Part shown: one piece after another, positions 1 through 48,908 of the stretch
Layout of the letters: each line of letters starts with the position of its first letter
Position numbering within the stretch: the first letter of the stretch is position 1
Assembly: GCA_024691985.1 (NCBI GenBank)
Contig: JAILNC010000070.1
Coordinates: 1 to 48,908, forward strand
Direction: 5' to 3'
DNA: 48,908 nucleotides
From: Oscillospiraceae bacterium
GTDB taxonomy: Bacteria; Bacillota; Clostridia; Oscillospirales; Oscillospiraceae
Notes under the pieces: model-generated
The model's input: the letters and a program-made list of their open reading frames with translations, nothing else
The model's database searches: none
What the model was told of the DNA's origin: nothing
Position numbers and translations under genes: made by a program

Positions 1-2
1 CG

Positions 3-755
3 CACGACATGGCGGCGGGCGGCGCGCTGGAGGAGCTGCCGGACGGCGCTGCCGTCCCGGCCGGGAGCGGCGGGGGATTCTTCCCGCTGGGGGCGCGGCT
101 GCCCCTCCTGCTGCGGGATCCCGCGCGCATGCCGGAGGCACCCGCGAGTCTGGAGGCCCTGCTGGGCGCCGGGGAGCAGACCCTCGCGGCGGACAGCTGG
201 GCGGATCTGCTGTATGAGGGCATGTACGCGCTGGGCCGCTCGATGAGCGGGCTGAGCACGGCGGACAGCGCGAGCTCCGACTATGTGCGCCTGCACAATC
301 TGCTGGCGCGCGCGGCCTACGACGGCGCGATCGTGAACGAAGGAAACGCGGCCGACTGCGTAAAGAGGGGCCTGTCCGCCGCCGCGGCGGTCGACTCCAT
401 GTCCCTCGTCGGTACGGACGCGGCGCTCTGCGTCGACCCGCTGCCGCTGCCTGCGGGGGCGGAGCCGCGCTATGCGGGCGTCTGGATGGGCTTTGCCGTG
501 ACGAAGACCGACACGGCGACGGCGCGCTTTTTGCAGTGGCTGTCCGGGCGGGAGCAGAGCACGGCCCTCGCGCTCTCTCTGGGGCTGGTCCCCTTCGAGC
601 CGGAAGACGAAACCGGGGCGACCTCGCTGGAGGAGGCCCTGCTCACGATCGGACGCGGCGGCACGGTGTCCGCGCTCGACCCCGGGTGCAGCTATCTCGA
701 GCATCGGGACGCCTGCGAGGAGAGACTGCGGCTGAGCCTTGATTTACTGGCCTGA
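3..755 (+). CDS. Probable extracellular solute-binding protein, C-terminal part (5' truncated)
   Basis: The reading frame is open to the left edge of the window, so the N-terminus and any signal peptide are missing; an internal ATG at base 9 is probably not the start. The visible 250 residues are acidic and Ala/Leu-rich. They contain a stretch ending in GVWMGFAVT followed by an ATARFLQWL segment, which resembles the C-terminal lobe of family-1 extracellular solute-binding proteins, where a residue run such as 'A..F..WL' follows a beta strand. I see no transporter partner in the window. The gene ends just before hypB, and the hypB promoter -35 lies within its last codons. The binding-protein assignment is an inference from fold-like features, and the substrate is unknown. 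Confidence 0.5.
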   Translation, partial: HDMAAGGALEELPDGAAVPAGSGGGFFPLGARLPLLLRDPARMPEAPASLEALLGAGEQTLAADSWADLLYEGMYALGRSMSGLSTADSASSDYVRLHNLLARAAYDGAIVNEGNAADCVKRGLSAAAAVDSMSLVGTDAALCVDPLPLPAGAEPRYAGVWMGFAVTKTDTATARFLQWLSGREQSTALALSLGLVPFEPEDETGATSLEEALLTIGRGGTVSALDPGCSYLEHRDACEERLRLSLDLLA

Positions 756-767
756 GTTTGTTATAAT
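739..767 (+). promoter_or_regulatory. hypB promoter
   Basis: TTGATT (739-744) and TATAAT (762-767) are separated by 17 bases. The -35 lies inside the end of the preceding gene. A GAGGTG ribosome binding site precedes the hypB ATG at 805. Confidence 0.7.
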
Positions 768-804
768 AAATTACCGATAAAAATTCAACGATCGAGGTGC
801 GATT

Positions 805-1473
805 ATGGAAGGATACAGGATTCTCGAGATCAAACAGAGCGTGTTTGAGAACAACGACCGCGAGGCCGACAAGCTGCGTGAGGAGCTCAAAAAGGACAGG
901 GTCTTTCTGCTCAACCTCATGTCCTCGCCCGGATCGGGCAAGACCACGACGCTGGGCAAGACCATCGCGGCGCTCAAGGATGAGTTCCGCATCGGCGTCA
1001 TGGAGGCCGACATCGACTCCGACGTGGACGCCGCCACCATCGAGAAGACAGGCGTCAAGGTCATCCAGCTCCACACCGGCGGCATGTGCCATCTGGATGC
1101 GGGCATGACGAAGCAGGGGCTCGAGGGCCTGGGCGTGGAGGATGTGGACTTCGCCATCCTCGAGAACATCGGCAACCTGGTCTGCCCCGCGGAGTTCGAC
1201 ACCGGCGCCGTGAAGAACGCCATGATCCTCTCCGTGCCCGAGGGCCACGACAAGCCCCTCAAGTATCCGCTGATGTTCTCCGTCTGCGACGTGCTGCTCA
1301 TCAACAAGATCGACGTGCTGCCCTACTTCGACTTCGACATGGACAAATGCCGGGAGTACGCGCTGCAGCGCAACCCCAACATGAAGATCTTCCCCATCTG
1401 CGCCAGAACGGGCGAGGGGATCGACGCCTGGGCCGACTGGCTCCGCGCCGAGATCAAGGCATGGAACGGCTGA
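805..1473 (+). CDS. hypB: Hydrogenase/urease nickel-insertion GTPase HypB
   Basis: This is a SIMIBI-class GTPase that delivers nickel to [NiFe]-hydrogenase (or another nickel enzyme) together with HypA. The 222-residue product has the P-loop GSPGSGKT near residue 42, the metal-site motif GGMCH near residue 95, the switch motif ENIGNLVCPAEFDTG, and the guanine-specificity motif NKID followed by CARTGEG. It lacks the His-rich N-terminal nickel-storage stretch of some HypB proteins. It starts at ATG 805 with its own promoter. HypA, HypCDEF and hydrogenase subunits are not nearby, so it is an orphan here and its client must be encoded elsewhere. The family assignment is secure; the client is unknown. 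Confidence 0.93.
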   Translation: MEGYRILEIKQSVFENNDREADKLREELKKDRVFLLNLMSSPGSGKTTTLGKTIAALKDEFRIGVMEADIDSDVDAATIEKTGVKVIQLHTGGMCHLDAGMTKQGLEGLGVEDVDFAILENIGNLVCPAEFDTGAVKNAMILSVPEGHDKPLKYPLMFSVCDVLLINKIDVLPYFDFDMDKCREYALQRNPNMKIFPICARTGEGIDAWADWLRAEIKAWNG

Positions 1474-1477
1474 TCGC

Positions 1478-1519
1478 AAAAAATGATTCGACCCGGGACA
1501 CAAGGTCCCGGGTCGTTTT
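1478..1519. terminator. Bidirectional terminator between hypB and the Ig-like gene
   Basis: A perfect 11-bp stem (1489-1499 with 1505-1515) and a 5-base loop is followed by TTTT on the plus strand. On the minus strand it is followed by a T-rich run (complement of A1478-1483). It serves hypB and the convergent 1535-2842 gene. Confidence 0.9.
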
Positions 1520-1534
1520 ACGTGCGTATGTTTT

Positions 1535-2842
1535 TCAGAAATCCTCGGCGTCGATCGGGGTGGCGTTCATGTTGTCGTTGATCGTGATCGTAAAGAGCCA
1601 CCTGGTGAGATAGCCCCCGGACTTTATGGTGACGGCCTCAATGGTGTGGCTCCACTTGGAATACTCGGTCTCGGAGCCGAAGAGCTCATCCTTGCTGTAC
1701 CAGCGGCTGCCCTTGGCAAATTTTACAATGTAGTCGCCGTCCTTTATGTTGAACTTGGCGTTCTGCCCTTTCCGGAGGAAGATGGTCACGCATTTGTTGG
1801 GATTGTCCTTGTCCTCGATTTTGACTACCACGGGCGAATCGCCGTTTTTGATGGTCACCTCGCAGGAGCCGCCCTTTGCCGAGGACTGGAAGTAGGTCGC
1901 GTTCTGCGGCTCGCCCCGCTTGATCGTGGCGTCCAGCTTCGCTGCGGCGGTCTCCGCCTCCTTCACGGCGGCGGTCCCGGCGTAAGTTTCGGCGCAGTCC
2001 CGCAGGAGCTGCTCGGCCTCCTCGCACTTTGAACTGCGCTGGAGGGCGTCGGACTTCAGCACGTAAGCGTGCACGCAGGCCTTGAGAAGCGCATCGCTGC
2101 GCTCCTCCATGGGAGTCCCCGAGAAATAGCTCTCGGCGCATTCGATGGCCTCGTCGTAGGATTTGGCCTTGGTCAGGGCCTGGACCTCTTCCAGCTTCTC
2201 GTCGTCCCGGAGCTTGACCGTCAGCGTGACCGCGGAGCTGTTGACCGCGCCGCCGCTGTTGGAGACGACGCAGCGGTATTTGCTGCCCTTGGTCGCGGCG
2301 GAGCCGACAGGCGCGTACGTATCCCCGGTCACGTCGTCGCAGTCCTTCCATAAGCCGTTGACAAGGGTCTGCCACTGATAGGACAGCTTGCTCCCGCTGG
2401 CCGTGACGGCGAAGGAAGCGGTCTCATCCTCCCGGACGGTCTGATTCTGGGGCTGCTTGAGGATGACGGGGCTCTTGAGCTTGACAGTGAGAAGCGCCGA
2501 AGCGCTGGTGACGGAGCCGCCTTCGTTCGATACGATGCAGCGGTATTCGCGGCCGTCGGCGTCCACGTCTCCGCGAACCGTCAGGAAAGCCGAGTTGCTG
2601 CCGCTTTCGTCGCAGTCCTTCCAGGCGTCGCCCTCCGCGAACTGCCACTGGTATTGCAGGGCGCTGCCGGAAGCCTGGACGTTGAGTTTGGCCGAGCCGT
2701 TCTCACCGACGATCAGAGCTTTCGGCTGCCCCGTGATGACGGGGGGCTTGACGGCCGCGTCGGCGGCCCAGGCGGCCGGATTCAGGCTCAGACACAGGGC
2801 CAGACACAGGAGCAGGGCAAGCAGAAAACGCAGGGATTTCAT
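1535..2842 (-). CDS. Secreted Ig-like domain protein (paralogue of the neighbouring gene)
   Basis: A 435-residue exported protein of unknown function. Residues 1-27 form a signal peptide with a Leu-rich core ending AWAA. Two Ig-like beta domains follow (about 33-120 and 122-212), each with a YQWQ strand and a YRC(I/V)VSN strand, as in bacterial surface Ig/I-set modules. Next comes an Ala/Glu-rich helical segment (about 215-305). A C-terminal beta domain carries GSRWYSKDELFGSETEY. No sortase motif or transmembrane anchor is visible, so it is probably released or held by other contacts. The whole architecture except the repeat linker is shared with the gene at 2898-4673, from which it is separated by 55 bp containing a GGAGG site. 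The pair is likely a duplicated two-gene operon. A role as a surface or adhesion factor is inference only. Confidence 0.75.
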   Translation of the reverse strand: MKSLRFLLALLLCLALCLSLNPAAWAADAAVKPPVITGQPKALIVGENGSAKLNVQASGSALQYQWQFAEGDAWKDCDESGSNSAFLTVRGDVDADGREYRCIVSNEGGSVTSASALLTVKLKSPVILKQPQNQTVREDETASFAVTASGSKLSYQWQTLVNGLWKDCDDVTGDTYAPVGSAATKGSKYRCVVSNSGGAVNSSAVTLTVKLRDDEKLEEVQALTKAKSYDEAIECAESYFSGTPMEERSDALLKACVHAYVLKSDALQRSSKCEEAEQLLRDCAETYAGTAAVKEAETAAAKLDATIKRGEPQNATYFQSSAKGGSCEVTIKNGDSPVVVKIEDKDNPNKCVTIFLRKGQNAKFNIKDGDYIVKFAKGSRWYSKDELFGSETEYSKWSHTIEAVTIKSGGYLTRWLFTITINDNMNATPIDAEDF

Positions 2843-2897
2843 TTCGGTACATCCTCCTTTGCCGTTTGTCGGCTGTTATTCTTCCCAGCGGGGAGCA

Positions 2898-4673
2898 TCA
2901 GAAATCATCGGGGTCGATCCCGGAGAAGGACAGCTTGCCGTCCTTCGTCTCGGGCAGGGTAAGACTGACGCGCTGCGGGTTTTTCTTGTCGCTCGTCTTG
3001 AACGCGAGGGTCTCGTCTCCCTCGAAGTACACGGTCTGGGAGCCGAAAAGCTCTTCATTGCCGTACCAGCGGGGACCGGCGGCATAGCGTACCGTGTAGG
3101 TGCCGTCCTGCAGCTTGACGCTGCCCTTTTCCCCGGCGCGGACATACATGAGCAGATAGCTCGCGTGGTTGTCGGTGTTTTCGAGCTTGACCAGAACGGG
3201 CGTGTCGCCGGCCTGAACAGTCAGCTCGGAGTAAGAGCCCCTGGCGAAGGCCGAGAGAAGGGTGCCGCTTGCCGGTTCGTTCCGCCTGAGCGAGGCGTTC
3301 AGCGTGTTCAGAGCCGTCTCCGCCTCTTTGACGGCGGCGGTCTTCTTGTAGGTGTCGATGCAGGACTCCAGCAGTGCCTCCGCCGCCTCGTTCATGTGCT
3401 TCCACTGGAGGTTCCCGGCCTCGAGGACATAGGCGTGGACGCAGGCTGCGAGCAGCTTCGGATCGCGCTCCTTCATGGGCGTGTCCCCGAAGTAGTCCTC
3501 GGCGTACTCGTAGGCCTCCGCATAGGACTTCGCGTAGGTCAGGGCCTGGACCTCCTCCAGCGCCACCTCGTCATGGGTCTTGACCGCAAAGACCACGATG
3601 GAACTGGTGACCGAACCGCCGTCATTGGAGACGATGCAGCGGAACTTGAGTCCCTTGTTTTCGGGCGTGGCCGTGAGCGTGAGCGTCGGGCTGTCCGCGC
3701 CCTCTCCGGCATAGTCCCTCCACGAGCCGCTCTCGGTCGACTGCCAGCGGTACTGCAGATCGGTGCCGGTGGCCTCGATGGTGAAGGCCGCCTCCTCGTC
3801 CTCGATGGGCTCCAGATTATGCGGCTGGGTTTTGATATGCGGGGGCACGATGATCGAGAGCGTCACGACGTCGCTGGTGACGGAGCCCTCGCTGTCGGTG
3901 ACGATGCAGCGGTAGCGGCTCTGGTCAAGCGCGGAAACGGCCTTGAAGGAGAACGAGGCCTTGTCCGCACCGGCGCCGGTGCCGTCTACCCAGCTGCCGC
4001 CGTCCTCGGTCTGCCACTGATAACGGAGATTGCTGCCCGAGGCCGTGATCATGAACTTCGCGATCTTGTCGACAACGACGGCCTGATCCTCCGGCTGCCG
4101 GGTGATCACCGGACCCTTGCTTTGAGCAGGCGTCGCCTCTTTTTCCTTGGCGGGCGCGGGTTCTTTTTCCTTGGCGGGCTCGGGCTCCTTGTCCTTGGCA
4201 GCCGCCGGTTTTTCATCCTTGGCGGGCTCGGGCTCCTTGTCCTTGGCGGCCGTCGGCTTTTCATCCTTGGCGGGCGCGGGTTCCTCAGTCTTGGCGGGCG
4301 CCGGTTCCTCAGTCTTGGCGGGAGCCGGGACCTTGTCCTTGCCGGGCGTGGGAACCTTGTCCTTTCCGGCCGCCGTTTTTTCATCCTTGGCGGGTGCGGG
4401 TTCCTCGGCCTTGGCGGGCGCGGGTTCCTCGGCCTTGGCGGGAGCCGGTTCCTCGGTCTTGGCCGGCGTCGGGACCTTGTCCTTACCGGGCGTCGGGACC
4501 TTGTCCTTGGCGGGTGAAGAATCCTTCTCCGGGTTGATCGACGGGGGCTTGAGACGGCTGATCGCCGCGGACTTGATCTTGGAAGCGTCCTTTTCGGCGA
4601 AAGCCGTCGGCGCCAGACTCATCAACAGGGTGAGGCAAAGGATCAGAGCGAGAAGAGAACGCAGCTTTTTCAT
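2898..4673 (-). CDS. Secreted Ig-like protein with a Pro/Ala/Lys/Glu repeat linker
   Basis: A 591-residue exported protein, first gene of a two-gene unit. Residues 1-26 form a signal peptide ending TAFAE. Residues about 50-185 are a low-complexity linker of repeated EPAPAK, KDKVPTPGK and KDEKP(A/T)AAK units, which probably forms an extended spacer in the cell wall. Two Ig-like domains follow (about 190-280 and 283-372), each with RYQWQ/QYRWQ and (Y/F)RCIV(T/S)(D/N) strands. Then come a helical Ala/Glu-rich segment and a C-terminal beta domain with GPRWYGNEELFGSQT. The C-terminal half is clearly paralogous to the 435-residue neighbour. There is no LPXTG motif or transmembrane anchor. The charged, Pro-rich stalk suggests a surface-exposed or wall-spanning protein; binding target unknown. 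Confidence 0.75.
   Translation of the reverse strand: MKKLRSLLALILCLTLLMSLAPTAFAEKDASKIKSAAISRLKPPSINPEKDSSPAKDKVPTPGKDKVPTPAKTEEPAPAKAEEPAPAKAEEPAPAKDEKTAAGKDKVPTPGKDKVPAPAKTEEPAPAKTEEPAPAKDEKPTAAKDKEPEPAKDEKPAAAKDKEPEPAKEKEPAPAKEKEATPAQSKGPVITRQPEDQAVVVDKIAKFMITASGSNLRYQWQTEDGGSWVDGTGAGADKASFSFKAVSALDQSRYRCIVTDSEGSVTSDVVTLSIIVPPHIKTQPHNLEPIEDEEAAFTIEATGTDLQYRWQSTESGSWRDYAGEGADSPTLTLTATPENKGLKFRCIVSNDGGSVTSSIVVFAVKTHDEVALEEVQALTYAKSYAEAYEYAEDYFGDTPMKERDPKLLAACVHAYVLEAGNLQWKHMNEAAEALLESCIDTYKKTAAVKEAETALNTLNASLRRNEPASGTLLSAFARGSYSELTVQAGDTPVLVKLENTDNHASYLLMYVRAGEKGSVKLQDGTYTVRYAAGPRWYGNEELFGSQTVYFEGDETLAFKTSDKKNPQRVSLTLPETKDGKLSFSGIDPDDF
4118..4525 (-). repeat. In-gene tandem repeats encoding the EPAPAK/KDKVPTPGK linker
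   Basis: Degenerate direct repeats of 18-27 bases, reading 'ccttggcgggcgcgggttc' and variants on the plus strand, fill about 400 bp. They encode the Pro/Ala/Lys/Glu linker of the secreted protein. Such tracts commonly vary in copy number by slippage. Confidence 0.85.
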
Positions 4674-4715
4674 GACGGATCGCCCTCCCGATGTGCGTTT
4701 GGATAACTTTATTAC

Positions 4716-4744
4716 ATTATATAGTGCCCGCCGGGAGCGCGCAA
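4716..4744 (-). promoter_or_regulatory. Promoter of the Ig-like gene pair
   Basis: On the minus strand TTGCGC (4739-4744) and TATAAT (4716-4721) are 17 bases apart. A GGGAGGG ribosome binding site precedes the ATG at 4673. Confidence 0.6.
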
Positions 4745-4823
4745 GAGAAAAAAGACGCGTGCGGGAGAAAAATAGAGGGCCGCGGCAGGGAAACGCCGCC
4801 GGGAGCCGGAATCATGAGAGATG

Positions 4824-4864
4824 AAAAAAACAGACGCGAGAGGGCTTGACCCTTTCGCGTCTGT
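4824..4864 (-). terminator. Terminator of the metK-alpha-galactosidase transcript
   Basis: A 15-bp stem (4830-4844 with 4850-4864, one G-T pair) is followed on the minus strand by seven Ts (4824-4830). It lies 5 bp past the alpha-galactosidase stop codon. Confidence 0.92.
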
Positions 4865-4868
4865 ATCG

Positions 4869-7091
4869 TCACAGCTTTTCAAACAGCAGGCGGGCGCTCG
4901 GGTAGTCGCCGAGCAGCTGCGGCAGCGTGAGCCCCGCGTGCAGCAGCGCCGCGCCGGAGTATTCGGCTCTCGGCAGCGCGGCGGGCGTATTGCGGCAGCC
5001 GAAGAACGCGCAGTCGCTGAGCCGATAGCGCGCCGCGGGATCGAGGCCCTTGAGGCGCAGATGCAGGGGCGCGGGGTTGGCCTCGGGATTTTTGAGCACC
5101 AGCGTCAGCAGCGCCTCATGCCCGTCCTCCGCCACGAACTGCCAGGCGGTAAACGCCTCGTCCTCCGCGCACAGGCGGTAGAACAGTCCGTTATGGATCG
5201 TCTCGCGGCAGCGCAGGAAGAAGGCCGTCTGAGAGCAAAGCTCCGCCTTCTCCGCCTCGCTCAGGGAAGCGGGATCGAGCTCGAAGCCGAAGGAGCCCGC
5301 CATGGCGACGGTGCAGCGCGTGCCGAGCGGCGTCGTGCGCCCGGTCTGGTGGTTGGGGCTGGCCGAGACGTGCGCGCCGACGGCGGCGACGGGGTAGCCG
5401 TAGGACGCGCCCTGCTGGATGGACAGGCGGGCGATGGGGTCGGTGTCGTCGCTGAGCCAGATCTGCGGGCACCAGGCCAGGATCCCGGCGTCGAAGCGCC
5501 CGCCGCCGCCGGAGCAGCCCTCGAACAGGACCTCCGGGAACTCCCCGGTCAGGCGGTCGAGCAGGCGGTACAGGCCGAGCATGTACCGGTGCGCGGCCTC
5601 GCCCTGGCGCTCCGGGGGCAGGGCGGCGGAGTACACGTCGCAGATCGAGCGGTTCATATCCCACTTGACGTAGCAGACCCCGCTCTCGCGCAGGAGGGCC
5701 GCAAGCGTCTCATGGAGGTATTCGGCCACCTCCTCCCGTCCCAGATCCAGCACGAGCTGGTCGCGGCCCAGGGCGGGCGGACGGCCCGGCACGCGCAGGG
5801 CCCAGTCCGGGTGCGCGCGGAAGAGCGCGGAGTCCTCGCTGACCATCTCCGGCTCGACCCAGAGGCCGAAGGCCATGCCCTCCTGTTCGAGCTTCGCATG
5901 CAGGCCGGCGAGCCCGCCGGGGAACTTCTCCCGGTTGACCGTCCAGTCGCCGAGGGCGCGTCTGTCGTCAAAGCGATTTGCAAACCAGCCGTCGTCGAGC
6001 ACCAGCATCCCGGCGCCGAGCTCCTTCGCACCCCGGGCGAGGGCGAGCATGCGCGCCTCGTCCACGCCGAAGTAGCAGGCCTCCCAGCTGTTGAGCAGCA
6101 CGGGCAGGCGCTTCTGCTTTTCTCCGCCGCGGATCAGGTTCCGGCGCAGGAAACGGTGCAGGCGGTGGCTCAGCCCGGTCAGCCCCTCGTCGGAGAAGGC
6201 GAGGATCAGCTCCGGGGTCTCGAAGGCCTCGCCGGGCAGAAGCCGCCAGGAGAAGCCGTCGGGATTGATGCCCGCGACGGCGCGGACGCTGCCGCCCTGG
6301 TCAAGCTCGACGTCCGTGCGGTGGCTGCCGGAGTAGACCGGCATGAGTCCGTAGCACGCGCCGTGATCCTCCGTCGCGTCGTGCGCGCAGAGGATGGTGA
6401 AGGGGTCGTTGTGGTGGCTCGAGGTCCCGCGGCGCGAGGCGGCGCTCTGGAGCCCATAGCGCACGGGCGCGCGCTCGAGCTGCCGCTCCATGGCGTGGCG
6501 GCCGTGGAAGCTGATAAAGTCCCAGCGCCCGAAGGGCAGGTCGAGGCAGGCGGAGGCAGCCTTCCGCAGCGTGACGCGCTCGGACCCCGCGTTGCGGATG
6601 CGCGCTGCGCGGGTGATGACGTCGCGCGCCGGGAAGACGCCGTAGAGAAGCTCGACCTCGAGCCCCGACGCCTCGTCCGAGAGCGTGACGGCCAGCGTCT
6701 CGGCCTCGTCCTCCGCCGCAAAGGAGGCGGGCAGACCGGCGAGGGCGTATTTGCCGGGCCGGATCTCCCAGCTCTTCACATGCAGGTCGGCGCCCACGAC
6801 GCCGGCGGCGGTCTCGAGCGCCACCGAGGGCAGGCGGAAGTCCGCCCCGTTGGAGCCGCTGTACTCCTGCGGCAGGGTGTCGAGCGAGAAGCCGCGGCCC
6901 TCGGTCAGCTCATGCGGGTTGGGCGAAAAGCCGCAGTCGCGCGGCAGATGGAGATAGTCGAGATCGTCGCCGCAGCGCGGCCCGTAATACAGGTGCAGCA
7001 GATAGCCGAGCGCTCCGAGCTGCATCTGGTACGCGCTGCCGTCCGTCAGGAGCGTGAGCGTGCGTCGCTCCGCCCTGTATTCGATGGCCAT
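4869..7091 (-). CDS. Alpha-galactosidase, glycoside hydrolase family 36
   Basis: It hydrolyses terminal alpha-1,6-galactose from raffinose-family oligosaccharides or galactomannan. The 740-residue length is typical for bacterial GH36 enzymes. The catalytic barrel carries the nucleophile motif YVKWDMNRS (Asp 478) and the acid/base motif WLSDDTDP (Asp 548), the same numbering I recall for Geobacillus AgaA. Also visible are VLDDGWF and the Gly-rich CSGGGGRFD active-site loop. There is no signal peptide, so it acts in the cytoplasm on imported oligosaccharides, yet no dedicated transporter adjoins it. It begins 3 bp after metK and shares its terminator, so it is probably co-transcribed with metK and subject to the SAM riboswitch, which is unusual. 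Confidence 0.95.
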   Translation of the reverse strand: MAIEYRAERRTLTLLTDGSAYQMQLGALGYLLHLYYGPRCGDDLDYLHLPRDCGFSPNPHELTEGRGFSLDTLPQEYSGSNGADFRLPSVALETAAGVVGADLHVKSWEIRPGKYALAGLPASFAAEDEAETLAVTLSDEASGLEVELLYGVFPARDVITRAARIRNAGSERVTLRKAASACLDLPFGRWDFISFHGRHAMERQLERAPVRYGLQSAASRRGTSSHHNDPFTILCAHDATEDHGACYGLMPVYSGSHRTDVELDQGGSVRAVAGINPDGFSWRLLPGEAFETPELILAFSDEGLTGLSHRLHRFLRRNLIRGGEKQKRLPVLLNSWEACYFGVDEARMLALARGAKELGAGMLVLDDGWFANRFDDRRALGDWTVNREKFPGGLAGLHAKLEQEGMAFGLWVEPEMVSEDSALFRAHPDWALRVPGRPPALGRDQLVLDLGREEVAEYLHETLAALLRESGVCYVKWDMNRSICDVYSAALPPERQGEAAHRYMLGLYRLLDRLTGEFPEVLFEGCSGGGGRFDAGILAWCPQIWLSDDTDPIARLSIQQGASYGYPVAAVGAHVSASPNHQTGRTTPLGTRCTVAMAGSFGFELDPASLSEAEKAELCSQTAFFLRCRETIHNGLFYRLCAEDEAFTAWQFVAEDGHEALLTLVLKNPEANPAPLHLRLKGLDPAARYRLSDCAFFGCRNTPAALPRAEYSGAALLHAGLTLPQLLGDYPSARLLFEKL

Positions 7092-7094
7092 GCC

Positions 7095-8279
<1,185 letters not shown>

Positions 8280-8310
8280 TCGTATATCCTCCATAAAAAC
8301 AATTTGCAGC

Positions 8311-8340
8311 AAAAAATGCGCGCCCCGGTCCGGGGTGCGC
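8311..8340 (-). terminator. Riboswitch expression-platform terminator before metK
   Basis: On the minus strand a GC-rich hairpin (GCGCACCCCGG / CCGGGGCGCGC, about 8318-8340) is followed by a T run (8311-8316). It sits between the SAM aptamer and the metK ribosome binding site, so SAM binding would favour premature termination. Confidence 0.9.
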
Positions 8341-8359
8341 AAAAAAGCTGAAAAAAAGC

Positions 8360-8450
8360 CTCATCTTTCGTCTCACCGCCGGATTTGGCACCTTGCTTGA
8401 CGCAGGTTGCCGGGCTTCACAGGGCCGTTCCCTCCACCGCTCTTGATAAG
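8360..8450 (-). ncRNA. SAM-I (S-box) riboswitch aptamer
   Basis: Read on the minus strand, it starts CTTATCAAGAG (8450 downward) and continues with the core blocks GGTGGAGGGA, GAAGCCCGGCAACC and GGTGCCAAATCC. It ends GATGAG (8360-8365), which pairs with the opening CTTATC to close helix P1. These are the hallmark conserved elements of the S-box class. It is followed by a terminator and metK. A seven-T run directly follows P1. Confidence 0.96.
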
Positions 8451-8470
8451 GTGTGTTCAGTTGTGTGTTC

Positions 8471-8498
8471 AATATAGCAGAATTTTGCGGAATGTCAA
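8471..8498 (-). promoter_or_regulatory. Promoter of the SAM riboswitch-metK transcript
   Basis: On the minus strand TTGACA (8493-8498) and TATATT (8471-8476) are 16 bases apart. It lies about 20 bases before the aptamer. Confidence 0.8.
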
Positions 8499-8539
8499 GA
8501 ACAATTCGCGCCGCCGGAGCGCTTTTTCAGGAAAGGGAT

Positions 8540-8567
8540 TTGCATTTACGGCCGGATATGGTAAACT
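8540..8567 (+). promoter_or_regulatory. Possible promoter of the PP2C phosphatase gene
   Basis: TTGCAT (8540-8545) and TAAACT (8562-8567) are 16 bases apart, about 40 bases before the ATG at 8608. This is a weaker match than the other promoters here. Confidence 0.4.
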
Positions 8568-8607
8568 ATTTAAAAACACTCACAGCGGATGAAGAGGAGA
8601 TACGGGA

Positions 8608-10245
8608 ATGGGATTCATTAGACAGCACGCCGCCGTCAAGAGCATCGCGGGCATCGTCCTGATGCTGGTGCTCTTTTCCCTCGTCGTCAGCGCCATCGGC
8701 TTCAATGGCTTTACCGATGCGCTTCTGGATCAGTACGCCGACGGCGGCTTTCTGACGGCGGAGGCTGCGCTCCAGCTTTTTGACGCGGAGAGCCTCGACG
8801 ACTATGCGCGCAGCGGGGGAGAGACGGCGGAATACCTTGCGGCCTGGGAGCAGCTGGACCGGCTCTGCAACGCCTCCGGGGCGACCTTTATCTATGTGAT
8901 CCAGCCGGATCTCACGGATTACGGACACATCACCTTCCTCTTTTCGACGATCAACCGCGAGAGCACCTACACGCACTATCCCTTCGGCTACTACCGGGAG
9001 ACGACCAACGACGAATACCGGGCCAAGTACCGCGCGCTCTATGAGCAGACGTCCGAGCAGGAGCTGGTGATCCGGGACAAGGGCTATATCGAGACCGATC
9101 CCCACATCACCGCGATGGTCCCCGTCAAGGGCGCGGACGGGCAGACGAAGGCGATCCTCTGCGTGCAGCGGCAGATGGACGATCTGACGCAGGCGCGGCG
9201 CAGCTATCTCGGCAAGGTCCTGCAGACCCTGATCGTGCTGGCCCTGCTCGTGATCGTGGGGCAGAGCGCGTTTCTGCAGCGCACCCTGCTGCGGCCGCTG
9301 AAGCTGATCTCGGAGGAGGCGACGCGCTTCTCCACGGAAAACACCCAGCGCGAGACGAAGCTGCAGGAGACGATCCGCAACAGGGATGAGATCGGCGCGC
9401 TTGCCGTCTCCGTCGACCGGATGGAGGAGCAGATCGGGCAGTACGTCGAGAACCTGACGCGCATCACGGCCGAGCGGGAGCGCATCAGCACGGAGCTGGA
9501 GCTTGCCACGCGCATCCAGGCGGACATGCTGCCGAGCACCTTCCCCGCATTCCCCGACCGGCCCGAATTCGACATCTACGCCAGCATGGACCCGGCCAAG
9601 GAGGTCGGCGGCGACTTCTACGATTTCTTCCTGGTGGACGAGGACCATCTGTGCCTGCTCATCGCGGACGTCTCGGGCAAGGGCATCCCGGCGGCGCTGT
9701 TCATGATGGCGTCCATGATCATTCTGGCGAACAACGCCATGATGGGCAAATCCCCTGCGCAGATCCTGACCGACACCAACGGCGCCATCTGCGCCAACGA
9801 GCGGGAGGAGATGTTCGTCACGGTCTGGCTGGGCATCCTGGAGCTCTCCACCGGCAAGCTGACGGCGGCCAACGCCGGCCACGAGTACCCCGCGCTGCGG
9901 CAGGCGGGCGGACGCTTCGAGCTGTTCAAGGACAAGCACGGCTTCGTCATCGGCGGGATGGGGGGCGCGCGCTACAGGGAGTACGAGCTTCAGCTCGAGC
10001 CCGGCGACAAGCTCTTCGTGTACACCGACGGCGTGCCGGAGGCGACCGATGCGGACAACGTGCTCTTCGGCACGGAGCGCATGCTCGCGGCGCTGAACGA
10101 GGACCCCGCCGCCGCGCCGGAGCAGCTTCTGCATCAGGTGCGCCGCGCCGTGGACGGCTTCGTGAAGGACGCGGAGCAGTTCGACGATCTGACCATGCTG
10201 TGCTTCGAGTACAAAGAGAGGCCCGCCGCGAAAGACACAGATTGA
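8608..10245 (+). CDS. Membrane-bound sensor with PP2C (SpoIIE-type) serine phosphatase domain
   Basis: The 545-residue protein begins with a transmembrane helix (about 12-34) and an extracytoplasmic sensor region (about 35-200, with GATFIYVIQPD resembling Cache/PAS-like sensors). A second transmembrane helix (about 204-226) and a HAMP-like linker with LLRPLKLISEEA follow. A short coiled coil leads into a SpoIIE/RsbU-type PP2C domain (about 310-535). The phosphatase carries the metal motifs KEVGGDFYDFF and IADVSGKGIPAALFM, then NAGHEYPAL and a C-terminal FDDLTMLC. Such proteins dephosphorylate anti-sigma-factor antagonists in response to an external signal. No anti-sigma pair is adjacent, so the target is unknown. 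The next gene (YjjI) has its own promoter overlapping this stop codon. Confidence 0.92.
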   Translation: MGFIRQHAAVKSIAGIVLMLVLFSLVVSAIGFNGFTDALLDQYADGGFLTAEAALQLFDAESLDDYARSGGETAEYLAAWEQLDRLCNASGATFIYVIQPDLTDYGHITFLFSTINRESTYTHYPFGYYRETTNDEYRAKYRALYEQTSEQELVIRDKGYIETDPHITAMVPVKGADGQTKAILCVQRQMDDLTQARRSYLGKVLQTLIVLALLVIVGQSAFLQRTLLRPLKLISEEATRFSTENTQRETKLQETIRNRDEIGALAVSVDRMEEQIGQYVENLTRITAERERISTELELATRIQADMLPSTFPAFPDRPEFDIYASMDPAKEVGGDFYDFFLVDEDHLCLLIADVSGKGIPAALFMMASMIILANNAMMGKSPAQILTDTNGAICANEREEMFVTVWLGILELSTGKLTAANAGHEYPALRQAGGRFELFKDKHGFVIGGMGGARYREYELQLEPGDKLFVYTDGVPEATDADNVLFGTERMLAALNEDPAAAPEQLLHQVRRAVDGFVKDAEQFDDLTMLCFEYKERPAAKDTD

Positions 10246-10270
10246 CACGGACTGCGGAAGTGAGTACAAT
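10242..10270 (+). promoter_or_regulatory. yjjI-yjjW promoter
   Basis: TTGACA (10242-10247, overlapping the upstream TGA) and TACAAT (10265-10270) are separated by 17 bases. This is near consensus and about 45 bases before the yjjI start. Confidence 0.8.
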
Positions 10271-10314
10271 AATATTTTGGAAATAAAGATTACATATTCA
10301 GGAGGATGATCCCC

Positions 10315-11832
10315 TTGTCCGAAGCCTTGAACATCATTCAGGACCCGACCCTGACCTACCATCAGGAGCTGCTCGCCCTGGCCCGTCTGGGCGAGAGCAC
10401 CGACGATTCCCTGCGCTATTCCGACGCCTATTACGAGGCCAAGAAAAAGGGCGCGCTCTGCGACCTCAACGAGGGCGTCATGCCCTACCGCCCCCGCTAC
10501 ATCTGCCCCGACTACGAGCTGCTGTTTCAGAAGGGCTGCAAGTTCCTCGATCTTAAGCCCCCGAAGGATCTGCTCGAGGCCGTGAACGTGCTGGAGATCT
10601 TCTACTGCCACGTCCCCTCGATCACAAGCTTCCCGGTCTACCTCGGCGACCTCGACAAGCTGCTCGAGCCCTTCGTCCTCAAGGAGGACCGCGCCTTTGC
10701 CAGGAAGGTGCTGGGCCTCTTCCTGCGCAACATCGACCGCGTGCAGACCGACTCCTTCGTCCACGCCGACATCGGGCCCGAGGACTCGGTCACCGGCCGC
10801 CTCCTGCTCGAGCTGACCGAGGAGATGCAGCTCGCGATCCCGAACCTCACCCTGCGCTACGACCCCGAGAAGACCAGCGACGACTTCGCCCTCGCCTGCG
10901 TCAGGTGCATGCTCAGGACCGCCAAGCCCTCCTTCGCCAACCACCGCATGTTCGTGAAGGAGTGGGGCGAGCGCTACGCCATCGCCTCCTGCTACAACGG
11001 CCTGAACATCGGCGGCGGCGGATACACCCTGCCGCGCCTCAGACTGTACGAGTGCGCGCTGGACGCGAAGAGCCCGGAGGACTTCCTCGAGCGCGAGCTG
11101 CCGCGCCACATCGACCTGCAGCTCGAGTACATGGACAAGCGCGTGAAGTTCATCGTGGAGCAGTCCAGCTTCTTTAAGACCAACTTCCTCGTCACCGAGG
11201 GCTTTGTCAGGCAGGAGAACTTCACCGGCATGTTCGGCGTCGTCGGCCTGGCCGAGTGCTGCAACTATCTGCTGGGCATTGAGGACAAGAAGAAGGGCTT
11301 CGGCATGAACGCGGAGGCCACCGCCCTGGGGCTCAAGATCATGGACGCCATCGAGGCCCGCGTCGCCGCGCACGAGGCCCCCTACTGCGAGGCCTACGGC
11401 CACCGCTACCGCCTGCACGCGCAGGTCGGCATCGACTCCGACGGCATGGACGACTCGCCCGGCACCCGCATCCCCATCGGCGTGGAACCCACCATGCTCG
11501 AGCAGCTCGAGGTCAACGAGAAGTTCCACCCCTATTTCCCGACCGGCACGGGCGACATCTTCAAGTTCGAGGAGACCTGGCTCAAGACGCCCGACGCCAT
11601 CCTCGCCATCATCAAGGGCTCGCTGAATAACGGCCTGCGCTACTTCTCCGGCTACCTCGAGAACAACGACGTCGTGCGCGTCACCGGCTACCTCGTCAAA
11701 AAGAGCGAGATCGAGAAGCTGCGCGCGAAGAAGCAGTCGCTCAACAACGTGACGGTCTTCGGCATGGGCGCGCAGGACGGCGGCCACGCCCTCGACCGGC
11801 GCGTGCAGCAGCATGAGGAGTGCGGCGCGTGA
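10315..11832 (+). CDS. yjjI: YjjI family glycyl-radical enzyme
   Basis: A glycyl-radical enzyme of the YjjI family, whose reaction I do not know. The C-terminal radical motif RVTGY places the radical glycine at about residue 458 of 505. The protein contains ECCNYLLG and ASCYNGLNIGGGGYTLPRL, either of which could supply the thiyl cysteine; I cannot assign it. ATG 10306 directly abuts GGAGG (10301-10305), whereas an in-frame TTG at 10315 is 9 bases away, so TTG is the better start. The activase YjjW follows with a GTGA overlap, confirming the pair. No microcompartment genes or substrate transporter adjoin. The enzyme must work under anoxic conditions. Confidence 0.92.
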   Translation: MSEALNIIQDPTLTYHQELLALARLGESTDDSLRYSDAYYEAKKKGALCDLNEGVMPYRPRYICPDYELLFQKGCKFLDLKPPKDLLEAVNVLEIFYCHVPSITSFPVYLGDLDKLLEPFVLKEDRAFARKVLGLFLRNIDRVQTDSFVHADIGPEDSVTGRLLLELTEEMQLAIPNLTLRYDPEKTSDDFALACVRCMLRTAKPSFANHRMFVKEWGERYAIASCYNGLNIGGGGYTLPRLRLYECALDAKSPEDFLERELPRHIDLQLEYMDKRVKFIVEQSSFFKTNFLVTEGFVRQENFTGMFGVVGLAECCNYLLGIEDKKKGFGMNAEATALGLKIMDAIEARVAAHEAPYCEAYGHRYRLHAQVGIDSDGMDDSPGTRIPIGVEPTMLEQLEVNEKFHPYFPTGTGDIFKFEETWLKTPDAILAIIKGSLNNGLRYFSGYLENNDVVRVTGYLVKKSEIEKLRAKKQSLNNVTVFGMGAQDGGHALDRRVQQHEECGA

Positions 11833-12671
11833 GCAGGACGGCCCCGGTCAACCGCATCATCCCCTTCTCCAATGTCGACGGCCCCGGCAACCGCACGTCG
11901 ATCTTCTTTCAGGGCTGCCCCTTCAACTGCCTCTTCTGCCACAATCCCGAGACCATTCACCTCTGCCGCGCCTGCGGGGCGTGTGTGGAAAAGTGCCCCG
12001 CCGGGGCGCTGCGGCTCGAGGGCGGGGCGGTGATATGGGACAGCGCCAGATGCGTCGGCTGCGACACCTGCATCAAGCTCTGTCCCCATGATTCCTCCCC
12101 GAAGATCCGCCACATGACGGTGGAAGACGTGATGCGGGAGATCCGCCGCGCCGCGCCCTATATCGAGGGGATCACGACCTCGGGCGGGGAGTGCACCCTG
12201 CAAAACGAGTTTCTGATCGAGCTGTTCACCGAGGTCAGAAAGCTCGGCAAGACCTGTCTGATCGACTCCAACGGCTCCTTCGACTTTGAGGCCGATCCCC
12301 GCGTGCTCGAAGTCTCGGAGGGCGTGATGCTCGACGTCAAGGCGGTGGAACAAAGCTGGAGCGACGCGCTGATCTCGTACCCGCGGGACATGGTGCTGAA
12401 AAACCTCGACTATCTGCTGCGTGTCGGCAAGCTCTACGAGGTGCGCACGCTCATCTTCCCGGACAGGGACAGGGAGAACGAGGAGACCGTGCGCTATGTG
12501 GCCGAACACATCGGCGACGGCTGCTTCTATAAGATCATCCGCTACCGCCCCTACGGCGTGCGGGAGAAGTATCAGAAAGTGCTCGGCGAGTTCGAGACCG
12601 ACGCGGCCTGCGCGGAAACCTACGCCGCGCTCGCCCGCTCCCTCGGCGCAGCGAAGGCATACGTTGTGTAA
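11829..12671 (+). CDS. yjjW: YjjW family glycyl-radical-enzyme activase (radical SAM)
   Basis: It generates the glycyl radical on YjjI using S-adenosylmethionine and releases 5'-deoxyadenosine. The radical-SAM cluster motif is CPFNCLFC (CX3CX2C) near residue 30. It is followed by a ferredoxin-like insert with two further Fe-S motifs, CRACGACVEKCPAG and CVGCDTCIKLCPHD, typical of glycyl-radical activases. A TTSGGECTLQ motif marks the SAM-binding GGE site. The GTG start at 11829 overlaps the yjjI stop (GTGA), with GAGGAG 8 bases upstream. An earlier in-frame GTG (11820) is within that ribosome binding site. The 5'-deoxyadenosine it makes is a possible source for the deoxyribose salvage operon at 24.4-31.1 kb. 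Confidence 0.94.
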   Translation: MSRTAPVNRIIPFSNVDGPGNRTSIFFQGCPFNCLFCHNPETIHLCRACGACVEKCPAGALRLEGGAVIWDSARCVGCDTCIKLCPHDSSPKIRHMTVEDVMREIRRAAPYIEGITTSGGECTLQNEFLIELFTEVRKLGKTCLIDSNGSFDFEADPRVLEVSEGVMLDVKAVEQSWSDALISYPRDMVLKNLDYLLRVGKLYEVRTLIFPDRDRENEETVRYVAEHIGDGCFYKIIRYRPYGVREKYQKVLGEFETDAACAETYAALARSLGAAKAYVV

Positions 12672-12735
12672 ACTGTGGAATTGCCGTAGGGGGCGGCGCC
12701 CTCGACGCCCCGGCAATCCGGGCTCAAGACAAAAT

Positions 12736-12781
12736 AAATCCCAGGCGAATCCGCACGAATTCACGGATTTGCCTGGGATTT
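12736..12781. terminator. Long hairpin between yjjW and hisIE (probable his operon terminator)
   Basis: An 18-bp stem (12736-12753 with 12764-12781, one G-T pair) has a 10-base loop. On the minus strand it is followed by TTTATTTTG, consistent with a terminator for the his operon. The plus-strand side has only a short T tract. Confidence 0.7.
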
Positions 12782-12817
12782 CTGCATTGCCTGCGACTGT
12801 TCCACGCGGGCTGCCGA

Positions 12818-12900
12818 GGGCGTCAGCCCCTACAAGCGCAGGGCGTCAGCCCCTACAACCGCAGGGCGTCAGCCCCTACAAGCGCAGGGCGTCAGCCCCT
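12818..12900. repeat. 23-bp direct repeat, 3.6 copies
   Basis: Units start at 12818, 12841, 12864 and 12887 (last one partial, 14 bases). They read GGGCGTCAGCCCCTACAA then GCGCA or CCGCA, with one base variant. There are no spacers between units, so this is not CRISPR. Read on the minus strand, the unit contains TTGTAGGGGC, also found in the palindromic element near 20570. Confidence 0.92.
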
Positions 12901-12915
12901 GCGGGAAGACGACCT

Positions 12916-13563
12916 TTACACCATTTTCTCCTGCTTGACCTTGTGGTCGATGATGTGGCGGGAGGCGAGTTCCCTGTGGATATCCTCGACGCTGATCCCG
13001 GCCTCGACCATCAGCACCATCGTGTGATAGGCCAGATCCGCGATCTCATAGACCGTCTCGCGCTTATCCTCGCCCTTGGCCGCGATGATGACCTCGGTAC
13101 ACTCCTCGCCGACCTTTTTCAAAATCTTGTCCAGCCCCTTCTGGAAGAGATAGCTGGTGTACGAACCCTCGGGCATATCGCGCTTGCGCCCTTCCAGCAG
13201 CGCGTACAGGCCCTCGAGCGAGAACTCGCTGCGTTCTTCGCTTTGAAACACGGGGTTTTCAAAGCAGGAGAAGGTGCCGAGATGGCAGGCCGGGCCGTCC
13301 GGCTCCACGACGACAACGAGGGCGTCCCTGTCGCAGTCGGCCGTGATGGAGACGATGTGCTGGTAATTGCCGCTGGTCTCGCCCTTGAGCCAGAGCTCCT
13401 GCCGCGAGCGGGAGTAAAAGCAGGTCAGCTCCTTTTCCATGGAGATTCTGAGGCTCTCGCGGTTCATATACGCCAGCGTCAGCACCCGCTTGCTGACGGC
13501 GTCGACCACGATCGCGGGGATGAGCCCGCGCTCGTCAAATTTCAGTTCCTCGATGTCGACCAA
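12916..13563 (-). CDS. hisIE: Bifunctional phosphoribosyl-AMP cyclohydrolase / phosphoribosyl-ATP pyrophosphatase
   Basis: It catalyses steps 2 and 3 of histidine synthesis. The N-terminal HisI domain (about 1-115) has the zinc/active-site stretch [20 protein letters not shown] and the [10 protein letters not shown] strand. The C-terminal HisE domain (about 120-205) has the helical [16 protein letters not shown] motif that binds magnesium pyrophosphate. The start is TTG at 13563, 9 bases after GGGAGG and 4 bases after the hisF stop. It is the last gene of the nine-gene his operon. The short repeats and the hairpin at 12736-12781 lie downstream. Confidence 0.97.
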
Positions 13564-13567
13564 TGTC

Positions 13568-14329
13568 CTATACCTCCCGAACGGGGATGCCGTGCGTTTT
13601 GAGCTCCGCCTTGAGCTCGGGGATCGTGACCTCGCCGAAGTGGAAGATCGAGGCGGCGAGCCCCGCGTCCACGCCCGGCAGCGTCTCGAAGAGCGTGACG
13701 AAGTCCCGCACGCAGCCCGCCCCGCCGCTCGCGATCACGGGGACCTTGACGGCGTCGCACACGGCGGCGAGCATTTCGAGATCGAAGCCCTGCTTGACTC
13801 CGTCGGTGTCGATGGAGTTGACGACGATCTCGCCCGCGCCGAGGGAGACGCCCTTTTTGATCCACGCGATGGCCTCCATCCCTGTGTCCACGCGCCCGCC
13901 CTTGGCGAAGACGCGAAACTCCCCGTCCACGCGCTTGACGTCCGCCGACAGCACGACGCACTGGTCGCCGTAGCGCTTGGCGGCATTGTGGATGAGAGAG
14001 GGGTCGCGGATGGCGCCGGAGTTGACGCTGACCTTATCGGCCCCGCACTTGAGCACGCGGTCGAAGTCGTCTACACTCGCGATGCCGCCGCCCACCGTGA
14101 GCGGGATGAAGATGGTGCGCGCGACCTCGGTCAGGATGTCCGTGAACAGGCGCCGGCCCTCATGCGAGGCGGTGATGTCGTAGAACACCAGCTCGTCCGC
14201 GCCGGAGTCGCTGTAGTAGCGGCCGAGCTCCACCGGGGAGGACACGTCGCTGAGGCCCTCGAAGTTGACGCCCTTGACCACGCGGCCGTCCCGCACGTCC
14301 AGACAGGGGATGATGCGCTTGGTGATCAT
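13568..14329 (-). CDS. hisF: Imidazole glycerol phosphate synthase, cyclase subunit
   Basis: A (beta/alpha)8-barrel subunit that uses ammonia from HisH to convert PRFAR into imidazole glycerol phosphate and AICAR. It begins [20 protein letters not shown] with catalytic Asp 11, and the second acid lies in the [13 protein letters not shown] strand. The phosphate-binding loops TVGGGIAS and VIASGGAG are present. At 253 residues it is a standard length. Its ATG overlaps the hisA stop by 4 bases. Confidence 0.98.
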
Positions 14330-15039
14330 CTGGCCACCTCGATGGCTTCTTTCAGATCGATCGCGCCGGTGTAGTAGGCCTTGCCGATGACCGCGCCGCA
14401 GAGGTCCATTTTCCGCAGGGCCTTGACGTCCGCCATGGTGGACACGCCGCCCGAGGCGATGATGTCCAGATTCAGGGTGTTGGACAGGCGGCGGTAGAGA
14501 TTGCGGTTCGTGCCCTGCATGGCGCCGTCCTTGGAGATGTCGGTGCAGATCAGCGTGCGGATGCCGAAGTCCTGCATGCGCTTGCAGAAGCTGAAGGCGT
14601 CGATGCCGGAGCTCACGGTCCAGCCGCTGATGGCGATATAGCCGTCCTTGATGTCCGCGCCGACGGCGATCTTGTCGCCGTACTCCTCGACGGCGGCGCG
14701 CAGGAACTCGGGATTCGTGACGGCGGCGGTGCCGAGCACGACGCGGTTGATGCCCATCTGCATGTACTTCTCGATCGTGGCCATGCTGCGGATGCCGCCG
14801 CCCACGGAGATGAACAGCGGGGCCGCCTCCCGAATGGCGCGGATGGTCTCGAGGTTGGCGGGCTCGCCCTTTTTCGCGCCCTCCAAATCGACGATGTGCA
14901 GATGCGTCACGCCCTGGCGCACAAAGTCCTCCACAAGCTCCCAGGGCTTGTCGCTGTAGACCGTCATCTGGGCGTAGTCGCCCTGATACAGGCGGACGGC
15001 CTTGCCCTCGTACAGATCGATTGCCGCAAAGATCAGCAT
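14326..15039 (-). CDS. hisA: ProFAR isomerase
   Basis: It opens the sugar ring of ProFAR to give PRFAR. It is a barrel paralogue of HisF, with FAAIDLYEGKAVRL at the N-terminus (Asp 8) and CTDISKDGAMQGTN carrying the second catalytic Asp. SVGGGIRS and IIASGGVS bind phosphate. I choose ATG 15039 (237 residues). The upstream in-frame ATG at 15054 overlaps the GGGAGGG ribosome binding site and would add MGGYN, unlike the family. The start lies inside the end of hisH (7-base overlap). Confidence 0.97.
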   Translation of the reverse strand: MLIFAAIDLYEGKAVRLYQGDYAQMTVYSDKPWELVEDFVRQGVTHLHIVDLEGAKKGEPANLETIRAIREAAPLFISVGGGIRSMATIEKYMQMGINRVVLGTAAVTNPEFLRAAVEEYGDKIAVGADIKDGYIAISGWTVSSGIDAFSFCKRMQDFGIRTLICTDISKDGAMQGTNRNLYRRLSNTLNLDIIASGGVSTMADVKALRKMDLCGAVIGKAYYTGAIDLKEAIEVAR

Positions 15040-15659
15040 GTTGTACCCTCCCATTCTGTAAACGCGCGGAGGATGTTCAGACCCACCCTGCCGCTTTTTT
15101 CCGGATGAAACTGGGTGCCGAAGATATTGCCCCTCTGCACGGCGGCGGTCAGCGCCGCCCCGTATTCCACGGTGGCCGCGGTGCTGTCCGCACAGTCAAA
15201 GCCTGCATAGGAATGGACGAAATAGACATAGTCGCCCTCTTTCGTATAGCGAAACAGCGGGCAGCTGCTCTTCACGAGATGCAGGGCGTTCCAGCCGATC
15301 TGCGGGATCTTGAGCCCGGCCGGGATGAACTCGCCGATGTGGCGCACCTCACCAGGGACGAGGCCGAGGCCCGCATGCTCCCCGTACTCGAAGCCGCGCT
15401 CGAAGAGAAGCTGCATCCCGACGCACACGCCGAGCAGCGGCTTGCCCGCTTTCGCCTCCTCGATCACGACGCGGTCGAGACCGCTCTCGCGCAGCTTGGC
15501 GGCGGCGTCCCCGAAGGCGCCGACCCCGGGCAGGAGGATGCGCTCGGCCTCGTGCAGGACCGCCGCGTCGCCGGTGACGGCGGCGTCGACCCCGATGGCG
15601 GCGAAGGAGCACTTGAGCGAGAAGAGATTGCCGACGCCGTAATCGACGATCGCGATCAT
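15033..15659 (-). CDS. hisH: Imidazole glycerol phosphate synthase, glutamine amidotransferase subunit
   Basis: It hydrolyses glutamine and channels ammonia to HisF. It is a class I amidotransferase with nucleophile Cys in [11 protein letters not shown] and the His/Glu pair in GTQFHPEKS, plus the oxyanion-strand motif LPGVGAFGD. At 208 residues it matches the family. ATG 15659 overlaps the hisB stop (ATGA). The longer open frame upstream is a false extension into hisB. Confidence 0.97.
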
Positions 15660-16246
15660 GCGAGGACCCCCTTGGTGGAGGGGACCTCGTCTGCGAAGGC
15701 GGGGTCGATGGCCACGGCCTTGCGGAGAGAGCGGGCGAAGGACTTGAAGCAGCCCTCGATGATGTGGTGGGTGTTGCGCCCGGCGAGCTTGCGGATGTGC
15801 AGCGTCAGCCCCGCGTTCGAGGCCAGGGCGATGAAGAACTCCTCCACGAGCTCGGTGTCGAAGCTGCCGACCTTCTGGGTGGGCACGTCGAGATCGAAGC
15901 ACAGCACGCTCCGGCCCGAGACGTCGACCGCCGTGAGGATCAGGGCCTCGTCCATGGGCAGGGTCGTATCGCCGTAGCGGCAGATGCCGCGCTTGTCGCC
16001 GAGGGCCTCGCTGAGCGCGCGGCCCAGGCAGATGCCGATGTCCTCCACACTGTGGTGGTCGTCGACCACGGTGTCGCCCACACAGGAGAGCGTCAGGTCA
16101 AAGCGCCCGTGGCGGGCAAAGAGCGTGAGCATGTGGTCCAGAAAGCCCACGCCGGAGCTGATGTCGCTCTCGCCGGTGCCGTCGAGATTCAGCGTCAGCT
16201 CGATGTCGGTCTCCGCGGTCTTGCGGCTGATGGTAGCGCTTCTCAT
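15656..16246 (-). CDS. hisB: Imidazoleglycerol-phosphate dehydratase
   Basis: It dehydrates imidazole glycerol phosphate to imidazole acetol phosphate using two Mn ions. The duplicated metal motifs are [12 protein letters not shown] and [15 protein letters not shown], with [13 protein letters not shown] at the N-terminus. It is the monofunctional 196-residue form, without the phosphatase domain of the enterobacterial enzyme. Histidinol-phosphate phosphatase is not in the window and must be encoded elsewhere. Confidence 0.98.
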
Positions 16247-16248
16247 TT

Positions 16249-17313
16249 TTATACTCCCTCCTCCAGGATCTCACGGATGTTCTGCAGCAGAATGTCCATC
16301 TGCTCTCTCGTGCCGATGGTGATGCGGTTGAAGTTCGATATGCCGTCCTTGTCGAAGTGGCGGATCAGGACCCCGCGCTCCTTGAGCTGCAGGTACAGCT
16401 CCTTGCCGCCGATGCGATCGGACGCCGCGAAGACGAAGTTCGCGCAGGAGGGGAGCACCGTGAAGCCCAGCTTCTTAAGCTCCGCCACCGTGTACGCGCG
16501 GTTATCCATGATCGTGCGGCAGTTTTTGCGGGTGGTCTCCTCGTCCTCGAGCACGCCCAGCCCCAGAGCCAGGGTCATGGAGTTGATGTTGTAGGGGTTG
16601 ATCGAGAAGATCACGGCGTTCAGATCGGCGATCAGCGCGGGATTGCCCGCCGCGAAGCCGAGGCGCGCGCCCGCCATGGAGCGGGATTTGGAAAAGGTCT
16701 GGATGACCAGGAGGTTGTCATACTTTCCGATGAGCGGCATGCAGGTCTCGCCGCCGAAGTCGATGTAGGCCTCGTCTATGACGACGACGCTGTCGGGGTT
16801 TTTCTGCAGGATCGTCTCGACCTCGGCGGGTGTCAGGCAGATGCCGGTCGGGGCGTTGGGGTTGGCGATGACGATCGTGCGGCCGAGCCCGAAGTAATCC
16901 TCCGGAGCGACGGAGAAATCCTCCCGCAGCGGGACCTCCAGACAGGGGATGCCGGTGAACGCCGCGTACACCGGGTAAAAGCCGTAGCTGATGCTCGGGA
17001 AAGCCGCGCCGTGCTGCGCGTCGCAGTAAGCGAGGAAGACGAAGTACAAAAGCTCGTCCGAGCCGTTGCCGAGCACGATGTTCTCCGCCCCGAGGCCGTA
17101 GAGCGCGCCCAGCTTCGCGCGCAGGTCGCCGCACAGCAGCTCGGGATAGAGGTTGAGCGGCCTCGTGTGCGCCGCGGCCCAGGCCAGCGCCTTTTCGGAC
17201 GGCGGGAAGGGGCACTCGTTCGTGTTGAGCTTCGTGACGTTCAGGATCTTCGGCTGCTCGCCCGGGGTGTAGGGGACGAGCGAGGCGTACTTGCTGCTGA
17301 GAAAGCGGCTCAT
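16249..17313 (-). CDS. hisC: Histidinol-phosphate aminotransferase
   Basis: A fold-type I PLP enzyme that transaminates imidazole acetol phosphate with glutamate. The PLP lysine is in [23 protein letters not shown] and [10 protein letters not shown] are the other PLP-contact motifs. At 354 residues it is the usual length. Its start overlaps the hisD stop by 4 bases and it ends 2 bp before hisB. Confidence 0.97.
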
Positions 17314-18599
17314 GTCTCCGCCTCCTTTTCCTCCGTGCGGATCAGGGCGCTGCGGGCGTGGCCGGTCAGCCCCTCCTTGTACGCAAAGCGCGCGATGTCG
17401 GGCGCGAGCTTACGAAACGCCTCCGCCGGATAATAGGTGTACTGGATCTTCTTGATGAAATCGTCGACCGACAGGGGAGAGCCGAAGCGGGCCGTGCCGG
17501 TGGTGGGCAGGGTGTGGTTCGTGCCGCCCAGATAGTCGCCCAGCGGCTCGGGACAATTGCGCCCGAGGAAGACCGAGCCGGCGTTTTTGACCTCGTCGAG
17601 ATAGTCGAAGGGGTTGTCCACGCAGATCTCCAGATGCTCGGGCGCGACGGCGTTGGCGATCTCCATGCCGCGGTGCAGATCCCGGGCGAGGATGATCTTG
17701 CCGTTGTCGTCGATGGAGGCGCGGGCGATCTCCGCGCGCTCGAGGGTCGCAAGCTGCGCCTCGATCTCAGCCTGCACGGCCTCGGCCAGCGCGGGCGAGT
17801 CCGTCACCAGCACCGAGCAGGAGAGCACGTCGTGCTCCGCCTGGGCCAGCATGTCCGCCGCGACATAGCGGGGGTCGGACTTTTCGTCCGCGAGGACCAG
17901 CACCTCGCTGGGCCCGGCGATCGTGTCGATGGCGACCTGGCCGTAGACCTGGCGCTTGGCCTCGGCCACATAGGCGTTGCCGGGGCCGACGATCTTGTCC
18001 ACGCGGGGGATGCTCTCGGTCCCGTAGGCCATGGCGGCCACAGCCTGCGCCCCGCCGACCTTGAAGATGCGGTCCACGCCCGCGATATGCGCCGCGGCGA
18101 GGATGGCGGCGTTGACCTTCCCCTCCCGCGTGCAGGGCGTGCAGAGGATGATCTCCCCGCAGCCGGCGAGCTTCGCGGGCACCACGTCCATCATCACCGT
18201 CGAGGGATAGGGGGCCGTGCCCGCGGGCACATACAGGCCCACGCGCGCGATGGGCAGGACCTTCTGCCCCATCACGACCCCGCCGGGCCGGGTGAAGGAA
18301 AAGCTGTTTCTCAGCTGCTTTTCGTGGTATTCGCGGATATTGCGCTCGGCCAGCCGCAGCGTGTCGAGGAACTCCGGCTCCGTCGCGGCCAGGGCCTCCG
18401 CGATCTCCTCGGGGGAGACCTGCATATCCGCAAGGTGCGCCCCGTCAAATTTTTCGGTGTATTTCAGGACCGCCGCGTCGCCGTTCAAGCGCACGTCCTC
18501 GAGGATGGCGGCGACCACCCCGGCCACGTCGACCTTGGGGGCGTTTCGCTTCAAAAGCTCGGCGTCGTTCAGTTCCCCGTCCCGATAGATGCGTATCAT
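17310..18599 (-). CDS. hisD: Histidinol dehydrogenase
   Basis: A zinc- and NAD-dependent enzyme that performs the last two oxidations to histidine. Motifs include the zinc/NAD region [16 protein letters not shown], the base-containing AQAEHDVLS, and [20 protein letters not shown] near the C-terminus. At 429 residues it is full length. It overlaps hisG and hisC by 4 bases on each side, indicating translational coupling. Confidence 0.98.
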
Positions 18600-19219
18600 A
18601 TCTGTGCCTCCTCCGCGAGACCGCGGACGACGGTCCCGATGGCTTCATTCCGGAAGGCGTAGCTGGCCTTGTTGGCGATCAGCCGCGCGCTGATGGGGAC
18701 GATGGTCTCCACCACGGCCAGATCGTTTTCCCGCAGGGTCGTGCCGGTCTCCACGAGGTCCACGATCACGTCCGACAGGCCCAGGATGGGTGCGAGCTCG
18801 ATGGAGCCGTTGAGCGGGATGATGTCGATGTCGCGCCCCAGCGAGGCGTAGTAATCCGACGCGATATGCGAAAACTTCGTCGCCACGCGCAGGGTTTTGC
18901 GCATGTCGTCGTGGTAGCCCTTCGGCGCGGCCACGCACATGCGGCATTTGCCGACGCCGAGGTCCAGAAGCTCGTAGACCTCCGGCGCGTACTCGAGCAG
19001 GATGTCCTTGCCCGCCACGCCGATGTCGGCCGCGCCGCGCTCGACGTAGATCGCCACGTCCGAGGGCTTGACCCAGAAATAGCGCAGGCCCAGCGCTTCG
19101 TTTTCAAAATACAGCCTGCGGTTGTCCTCGAGGATCGCGGGGCACTCGAAGCCCGCGCGCGCGAACATGGCGTAGACCTTCTCGCCGAGGCGGCCCTTGG
19201 GCAGCGCGATGTTAAGCAT
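18596..19219 (-). CDS. hisG: ATP phosphoribosyltransferase, short (HisZ-dependent) form
   Basis: It catalyses the first committed step, joining ATP and PRPP. The 207-residue length is the short form that lacks the C-terminal histidine-binding domain. It therefore needs HisZ, encoded immediately upstream with an 8-base overlap. ALPKGRLGEKVYAMF starts the protein and DLVETGTTLREND is the PRPP loop. Confidence 0.97.
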   Translation of the reverse strand: MLNIALPKGRLGEKVYAMFARAGFECPAILEDNRRLYFENEALGLRYFWVKPSDVAIYVERGAADIGVAGKDILLEYAPEVYELLDLGVGKCRMCVAAPKGYHDDMRKTLRVATKFSHIASDYYASLGRDIDIIPLNGSIELAPILGLSDVIVDLVETGTTLRENDLAVVETIVPISARLIANKASYAFRNEAIGTVVRGLAEEAQI

Positions 19220-20321
19220 CCCCGCTCACCCCGCTTTCCGAGAGCTTCACGATGCGGCGGAAGGCGCCCTTTTCGGGCACGGCCTTCTGCGCCGAGACGC
19301 GATGGCCATCGCCGACCAGACGCCGCACCGCGGCGGCGACGGCCCCGGGCGCGTCGCCCTCCTCATAGAGCAGCAGCACGTCCGCGTCGTACGCCTGCCC
19401 GATCCCGCACAGGCGCTCGAGCTGGTCGAGATAGCAGGCAAAGCCGATGGCCTTTCCCTTTTTGCCCATGCGGCCGAGCAGCCTGTCGTACTGCCCGCCG
19501 GACAGCACGCCCGCGCTCGCCCCGCGCACGAAGCCGCGGAAGGCCACGCCGTTGTAGTAGCGCATGTCGCCCAGCACGGACAGGTCGAGCAGCAGCCCGC
19601 CGTCGATGCCGCCGGCGCGCAGCATCTCCGTCAGCCGGCGAAGCTGCGCCACCGCGCCCGCCTCGCAGCCGAGGGCCTCGAGTTCGGGCAGGAGCTGCTC
19701 GGGCGGGCCGTAGAGCTGCGCGAGCTTTGTCAGCCGCTCCGTATCCGCCCCGGACACGCCCCTTGCGCGGCAGAGCGCCGCGAGCTCGTGCGGGTTTTTC
19801 TCCCCGATGCACTTCAGGGCCTCCGTCCGGTCCTCGCCCCGCAGGCCGAGCTCGCCGAGCATCGCGTCGGCGATGCCGAGATGGGAGACGCACAGCGCGC
19901 TCTCATTTGAGATGCGGCGCAGGCTCTCCGCCGCGAGCAGCAGCACCTCGCCGATGGCGTAGTCGTCCACCGCGCCGAGACATTCCAGCCCGACCTGGCG
20001 GATCTCCCGAAAGCCCCGGGCGCCGGGCGAGGTGCGGTACACGGCCTCGTCGTAATAGACCTTCTGCACCGTCCCCGGCTCGGCGCGGGAGGCGCGCACG
20101 ATGGAGAGGGTGACGTCGGGCTTGAGGGCCATGAGTCTGCCGTTTGTATCGGTAAAGGTGATGACGTCGGAGGAGATGAGAAAGTCCTTGTTGTTGACAT
20201 ACAGCTCGTACTCCTCGAAGCGGCTCATGCGGTACTGCACATAGCCGTAGCGCGCATAGAGCGCGCGGAGCGCGAGACTGATCGTTTCTTCGTTTTTGAG
20301 AATGCCGGTTTCCAGATCCAC
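19212..20321 (-). CDS. hisZ: ATP phosphoribosyltransferase regulatory subunit
   Basis: A histidyl-tRNA-synthetase-like protein without aminoacylation activity that activates HisG and senses histidine for feedback inhibition. The 369-residue product keeps class-II synthetase motifs (YRTSPGARGFREIRQVGLEC and GGQYDRLL), but the tRNA anticodon domain is replaced. It is the first gene of the operon hisZ-G-D-C-B-H-A-F-IE. A GGAGG site precedes ATG 20321. No T-box leader is evident upstream. Confidence 0.95.
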   Translation of the reverse strand: MDLETGILKNEETISLALRALYARYGYVQYRMSRFEEYELYVNNKDFLISSDVITFTDTNGRLMALKPDVTLSIVRASRAEPGTVQKVYYDEAVYRTSPGARGFREIRQVGLECLGAVDDYAIGEVLLLAAESLRRISNESALCVSHLGIADAMLGELGLRGEDRTEALKCIGEKNPHELAALCRARGVSGADTERLTKLAQLYGPPEQLLPELEALGCEAGAVAQLRRLTEMLRAGGIDGGLLLDLSVLGDMRYYNGVAFRGFVRGASAGVLSGGQYDRLLGRMGKKGKAIGFACYLDQLERLCGIGQAYDADVLLLYEEGDAPGAVAAAVRRLVGDGHRVSAQKAVPEKGAFRRIVKLSESGVSGDA

Positions 20322-20352
20322 GCGAGTTCCTCCAGAGAAAAGAGTTTGGATG

Positions 20353-20384
20353 CTTTAGCATATTACCACGCTATCACGCTAAAG
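20353..20384. promoter_or_regulatory. Inverted repeat in the his operon leader (possible operator)
   Basis: CTTTAGC (20353-20359) and GCTAAAG (20378-20384) flank 18 bases. Inside is a direct repeat of CACGCTA with an 8-base period. It lies between the -10 box and the hisZ start, so it could bind a repressor (a HisR/YerC-type TrpR-like protein is one candidate) or form RNA structure. This is inference. Confidence 0.5.
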
Positions 20385-20412
20385 TAAAGCCCCTTTTCCG
20401 ATGTTCTCTCTT

Positions 20413-20418
20413 ATTATA
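20413..20418 (-). promoter_or_regulatory. his operon -10 box
   Basis: On the minus strand TATAAT follows TTTGC. No good -35 is visible at 16-18 bases, so the promoter may need an activator or be weak. Confidence 0.5.
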
Positions 20419-20524
20419 GCAAATCTCCCCGCGCGCGAAAAGGGGCAGGGGCGAATTCTTTCAATTTTTTCATAAAGCTCGCATCGAACACGCAGCCGAA
20501 GGGGCTTCCTGCACGTCATTGCGA

Positions 20525-20626
20525 GACAGTGCGCACACTGTCGCGGCAATCCGCATCTCCCGTCTCCTTGTAGGGGCGATTCACGAATCGCCCGCATATC
20601 CCCTTGCCTCTCCCCGTGGGGAGAGG
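20525..20626. repeat. Cluster of three small palindromic intergenic elements
   Basis: Three hairpins stand in a row between hisZ and the AbrB gene: GACAGTG-CGCA-CACTGTC (20525-20542), GGGCGATT-CACG-AATCGCCC preceded by TTGTA (20574-20593), and CCTCTCCCC-GT-GGGGAGAGG (20607-20626). None has a T run or an ORF. They look like REP/MITE-type interspersed repeats, which I infer from form alone. The rest of 20322-20664 holds only the his leader. Confidence 0.7.
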
Positions 20627-20664
20627 TGCCCGGTGCCGCAGCACTGGGCGGAGAGGGATCCCGC

Positions 20665-20693
20665 TTGACAGCCGCTCTTCCTGACAGTATAAT
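20665..20693 (+). promoter_or_regulatory. Consensus promoter of the AbrB-glycosyltransferase operon
   Basis: TTGACA (20665-20670), a 17-base spacer and TATAAT (20688-20693) make a perfect sigma-A type promoter. Confidence 0.9.
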
Positions 20694-20711
20694 TTGTTAT
20701 ACAAATCATAC
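20687..20711. promoter_or_regulatory. Palindrome over the -10 box (probable operator)
   Basis: GTATAATTTG (20687-20696) and CAAATCATAC (20702-20711) form a 9-of-10 inverted repeat around a 5-base centre. It overlaps the -10 and the start of transcription. Its position suggests repression, most simply autoregulation by the AbrB-like protein encoded next. Confidence 0.65.
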
Positions 20712-20726
20712 TTAGAGGTGAAAACC

Positions 20727-20939
20727 ATGGAGAACCCCAAGGGGAAGTACGCATGGACGGCCACGGTCGGGGAGAAGGGGCAGATCGTGATCCCCAAGCA
20801 GGCGCGCGAGGTGTTCGGCATCAAGCCCGGCGACACGCTGATCCTGCTCGGCGACGAGGAGCGGGGCATCGCCATCCCGCCCAAGGCCGCCTTCTCGGCG
20901 TATTTTGAGATGGCGTTCGGAGAGGAGCAGGGCAAATGA
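20727..20939 (+). CDS. AbrB/MazE/SpoVT-type DNA-binding regulator
   Basis: A 70-residue swapped-hairpin DNA-binding protein. The core motif is VGEKGQIVIPKQAREVFGIKPGDTLILLGDE, seen here as consecutive blocks (VGEKGQIVIP, then REVFGIKPGD). I choose ATG 20727, which has AGAGGTG upstream, over the in-frame ATG at 20694, which lies within the promoter/palindrome. Its stop overlaps the glycosyltransferase start (ATGA), so the two proteins are co-expressed. It probably represses its own operon through the palindrome at 20687-20711. It could instead be the antitoxin-like half of a pair, but the partner is not a toxin family. Confidence 0.9.
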   Translation: MENPKGKYAWTATVGEKGQIVIPKQAREVFGIKPGDTLILLGDEERGIAIPPKAAFSAYFEMAFGEEQGK

Positions 20940-22135
20940 AGAAGATCGCCGCATTCTGCATCCCCGCCCACGGGCACACGAACCCGATGCTGCCCGTCGT
21001 GGCCGAGCTCGTCCGCCGCGGCGACGAGCTCCGCTTTTATTCCTTCGGGGAGTTTAAGGAGAAGATCGAAAAGACCGGGGCCGCCTTCGTCTCCTGCGAC
21101 GCCTTTCTCCCGCCGCTGAAAAAAGAGGAAGAGGAGAAGCTCAAAAAGGTTTCGGCCACGGAGATGGCGATCCAGGACATCCGCATCACTCTGGCCATGG
21201 ACGCGTTTCTGCGCGCGGAGTTCGAGAGCTTCCGGCCCGACGTGGTCTTCACGGACTCCGTCTGCTTCTGGGGCAAGCTCAACGCCTGGAAATACAATGT
21301 GCCGATGGTGGTCTCCACCAGCACCTTCGCCTTCAACCGCATGTCCTCCCGATACATGAAGAACTCGCCGCGGGAGATGGCGGACCTCCTCCTCGGCCTG
21401 CCCCGGGTGAACCGGGAGCTGAACAGACTCAGATCCTGCGGCTACAAGGTCAAGGGGCTGCTCTCGCTGATCCAGAGCGACAACGACACGGATTCGGTCG
21501 TCTACACCTCGAAGCGCTTCCAGCCGTATGCGGAGAGCTTTTCGGAGCACTATCTCTTCGCCGGCCCCTCGGTCTTCGCGGACAAACAGCCGGCCAAGCA
21601 TGCCGACAGGCCCCTCGTCTATATTTCGATGGGGACCGTGATCAACGACCGCCCCGATTTCTACCGCAAGTGCATCGACGCGCTGGGAGGCGAGGCGCTC
21701 GACGTGGTCATCTCCTGCGGGAACAGCGTCGCGGTCGAAAGCCTGGGCGAGCTTCCGGACAACGTGAAGGTCTTTCCCCATGTGGCTCAGCCGGAGCTGC
21801 TCGCGGAGGCGAGCGCCTTCATCACGCACTGCGGCATGAACAGCGTGTCCGAGAGCCTGTACATGGCCGCGCCCATGGTGCTCTATCCGCAGACCAACGA
21901 GCAGGAGGCCGTCGCGAGGCGCGTCAGAGAGATCGGCGCGGGCTTGATGCTGGAGGACGACTCCGTGAGCGGCATCCGCAAGGCCGTTCTGACGCTTCTC
22001 ACTGACCCGGATTACGCGCGGGCGGCCGAGGCCTGCTGCGCGGATTTCCGGAGCTGTCCGGGCGCCGCGGGCGCTGCGGACTTCATCGAGAGCGCGCCGC
22101 ATCCCTCCGGCGGCGTGGACGGGATGAAGAGCTGA
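20936..22135 (+). CDS. MGT-family UDP-sugar glycosyltransferase
   Basis: A 399-residue GT1/GT-B enzyme of the macrolide-glycosyltransferase type that transfers a sugar from a UDP donor to a small hydrophobic acceptor. The N-terminus has CIPAHGHTNPMLPV, with the catalytic His in GHTNP. The C-terminal donor-binding domain has HVAQPELLAEASAFITHCGMNSVSE, the GT1 signature region, and YPQTNEQEAVARR. No transmembrane helix or signal is seen. Co-transcription with an AbrB regulator suggests inducible modification of a xenobiotic or lipid. The acceptor is unknown. Confidence 0.9.
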   Translation: MKKIAAFCIPAHGHTNPMLPVVAELVRRGDELRFYSFGEFKEKIEKTGAAFVSCDAFLPPLKKEEEEKLKKVSATEMAIQDIRITLAMDAFLRAEFESFRPDVVFTDSVCFWGKLNAWKYNVPMVVSTSTFAFNRMSSRYMKNSPREMADLLLGLPRVNRELNRLRSCGYKVKGLLSLIQSDNDTDSVVYTSKRFQPYAESFSEHYLFAGPSVFADKQPAKHADRPLVYISMGTVINDRPDFYRKCIDALGGEALDVVISCGNSVAVESLGELPDNVKVFPHVAQPELLAEASAFITHCGMNSVSESLYMAAPMVLYPQTNEQEAVARRVREIGAGLMLEDDSVSGIRKAVLTLLTDPDYARAAEACCADFRSCPGAAGAADFIESAPHPSGGVDGMKS

Positions 22136-22150
22136 ACCGCGATCCGACAA

Positions 22151-22179
22151 TTGACAAGTGAAAAGCCCCCTATTATAAT
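22151..22179 (+). promoter_or_regulatory. Promoter of the MgtC/SapB gene
   Basis: TTGACA (22151-22156), 17 bases, TATAAT (22174-22179) is a perfect consensus. About 95 bases of leader follow, with an 8-bp hairpin GCGGGAGC/GCTCCCGC at 22196-22224 that lacks a T run. Confidence 0.88.
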
Positions 22180-22279
22180 ACTTTATAACATAATAGCGGG
22201 AGCATTTACGCTTGCGGCTCCCGCTGCCTGACGGAAAGGAACGGGCTCCCGCCCCGCGCGGGGGACCGGGGAGGACGCC

Positions 22280-23026
22280 ATGACGCTTGCGGGATATCTG
22301 AACAGTCAGTTTTCTCTGGCGCAGAATCTGGACTTCGTTGTGCGCATGCTGGTAGCCTGCGCCTGCGGCGCGGTCATCGGTCTGGAGCGCAGCCGCCGCT
22401 TCAAGGAGGCGGGTGTCCGCACCCACATCATCGTGTGCTGCGCGGCGGCGATGATGATGATCATTTCCAAGTACGGCTTTGCCGACCTCACCGGGCCGGA
22501 CGGGAGCAGCTTCCCCGGCATCCGCGGGGCGGACTCGGCCCGCATCGCGGCGCAGGTGGTCAGCGGCATCAGCTTTCTGTGCGCGGGCGTGATCTTCAAA
22601 AACAGCGGGACGATCAAGGGCCTGACCACCGCGGCGGGCATCTGGATGACGGCGGGCATCGGGCTGTCCATCGGGGCCGGGATGTTCGTCGTGGGCATCT
22701 GCGCCACGGTGATCGTCTTCGGGCTGCAGCTCATCATGCACCGCTACGCCGTCGGGGCGGACAGCTATGGGGGCAGCCGCCTGCAGTTCACGGTGGAGCG
22801 CGGGCACAACTTCAACGCCGCCCTGGACAAGCAGATCGAAGACTGGGACGCCCGGGTGACCGAGAGCAGCATCACCCGCAACCGCGACGGCACCGACAAC
22901 TACGATGTGATCGTCCGACGCAAGAGCGAGCTGACATACGCCGAGTTCAAGAGCTTTGTCGACGGACGGGAGGACGTGGTCTCGGCGAGCACCAACCCCC
23001 TGCACGGGTACGGCTCCCAGACGTGA
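22280..23026 (+). CDS. MgtC/SapB family membrane protein
   Basis: A 248-residue inner-membrane protein. The N-terminal part (about 20-150) holds four or five hydrophobic helices with the family signature ACGAVIGLERSRR, GVRTHIIVC, GISFLCAGVIF and GLTTAAGIWMTAGIGLS. A soluble C-terminal domain (about 165-248) resembles an ACT-like fold. MgtC proteins influence magnesium homeostasis, membrane potential or F-ATPase activity in other bacteria; the role here is not determined. It stands alone, with its own promoter and a strong terminator downstream. Confidence 0.92.
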   Translation: MTLAGYLNSQFSLAQNLDFVVRMLVACACGAVIGLERSRRFKEAGVRTHIIVCCAAAMMMIISKYGFADLTGPDGSSFPGIRGADSARIAAQVVSGISFLCAGVIFKNSGTIKGLTTAAGIWMTAGIGLSIGAGMFVVGICATVIVFGLQLIMHRYAVGADSYGGSRLQFTVERGHNFNAALDKQIEDWDARVTESSITRNRDGTDNYDVIVRRKSELTYAEFKSFVDGREDVVSASTNPLHGYGSQT

Positions 23027-23042
23027 CGCGAAATCAGCATAC

Positions 23043-23073
23043 AAAAACCCACCGGCTCTGCCGGTGGGTTTTT
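23043..23073. terminator. Bidirectional terminator between mgtC-like gene and ychF
   Basis: A perfect 14-bp stem AAAAACCCACCGGC / GCCGGTGGGTTTTT has a 3-base loop and T runs on both strands. It serves both convergent genes. Confidence 0.95.
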
Positions 23074-23096
23074 GCTGTCGGGAGGATCGGACGGGA

Positions 23097-24170
23097 TCAG
23101 ATATTGAAGCGGAACATGGTCACGTCCCCGTCCTGCATGACGTAGTCCTTGCCCTCGAGACGGAAGTGGCCCTTCTCCTTGGCGGCGGCCATGCTGCCGC
23201 AGGCCTTGAGATCGTCGAAGGCGACGATCTCGGCCCGGATGAAGCCGCGCTCGATATCCGTGTGCACCTTGCCCGCGGCCTTGGGAGCCTTCGTCCCGCG
23301 CACGATGGTCCAGGCATGCACGTCGTCCTCGCCCGCGGTGAGGAAGGAGATATAGCCCAGCAGATCGTAGGAGGTTTTGATCAGGCGATCGAGCCCGGTC
23401 TCCGTCAGGCCGAGATCCTGCATGAACATCTCCGCCTCCTCGGCCTCGAGCTCCGCGATGTCCTCCTCGAATTTGGCCGCCACGGGCAGCACCGCCGCGC
23501 CGCGCTCGGCGGCAAAAGCGGACAGGGCCTTGAAGTTTTCGTTGTTATGATAGTCCGCCATGCCGCCCTCGTCGAGGTTCGCGACGTAGATCACGGGCTT
23601 GACGGTCAGCAGGCCGCCGTCGACCAGGATGTCTTTGTCCTCGTCGGTGAACTCGAAGCTGCGGGCGGGCTTCTCACTCTCCAGATGGGCCAGCAGCTCC
23701 TCGCACATCTGGACCTCGCGCTTGTATTTCTTGTCGCCGCTCTTGGCGTTCTTGCGCGCGCGCTCGAGACGGCGCTCCACGATCTCCATATCCGCCAGGA
23801 TCAGCTCGAGATCGAAGGACTCCGCGTCGCGCACGGCGTCGGCCTTTTCGAGGAAGACGCTGTCGTCGTCGAAGCAGCGCACGACCACGACCAGCGCGTC
23901 GACCATGCGGATGGCCTGAAAGACCTCGCGCCCCTTGCCGCCGGAGGCGACGCCCGGCACGTCCACGAATTCAATCGTGGCGGGGGTGTACTTCTTCGGG
24001 TGGTAGTACTCCGCCAGCCAGTCGAGGCGCTCGTCGGGCACCTTGGCGGTGCCGATGTTGGGCTTCGCACCCGCGTTGGTATAGCTGCCGGTCTCGGCCT
24101 TCGAGCCGGTCAGCGCGTTGAACAGCGTCGTCTTGCCGACATTCGGCAGACCCACGATCCCCAGTTTCAT
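23097..24170 (-). CDS. ychF: Redox-regulated ribosome-binding ATPase YchF
   Basis: An Obg-family P-loop NTPase that prefers ATP and binds the ribosome. GLPNVGKTT is the P-loop and FVDVPGVASGGKGRE the G3 region. The G4 position reads NLDE rather than NKxD, the change that gives YchF ATP specificity. A coiled-coil insert (about 130-170) and a C-terminal TGS domain (about 275-357) complete the 357-residue protein. It is monocistronic, with a strong promoter at 24300-24328. Confidence 0.97.
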   Translation of the reverse strand: MKLGIVGLPNVGKTTLFNALTGSKAETGSYTNAGAKPNIGTAKVPDERLDWLAEYYHPKKYTPATIEFVDVPGVASGGKGREVFQAIRMVDALVVVVRCFDDDSVFLEKADAVRDAESFDLELILADMEIVERRLERARKNAKSGDKKYKREVQMCEELLAHLESEKPARSFEFTDEDKDILVDGGLLTVKPVIYVANLDEGGMADYHNNENFKALSAFAAERGAAVLPVAAKFEEDIAELEAEEAEMFMQDLGLTETGLDRLIKTSYDLLGYISFLTAGEDDVHAWTIVRGTKAPKAAGKVHTDIERGFIRAEIVAFDDLKACGSMAAAKEKGHFRLEGKDYVMQDGDVTMFRFNI

Positions 24171-24299
24171 CTATGTCCACTCTCCTTCGAAAAGTACGGT
24201 AATGTCAACGGTTCCTCCGGGAAACCCTCTGCCGGGTCCTGTGCCCCGGCGCGGCCTTCCTTTCTCTGCGCTTGAAGCGGAAGACCCCTGCAGCAAATG

Positions 24300-24328
24300 A
24301 TTATAACAAACAGCCGCGCTTTTCTCAA
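24300..24328 (-). promoter_or_regulatory. ychF promoter
   Basis: On the minus strand TTGAGA (24323-24328), 17 bases, TATAAT (24300-24305). It leaves a leader of about 125 bases before the ychF ATG, in which I see no clear riboswitch. Confidence 0.8.
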
Positions 24329-24364
24329 GACCGCGCGCCTTCAAATTATCAAAAAGCGCAAAGC

Positions 24365-24405
24365 AAAACACCGGTCAGATCCATTCCGGACCTGACCGGT
24401 GTTTT
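24365..24405. terminator. Terminator after the alcohol dehydrogenase gene
   Basis: A 14-bp stem AAAACACCGGTCAG (24365-24378) / CTGACCGGTGTTTT (24392-24405) has flanking T-rich sequence on both strands. On the minus strand it ends the deoxy-sugar salvage operon. Confidence 0.88.
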
Positions 24406-24461
24406 TGCCATTGGCTCGTTTTTACGGTGCGCCCGAAGCGGAGGAAGGGGCTTTTGCCCGC

Positions 24462-25640
24462 TCAGCGGAGGCCGGCGGCGATTTCGTAGATCTCAAAGTG
24501 CGCGGCGCGGTCAAGCCCGACGTAGCCGCCCGTGACGCCGTCGCCGATGTTGTTCATCTCCACGAGACGGGGGATGGAGGCAGGGTCGGCGCCGATCTCG
24601 GCGAAGGTCAGGGGCATGTTCAGCTCGCGCAGGAAGTTCTTGAAGGCCTCGACGCCCTCGCGCGCGGTGCGCTTGGGATCGTCGTAGTCCATCTGGCAGC
24701 CGAAGATGCGCGTGGCCATCTGGGCGAAGCGCAGCGCGTCGCTGTGCTCGACGCAGTAGCTCATCCACGCGGGCATGATGACCGACAGGCCCGCGCCGTG
24801 GGCGCAGTCATAGACCGCGGAGAGCACATGCTCGAGATGGTGGCTGTTCCAGTCCTGCTTGCGGCCGACGCCCATGACGTCGTTGTGCACGACCATGCCC
24901 GCCCACATGATGTTGGCGCGGGCCTCGTAGTTATGGGGGTCCTCCATGACGCGTCTGCCCTCATGCATCATGGCGAGCACGATGCCCTCGAGCATGCGGT
25001 CGGTGGTCTCGACGTTCTTGGTGGGGGTGAAGTAGCGCTCGAAGGCGTGGGAGATGATGTCGGTCACGCCGCAGGCCGTCTGGAAGGCGGGCAGGCTCTC
25101 GGTCAGCACCGGGTCCATGATGGAGAACTTCGGGCGGATGCAGTCGGCCTCGGAGGCGGTCTTCTCCAGCGTCTTCTCGTTGGTGATGATGGCGTTGGGC
25201 GAGCCCTCGCTGCCGGAGGCGGCGATGGTCAGCACGACGCCGACGGGCAGGGCGGTCTCGGGCGTCTTGCCGGAATAGAAATCCCAGAAGTCCCCGTCGT
25301 AGGGCACGCCCATGGCGATGGTCTTGGCCGTGTCGATGCAGCTGCCGCCGCCGATGGCGAGCATGAAGTCGACCTTCTCGCGGCGGGCGAAGTCGATGCC
25401 CTCATACACGAGGCCGCTGCGGGGATTGGGCTTGACGCCGCCGAGCTCGACGGAGCTCAGACCCTCGGCCTCGAGGGAGGCCTTGACCCGGTCGAGCAGG
25501 CCGGACTTCTTCGCGGACTGGCCGCCGTAGACGATCATGACGCGGCTGCCGCCGAACTTCTTGACATACTTGCCGGCCTCGTTCTCGCGGTCGCGGCCGA
25601 AGACGAAATACGTGGGGCTGTAGAAATCGAAATTGTTCAT
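24462..25640 (-). CDS. Iron-containing alcohol dehydrogenase
   Basis: A group III NAD(P)-dependent dehydrogenase of 392 residues, related to butanol dehydrogenase/YqhD. GGGSCIDTAK binds the cofactor. The iron ligands lie in TDIISHAFERY and in HHLEHVLSAVYDCAHGAGLS. It is the last gene of the operon starting with mtnK. In a DHAP-shunt context it would reduce acetaldehyde (from 5-deoxyribulose-1-phosphate) or methylthioacetaldehyde (from 5-methylthioribulose-1-phosphate) to the alcohol and regenerate NAD+; that role is inferred from position. It lies 15 bp after the aldolase gene. Confidence 0.93.
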   Translation of the reverse strand: MNNFDFYSPTYFVFGRDRENEAGKYVKKFGGSRVMIVYGGQSAKKSGLLDRVKASLEAEGLSSVELGGVKPNPRSGLVYEGIDFARREKVDFMLAIGGGSCIDTAKTIAMGVPYDGDFWDFYSGKTPETALPVGVVLTIAASGSEGSPNAIITNEKTLEKTASEADCIRPKFSIMDPVLTESLPAFQTACGVTDIISHAFERYFTPTKNVETTDRMLEGIVLAMMHEGRRVMEDPHNYEARANIMWAGMVVHNDVMGVGRKQDWNSHHLEHVLSAVYDCAHGAGLSVIMPAWMSYCVEHSDALRFAQMATRIFGCQMDYDDPKRTAREGVEAFKNFLRELNMPLTFAEIGADPASIPRLVEMNNIGDGVTGGYVGLDRAAHFEIYEIAAGLR

Positions 25641-25655
25641 CTCGCGCTCCTCTTA

Positions 25656-26321
25656 TCAGTAACCGGTTTTGCCGCTGGCGGGCTGGCCGTAGGTCTTGAA
25701 GCCCTCGAACACCTCGTCCATCTCCTCCTTGCCGAGCACGAAGGGCTTGCCGACGCACATCGAGAGATACTGCAGCTGCGCGATGTACTCGAGATTCTTC
25801 GCAAGGCCGAAGGCGCTCTTGAGGTTCTTGCCGCAGACGATGATGCCGTGGTTGGCGAGCAGGACCGCGTCGCCGTCCCCGCAGTACTTGACCGCGTCGT
25901 TGGCCAGCTCCGGCGTGCCGAAGCGATGGTAGGGGGCACAGGGGACCTCGTAGCAGTTGGCGTCCGCCAGCACGTAGTGGACGGCCTCGATGGGCTTTCT
26001 GAGCACCGCGAAGGCGGTGCAGTAGAGCGAGTGCGTGTGGACGATGGCGCGGCAGCTCGGCTTGTTCTTGTAGAATTCCGAGTGCATATCCCACTCGCTG
26101 GAGGGCTTGCGCTTGCCGTCGACGATGTGGGAGTCCAGATCCATGACGACGATGTCCTCGGGCTTGGTCTCCATGTAGCCGATGCCGGAGGGCTTGATCG
26201 CCATCAGGCCGAGCTCGGGATTGTAGATGCTCTGGTTGCCGCTGGTGCCGGGGCAGAGGCCCGACGTGCTCATCTGTTTGCCGATCTCAACGATCAGCTC
26301 GCGTTCTTCCTGCATTAACAT
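25656..26321 (-). CDS. Class II (zinc) aldolase, fuculose-phosphate-aldolase type
   Basis: A 221-residue AraD/FucA-like enzyme. Visible features are the phosphate-binding CPGTSGNQSI and KPSGIGY loops, the catalytic Glu in PSSEWDMH, zinc ligands in VHTHSLY, and the third His in ANHGIIVCG. The family splits ketose-1-phosphates into dihydroxyacetone phosphate and an aldehyde. Next to mtnK and mtnA it fits the Ald2/DrdA role of the DHAP shunt, acting on 5-methylthioribulose-1-phosphate or 5-deoxyribulose-1-phosphate. L-fuculose-1-phosphate or L-rhamnulose-type substrates remain possible because the residues distinguishing them are not readable by eye. Confidence 0.9.
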   Translation of the reverse strand: MLMQEERELIVEIGKQMSTSGLCPGTSGNQSIYNPELGLMAIKPSGIGYMETKPEDIVVMDLDSHIVDGKRKPSSEWDMHSEFYKNKPSCRAIVHTHSLYCTAFAVLRKPIEAVHYVLADANCYEVPCAPYHRFGTPELANDAVKYCGDGDAVLLANHGIIVCGKNLKSAFGLAKNLEYIAQLQYLSMCVGKPFVLGKEEMDEVFEGFKTYGQPASGKTGY

Positions 26322-26355
26322 GGTGTGTTCCTCCGTTTATTAAAATAATTCTATT

Positions 26356-27804
26356 TCAGTTTTTGCTGACAGGCGGATTCGCGGCGAGGCGGTTCGCGCT
26401 CCACAGCGGGTGATAGCGGTGGATCAGCTGATCGCCGCGCGGACGGAAGACGCGTGCCTGCCCGTCCGCGTCCGGCGTATCGAAACCGAGCGCGGCATTG
26501 CAGACCGCGGCCAGACCCAGAACGGTCGCCTGCTCGAAGCCGGGCTTCAGGCGCAGCTCCAGCCCCGACAGATCGGCGAGCATCTGACACAGCGTGTCCG
26601 AGCGAAAGCCACCGCCGCAGCCGAGTATATAGCCGCGCCCGTGGCCGCTCAGCTCTCGCAGGCGCCAAAGCTGCTCGTAGATGGAGCAGGCGACGTCGGC
26701 CAGCTCCGCCCACATAAGATCGACGAGATCGGAGCCCTCCTGCAGCGGGGAGCGGAAGAAGAAGCCGCCGTGCCGCAGGGAGCGCCGCTCGTGGAAGAGC
26801 AGGGAGCTGAACGAGGCGGTGCAGGAGAAGTCCGTCTTCGCGGCGTAGGCCTTTTCCAACTCCTCGTAAGGGATGTCCGGACAGAGGGCCGCCTTGAGCC
26901 GCTGGTAGTTCAGACCCGTGACGCCGGGGTTCATCTCGATCAGATAGCCCTTCGCGCCGAGGTTCGCGTCGACCCAGACGCGCTGCGGTGCGTCGTAGAG
27001 CTTCGCGTCGACCAGCGCGGCGACCGGCGAGGTGGTGCCGGAGACGACGGCGATGTCGCCGGGCTCCAGCCCTGTCTGCACCAGCGCGGCCTGCGTGTCG
27101 GCCCCGCCGACGATGAAGCGGGCGTCCGCCTCCATGCCGAGGGCCTCGCGCAGCTCCGGCTTGACCGCGCCCGCGCTCTCGCCCGCCGTGGCGAGCGGGG
27201 GCAGGATGCCGCGGTCGACGCCGTAGGCGGCGCAAAGCGTGTCCGACCAGTCCTTCGCCTCGAGGTCGTAGAGCTGCGTCTCGCAGGCCTGCGAGGGCTC
27301 GAAGACGCAGTTTCCGGTGAAGAGCCACGCGACCCAGCCGCTCAGACTCAGCACCGCCCCGATCCGCTCATACAGCTCAGCCCGCTTTTCGCGCAGGCCC
27401 AGGAGCTTTGCCGCGCAGAAATCCTCGGTGACCCACTTGCCGGAGCGCTCGTAGATTTTTTCCGGCTCTTTGATCCCGGACATGAACTCCCGGCCGCGGT
27501 TGTCGATGTTCGGCAGGCCGTAAAAGACGCGGCCCTCTCTGTCCAGCAGGACGATGCTCTGCCGCGCGCCCGCCGCCGAGACGAGGCGGACATGCGCGTC
27601 GGGATGCTCCGCATGCAGCTCGCGGCAGCAGCGCAGCAGCTCGGTTTCCCACTCCTCCGGCAGGAAGTACTGCGCGTCGGGGTAGGCGTCGTCCCGGTAA
27701 TAGCGGTTGAGGAAGCTGCGCACGGCGAGCATATCGCCCCTGTCGGTGACGAGGGCGGCGCGGGTGCTGCCCGTGCCGAGATCGATCAGAAGATAATGCT
27801 CCAT
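26356..27804 (-). CDS. FGGY-family carbohydrate kinase, LsrK-like
   Basis: A 482-residue sugar kinase of the actin/hexokinase fold. The N-terminal nucleotide motif is LIDLGTGSTRAAL. The C-terminal domain has the ILGCGGGFRSDTLCQMLADLSG stretch (seen as ILGCGGGFRSD and LADLSG blocks) and VVSGTTSPVAAL. SAAGARQSIVLLDREGRV and NIDNRGREF resemble the autoinducer-2 kinase LsrK more than xylulose or glycerol kinases. It sits 3 bp after the 2-hydroxyacid dehydrogenase and before the aldolase. A kinase is redundant with MtnK for the standard DHAP shunt, so it likely acts on another substrate entering the same aldolase. Substrate not determined. Confidence 0.88.
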   Translation of the reverse strand: MEHYLLIDLGTGSTRAALVTDRGDMLAVRSFLNRYYRDDAYPDAQYFLPEEWETELLRCCRELHAEHPDAHVRLVSAAGARQSIVLLDREGRVFYGLPNIDNRGREFMSGIKEPEKIYERSGKWVTEDFCAAKLLGLREKRAELYERIGAVLSLSGWVAWLFTGNCVFEPSQACETQLYDLEAKDWSDTLCAAYGVDRGILPPLATAGESAGAVKPELREALGMEADARFIVGGADTQAALVQTGLEPGDIAVVSGTTSPVAALVDAKLYDAPQRVWVDANLGAKGYLIEMNPGVTGLNYQRLKAALCPDIPYEELEKAYAAKTDFSCTASFSSLLFHERRSLRHGGFFFRSPLQEGSDLVDLMWAELADVACSIYEQLWRLRELSGHGRGYILGCGGGFRSDTLCQMLADLSGLELRLKPGFEQATVLGLAAVCNAALGFDTPDADGQARVFRPRGDQLIHRYHPLWSANRLAANPPVSKN

Positions 27805-27807
27805 CGC

Positions 27808-28791
27808 TCAGGCGAGGACGTCGCGGTTATAGACGATCTTGCCCAGATCTTCCCCATTCAGCCACTTGCGCAGGCGGGTGTTGAGGATATCGGCCTGGTG
27901 GCTCGTGACCTCATAGGACGCGCCGCAGATATGCGGGGTGAGGATGACGTTCGGCAGCTCGCCGATGGCCAGATCTTCGGCCGTGGGCGGCTCGGTGTCG
28001 AGCACGTCCAGCACCGCGCCCGCGATGGCCTCGTCCTTGAGGAGGGAGACCAGCGCCGGGGTGTCGACCAGCGCGGAGCGGCCCGCGTTGACAAAGAGGG
28101 CGTCCGGCTTCATGGAGCGCAGCAGCTTCTCGCCGACGAGCCCCTTTGTCGAATCGCTCACCGGCAGGTGCAGGGAGACGACGTCGCAGGTGGCGAAGAG
28201 CTCCTCGAGCGAGAGCGGGGTGTAGTGGCCGTACTGACGGCCCTTGTAGTCGAAGTAGCACACGTCGCAGTCGAAGCCGTCGAGGATCTTCGCCGTGGCC
28301 TGGGCCACCGCGCCGAAGCCGACGAGGCCGACGCGCTTGCCCTGCAGCTCGTGCCCCATCCAGAGGAAGTAGGGCGTCGTGCCGGGGACCCACTTGCCGT
28401 CCTTGACCCACTGAATGGCCTCGAGCCCGTGGCGCAGATGCATGATGATCAGCGCGACGACCAGCTCCGCCACGGCCTGATTGTTGCGGCCCGGGGTGCA
28501 CAGCACGGGCACGCCCGCCTTCGTGCAGGCGGCGACGTCCAGATTCGCGGGGGTGGCGCGGCAGTCGCCGATGGCCTTGAGGCCCTTGTAACCGGCCAGC
28601 ACCTTTTCGGTCACGCGGTCGAGCTCGGTGATGAGCACGTCGGGCTGCTCCTTGAGCAGATGCTCCAGCATCTCATCCTCGTAGTAGCGCTCGCCGGTCT
28701 CGGTCCAGGGCTCGTAGACGACCTCCGTGAAGAGCTCTTCGAGCTCGGCAAGGCGTTTTTCGGGATAGGGGGCGCGAACATAGACTTTCAT
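27808..28791 (-). CDS. D-isomer-specific 2-hydroxyacid dehydrogenase
   Basis: A 327-residue NAD(P)-dependent dehydrogenase. The Rossmann motif is VGLVGFGAVAQATA (about residue 153). The catalytic Arg is in NAGRSALVD, the Glu in DTEPP and the His in TPHICGAS, so the R-E-H triad is intact. The family reduces 2-keto acids or oxidises D-2-hydroxyacids. It lies between mtnA (50 bp away) and the FGGY kinase (3 bp). The known shunt has no such step, so it may supply or drain a keto or hydroxy acid derived from a related sugar, or detoxify a by-product. Substrate unknown. Confidence 0.92.
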   Translation of the reverse strand: MKVYVRAPYPEKRLAELEELFTEVVYEPWTETGERYYEDEMLEHLLKEQPDVLITELDRVTEKVLAGYKGLKAIGDCRATPANLDVAACTKAGVPVLCTPGRNNQAVAELVVALIIMHLRHGLEAIQWVKDGKWVPGTTPYFLWMGHELQGKRVGLVGFGAVAQATAKILDGFDCDVCYFDYKGRQYGHYTPLSLEELFATCDVVSLHLPVSDSTKGLVGEKLLRSMKPDALFVNAGRSALVDTPALVSLLKDEAIAGAVLDVLDTEPPTAEDLAIGELPNVILTPHICGASYEVTSHQADILNTRLRKWLNGEDLGKIVYNRDVLA

Positions 28792-28841
28792 ATTGCTGCT
28801 CCTTTATATAAAATCAAAAGAATCCGCAGGGGACGGTGAAC

Positions 28842-29894
28842 TCAGTAGAAGGCCTTGACCTCACTGTCGAAGTAGCGGTCGAGCAGATAGGGCACGAACA
28901 CGCCCTTGTCGGTGACCGCGCCGGAGATCAGATGCGGCGGCACCACGTCGAAGGAGGGGTAGATGGCCTTGACCTGCGGCAGACAGTTCTGAATGCCGCG
29001 GTAGCGCAGCACCTGCTCGGGGTCGCGCATTTCGATGACGATGTCGTCCTTTGTGCGCTTGTCCCGGTCGGGGACGCCGGTGACGTAGTAGGGCACGCCG
29101 AAGTACTTGGCGAGGATCGCGATCTGGAAGGTGCCGATCTTGTTGGCGATGTGGCCGTCGCGGGCGATGGAGTCCGCCGCCGAGGTGAACAGGTCGATGC
29201 CCTCGTGCTGCATGGCGTAGGCGATCATGTTGTCGGTGAGCACCGTGGTGTCAAAGCCCATCTCGGCAAAGCAGCTCGAGGTCAGGCGCGCGCCCTGCAG
29301 ATAGGGCCTCGTCTCCGCGCAGTAGACGCGGAAGTCCTTCCCCTGCCTGCGCGCGGCGCGGATGACCGTGCCGATGATGGTCTCGCCGTAGCACTGGGTC
29401 AGGATGCTGCCGCCCTGCGGGATCAGCTCCGCCAGATAGTCGCCGACGATCTGCATCGTGCTGTAGCGGCGGTTGAGGGATTCGACCGTCGAGTCCACGA
29501 TGGCCTCGATCGGGTCCTTGCCCGCCTCGAGCGCCTCCTCGGCAAGCTCGGCCGCGCGGTAGGTGATCTGCCCGTAGCGGTTGGCCGTGGTGGGCCGGGC
29601 GTGGGCGAGATCGTAGGCCGCCTGCTTCAGAAAGGCGATCTGCTTTTCCTTGCTCTCGCCGCGCACCTGCCAGGCGGCCAGGGCCATGCCCATGCCGACG
29701 GCGGTGTAGGGGCCCGCCGACTGGGTGACCATATCGGCGATGGCCTGCCGCACCTCCTGATAGTCCTCGCACTCCACAAAGCGGATCTCGGTCGGGAAGA
29801 CCCGGCGGTCGAGGATGCGGACCTTGCCGTTTTCATACCAGGCGACGTTTTCGTATTTGAGCAGGAAGGGCATGCCCTGATCCATGCGTTCCAT
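28842..29894 (-). CDS. mtnA: S-methyl-5-thioribose-1-phosphate isomerase (also 5-deoxyribose-1-phosphate isomerase)
   Basis: It isomerises an aldose-1-phosphate to the ketose-1-phosphate. The 350-residue protein has the catalytic Cys 168 in TQCYGETIIGT and the Asp 241 in TSAADSIARDGHIANKIGT, plus AETRPYLQGARLT, all family hallmarks. These separate it from eIF2B-like relatives. It follows mtnK by 12 bp. With the aldolase downstream and no mtnB, mtnW or mtnC nearby, it is better placed in the DHAP shunt than in the complete methionine salvage cycle. Confidence 0.95.
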   Translation of the reverse strand: MERMDQGMPFLLKYENVAWYENGKVRILDRRVFPTEIRFVECEDYQEVRQAIADMVTQSAGPYTAVGMGMALAAWQVRGESKEKQIAFLKQAAYDLAHARPTTANRYGQITYRAAELAEEALEAGKDPIEAIVDSTVESLNRRYSTMQIVGDYLAELIPQGGSILTQCYGETIIGTVIRAARRQGKDFRVYCAETRPYLQGARLTSSCFAEMGFDTTVLTDNMIAYAMQHEGIDLFTSAADSIARDGHIANKIGTFQIAILAKYFGVPYYVTGVPDRDKRTKDDIVIEMRDPEQVLRYRGIQNCLPQVKAIYPSFDVVPPHLISGAVTDKGVFVPYLLDRYFDSEVKAFY

Positions 29895-29906
29895 GATCGT
29901 TCCTCC

Positions 29907-31121
29907 TTATGCCAGGATCAGGCGAAACAGCGCGGTGAGCCCGCCGCCGGAGCGGAGCGCCTCGCGCCGCTTGATGAGCGCGATGCCCAGCTTGACGAGC
30001 GCGCGGTCCATGGGGATGCGCTGCGCGGGGTCGGTCACGGAGCTGACCTCCATCACCTTGGAGTCGCCCACGGTGCGGCGGATGATCTCTGTCCCCGCGT
30101 AACCGAGGGAGTCGGCCATGACGGAATCGAGCCAGAAGGCCTTGAAGGCCGCGGTTTTGTAGAGCGGGAACGTGACCAGCTCGTCGTATTTCTTCTCAAG
30201 CTTTTCGCGCGTCATATCGTAAGTCTCGGCGATGAGCTTCGCCAGCTCCTCGACGGCCGCCTCCGCCGCCGGATCGCCGGGGCGGGTGAAGGCCTTGTTG
30301 GCCCAGGAGAAGAAGAGGTTGCCGATGACGTTGCCGATGTCGTAGCCCATGGGGCCGTAGAAGGCAAACTCGGGATCGAGCACCTTGAGCCCCGTCTCGT
30401 TTGCGAAGATGGAGCCGGAGTGCAGGTCGCCGTGCAGCAGGGCCTGGGCGTTGTTCATGAAGTTCAGGCGCAGCTTCGCGACCTCGGTGTGCAGCTCCTC
30501 GTCCTCGTACAGGAACTGACGCACAAAGTCCTCGTTGCCCGGGGTGATGATGTTGCGGTTTTTATAATTGTAGTATGGCTCCGTCAGCACCAGATCCTCG
30601 GTGATCTTGCACAGCTCGGGGTTGGTGTAGAACTTGACGCGCTTTTTCTTCTCCTCCGCGTCCATCACCAGATCGGCGGTGGGCAGGAGGGTGTCGACCA
30701 TAAAGCTCGAGATGTTTTCGCTCAAATGGGGATAGACGCGGTCGGCGGCCAGCTCCTTGCGGAGATTGCCGTAGGCGGACACGTCCTCCATGGCGGTGGC
30801 GGCCATGACCTCGTCGTAGTTGTAGACCGCGGGCACGCAGCCGGGGGCGAGCTCGCCCTCGAGCTGCAGGATGGCGGCCTCGATCTTGTTGCGGTAGATG
30901 TCCAGCGGCCGCCCCGAGGAGCGGAGCAGGCGGTCGGCCTGCTTGACGATGACGGAGCGCCCGTCGCGCTTCGAAGTGATCTTGAACACATAGTTGATGT
31001 TCCCGTCGCCGATCTCGACGCAGTCGGTCTCCTCGCCGGGGGCGAAGAAGTGCAGGACCTCCACGGCGTAGCGTTTGACGTCCTCGGGACTCATCAGAAA
31101 GAACTCGCTGAAGTCTCTCAT
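29907..31121 (-). CDS. mtnK: S-methyl-5-thioribose kinase
   Basis: It phosphorylates the C1 hydroxyl of 5-methylthioribose, and in the shunt also 5-deoxyribose. It has a protein-kinase-like fold of 404 residues: IGDGNINYVFKI is the Gly-rich loop, VIVKQAD holds the ATP lysine, LLHGDLHSGSIF the catalytic Asp 232, and VLDPEFAFYGPMGYDIGN the metal/phosphate-transfer motif. It is the first gene of a six-gene operon that ends with the alcohol dehydrogenase. A promoter lies at 31223-31251, divergent from the DeoR regulator. The nucleosidase that would supply its substrate is not in the window. Confidence 0.96.
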   Translation of the reverse strand: MRDFSEFFLMSPEDVKRYAVEVLHFFAPGEETDCVEIGDGNINYVFKITSKRDGRSVIVKQADRLLRSSGRPLDIYRNKIEAAILQLEGELAPGCVPAVYNYDEVMAATAMEDVSAYGNLRKELAADRVYPHLSENISSFMVDTLLPTADLVMDAEEKKKRVKFYTNPELCKITEDLVLTEPYYNYKNRNIITPGNEDFVRQFLYEDEELHTEVAKLRLNFMNNAQALLHGDLHSGSIFANETGLKVLDPEFAFYGPMGYDIGNVIGNLFFSWANKAFTRPGDPAAEAAVEELAKLIAETYDMTREKLEKKYDELVTFPLYKTAAFKAFWLDSVMADSLGYAGTEIIRRTVGDSKVMEVSSVTDPAQRIPMDRALVKLGIALIKRREALRSGGGLTALFRLILA

Positions 31122-31222
31122 GGAACAGATACCGTCCTATATCATATGATTCGGAAAAAGCGGGAGAAGACCGTCAACAGAAATCAAAGGGAAAACGGGG
31201 GGAAATCCATCCCCACACAACT

Positions 31223-31251
31223 AACATACACCAGAAACGGGCAAAAGTCAA
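31223..31251 (-). promoter_or_regulatory. mtnK operon promoter
   Basis: On the minus strand TTGACT (31246-31251), 17 bases, TATGTT (31223-31228). TTCTGTTGAC around the -35 recurs about 70 bases downstream, a possible regulator site. Confidence 0.65.
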
Positions 31252-31312
31252 CAGAAAACAAAATATTCACACGGCCAAATCCGCAAAAGTAAAAAAAGAA
31301 GCACAAAACACA

Positions 31313-31342
31313 TTGACTGTTTCCGGACAGTTCGTGTATAAT
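31313..31342 (+). promoter_or_regulatory. deoR-type regulator promoter with internal palindrome
   Basis: TTGACT (31313-31318), 18 bases, TATAAT (31337-31342). The spacer contains ACTGT-TTCCGG-ACAGT (31316-31331), a possible operator for the regulator itself. Confidence 0.75.
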
Positions 31343-31387
31343 GGAAAACAGAAATACACAAAACATCACAGAGAAGGAGGGTCGGAC

Positions 31388-32161
31388 ATGCTGAAGATCG
31401 AGCGGCACAGCATCATCGATCAGGAGATCAAGAAGCAGGGCTTCGTGCTGGTGCCCGCGCTGAGCGAGCTGCTGGACTGCAGCGAGGAGACGATACGCCG
31501 CGATCTCAAGGAAATGGAGAAGGCCGGGAAGCTGGTGCGCACCCACGGCGGCGCGTATCTGATCGAGAAGTACGACAAGGGCTTTCCCATCGAGCTGCGC
31601 AAATCCCAGCTCCAGCACACCAAGGAGCGCCTGGCCGACGCAGCCGTCAGTCTCATTCACGAAAACGACATGGTCATGCTGGATTCCAGCACCACCTGTC
31701 TGGCCATTGCCGCGGCCATCCTCGCCCGCGGCCTGAGCGTCACGCTCATCACGAACGCGCTCGAGGTCTGCAGCCTCTTTTCCGAGGCCAATTCCGACAT
31801 CAATCTGGTCTGCGTCGGCGGCACTTTCCGCCGCCGCACCATGTCCTTCGCCGACCCCAACACGGTGGAGGCGCTGCGCCGCTACTACGCGGACGTCGCC
31901 TTTGTCAGCTGCCCGAAGGTGAACGTGGAGTTCGGCCTGTCCGACAACCACATCAGCGAGGCCAACGTCCGCAAGCAGATGCTGCGCAACGCCAAGACAA
32001 AGGTCCTGGTGGCGGATCACACGAAGTTCGAGGGCAACGCCAACATCCTCTTCGAGGGGATGGACGATCTGAGCGTGCTCATCACGGACCAGAAGCTGCC
32101 GGAGGATATGGAGGCCTTTGCCGCCGCGCGCGGGATCGAGGTCGTCTACAGTCAGGAGTAA
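31388..32161 (+). CDS. DeoR/GlpR-family transcriptional regulator
   Basis: A 257-residue repressor-type protein. The N-terminal winged helix-turn-helix has VPALSELLDCSEETIRRDL and the wing KLVRTHGGAY, the DeoR signature. The C-terminal DeoR sensor domain, related to ribose-5-phosphate isomerase fold, has MLDSSTTCLAIA, LITNAL and GGTFRRRT and usually binds a phosphorylated sugar. I choose ATG 31388, with GGAGGG upstream, over the ATG at 31313, which lies in the -35 box. Divergent from mtnK, it probably senses a sugar phosphate of that pathway and represses the operon. The inducer is inferred. Confidence 0.93.
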   Translation: MLKIERHSIIDQEIKKQGFVLVPALSELLDCSEETIRRDLKEMEKAGKLVRTHGGAYLIEKYDKGFPIELRKSQLQHTKERLADAAVSLIHENDMVMLDSSTTCLAIAAAILARGLSVTLITNALEVCSLFSEANSDINLVCVGGTFRRRTMSFADPNTVEALRRYYADVAFVSCPKVNVEFGLSDNHISEANVRKQMLRNAKTKVLVADHTKFEGNANILFEGMDDLSVLITDQKLPEDMEAFAAARGIEVVYSQE

Positions 32162-32179
32162 GCAAACAGGAAGCACGAA

Positions 32180-32220
32180 GAGGGAAAGCGCATCCGGCGC
32201 TTTCCCTCCTTATCATTTTT
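32180..32220 (+). terminator. Terminator after the DeoR-family gene
   Basis: A perfect 12-bp stem GAGGGAAAGCGC / GCGCTTTCCCTC has a 5-base loop and a T run at 32216-32220. It lies between the convergent regulator and rpiB-like genes. Confidence 0.75.
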
Positions 32221-32740
32221 AAAGCTTCTGCTCCGGGTCCCACTCGAAGGGCTCGTAGGGCAATGCCGAAGGGCGCCAGCGCGCGCCGCTCATGTTGACG
32301 CTCTCGAGCTCGCGCAGCAGCGCCAGCGCCCCCTCGTGATGCCCGCCGTCGTACGCGGTCGTGAGCCAGACGCGCACGATCTCGGCGATCGTCCACGCGC
32401 CCAGCAGCCGCCCGCCCAGACACAGGACGTTGGAATCGTTGTGCCGCCGGGTCAGGCGCGCGCCGTACACGTCGCTGACGGCGGCGGCGCGTACGCCGGG
32501 GAACTTGTTGGCCGCGATGCTCATGCCGATGCCGGAGCCGCAGAGCAAAATGCCGCGCTCCGCCCGGCCCTCGGACACGGCGGAGGCCACCTTCGCCGCG
32601 TAGTACGGATAGCGGGAGGGCTCGTCCCCGCCGCCGCAGTCGACGTAAGCAAGGCCGAGCTCGTTCATCACGCGGAAGACGATCTGCTTGGCCTCGAAGC
32701 CCGCGTCGTCGCAGCCTACATAGACAGGCTTTTCCATCAT
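32219..32740 (-). CDS. rpiB: RpiB/LacA/LacB family sugar-phosphate isomerase
   Basis: It interconverts aldose and ketose phosphates, for example ribose-5-phosphate and ribulose-5-phosphate, or allose/galactose-6-phosphate types. The 173-residue protein has CGSGIGMSIAANKFPGVRAA with the catalytic Cys and RRHNDSNVLCLGGR with the conserved His. At the N-terminus it reads CDDAGFEAK where most family members have SDHAGF, so the usual His is Asp. It also has a C-terminal extension of about 20 residues (ARWRPSALPYEPFEWDPEQ). ATG 32740 overlaps the transketolase stop (ATGA). The exact substrate is uncertain. Confidence 0.88.
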   Translation of the reverse strand: MMEKPVYVGCDDAGFEAKQIVFRVMNELGLAYVDCGGGDEPSRYPYYAAKVASAVSEGRAERGILLCGSGIGMSIAANKFPGVRAAAVSDVYGARLTRRHNDSNVLCLGGRLLGAWTIAEIVRVWLTTAYDGGHHEGALALLRELESVNMSGARWRPSALPYEPFEWDPEQKL

Positions 32741-33678
32741 TTCTTCATGCGCACGGCGGCCTCCGCCTTCTCGGCGATGTCGGCGGCCGTGATATGATAG
32801 AGCTCCATCAGCGCGAGCGGGTCGCCGCTGCGTCCGAACTCGTCGCGAATGCCGACGCGCAGCACCGGCACCGGGCAGCTTTCGCACACGACTTCCGCGA
32901 CCGCGCCGCCGAGCCCGCCGAGGATGTTGGCCTCCTCGGCCGTGACGATGCAGCCGCACTGCTCCGCGGCGGCGAGCACGGCATCCGCGTCCAGCGGCTT
33001 TACGCAGTGGACGTCCAGCACGGTGGCCTCGATGCCCTTGGCGCGCAGCAGCTCCAGCGCCTTCATGGCCTCCTGCACCATCAGGCCTGTGGCGATGATG
33101 GCGACGTCTCTGCCGTCTGAGAGCTTCGAGGCCTTGCCCAGCTCGAAGCGGTAGTCCGGCAGGAGGTTCGTGCACTGCTCGACCTCGAGCCTGCCCAGAC
33201 GCATGAAGCAGGGCCCGTCGTACTGCGCGATGGCCTTGGTGACGAGCTTCGTCTCGTTGGCGTCGCAGGGGGAGAGTACCATCATGCCGGGGATGGCGCG
33301 CATGGCGGCCAGATCCTCCAGGCACTGGTGGGTGGCCCCGTCCTTGCCGACGGTGACGCCCGCGTGGGTACCGATGACCTTGACGTTCAGATGCGGATAG
33401 GCGAGGGAATTTCGGATCTGCTCGAAGGCGCGGCCTGCCGTGAACATGGCGAAGGAGTTGACAAAGACGGTCTTCCCGCAGGTCGCGAGACCCGCGGCCA
33501 TGCCCACCATGTTGGCCTCGGCGATGCCGATGTTGAAGGCGCGCTCGGGGTAGAGGGCGGCGAACTTCTCCGTGCGGGTACAGCACTGCAGGTCGGCGTC
33601 GAGCACGACGATGCGCGAGTCTTTGCCGATCTCGGCCAGCGCCTCGCCGTAGGCGCTGCGGGTGGATATCTTATTCAT
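32737..33678 (-). CDS. Transketolase, C-terminal subunit (split form)
   Basis: 313 residues carrying the pyrimidine-binding (Pyr) and C-terminal domains of a split transketolase. The catalytic Glu that activates thiamine diphosphate is in FNIGIAEANMVGMAAGLA. GTHAGVTVGKDGATHQ is the substrate loop. It works as a heterotetramer with the N-terminal subunit encoded just upstream, which overlaps it by 8 bases. The split form is common in Firmicutes catabolic operons and sulfosugar/pentose clusters. Confidence 0.95.
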   Translation of the reverse strand: MNKISTRSAYGEALAEIGKDSRIVVLDADLQCCTRTEKFAALYPERAFNIGIAEANMVGMAAGLATCGKTVFVNSFAMFTAGRAFEQIRNSLAYPHLNVKVIGTHAGVTVGKDGATHQCLEDLAAMRAIPGMMVLSPCDANETKLVTKAIAQYDGPCFMRLGRLEVEQCTNLLPDYRFELGKASKLSDGRDVAIIATGLMVQEAMKALELLRAKGIEATVLDVHCVKPLDADAVLAAAEQCGCIVTAEEANILGGLGGAVAEVVCESCPVPVLRVGIRDEFGRSGDPLALMELYHITAADIAEKAEAAVRMKK

Positions 33679-34543
33679 ACTTGGCAGCCTCCTTTTCGCA
33701 CGCGGCCAGGGCCGCGTCCAGCTCCGCCGCCGCGGCGGCGTACTGCTCGGCGTTGGGGTCGTTGCCGTGCCAGTCGCAGCTGTTCTCCATGAAGGACACG
33801 CCCCTGCCCTTGACGGTCTTCGCCACGATCACGCTGGGCTTGCCTTTGCAGGCCTTCGCCTGCTCGAGCGCGTCGTGGATCGCGCCGACGTCGTGGCCGT
33901 CGCAGCAGATCACGTTCCAGCCGAAGTCCTCGAATTTTTTATCGATGGGGTAGGGGGACATGATCTCCTCGATGGTGCCGTCGATCTGGATATTGTTGTT
34001 GTCGACGATGGCGCAGAGATTGTCCAGATGATAGTTGCCGGCGGCCATGGCGGCCTCCCAGACCTGCCCCTCCTGGATCTCGCCGTCGCCGAGGATGGCG
34101 TAGACCCGGTAGTCCTTTTTGTCCAGCTTTCCCGCCAGCGCCATGCCCACGGCGGCGGAAATGCCCTGTCCCAGAGAGCCGGTGGACATATCCACGCCCT
34201 TGACGTGATGCATCTCGGCGTGGCCGGACATGTGGTAGCGGATATCGCGGAACTGCTTCAGATCCTCCACGGGGAAGTATCCCCGCAGCGCGAGCGCCGA
34301 GTAGAGCGCCGGGGTGCAGTGCCCCTTGCTCAGCACCAGCCGGTCGCGGTCCGGCTGATCGGGCTGCTTCGGATCGATGCGCAGCTCGTGAAAATACAAA
34401 ACCGACAAGATCTCACACAGGGAAAACGAGCCGCCGATGTGTCCGGATGTAGCGCGATAGACCATCTCCAGCGCGCTGCGCCGGATCCTGGCGGCAAGCA
34501 GAGCGTACTGTGCCCGCTCCTTGGGGGAAAGCACGGCTTCCAT
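33671..34543 (-). CDS. Transketolase, N-terminal subunit (split form)
   Basis: 290 residues forming the thiamine diphosphate pyrophosphate-binding domain. The TPP motif runs from ILGDGEIQEGQVWEAA to CAIVDNNNIQIDG (GDG...NN). GHIGGSFSLCEIL and SKGHCTPALYS carry conserved His residues, and STGSLGQGISAAVGMA is the substrate pocket. It is the first gene of the unit tktN-tktC-rpiB, with GGAGG before ATG 34543 and a promoter at 34584-34611. Confidence 0.96.
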   Translation of the reverse strand: MEAVLSPKERAQYALLAARIRRSALEMVYRATSGHIGGSFSLCEILSVLYFHELRIDPKQPDQPDRDRLVLSKGHCTPALYSALALRGYFPVEDLKQFRDIRYHMSGHAEMHHVKGVDMSTGSLGQGISAAVGMALAGKLDKKDYRVYAILGDGEIQEGQVWEAAMAAGNYHLDNLCAIVDNNNIQIDGTIEEIMSPYPIDKKFEDFGWNVICCDGHDVGAIHDALEQAKACKGKPSVIVAKTVKGRGVSFMENSCDWHGNDPNAEQYAAAAAELDAALAACEKEAAKYE

Positions 34544-34583
34544 AACAAAAGACCTCCTTGCGACGTATTGCCATCATACCCTC

Positions 34584-34611
34584 ATTATAGCAACAGGATC
34601 ACAAAAATCAA
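34584..34611 (-). promoter_or_regulatory. Transketolase-rpiB operon promoter
   Basis: On the minus strand TTGATT (34606-34611), 16 bases, TATAAT (34584-34589), about 40 bases before the first ATG. Confidence 0.65.
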
Positions 34612-34648
34612 AGACTTCCTGAGGCGTGAGAGAAACTTTGGCAGAAAA

Positions 34649-34675
34649 CAACAAAAACACAACCTGTTTTTGTTG
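34649..34675. promoter_or_regulatory. Perfect 11-bp inverted repeat between divergent promoters
   Basis: CAACAAAAACA (34649-34659) and TGTTTTTGTTG (34665-34675) flank 5 bases. It sits upstream of the transketolase promoter and about 170 bases before the livJ promoter. It is likely an operator. The AT-rich 34680-34845 stretch otherwise holds nothing I recognise. Confidence 0.65.
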
Positions 34676-34846
34676 CATTACCACAAAAAACGAGTGGAGA
34701 TATTAGGGAAAACGTAGAATCCGAAGGTGCTTTTTAGGCAAAATATATAAGTGGATGCGGCTGAATCCATGATATTTCAAGCGCTTTAGCCAGAGAATGC
34801 GGAAAACGCGAAACAGAAAAACGGTCAAAATCCCGCAAAAATGGGC

Positions 34847-34877
34847 TTGACAAAGCGGTGATATTTTGTTTTACTAT
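34847..34877 (+). promoter_or_regulatory. livJ promoter
   Basis: TTGACA (34847-34852) and TACTAT (34872-34877) are 19 bases apart, a long spacer. TTTACT at 17 bases is an alternative -10. Confidence 0.55.
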
Positions 34878-34934
34878 AGCCAACAGCATGAAAAATGCTC
34901 GGCATTCACCAAATTTATTAGGAGGAAACAAAAA

Positions 34935-36158
34935 ATGAAAAAAGCATTGGCCCTGTTACTTGCAATGGTCATGATCTTCGCTCTGGCCGCCTGCGGCCAG
35001 CAGGCCGCTGCCCCGGCTGCCGCTCCCGCTGCGGCTCCCGCAGGCGACGCTCCCGCTGCTGCTCCCGCTGCCGCTGAGCCCGAAGTCATCAAGATCGGTT
35101 ATGTCTCTGACCTGACCGGCGGCACCTCCCTGTGGGGCAACGCCGGCAAGTACGGCGCCGAGATGGCGGTCGAAGAGATCAACGCCGCCGGCGGCGTCCT
35201 CGGCAAGCAGCTCGTTCTGGTCGCGATGGATGGCAAGGGCGAGGCGGCCGACTCCGTCAACGCGCTGCGCAAGCTCATCACCGACGAGGGCATCGTCGCC
35301 GAGATCGGCACGAACTTCTCTTCCTGCAACATCCCCATGGCTGCCGTCGCTGACGAGCTGAAGGTTCCCATCATCGGCACCGCCGCCTCCAACGAGCTCG
35401 TCACCGTGGACGAGAACGGCAAGCTCCACCCCTACTCCTTCCGTATGTGCTTCATTGACTCCTACCTCGGCACCGTCATGGGCACCTACGCCACCAAGGA
35501 GCTCGGCTTCACCAAGGCCGCCCTGTTCACCGTCGCCGGCAACACCAACTCCGAGTCCGTCGGCGCCTTCGTGAAGGACGCCTTCGTCGCCAACGGCGGC
35601 ACCATCGTTGCCGAGGAGCAGTGCCAGGAGGCCGACGTTGACTTCCGCGCGCAGCTGGCCAAGATCAAGGCTGCCGATCCCGAGGTCATCTTCGTCATGA
35701 TGAACGACTACGCCAAGAACGCCACCTTTGCCAAGCAGGCCCGCGAGATGGGCATCAACTGCCTGCTGATGGGCCATGACGGTTGGGACTCCCAGCAGCT
35801 GGCCGCCGAGGCGCAGGGTGCTCTGGAAGGCTGCAAGTACGTCTCCCGTATCGGCTTCTCCAAGCCCGAGGCCAAGGAGTTCGGCGAGAAGGTCGCCGCC
35901 AAGTACAACATCGGCATGGAGGCCGAGTGCCTCTTCGGTTGGGACGGCGTGCACTGGATCGTTGACGCCATCAACCGCGCCGGCTCCGCCGACCCCACCG
36001 CCATCCGTGACGCGCTGGAGGCCACCGACGTGTTCGAGGGCCTGATCGGCACCCTGGTCATGGATCCCGCCACCCACAACCCCGCGATGGCCTGCGCCAT
36101 CTATGAGTGCCACGGCGACGCCTTCGAGTATGTCGAGACCGTTGAAGCTGTTCAGTAA
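34935..36158 (+). CDS. livJ: Branched-chain amino-acid-type ABC transporter, substrate-binding lipoprotein
   Basis: A 407-residue lipoprotein that captures ligand outside the cell. A signal peptide ends LAAC with lipidated Cys 20. An Ala/Pro-rich spacer (about 23-48) tethers a Leu/Ile/Val-binding-protein fold that begins VIKIGYVSDLTGG and contains AAGGVLGKQL, GTNFSSCNIPMA and YAKNATFAKQAREMG. ATG 34935 is preceded by AGGAGG; upstream in-frame ATGs are rejected. The codon choice looks biased as in a strongly expressed gene. A hairpin after the gene probably keeps its mRNA more abundant than the downstream permeases. The ligand could be Leu/Ile/Val or another compound; the fold alone does not say. 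Confidence 0.93.
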   Translation: MKKALALLLAMVMIFALAACGQQAAAPAAAPAAAPAGDAPAAAPAAAEPEVIKIGYVSDLTGGTSLWGNAGKYGAEMAVEEINAAGGVLGKQLVLVAMDGKGEAADSVNALRKLITDEGIVAEIGTNFSSCNIPMAAVADELKVPIIGTAASNELVTVDENGKLHPYSFRMCFIDSYLGTVMGTYATKELGFTKAALFTVAGNTNSESVGAFVKDAFVANGGTIVAEEQCQEADVDFRAQLAKIKAADPEVIFVMMNDYAKNATFAKQAREMGINCLLMGHDGWDSQQLAAEAQGALEGCKYVSRIGFSKPEAKEFGEKVAAKYNIGMEAECLFGWDGVHWIVDAINRAGSADPTAIRDALEATDVFEGLIGTLVMDPATHNPAMACAIYECHGDAFEYVETVEAVQ

Positions 36159-36180
36159 AATAGTTTAACAGGTTCCCAAT

Positions 36181-36211
36181 GGGGGAGGACATGCTCCTCC
36201 CCCTCGTTTTA
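36181..36211 (+). terminator. Intra-operon hairpin between livJ and livH
   Basis: A perfect 9-bp stem GGGGGAGGA / TCCTCCCCC has a 5-base loop, followed by TCGTTTT. No new promoter is clear before livH, so it probably acts as a leaky terminator or mRNA stabiliser that sets high binding-protein levels. Confidence 0.8.
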
Positions 36212-36242
36212 GTTATAGATTGGATTTAGGAGAGATCGCACC

Positions 36243-37115
36243 ATGCTTCTGCAACAGATTATCACGGGGATCTCGATCGGCGGCATCTATGCGCTGCTGG
36301 CCACCGGATATTCCCTGATCTACAGCCTGCTGGACTTCTCCAACTGGTCGCACGGCGAATTCGCCATGGTCGGCGCCTACGTCGCCATTGTTTTCTCCAA
36401 CATACTGGGCACGCCCTTTGTGATCGCAGCTGTCATGGGCGTTCTCGGCGGTGCGTGCATCAGCTTCCTGTCGGAGCGCGTGGTCTACCGCCGCATCCGC
36501 TCCACGGGCGGCCCGAACATGTTCCTGATGATCGGCGCCATGGGCATGTCCAACGTCTTCCAGCAGGCGGCCAACCTGATCTTCACCGGTCAGTACCGCT
36601 CCTACAGCTTCAAGCTCCCCGTCTCCACCATCGAGGTCGGCGGCGCCTACATCGGCGTGCTCGACCTGATCAGCCTCGGCATCACGGCGGTCATTCTGGT
36701 CGTGCTGATCTACCTGATCAACAAGACCAAGTTCGGTCTGAACGTGCGCGCCATCGCCTGCAACCAGAAGGCGGCCCGTGTGCTTGGCATCCGCGTGGAC
36801 CAGTCCATCGCGACGGTGTTCCTGCTGGCCGGCTCTCTGGCCGGCGCCGCGGGCATCCTCTACGGCATGAAGTACAACGTCTTCCCGACCATGGGCAACG
36901 TGGGCCTCAAGGCCTTCATCGCCTCGGTCATCGGTGGCCTCGGCAGCGTGCCCGGCGCGATCGTCGGCGCGGTCCTGCTCGGCGTGCTGGAGACGCTTGT
37001 CTCGGCCTACATCAGCTCCAGCCTGCGCGACTTCTTCTCGTTCGCGCTGCTGATCGTGCTCCTGCTGGTCAAGCCGAGCGGCCTGTTCGGCGTGGACGTG
37101 CAGGAAAAGGCGTAA
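36243..37115 (+). CDS. livH: Branched-chain amino-acid-type ABC transporter permease (LivH)
   Basis: A 290-residue inner-membrane permease with about eight hydrophobic helices. It begins LLQQIITGISIGGIYALLA and has the LivH-type GEFAMVGAY segment. ASVIGGLGSVPGAIVGAVLLG near residue 225 is the EAA-like loop region that contacts the ATPases. KPSGLFG ends the transmembrane part. It pairs with LivM, 15 bp downstream. Confidence 0.95.
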   Translation: MLLQQIITGISIGGIYALLATGYSLIYSLLDFSNWSHGEFAMVGAYVAIVFSNILGTPFVIAAVMGVLGGACISFLSERVVYRRIRSTGGPNMFLMIGAMGMSNVFQQAANLIFTGQYRSYSFKLPVSTIEVGGAYIGVLDLISLGITAVILVVLIYLINKTKFGLNVRAIACNQKAARVLGIRVDQSIATVFLLAGSLAGAAGILYGMKYNVFPTMGNVGLKAFIASVIGGLGSVPGAIVGAVLLGVLETLVSAYISSSLRDFFSFALLIVLLLVKPSGLFGVDVQEKA

Positions 37116-37130
37116 AGGAGGCACTGCATC

Positions 37131-38072
37131 ATGATACAGGTATTCAACGCCATCAACAATGCCTTCTGCAATTTCTTCGGCATCAACAGCTACATCCAGG
37201 GCGTCGTCGTCCTGATGTGCGTCAACATCATCGCCGTGCTCGGCATGTCGGTGCTCACGGGCTTTACCCGGCTCTTCTCCTTCGGCAACGCGGGCTTCAT
37301 GTCCATCGGCGCCTACGCCGTCGCTATCCTGACGGTGCGCTACCACGTCAACTTCCTGCTGGCCATCGTCCTCGGCTCCGCCTTTGCGGGCCTGGTCGCC
37401 TATCTGCTCGGCTCCATCACGCTCAAGCTCCACGGCGACTACTTCCTCATCACCTGTCTGGGCTTCGGGGAATGCGTACGCGTGCTGTTCAACTACACAA
37501 AGAAGCTGACGGGCGGCTCGGCGGGCTTCCCCGGCATCCCGAACTACTCCAACATGCTCTTCGCCGTGATCTGCGCGGTGCTGGCCTTCTTCATCGCCTG
37601 GCGCTTCATCCACTCCAAGTACGGCCGCAACCTGACGTCCGTGCGTGAAAACGAGCTCGCGGCCGAGGCTGTCGGCATCGACGCCTTCCGCTTCAAGAGG
37701 ATGAGCTTCACCTTCTCCGCGATCTACGCCGGCTGGGCGGGCGCGCTCTACGGCGGCTACCTGATGTACATCGTGCCCTCCAGCTTCAATCTGGCCAAGA
37801 GCTGCGAGCTGATCACCACCACGGTCATCGGCGGTCTCGGCTCCCTGACCGGCTCCCTGCTCGGCGCGATCATCGTCACCCTGCTGCCGGAGATCTTCCG
37901 CGGCCTGGCCAACTACCGCATGCTCCTCTACGGCATCGCGGTGGTGCTGATCATCATGTTCAAGCCCAGCGGCCTGTACGGCTATAAGGAGTTCTCCCTC
38001 AAGCGCTTCATCGCCAACATCAAGAAGCTCTTCGGCGGGAAGAAGCCCGCGGCCGGGAAGGAGGCGGAGTGA
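37131..38072 (+). CDS. livM: Branched-chain amino-acid-type ABC transporter permease (LivM)
   Basis: A 313-residue inner-membrane permease. The N-terminal helices include VLTGFTRLFSFGNAGFMSIGAY, seen as LFSFGNAGFMSIGAYA. The conserved loops LKLHGDYFLITCLGFGE and TVIGGLGSLTGSLLGA are present, and the tail ends KPSGLYGYKEF plus a basic cytoplasmic segment. It forms the channel with LivH. Its TGA shares a base with the livG ATG. Confidence 0.95.
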   Translation: MIQVFNAINNAFCNFFGINSYIQGVVVLMCVNIIAVLGMSVLTGFTRLFSFGNAGFMSIGAYAVAILTVRYHVNFLLAIVLGSAFAGLVAYLLGSITLKLHGDYFLITCLGFGECVRVLFNYTKKLTGGSAGFPGIPNYSNMLFAVICAVLAFFIAWRFIHSKYGRNLTSVRENELAAEAVGIDAFRFKRMSFTFSAIYAGWAGALYGGYLMYIVPSSFNLAKSCELITTTVIGGLGSLTGSLLGAIIVTLLPEIFRGLANYRMLLYGIAVVLIIMFKPSGLYGYKEFSLKRFIANIKKLFGGKKPAAGKEAE

Positions 38073-38857
38073 TGAATAAGGAAACTGCCTCCGTCCCCGT
38101 GCTGGAAATGCAGAATGTGGAGAAGCACTTCGGCGGCGTCCACGCCATCGACAACTTCTCCGTCAAGATCGAGCACGGCCGCATCCACGGTCTGATCGGC
38201 CCCAACGGCGCCGGCAAGACCACCATCTTCAACAACATCACCGGCATCTACGCGCCCGACTCCGGCAAGATCTTCTTCCTGGGCAAGGACATCACCGGCT
38301 CCTCTCCGCACAAGGTGGCGCAGCTCGGCATCGGCCGCACCTTCCAGAACATCCGTCTGTTCTCGAACCTGTCCGTCATGGACAACGTCATCATCGCGAG
38401 CAACATGGACGCGACCTACAACATGCCCCAGGCCATCTTCCACACCGCCAAGTACAAGGAGCGCGAGAAGCACCTCAACGACAAGGCCATGAACCTGCTG
38501 GAGATCGTGGGTCTGCAGGACAAGGCCGCGGAGCGCGCCAACTCCCTGCCCTACGGCCACCAGCGCAAGCTGGAGATCGCCCGCGCCATGGCGCTCGAGC
38601 CCAAGCTCCTCCTGCTTGACGAGCCCGCCGCCGGCATGAACGCGGACGAGTCTCTGGAGCTGGTCGATTTCGTGCGCCAGATCCGCGACCGCTTCGACAT
38701 CACCATCCTGATGATCGAGCACCACATGGACGTCGTCACCAATCTCTGCGATTACTGCACGGTCCTCAACTTCGGCAAGACCATCGCCGTCGGCACCCCC
38801 GCCGAGGTCAAGAGCGATCCCGAGGTCATCCGCGCCTATCTGGGAGGGAATGAATAA
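38072..38857 (+). CDS. livG: Branched-chain amino-acid-type ABC transporter ATPase (LivG)
   Basis: A 261-residue ATPase. The Walker A is GPNGAGKTT, the signature region reads LPYGHQRKLEIARAMA (the LSGG motif replaced by LPYG as usual in LivG), and the Walker B is LLLLDEPAAGM followed by the switch His in IEHHMDV. GRTFQNIRLF is the Q-loop. I choose ATG 38072, with GGAGG 7-8 bases upstream, over the GTG at 38069. The livF ATG overlaps its stop by one base. Confidence 0.95.
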   Translation: MNKETASVPVLEMQNVEKHFGGVHAIDNFSVKIEHGRIHGLIGPNGAGKTTIFNNITGIYAPDSGKIFFLGKDITGSSPHKVAQLGIGRTFQNIRLFSNLSVMDNVIIASNMDATYNMPQAIFHTAKYKEREKHLNDKAMNLLEIVGLQDKAAERANSLPYGHQRKLEIARAMALEPKLLLLDEPAAGMNADESLELVDFVRQIRDRFDITILMIEHHMDVVTNLCDYCTVLNFGKTIAVGTPAEVKSDPEVIRAYLGGNE

Positions 38858-39567
38858 TGTCTGCGATTTTGAAGATCGACAATCTCAAAGCGGCGTACGG
38901 CGGCATTCATGCTCTCCGCGGCGTCTCCCTGCAGGTCGAGGAGGGCGAGATCGTCTCCGTCCTCGGCGCGAACGGCGCCGGCAAGTCCACGCTGCTCAAG
39001 TGCATCTCCGCGGTCATGAAGCGTACCGACGGCACGATCGAGTTCATGGGCAAGCCCATCCCCAGCAAGCCCCATGAGATCGTGGAGGCCGGTCTGGTGC
39101 AGGTCCCCGAGGCCCGGCAGATCTTCGCCAAGCTCACCGTCATGGAAAACCTGCGCGTCGGCGTGGGCAACCGCAAGGACGTCGAGGGCATCAAGCGCGA
39201 CTATGAGCGCGTCTTCACCATGTTCCCGCGCCTGAAGGAGCGCGAGAAGCAGTACGGCGGTCTCCTCTCCGGCGGCGAGCAGCAGATGCTGGCCATCGCC
39301 CGCGGCATCATGGCCAACCCCAAGCTCATGATGTTCGACGAGCCTTCGCTGGGCCTTGCGCCCGTGATCGTCACGCAGATGTTCGAGATCATCAAGGAGA
39401 TCAACGACGAGGGCTGCTCCATCCTGCTGGTCGAGCAGAACGCCAACAAGGCCCTGCAGATCTCCGACCACGCCTACATCATGCAGACCGGCGAGGTCGT
39501 GCGCTACGGCACCGGCGCGGAGCTGCTGGCGGACGACACCCTCAGCGCCGCCTACCTCGGCAACTGA
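38857..39567 (+). CDS. livF: Branched-chain amino-acid-type ABC transporter ATPase (LivF)
   Basis: A 236-residue ATPase, partner of LivG. It has Walker A GANGAGKST, Q-loop QVPEARQIF, signature LLSGGEQQMLAIARG, Walker B LMMFDEPSLGL and the switch segment LLVEQNANKAL. It is the last gene of livJHMGF, with a strong terminator 20 bp downstream. Confidence 0.96.
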   Translation: MSAILKIDNLKAAYGGIHALRGVSLQVEEGEIVSVLGANGAGKSTLLKCISAVMKRTDGTIEFMGKPIPSKPHEIVEAGLVQVPEARQIFAKLTVMENLRVGVGNRKDVEGIKRDYERVFTMFPRLKEREKQYGGLLSGGEQQMLAIARGIMANPKLMMFDEPSLGLAPVIVTQMFEIIKEINDEGCSILLVEQNANKALQISDHAYIMQTGEVVRYGTGAELLADDTLSAAYLGN

Positions 39568-39586
39568 GGCAATTTCAAAACAAAAG

Positions 39587-39627
39587 AGCGCCCGAGCGGT
39601 CAAGGGATCGCCCGGGCGCTTTTTTTG
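39587..39627 (+). terminator. livJHMGF operon terminator
   Basis: A 12-bp stem (39587-39598 with 39609-39620, one mismatch) is followed by seven Ts. Confidence 0.93.
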
Positions 39628-39631
39628 TTTG

Positions 39632-39660
39632 TTGACGAACGGAGCGGAAGGTGCTACAAT
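39632..39660 (+). promoter_or_regulatory. Promoter of the 571-residue lipoprotein gene
   Basis: TTGACG (39632-39637), 17 bases, TACAAT (39655-39660). It begins right after the liv terminator T run. Confidence 0.8.
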
Positions 39661-39696
39661 AATTATGTTAACCAAAAAGAAAGAAGGCGTCGAAAG

Positions 39697-41412
39697 ATGA
39701 GATATCTGCCTTACCGCAAGATCCTGGCCCTCGCGCTGTGCGCCTGCATGCTCCTGCCGCTCGCGGCCTGCGGCGGCAAGACCGAGACCGTGAAGGTCCC
39801 GGCGCCGACCGAAGCCCCCGCGCCGGAGGCGCAGCCCGCCGTCCAGCAGCCCGCCGCCGAGGAGGGCAGCCAGCAGCCCGCCCCGGTCGCCGCCCCCTCC
39901 TTTGACGAGCAGCGGGCGCTGCTCGAGAGCAGGCGGGAGCTCTGGGCCTTCACCGATCCCTGGGACTCCCCGTGGTATTACACCTTCGTCGACCTCGACC
40001 ACAACGGGCGGCTGGAGGTCATCGCGGCCACGACGCAGGGCAGCGGGATGTACACCTACGGCCGTTACTGTGAAGTGACGGCGGACTTTGCCGACGTTGC
40101 CGTCTGCTGGCACGCCAATGAGGAGATCGAGGGCCCGGACGACTGGCCGGAGATCGTGGTGACGAGCCTGCCCTGCTACTATGACGCCGCCTCGAACAGC
40201 TACTTCTACCCCTGTGAGGGCATCACCCGCAGCGGCTATGATCACCAGTATTATGCCTGGTACGCGCTCAGCCTGAAGGACGGCGCGGCCGCGTGGGAGC
40301 ATCTCGCCTCCAAGAGCGCGGACTGGGAGGATTACGGCGTCGGGACAATTTCCTGCACCGACGCCTCCGGAGCGCCCATTTCGGAGGAGGAATACGACAG
40401 CGCCCCGGAGCGCCGCTTCGCCGGGATGGAGAGATCCACCCTCGCGCTTGAGTGGACCGTGGAGGAGATCCCATTTGAGGAGAGCGACAGCTCCTGGATG
40501 GACGAGCCCGCGCCCGCAGAGCAGACCCCGCCCGCATCGACGGGCACGCCCCGGTTCAAGATCACCAAGAACCCCAGCAGCGAGGCTATCGCGGTCGGGG
40601 GCAGGACCTGGTTCATCGCCCATGCCGACAATAACGTCGCCCCGGTCTGGCTCCTGCAGAGCCCCGACAATCAGCGCTATACGCTGGACGACGCCATGGC
40701 GGCCAATCCCGGTCTGCAGCTGGAAGCCCTGCCGCAGGACACCCTCGCGGTGAGCAATGTCCCCCTCTCGGTCAACGGCTGGGGCGTGGTCGCGCGCTTC
40801 GACGGCGACGGCGGCTCCCTCTATACCGAGCCCGCCTATCTCTATGTCGGCGACTTCGTCACAGCCTACGGCAGCGTGATCGACAAGTACCGCGCCGCCT
40901 ATCAGAGCGGCAACAATCAGAATCCCTGGGAGTATGACGTCTCTGAGATCTGCGCCTATTCGTCCGGCGTGGGCTACGCCCTGAAGGATCTGGACAAGAA
41001 CGGCGTCCCCGAGCTCATCATCGCCGGGATGGGCACGGAGGATTTCTCCGACAAGATGGTCTACGATCTCTATACTCTGGTCAACGGGACGCCGGAAAGA
41101 CTCGCTGTTTCCGGGGCCCGGTCACGCCGCTATATCCGTACGGACAATACCGTGCTGTGGTCAGGATCAAGCGGCGCGGCCTATTCCTCCGTGACCGTAC
41201 AGAGGGTAAAGGGTTCGACGCTGGAGGATGTGGAGACGATCTTCACAAATCCCAACTGGGATAACAATGATATTGATTGCTACTTCCAGCAGGGCCACAG
41301 CGACTTGACGCCGAGCAATAAAAGCATACAGATCACAAAGGATGATTATTTCAAGCGGCAAGCGGAATACGAGAGCACCGTCTACGTCCCGCCCCTGACG
41401 AAAATCGCCTGA
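39697..41412 (+). CDS. Large lipoprotein of unknown function with DxDxNG motifs
   Basis: I do not recognise a named family. The 571-residue product has a lipoprotein signal ending LAAC (Cys 25), then a Pro/Ala/Glu/Gln-rich linker (about 35-75). Two globular regions follow, each with an EF-hand-like or integrin-like calcium loop: VDLDHNGRLEV near residue 100 and KDLDKNGVPELIIAG near residue 430. Such loops occur in clostridial extracellular proteins. Tyr, Trp and Asp are frequent, suggesting a folded extracellular domain. ATG 39697 is chosen, since upstream in-frame starts lie in the promoter. It has its own promoter and terminator, so it is a single-gene unit, unrelated to the liv operon except by position. 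Confidence 0.7.
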   Translation: MRYLPYRKILALALCACMLLPLAACGGKTETVKVPAPTEAPAPEAQPAVQQPAAEEGSQQPAPVAAPSFDEQRALLESRRELWAFTDPWDSPWYYTFVDLDHNGRLEVIAATTQGSGMYTYGRYCEVTADFADVAVCWHANEEIEGPDDWPEIVVTSLPCYYDAASNSYFYPCEGITRSGYDHQYYAWYALSLKDGAAAWEHLASKSADWEDYGVGTISCTDASGAPISEEEYDSAPERRFAGMERSTLALEWTVEEIPFEESDSSWMDEPAPAEQTPPASTGTPRFKITKNPSSEAIAVGGRTWFIAHADNNVAPVWLLQSPDNQRYTLDDAMAANPGLQLEALPQDTLAVSNVPLSVNGWGVVARFDGDGGSLYTEPAYLYVGDFVTAYGSVIDKYRAAYQSGNNQNPWEYDVSEICAYSSGVGYALKDLDKNGVPELIIAGMGTEDFSDKMVYDLYTLVNGTPERLAVSGARSRRYIRTDNTVLWSGSSGAAYSSVTVQRVKGSTLEDVETIFTNPNWDNNDIDCYFQQGHSDLTPSNKSIQITKDDYFKRQAEYESTVYVPPLTKIA

Positions 41413-41428
41413 CAAATCCACAATGAAA

Positions 41429-41458
41429 AAATGCCGCCGGTTTGTACCGGCGGCATTT
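41429..41458. terminator. Terminator after the lipoprotein gene
   Basis: A perfect 12-bp stem AAATGCCGCCGG / CCGGCGGCATTT has a 6-base loop. The T tract is short on the plus strand, longer on the minus strand. It may also serve the convergent isomerase gene. Confidence 0.75.
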
Positions 41459-41481
41459 CGTAGTCTCCGCCGTCTTCCTTT

Positions 41482-41512
41482 TCAAACGTGAAGCCGCAGG
41501 TTTAACGTTTGA
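41482..41512. repeat. Inverted repeat downstream of the isomerase gene
   Basis: TCAAACGT (41482-41489) and ACGTTTGA (41505-41512) flank 15 bases. There is no T run on either strand. The following 41513-41585 contains two copies of GGAGCTT but no gene. Confidence 0.5.
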
Positions 41513-41585
41513 GAGGAGGAGCAGCGGAATGAAGGAGCTTTCGTGTCGCTGCACGGAAGCGAGTGAACTGGAGCTTGCGACGACG

Positions 41586-43064
41586 TTATGCCCAGGGGTT
41601 CTCCGTGGGATAGGGCAGGCACTTGGGCTGGTTGTAGCCGATGTCCTCCACGCCGAGGAACTTGAAGACCTCGAACAGGGCCTTGCCGAAATGGCCGAAG
41701 GCCACCGCGCCGTGGTGCGGGAAGCGCTTCTGGATCAGCACGTGGCGGTAGAAGCGGCCCATCTCCTTGATGGCGAAGACGCCGATGCCGCCGAAGCTGC
41801 AGGTGGCCACGGGCAGGACCTCGCCCTCGGCGATGTAGGAGCGCAGCTTGCCCTCGCTGTCGCACTGCAGGCGGTAGAAGGTGATCTCACCCGGGGCGAT
41901 GTCGCCCTCGAGGGTGCCGCGGGTGAAGTCGGGATCGGATCCTTCGGGCTCGAGCAGGCGGTGCTGGATGAGCTGGTACTTGACGGCGCGGTCGGCGCAC
42001 ATCTTGCAGCTCGGGGTGTTGCCGCAGTGGAAGCCCATGAAGGTGTCGGTCAGGGCGTAGTCGTACTTGCCCTTGATCTGGCTCTCCCACATGGAGGCGG
42101 GGACGGAGTTGTTGATGTCGAGCAGCGTCACGGCGTCGCCGGAGACGCAGGCGCCGATGTACTCGGAGAGCGCGCCGTAGATGTCGACCTCGCAGGACAC
42201 GGGGATACCGCGGGAGGCCAGACGGGAGTTGACGTAGCAGGGCTCGAAGCCGAACTGCTCCGGGAAGGCGGGCCAGCACTTGTCGGCAAAGGCGACGTAC
42301 TTGCGCGCGCCCTTGTGCTGCTCGGCCCAGTCGAGCAGGGTCAGCTCAAACTGCGCCGTGCGCTCGAGCATGTCGGGGAAGTACCTGCCCTCGCCCATTT
42401 CGGCGGCCATGTCGGCGCAGACCTCGGGGATGCGGGGGTCGCCCTTGTGGGCCTTGTAGGCGACCAACAGGTCGAGCTCGGAATTCTCCTCGATCTCGAT
42501 GCCCATCTCGTACAGCCCCTTGATGGGCGCGTTGCAGGCAAAGAAGTCCTGCGGTCTCGGGCCGAAGGTGATGATCTTCAGGTTCTGCACGCCGATGACG
42601 GCGCGGGCGATGGGGTAGAAGTCCTTGATCATCTTGCCGATATCCGCGGCGGTGCCGACCGGATACTCGGGGATATAGCCCTTGAGGTGGCGCATGCCGA
42701 GGTTGTAGGAGCAGTTGAGCATGCCGCAGTAGGCGTCGCCGCGGCCGTTGATGAGGTCGCCGTCGCCCTCGGCGGCGGCCACGAACATGCAGGGGCCGTC
42801 AAAGTTCTTGGCGATCAGGGTCTCGGGCGTCTCGGGGCCGAAGTTGCCGAGGAAGACGACCAGCGCGTTGCAGCCGGCGGCCTTCACGTCGTCGACGGCC
42901 TTGAGCATATCCAGCTCGTTCTCGACGGTGACGGGGCACTCATAGATATTGCCGCCGCAGGTCTTGACGATCGCCTCGCGGCGGGCGATGGACAGGCCGA
43001 TGGGGAAGCAGTCGCGGGAGACGGCGACGATGCCGAGCTTGACTTCGGGAATGTTTGTCATCAT
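41586..43064 (-). CDS. L-fucose/L-arabinose isomerase family protein
   Basis: A 492-residue isomerase-like protein that would convert an aldose to its ketose. The N-terminal domain includes VVFLGNFGPETPETLIAK, and the middle contains FGPRPQDFFACN. Candidate metal-binding acids and His lie in SCEVDIYGALSEY, LLDINNSVP and the late FPHHGAVAFGHFG. It groups in form with the FucI/AraA-like superfamily rather than with xylose isomerase. It is the last gene of a unit with xylulokinase and the DUF4867-like protein. The sugar is not determined; a ketose-5-epimer that xylulokinase can phosphorylate is plausible. Confidence 0.85.
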   Translation of the reverse strand: MMTNIPEVKLGIVAVSRDCFPIGLSIARREAIVKTCGGNIYECPVTVENELDMLKAVDDVKAAGCNALVVFLGNFGPETPETLIAKNFDGPCMFVAAAEGDGDLINGRGDAYCGMLNCSYNLGMRHLKGYIPEYPVGTAADIGKMIKDFYPIARAVIGVQNLKIITFGPRPQDFFACNAPIKGLYEMGIEIEENSELDLLVAYKAHKGDPRIPEVCADMAAEMGEGRYFPDMLERTAQFELTLLDWAEQHKGARKYVAFADKCWPAFPEQFGFEPCYVNSRLASRGIPVSCEVDIYGALSEYIGACVSGDAVTLLDINNSVPASMWESQIKGKYDYALTDTFMGFHCGNTPSCKMCADRAVKYQLIQHRLLEPEGSDPDFTRGTLEGDIAPGEITFYRLQCDSEGKLRSYIAEGEVLPVATCSFGGIGVFAIKEMGRFYRHVLIQKRFPHHGAVAFGHFGKALFEVFKFLGVEDIGYNQPKCLPYPTENPWA

Positions 43065-43065
43065 T

Positions 43066-43701
43066 TCAGAGATCCTCCTTGATATCTATATTGAGACCGG
43101 AAAGGCCGATATGCGCGCCGTTCTTTGCCTCATTGCTTTCGGGGTGGGCGAGCAGCCACTTGTTGCGGGCGGTCATCCAGGTGTCCTCCTCGCAGGCGGG
43201 AGTATAGGCGGGCTTTTCGGTGTTCGTGCCGCGCGGCAGCACGACCGCCACGCGAAAGCCGCATTTCGGGCAGGTGTGGCATGGGGCGTAGTGCAGAGTG
43301 GTCGCGTAGACCTCGACCGGGACGCCCGCCGGGACGCGGAAGGCCTTGACCTTCGCCGTGTCCAGCACGCCGTCGACGATCTCGTCCTGCTTTGCCAGCA
43401 GCAGGATGAAGTCACGCCAGCCCAGGTTGACCTCGCTGTCGCGGTGGTATTCGAGACAGTTGAGCTTTGTGTTGTGCCCCCAGCACATGCCGAGTTGGAT
43501 GGGCATGCCGCCGAAGGCGCGATCGCGCAGGTCGGCGAACACGGCGCAGGCCTCGAGACTGTCGATCCCGGGCTTGTAGGCCGTGCCGGTCTCGGGCAGG
43601 GGGATGGCCTCCATCGCGGCGACGAGCCCCGCCGTGTCATAGCCCTCCAGGATCTTGCCGTAGGCCTTGAATTCCGGATCGGAAACGGAATAGATCTTCA
43701 T
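43066..43701 (-). CDS. DUF4867-like protein of unknown function
   Basis: A 211-residue cytoplasmic protein. Its start MKIYSVSDPEFKAYGKILEG, then GGMPIQLGMCWGHN, LNCLEYHRDSEVNLG and YATTLHYAPCHTC resemble, from memory, the DUF4867 family that clusters with fucose-isomerase-like and xylulokinase genes in Clostridia. The FRVPAGVPVEVYATTLHYAPC stretch (read as FRVPAGVPVEVYAT then TLHYAPC) with conserved His/Glu suggests a cupin-like metal-binding barrel, perhaps a sugar epimerase or isomerase. That idea is inference. ATG 43701 is chosen; the longer open frame upstream overlaps xylulokinase out of frame. Confidence 0.75.
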   Translation of the reverse strand: MKIYSVSDPEFKAYGKILEGYDTAGLVAAMEAIPLPETGTAYKPGIDSLEACAVFADLRDRAFGGMPIQLGMCWGHNTKLNCLEYHRDSEVNLGWRDFILLLAKQDEIVDGVLDTAKVKAFRVPAGVPVEVYATTLHYAPCHTCPKCGFRVAVVLPRGTNTEKPAYTPACEEDTWMTARNKWLLAHPESNEAKNGAHIGLSGLNIDIKEDL

Positions 43702-43711
43702 GCTTTCTCCT

Positions 43712-45190
43712 TTACTGGATCGCCGGGAACAGCTCCTTGAGCGCCGGATAGATCCTTCTGAATTTCTGATACTGCTCCTCATAGCGGGCCGTGATCTCGG
43801 GGTCGGGCTCGACGGTGGAGGCCAGCTCCACCAGCGCGTCGGCCGCCTCCTGGACGCTCCCGAAGACGCCGCAGCCGACCATGGCGAGCATCGCGCCGCC
43901 GTAGCCGGGGCCCTGTTCGGTCTTGACCATGTCCAGCGGGATGCCGAGGACGTTGGCGAAGATCTTCCGCCACAGCGGGGACTTGGCGCCGCCGCCGCAG
44001 ATCCAGCTGCGCGGAATGTCGATCCCCAGGGACCTTGCAACCTCGAAGCTGTCGCGGATGGCGAAGGCCACGCCCTCCAGCACGGCCTGCAGCAGATCGG
44101 CGCGCGTGGTGTCCAGCGTCATGCCGACGAAGGTGCCGCGGGCGTTGACGTCGTTGATGGGACTGCGCTCGCCCATGAGATAGGGCAGGAAGAACACGCG
44201 GTTGCGCCCCAGCATCTCGTCCGTGATCGCGGCTTGCTCCTCGTCGTACTTCCGGGTCTGCAGGATCTCGCGGCACAGCCACTTGTTGCAGCTCGCGGCC
44301 GAGAGCATGCAGCCCATCAGATGCCAGCCGCCGTCGGCGTGGGCGAAGGCGTGCAGGGCGTTGTTCGGGTCGACGCCGAAGCTCTTCGAGGAGATGAACA
44401 GCGTGCCCGAGGTGCCGAGGGAGATATTGCAGCCGCCCTCGCCCACGACGCCGGTGCCGACCGCGGCGGCGGCGTTGTCGCCCGCGCCGGCCACGACCTT
44501 CACGTCCGGGCCGAAGCCGAGACTGATCGCGGCTTCGGGCTTGACGCAGCCGACGACCTCGTAGCTCTCAAAGAGGGCGGGCATCTGCGCCTCGCTCACG
44601 CCGCAGATCTCCAGCATTTCCTTTGACCAGCACTTGTGCTGGACGTCGAGCAGGAGCATGCCGCTGGCGTCGGAGTAGTCGCAGCAGTGCACGCCGGTCA
44701 GGCGGTAGTTGATGTAGTCCTTGGGCAGCATGATCTTTTTGATGCGCGCGAAGTTTTCGGGCTCGTTGGCGCGCATCCAGAGGATCTTGGGCGCGGTGAA
44801 GCCCGCGAAGGCGATGTTCGCGGTCAGGGCCGAGAGCTTCTCCCTGCCGATGACGTTGTTGAGGTAGTCGACCTCCTTCTGGGTGCGGCCGTCGTTCCAC
44901 AGGATGGCGCGGCGGATGACCGCGTCGTTTTCATCGAGGACGACGAGCCCGTGCATCTGCCCGCCGCAGCCGATGCCGGCCACGCATGACGCGTCCGCGC
45001 CGCGCAGCAGCTCCTTCATGCCGTCAACAACGGCGGCCCACCAGGCGTCGGGGTCCTGCTCGGACCAGCCGGGCTGCGGAAAGTACAGCGGGTATTCCCG
45101 GCTGACCTCCTTGACGATGCCGCCCTTCTCGTCCACAAGGGACAGCTTGACGGCCGAGGTGCCGAGATCGATTCCGATAAACAGCTTCGT
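43712..45190 (-). CDS. xylB: Xylulokinase with apparent ACG start codon
   Basis: An FGGY kinase that phosphorylates D-xylulose. It has LFIGIDLGTSAVKLSLVD at the N-terminus, the xylulokinase signature GCGGQMHGLVVLD, and the ATP-site GAGDNAAAAVGTGVV and WICGGGAKSPLWRK. About 492 residues is a normal length. No ATG, GTG or TTG stands where homologues start. A perfect GGAGG (45199-45203) is 8 bases before ACG (45188-45190), exactly where an ATG for M-K-L-F would be. In-frame GTG at 45199 overlaps the ribosome binding site, and starts further upstream lie in a terminator hairpin. So either ACG initiates weakly, GTG 45199 is used, or one base has mutated or been misread. Confidence 0.9.
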   Translation of the reverse strand, partial: TKLFIGIDLGTSAVKLSLVDEKGGIVKEVSREYPLYFPQPGWSEQDPDAWWAAVVDGMKELLRGADASCVAGIGCGGQMHGLVVLDENDAVIRRAILWNDGRTQKEVDYLNNVIGREKLSALTANIAFAGFTAPKILWMRANEPENFARIKKIMLPKDYINYRLTGVHCCDYSDASGMLLLDVQHKCWSKEMLEICGVSEAQMPALFESYEVVGCVKPEAAISLGFGPDVKVVAGAGDNAAAAVGTGVVGEGGCNISLGTSGTLFISSKSFGVDPNNALHAFAHADGGWHLMGCMLSAASCNKWLCREILQTRKYDEEQAAITDEMLGRNRVFFLPYLMGERSPINDVNARGTFVGMTLDTTRADLLQAVLEGVAFAIRDSFEVARSLGIDIPRSWICGGGAKSPLWRKIFANVLGIPLDMVKTEQGPGYGGAMLAMVGCGVFGSVQEAADALVELASTVEPDPEITARYEEQYQKFRRIYPALKELFPAIQ

Positions 45191-45230
45191 GAAGATCACC
45201 TCCGAATAATTTGCGCGGATGATACGCTCC

Positions 45231-45268
45231 AAAAAACGCCTGCTGTAACCCTGCGGCATACAGCAGGC
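45231..45268 (-). terminator. Terminator-like hairpin between the small membrane gene and xylB
   Basis: On the minus strand GCCTGCTGT / ACAGCAGGC (9 bp, 13-base loop) is followed by G and six Ts (45231-45236). Only about 40 bases separate it from xylB, with no room for a full promoter, so xylB may depend on read-through. Confidence 0.85.
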
Positions 45269-45273
45269 ATTGT

Positions 45274-45567
45274 TCACGGAGTCTCCGTGTCGTCGTCCGT
45301 CTCCGCCGGCGTGAGCCTCGCGGCCTCCACCTCTGCGCGCCAGCGCTTCCAGGTATAGAAGCCGAAGGCGAGGGCGGCGGCGATGAAGCCCAGACCGGCG
45401 ATCCAGGCGAGCACGGGGGACATGGAGGAGCTTCCGTCCATGGCCCCCCGGATGATCTGCCGGGCGAGATAGAGGAAGTACAGCGCCACGACAGCGCGGA
45501 AGGTAGCGGCAGTGCTCGCCTTTGCCCGCTTCTGAACGTCGTATTCAAGCTGCGGTTCTTTGTCCAT
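45274..45567 (-). CDS. Small membrane protein of unknown function (97 residues)
   Basis: Not recognised. Two hydrophobic helices (about 20-40 and 52-71) are separated by a short loop. The N-terminus is polar (MDKEPQLEYDVQKRAK), and the tail is acidic (TPAETDDDTETP). It is encoded 36 bp after the MmsB permease and before the hairpin at 45231-45268, so it is part of the sugar-transport operon. It could stabilise or regulate the transporter; nothing in the sequence proves this. Confidence 0.75.
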   Translation of the reverse strand: MDKEPQLEYDVQKRAKASTAATFRAVVALYFLYLARQIIRGAMDGSSSMSPVLAWIAGLGFIAAALAFGFYTWKRWRAEVEAARLTPAETDDDTETP

Positions 45568-45603
45568 GCTGTACGCTCCCTCCTGCCGGCCGATGCGTCG
45601 GCA

Positions 45604-46764
45604 TCAGCCCGCCTTGCCGGTCTTGTGGTTGGAGACGACGTCGAAGACGACGGCGATCAGCAGCACGGAGCCCTTGACGATGTACTGCCAGTTGTTGTCC
45701 AGACCGATGATGGACATGCCCTGGTTGATGACGCCCAGGAAGATAGCGCCGATGCAGATGCCCGCGACCGTACCGGAGCCGCCGTAGGCGGAGGCGCCGC
45801 CGATGAAGCAGGAGCCGATGGCGTCCATCTCGAAGGAGGAGCCGGTGTCGCCGTTGACGGAGCCGATGCGCGCCGCCATCAGCAGGCCGGACAGGGCGGC
45901 CAGGAAGGACATGGACAGATAGGCCACGAAGTAGACCTTCTTGGTGTTGATGCCGGAGAGCTTGGTGGCCTTCTCATTGCCGCCGACCGCGTAGAAGTAG
46001 CGGCCGAAGGCGGTCTTGTTGGTGATGAAGGCGTAGATGAACACCACGGCCAGCACCCACAGCGCCATCACGGGGATGCCCTTGTAGTTGGCGAGCTTGT
46101 TGCAGTAGAGGATGACCAGCACGGCGATGATCACGTTCTTGGCCAGCGCCGGACCGAGGGGATCGACTGCATAGCCCTTGCGCGCCTTGGAGGCGCGGCC
46201 GGTGAAGACGCTGATCACCAGAAAGGCCGCGACGGCGATGCCGACGATCAGGGCCGACCACTTCTTGGCGTCGTCAAGGCCCGGGATCTGGATGTAGGAG
46301 GCGAAGATGTTCAGGAAGGACTTGTTGTTGACCGCGATGGTCTTGGAGGCCAGGATGACACGGCCGAGGCCGCGCCAGAGGAACATGCCGGCCAGGGTGC
46401 AGATGAAGGGCGGGATGTGGATGTGGCCGATCCAGAAGCCCTGCCAGACGCCGATGCACGCGCCGACGGCCAGGCAGGCCAGAATGACGACGATCGCGTG
46501 CAGGTCCGTCACCTGCAGAAGCTTCGCGGCGAGCGCGCCGACCAAACAGACGGTGGAGCCGACGGACAGGTCGATGTTGCCGCCCGTCAGGATGCAGCAC
46601 AGCATGCCGCAGGCCAGGACCAGAACGTAGGCGTTCTGCAGCAGCAGGTTCGACATGTTCTGCGGGTAGAGCAGACGGCCCTTGGTCAGAAAGGCGAAGA
46701 GCGCGAACACGACGACCAGCGCTATGACCATGGTGTATTTCTTGATAACAGCTTTAGCATTCAT
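45604..46764 (-). CDS. mmsB: CUT2 sugar ABC transporter permease (MmsB/GguB type)
   Basis: A 386-residue inner-membrane permease with about ten helices. LTGGNIDLSVGSTVCLVGAL is the CUT2 permease signature near residue 60. GRYFYAVGGNEKATKLSGI is the loop facing the ATPase, and GGASAYGGSGTVAGICIGA lies near the C-terminus. The insert of about 40 residues around 165-210 and the overall length match the multiple-monosaccharide (xylose/galactose type) subfamily rather than RbsC. It lies 5 bp after mmsA. Confidence 0.93.
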   Translation of the reverse strand: MNAKAVIKKYTMVIALVVVFALFAFLTKGRLLYPQNMSNLLLQNAYVLVLACGMLCCILTGGNIDLSVGSTVCLVGALAAKLLQVTDLHAIVVILACLAVGACIGVWQGFWIGHIHIPPFICTLAGMFLWRGLGRVILASKTIAVNNKSFLNIFASYIQIPGLDDAKKWSALIVGIAVAAFLVISVFTGRASKARKGYAVDPLGPALAKNVIIAVLVILYCNKLANYKGIPVMALWVLAVVFIYAFITNKTAFGRYFYAVGGNEKATKLSGINTKKVYFVAYLSMSFLAALSGLLMAARIGSVNGDTGSSFEMDAIGSCFIGGASAYGGSGTVAGICIGAIFLGVINQGMSIIGLDNNWQYIVKGSVLLIAVVFDVVSNHKTGKAG

Positions 46765-46769
46765 CTGAC

Positions 46770-48320
46770 TTATTCTCCCTCATTCTCAGTCTTTTCCGAT
46801 TTGAGTATCGCTGCCATGATCTTCTCCTGCGTCGCGTCGGCGACGTCCATTTCCGCGACCATTTTGCCCTCGTTCATGACATAGATACGGTCGCACATGC
46901 CAAGGATCTCCGGCATTTCCGAGGAGATCATGATGACGGATTTCCCCTGTGCGACAAGGTCGTTCATGATGCAGTAGATCTCGTACTTCGCGCCGACGTC
47001 GATGCCGCGGGTGGGCTCGTCGAGGATCAGCACGTCCGCGTCGGCATACATCCACTTGGACAGCAGGACCTTCTGCTGGTTGCCGCCGGAGAGATTGCCG
47101 GCCGCCTGCTGCACAGAGGGCGTCTTGGTCTTGAGCTTCTCACGGTAATCCTCCGCGACCATGTTTTCCCTGGTGCGGTCGATGATGCCGCGGCTGCAGA
47201 CCTTGTCCAGACGCGCCAGGGTGTTGTTGACGGCGATGGTCTGCGGGAGAATGAGGCCGTTGCCCTTGCGGTCCTCGGTGACGTAGGCGAGACCCGCTTC
47301 GATGGCCTGCCGCTCGTTCTTTATGTTGACCTCCTTGCCGTTGAGGAAGAGCTGGCCGGAGATATCGGTGCCGTAGGCGTGGCCGAAGATGGACATCGCG
47401 AGCTCCGTGCGGCCGGCGCCCTGCAGGCCGGAGAAGCCGACGATCTCGCCCTTGCGGACGTAGAAGGAGACGTTGTCGTCCACGACCTTCTCGGTGTAGA
47501 TGGGATGGTGGACCGTCCAGTTTTTGACCTCAAGTCCGATCTCGTCGCTGATGTTGTGGGGACGCTTCGGGAAACGGTCGGAGAGCTCACGACCGACCAT
47601 GCCCTTGATGATGCGGTCCTCGTCGACGTTTCTTGCCTCGTTGTTGATGGTCTCGATGGTGGCGCCGTCGCGCAGGACCGTGATCTTGTCCGCGACGTAG
47701 GCCACCTCGTTGAGCTTGTGGGAGATGATGATCGAGGTCATGCCCTGCTTCTTGAACTCCAGCAGCAGGTTGAGCAGCATTTTGGAATCCTCCTCGTTGA
47801 GGGAGGAGGTGGGCTCGTCGAGGATCAGGAGTCGGACTTTCTTGGCCAGCGCCTTGGCGATCTCGACCAGCTGCTGCTTGCCGGTGCCGATGTCCTTGAT
47901 CAGCGTATGCTCGCTGTCCTTCAGGCCGACCTGATCCAGATGGGTGCGCGCCTCGTGGAAGGTGCGGTCCCAGTCGATGCCGAAACGGCCCTTGCGCTCG
48001 TTGCCGAGGAACATGTTTTCACCGATGGACAGCTCGGGGATCAGCGCCAGCTCCTGGTGGATGATGACGATGCCCTTTTCCTCGCTGTCGCGCAATGTAT
48101 GAAACCGACATTCCTCACCGTCATAGATGATGTCGCCGGTGTAGGTTCCGTAGGGATAGGTGCCGCTGAGTACGTTCATCAGCGTGGATTTGCCGGCGCC
48201 GTTTTCGCCGACGAGGGCGTGGATCTCGCCGCGCTCGACCTCGAGATTGACGTTGTCAAGCGCTTTGACGCCCGGAAATTCTTTCGTGATGTTTTTCATC
48301 ACGAGAATCATATCAGCCAA
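46770..48320 (-). CDS. mmsA: CUT2 sugar ABC transporter ATPase (MmsA/GguA type)
   Basis: A 516-residue tandem ATPase. The first domain has Walker [10 protein letters not shown] and Walker [12 protein letters not shown] with a [13 protein letters not shown] signature. The second has a degenerate P-loop ([10 protein letters not shown]), signature [14 protein letters not shown] and Walker [15 protein letters not shown], as is normal for CUT2 systems. The start is TTG at 48320, 8 bases after GGAGGG; an ATG at 48311 is an alternative. It powers uptake of a monosaccharide with MmsB and the binding protein at the right edge. Confidence 0.95.
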
Positions 48321-48379
48321 GATAGATTCCCTCCTGTATTCTCTTTTCCGCCATGCAGTCCTCTGAGGGTTGATAAGAG

Positions 48380-48406
48380 GAGGGACGGGGACAAGCCCCG
48401 CCCCTC
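48380..48406 (-). terminator. Hairpin between the binding-protein gene and mmsA
   Basis: GAGGGACGGGG / CCCCGCCCCTC (11 bp, one mismatch, 5-base loop) lies between the two genes, with no T run. It probably protects the binding-protein mRNA and limits read-through, as in many ABC operons. Confidence 0.55.
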
Positions 48407-48442
48407 AGGTTCTGTGGGTTGCTGTGATGTGACCTGCCCGGA

Positions 48443-48908
48443 TCAGGCGGCGGCGAGGTAGCCGTCGGCGCCCATGGTGTAAAGGCCGGTGGCGACCAGC
48501 AGGTCAAGGTTGTCCTTGTCGATGGAGTAGGGGACGAGCAGGAAGGAGGGAACAACGCCAAGGCCGTTGTCATAGGTCTCGGTGTCGAACGCAGCCTCGG
48601 CGGCGAACTTCGCGCAGGTGCTGGCGTCGGGGGTGTTGCCCATCAGGATCTCCTGCGCCACGACCAGGGTCACGCCCGCCTCGTCGGAGACGTTCTTGTA
48701 AACGGTCATGGTCTGCACGCCGTCGACAATGTTCTTCAGGTTGGCGATGTCGCCGTCCTGACCGGTAACGATCGGGGCGTTGCTGCCGGCGTAGTCGGAG
48801 GTGATGGCCTGGGCGACGCCGAGAGCGGTGGAGTCGTTGGAGCAGAGGGCCACGTCAAGGACGGTGCCGTCGGCATAGTAGGAGGCGAGGATGTTCTGGA
48901 AGCGGTTG
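48443..48908 (-). CDS. Sugar-binding protein of the CUT2 transporter, C-terminal part (truncated by the window)
   Basis: The frame runs open to the right edge, so the N-terminus and lipoprotein signal are outside. The visible 154 residues include FQNILASYYADGTVLDV, LCSNDSTALGVAQAI and IVTGQDGDIANLKNI, the hinge and C-lobe motifs of periplasmic-binding-protein-like sugar receptors (ChvE/MmsE type). It is the first visible gene of the operon with mmsA and mmsB. It delivers a monosaccharide to them; the sugar is unknown. Confidence 0.9.
   Translation of the reverse strand, partial: NRFQNILASYYADGTVLDVALCSNDSTALGVAQAITSDYAGSNAPIVTGQDGDIANLKNIVDGVQTMTVYKNVSDEAGVTLVVAQEILMGNTPDASTCAKFAAEAAFDTETYDNGLGVVPSFLLVPYSIDKDNLDLLVATGLYTMGADGYLAAA

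Follow-up and report, generated by a model that had tools for sequence, protein, structure and literature searches.

Operon structure and genomic context

The window analysed here is a stretch of 48,908 nucleotides from one contig (JAILNC010000070.1) of an Oscillospiraceae bacterium. It carries six intact open reading frames, all on the minus strand between positions 24462 and 31121. An open reading frame check gave intergenic gaps of 12, 50, 3, 34 and 15 bases. The gene families agree with those proposed in an earlier note, which had read the run as a DHAP-shunt operon extended by an LsrK-like kinase and a 2-hydroxyacid dehydrogenase (HADH). The features are listed in Table 1; the profile scan of the window covers position 20936 onward.

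Table 1. Genes of the operon and of its surroundings, with the basis of each assignment
Feature	Position	Strand	Basis
mtnK	29907..31121	-	TIGR01767, 370 bits (cut-off 275); HGDLH and DPE motifs
mtnA, methylthioribose-1-P / deoxyribose-1-P isomerase, divergent clade	28842..29894	-	PRK05720, 332 bits (cut-off 271); TIGR00512, 211 bits (cut-off 279)
D-2-hydroxyacid dehydrogenase (HADH), of a clade accompanying FGGY kinase and class II aldolase	27808..28791	-	Profiles, tree, invariant residues
FGGY-family sugar kinase, LsrK sister or near neighbour	26356..27804	-	Profiles, trees, fold
Class II aldolase of the fuculose-1-P type, presumably acting on 5-deoxyribulose-1-P / methylthioribulose-1-P	25656..26321	-	PRK06833, 252.5 bits (cut-off 264); FucA alignment
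Iron-containing alcohol dehydrogenase, presumed to reduce the aldehyde set free by the aldolase	24462..25640	-	PF00465; PRK15138, 263 bits (cut-off 645)
DeoR-family regulator, divergent, likely operon repressor	31313..32161	+	PF00455/PF08220
ABC transporter of the Liv type with a binding protein, two permeases and two ATPases, candidate for uptake	34866..39567	+	Binding protein and permeases by profile; two ATPase labels by reading of the sequence

A DeoR-type regulator gene adjoins the operon in its relatives too. The Liv-type transporter occupies the equivalent position in six related loci (L038, L040, L041, L044, L045 and L048), and in five others (L043, L046, L047, L054 and L142) it is replaced by a Na+/H+-antiporter-like permease. 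Together, the regulator and the transporter point to uptake of an outside substrate. Repression of the E. coli DHAP shunt by the DeoR-family protein MtnR is described in PMC12632272.

The probable core of a DHAP shunt

It is plausible, judging from sequence, that MtnK, MtnA, the aldolase and the iron-containing alcohol dehydrogenase form a DHAP shunt, as the earlier note had proposed. MtnK exceeds its curated cut-off and keeps the HGDLH and DPE motifs, which we take to be functional. MtnA exceeds the cut-off of PRK05720 and stays under that of TIGR00512; in the alignment with Klebsiella MtnA, a Cys and an Asp, presumably the catalytic residues, are retained. The top profile of the aldolase is that of fuculose-phosphate aldolase, the cut-off of which it just misses; the aldolases of G308, G149 and Enterococcus raffinosus pass it. 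A His and a Glu, which we regard as metal-binding or catalytic, align with those of FucA. For the alcohol dehydrogenase the best NCBIfam model is PRK15138, with a score below the cut-off.

The aldolase tree was built from 49 candidates reduced to 36 rows, with three E. coli references; the aldolase of E. raffinosus was left out, and the tree contains no characterised DrdA or Ald2 sequence. Aldolases from extended operons, including that of the window, and from plain-shunt operons interleave in a single clade (four label changes), which adjoins E. coli FucA with support of 96/92. Owing to this interleaving, the kinase-HADH pair looks like an optional addition that feeds one and the same aldolase.

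A source of free 5-modified ribose is encoded in the window genome, in which the MTA/SAH nucleosidase MtnN scores 169 bits against a cut-off of 73.8. Genome-wide searches covered 18 entries, which represent 17 distinct genomes (loci L052 and L044, from G008 and G452, belong to one genome); the genome of L039 and the E. raffinosus record were excluded. MtnN is above the cut-off in eight of the 18 entries, and two nearly complete genomes, G008 (97%) and G175 (99%), show weak matches only. Acireductone dioxygenase MtnD (PF03079), an enzyme of universal methionine salvage, was found in none of the 17 genomes, including that of the window (79% complete). The earlier statement that the later methionine-salvage genes are absent thus holds in its MtnD part, within this coverage.

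The operon shares with the described DHAP shunt and 5-deoxyribose salvage systems (mtnK-mtnA-ald2; drdK-drdI-drdA) a kinase, an isomerase and a class II aldolase in one operon, as well as a DeoR-type regulator nearby and the lack of a detected MtnD. It differs from them in three genes added to the operon, those for HADH, the FGGY kinase and the iron-containing alcohol dehydrogenase, and in an MtnA that scores under the TIGR00512 cut-off.

The FGGY kinase and the 2-hydroxyacid dehydrogenase

The best profile of the kinase is the autoinducer-2 kinase PRK10939 with 140.5 bits, far under the cut-off of 528; XylB is close behind (135.6 bits, cut-off 380). LsrK is nevertheless the nearest named relative both by sequence and in the two best trees (support 98/92 and 90/72). 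It also comes first in the fold ranking, although xylulokinases and glycerol kinases equal its TM-scores. The R-Q/E, N-I-D-N-R and GGAD stretches of the kinase align with R-E, N-V-D-A-R and GGGD of LsrK. The description of the kinase as LsrK-like is therefore borne out as a statement of kinship; the operon itself contains no lsr genes. The tree with 98/92 support was made from 62 of 70 candidates, after removal of eight duplicates or fragments; the kinase of G261 (L125), which is split, fell below the length limit and was left out. In neither best tree does the kinase group with FucK or RhaB, but the AU test does not reject its placement with FucK (p 0.095).

HADH has glyoxylate reductase as its best profile, with 176.5 bits against a cut-off of 455. 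Glyoxylate reductases are also its top single-sequence matches, whereas the family profile puts phosphoglycerate dehydrogenase first. R238, E267 and H287, presumably catalytic, are invariant across 11 orthologues. The usual glycine loop, to which we ascribe a role towards the carboxylate of the substrate, is replaced by R-A-T-P-A-N. The structure model has a pLDDT of 81.5 and a pTM of 0.64. For the tree, 67 candidates were reduced to 44 by removal of duplicates, contained copies and proteins longer than 420 aa, and three E. coli references were added; the E. raffinosus and Klebsiella proteins were not included. HADH falls into a clade of 20 sequences (96/91) with other HADHs linked to FGGY kinases and aldolases, apart from SerA, GhrB and PdxB.

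Conservation of the kinase-dehydrogenase pair

Searches with the kinase found at least 12 loci of its clade besides the window (L038-L047, L054 and L142), and in all 12 an adjacent HADH gene and an mtn gene lie in the same gene run; L039 and L042 are short contigs where mtnK is out of view. One of these searches scored at most five candidates per genome, and the loci are those among the matches listed. In another we considered the best 10 of 20 records; the eight records after E. raffinosus have 25-27% identity. The E. raffinosus megaplasmid, represented by one record (a second, H42, was left out), keeps the full set in a different order, HADH-FGGY-aldolase-ADH-mtnK-mtnA. The claim that the kinase and HADH are extra to the core is thus upheld; both are conserved, with some variation in gene order. 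Such recurrence beside mtn genes argues that the pair is no accident.

Viewed from mtnK, most loci lack the pair: it is present in four of the 38 that were retrieved from among the matches of MtnK searches. Therefore the shunt does not need the pair. In G308, mtnK is accompanied by an aldolase, HADH and an FGGY kinase of a different subfamily.

A related arrangement exists in the methionine-salvage region of Klebsiella pneumoniae. There, a true mtnB (333 bits, cut-off 226), an FGGY kinase gene and an HADH gene run in the same direction, separated by a gap of 12 bases and joined by an overlap of 4 bases, and this HADH has 43% identity to that of G308. In both G308 and Klebsiella the kinase belongs to the LyxK side and is paired with a related HADH. 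MtnB acts on methylthioribulose-1-P. The shunt aldolase Ald2 acts on the same compound, according to PMC10986504. The Klebsiella region therefore resembles the operon in placing FGGY and HADH beside an enzyme for methylthioribulose-1-P; it differs in having the dehydratase MtnB for the aldolase, a LyxK-side kinase, mtnC and mtnD. Unrelated genes are also present in it. A DNA similarity search of E. coli genomes for a stretch homologous to mtnB-FGGY-HADH gave no match.

Proposed pathway and alternative explanations

We consider it probable that the operon encodes a DHAP shunt to which a dedicated second branch is attached. In the core, MtnN would free 5-methylthioribose or 5-deoxyribose, which MtnK would phosphorylate at C1 and MtnA would isomerise to a ketose-1-phosphate. 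The aldolase would cleave this product to DHAP and (methylthio)acetaldehyde, and the alcohol dehydrogenase would reduce the aldehyde, regenerating the oxidised cofactor in an anaerobe. The core chemistry is established in other bacteria, and we infer it here. In the branch, HADH and the FGGY kinase may jointly convert a further C5 compound from this family to a ketose-1-phosphate for the same aldolase. Against this proposal as a whole speak the aldolase, given its narrowly missed cut-off, the nearness of its clade to FucA and the G308, G149 and E. raffinosus aldolases that pass the fuculose-phosphate aldolase cut-off, the mtnK loci that mostly lack the pair, the position of mtnA outside the operon in L045 and L054, the detection of MtnN in fewer than half of the entries, and the unrelated genes of the Klebsiella region.

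As to its chemistry, we can only tentatively suggest that the pair opens a salvage route, not described before, for methylthioribose or 5-deoxyribose in a second class of forms (oxidised, dicarbonyl or free ketose). This route would bypass MtnK and MtnA; in Clostridia and Bacilli it would enter the DHAP shunt at the aldolase, and in Klebsiella, where the kinase is a different one, it would enter methionine salvage at MtnB. Our best guess at the individual steps, itself rather doubtful, is that a free 5-modified pentulose receives a phosphate at C1 from the kinase, and that HADH makes this pentulose in a redox step from a more oxidised or more reduced precursor, e.g., a dicarbonyl or a sugar acid. 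FGGY kinases of the LsrK/GlpK type phosphorylate a primary hydroxyl beside CHOH rather than beside a ketone, which fits a C1-ketose kinase poorly, and neutral sugars are unusual substrates for 2-hydroxyacid dehydrogenases. A literature search, mostly of open-access papers without supplements, found, among the records listed, no paper that links FGGY or HADH to the salvage of 5-deoxyribose or methylthioribose. What becomes of the by-products of S-adenosylmethionine in anaerobic bacteria of the gut and rumen is, in our judgement, poorly mapped; a conserved pair with mtn genes in two Bacillota classes and a related one by Klebsiella mtnB suggests that one more of them is salvaged.

Other explanations of the pair have to be weighed. 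The operon might unite two unrelated sugar pathways, so that HADH and the FGGY kinase degrade a different sugar, or sugar acid, from the diet and borrow the aldolase and alcohol dehydrogenase, the mtn link being a regulatory convenience. FGGY-HADH-aldolase sets without mtn genes do occur in the retrieved stretches of G104, G149, G182, G261, Paracoccus and Sagittula; but among the matches listed the kinase clade is seen only beside mtn genes in 13 loci (window included) found independently of mtnK, and the mtn link recurs with another kinase subfamily in G308 and Klebsiella, which makes this reading unlikely. The same mtn-free sets, as well as the glyoxylate reductases at the top of the single-sequence matches, would suit a reductase on the output side: the kinase would make a carboxylated ketose-1-P, the aldolase would split it to DHAP and glyoxylate, and HADH would reduce glyoxylate just as the alcohol dehydrogenase reduces acetaldehyde. 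Such a scheme accounts for two kinases and two reductases around a single aldolase. Still, we find it quite improbable given the glyoxylate reductase score far under the cut-off, the first rank of phosphoglycerate dehydrogenase with the family profile, the replaced glycine loop, and the Klebsiella pair, which sits with mtnB and no aldolase. A fuculose- or rhamnulose-type deoxysugar operon with misannotated MtnK and MtnA is hardly credible. The logic of FGGY kinase, class II aldolase and iron-containing alcohol dehydrogenase does resemble fucK-fucA-fucO, PRK06833 is the best model of the aldolase, and a protein with a fucose-isomerase C domain is encoded 10 kb away, though beside its own XylB-side kinase. 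However, MtnK and MtnA exceed curated cut-offs, the operon has no fucose or rhamnose isomerase, and the best trees put the kinase in another lineage, even if the FucK grouping is not rejected. The kinase and aldolase trees at least weaken this explanation: a firm placement of both enzymes with fuculose or rhamnulose enzymes was not observed, but the aldolase clade does adjoin FucA.

The suggestion that the kinase handles autoinducer-2 is not supported. As the main role of the operon, autoinducer-2 processing is a weak proposal because neither the window genome (79% complete) nor nine of the 12 carriers searched yielded LuxS, and because Oscillibacter ruminantium has, besides the operon, a true lsrK (50% identity to that of E. 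coli) and a homologue of lsrF. LuxS was found in three of the 18 entries. A more detailed version would have the kinase phosphorylate DPD like LsrK, after which P-DPD isomerises to 3-hydroxy-2,4-pentanedione-5-P, HADH reduces one ketone, and the aldolase, in place of LsrF, converts the 5-deoxypentulose-1-P to DHAP and acetaldehyde. Searches for LsrF gave nothing in 13 of the 17 genomes, that of the window included, and autoinducer-2 would therefore need another route; LsrK kinship and the aligned stretches agree with this version. In G447 (locus L038), both LuxS and LsrF are present and it is the operon kinase that matches LsrK best (105 bits). Nonetheless, we judge the version very unlikely in view of the low LsrK score, the scarcity of LuxS, the separate genes of O. 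ruminantium, and the LyxK-side kinases that accompany a related HADH in G308 and Klebsiella (the Klebsiella HADH being outside the tree). Searches with E. coli LsrF and LsrG reported no match in the retrieved loci. G026, whose shunt operon is of the plain form, likewise has a separate LsrK.

Three loci (L045, L054 and L055) had suggested a pathway without MtnA. It was dismissed since MtnA-family genes lie elsewhere in those genomes. The MtnA-family gene of G175 stands beside a second aldolase gene and a gene that reads, from its sequence, as nucleoside-phosphorylase-like.

The operon in the window

The six genes that the earlier note had read as one operon are intact and run in tandem along the minus strand (31121 to 24462), with gaps of 12, 50, 3, 34 and 15 bases. 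The active-site motifs aligned with Klebsiella and E. coli relatives, whose residues we take to be catalytic, are kept in MtnK, MtnA and the aldolase. An MTA/SAH nucleosidase scores above the cut-off in the window genome (8 of 18 entries overall), whereas genomes G008 and G175 give no more than weak matches; a search of 17 genomes, the window genome included, revealed no acireductone dioxygenase. In published accounts, the DHAP shunt runs from nucleosidase through kinase and isomerase to aldolase (PMC6079011, PMC10986504, PMC12632272), and the E. coli operon has a DeoR-family repressor (PMC12632272), with which the DeoR-family gene divergent from the window mtnK is consistent. The core of the operon very probably encodes a DHAP shunt, and this part of the earlier interpretation stood.

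Beyond the DeoR gene come an RpiB-like gene and a split transketolase, and then a Liv-type ABC transporter (a label based on profile matches of its binding protein and two permeases). The RpiB-like/transketolase block recurs in L044/L052, two loci from one genome, and was seen in none of the remaining extended loci, i.e., those that carry the 2-hydroxyacid dehydrogenase (HADH) and FGGY kinase pair.

Features of the window and of related loci
Feature	Location	Coordinates (strand)	Remarks
MTR kinase (MtnK)	window operon, first gene		curated model, above cut-off
MtnA-type isomerase	window operon, second gene		above PRK05720 cut-off, below TIGR00512 cut-off
2-hydroxyacid dehydrogenase	window operon, third gene		curated models
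FGGY kinase	window operon, fourth gene		curated models
Fuculose-phosphate-type class II aldolase	window operon, fifth gene		252.5 vs cut-off 264, just below
Iron alcohol dehydrogenase (ADH)	window operon, sixth gene		curated models
RpiB-like isomerase and split transketolase genes	window	32219-34543 (-)	between DeoR gene and ABC transporter
Second sugar operon	window	41586-48320 (-)	fucose-isomerase-C-domain protein, DUF4867 protein, FGGY kinase, ABC transporter genes
FGGY kinase of second sugar operon	window	43712-45277	XylB-side
Extended operon between two transposase-like ORFs	L142, Enterococcus raffinosus plasmid (1.1 Mb)	2179-17289	ORF labels read from sequence
mtnB, FGGY kinase, HADH	L143, Klebsiella pneumoniae	9887-13029	co-directional; 12-base gap, 4-base overlap
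Separate cluster	L091, genome G175	8748-13447	MtnA, nucleoside-phosphorylase-like gene, permease, DeoR regulator, FucA-like aldolase; phosphorylase and permease labels read from sequence
FGGY kinase split by in-frame stop	L125, genome G261	6675-8240	adjoins HADH and aldolase
FGGY-HADH-aldolase set	L126, genome G149	2500-10486	preceded by two related regulator ORFs and by glycerol-1-phosphate-dehydrogenase-like and HAD-phosphatase-like genes; labels of these read from sequence

Conservation of the pair

The extra kinase-HADH pair beside mtn genes is real. With the window kinase as the query, 10 loci were obtained from GTDB contigs. A second search covered 291 genomes of the same class; 239 have an FGGY match of some kind, and the G175 kinase (302 bits) is the sole clear standout among the matches listed, the next best scoring 117. 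A plasmid search gave E. raffinosus in two records among the best 10 of 20, one of which was fetched. At all 12 kinase-found loci outside the window the HADH adjoins the kinase and an mtn gene lies within the same run. This gene is visibly mtnK in 10 of them; the contigs of L039 and L042 start inside mtnA. For L045 and L054 (G175), mtnA lies elsewhere in the genome. One more extended case, G036 (L048), was found via MtnK.

An operon-borne ADH is present in 9 of the 13 non-window extended loci. The contigs of L039 and L045 stop before an ADH could appear, none was found at L047, and the sole ADH-like gene of L046 (38%) is on the opposite strand, past the DeoR gene. The E. raffinosus order is permease-HADH-FGGY-aldolase-ADH-mtnK-mtnA; this operon may be mobile, because transposase-like ORFs flank it on a plasmid.

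Among the 38 loci fetched via MtnK searches, four have both FGGY kinase and HADH (L048, L052, L054, L055). An mtnK match was obtained for 7 of the 37 genomes in the window's genus. Three of these (the window genome, G036 and G008) have the extended form; three others (G026, G010 and G027) carry mtnK, mtnA and the aldolase but lack both HADH and kinase; in G001 the fetched stretch shows mtnK-mtnA and no aldolase.

The substrate is likely taken up from outside. Outside the window, 11 loci have a sufficiently long flank, and each shows on the regulator side either a Liv-type system (L038, L040, L041, L044, L045, L048) or a Na+/H+-antiporter-like permease (L043, L046, L047, L054, L142). Such a permease also occurs at the plain loci L050 (37%) and L063 (65%), which have no pair. 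Neither transporter was seen at L055 (G308), whose kinase belongs to another subfamily.

Descent of the dehydrogenase and the kinase

The HADHs form one clade of 20 rows (96/91), separate from SerA, GhrB and PdxB and including those of genomes G308, G104, G182, G149 and G261. All 20 sit in clusters with FGGY kinase and class II aldolase, counting L039, where the aldolase runs off the contig, and G261, where a stop splits the kinase. None of the 24 remaining non-reference HADH rows had both neighbours, a soft contrast since many have only about 1.5 kb of flank.

The window-type kinases are a long-branched clade that adjoins LsrK in two trees, at 98/92 with 62 rows and at 90/72 with 36 rows and a larger set of references. 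The latter does not reject a grouping with FucK (AU p 0.095), and both trees are flagged for uneven letter make-up. LsrK is also the best PDB match by sequence and the first by E-value in a fold search; its TM-scores there are matched by xylulokinases and glycerol kinases.

The earlier note had raised the possibility that the kinase handles autoinducer-2. This appears doubtful: its score is far below the LsrK cut-off, and, with several genomes incomplete, LuxS turned up in 3 of 18 entries (of 12 distinct carriers of the window-type kinase that were searched, 3 have it) and LsrF in 4 of 17 genomes, once weakly. A true LsrK occurs in G026 and O. ruminantium among the eight genomes searched, in the latter in addition to the operon kinase. 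G447 (L038) departs from this pattern in favour of the idea: it has LuxS and LsrF, and its best LsrK match is the operon kinase.

The kinases of G308 and Klebsiella belong to a different, LyxK-side lineage (36-row tree). The G308 HADH falls inside the 20-row clade, and the Klebsiella HADH is 43% identical to it. The G308 pair adjoins mtnK; the Klebsiella pair adjoins mtnB in a region that also holds mtnK, mtnA, mtnC and mtnD. Two kinase lineages are thus linked to 5-modified ribose metabolism, the strongest hint at the function of the pair. In a second Klebsiella record the same place has kinase and HADH matches in pieces.

Proposed role of the pair

In the aldolase tree, whose rows do not include E. 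raffinosus (46% to the window aldolase), one clade (100/99) holds sequences from 11 extended operons and 4 plain ones, intermixed. The plain/extended label needs 4 changes on this tree, not fewer than shuffled labels. Given this intermixing, the aldolase probably acts on one substrate whether or not the pair is present, and the pair is probably accessory to that aldolase. Methylthioribulose-1-phosphate, or else its 5-deoxy analogue, would be the compound on which the aldolase and MtnB converge.

Most simply, the kinase would turn a free pentulose into a methylthioribulose-1-phosphate-like ketose-1-phosphate, and the HADH would carry out a redox step around that ketose-1-phosphate or pentulose. 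Two points count against this reading. LsrK/GlpK-type kinases usually phosphorylate adjacent to CHOH; and in the HADH an unusual R-A-T-P-A-N loop replaces the glycine loop that holds a carboxylate, so its substrate may be something besides a plain 2-oxo acid. The operon is probably a new, well conserved form of the DHAP shunt with one extra branch; literature searches, with subscription journals mostly outside their reach, found no published link of these FGGY kinase and HADH families to the shunt.

Related clusters

The separate G175 cluster (L091) is apparently a phosphorylase form of the DHAP shunt; the same genome also carries the mtnK-HADH-FGGY-aldolase-ADH operon. Another catabolic cluster, on Sagittula and Paracoccus plasmids (L145, L146), combines an FGGY kinase, an HADH and a class II aldolase with three CoA-transferase genes, an acetolactate-synthase-like gene and a molybdopterin oxidoreductase.
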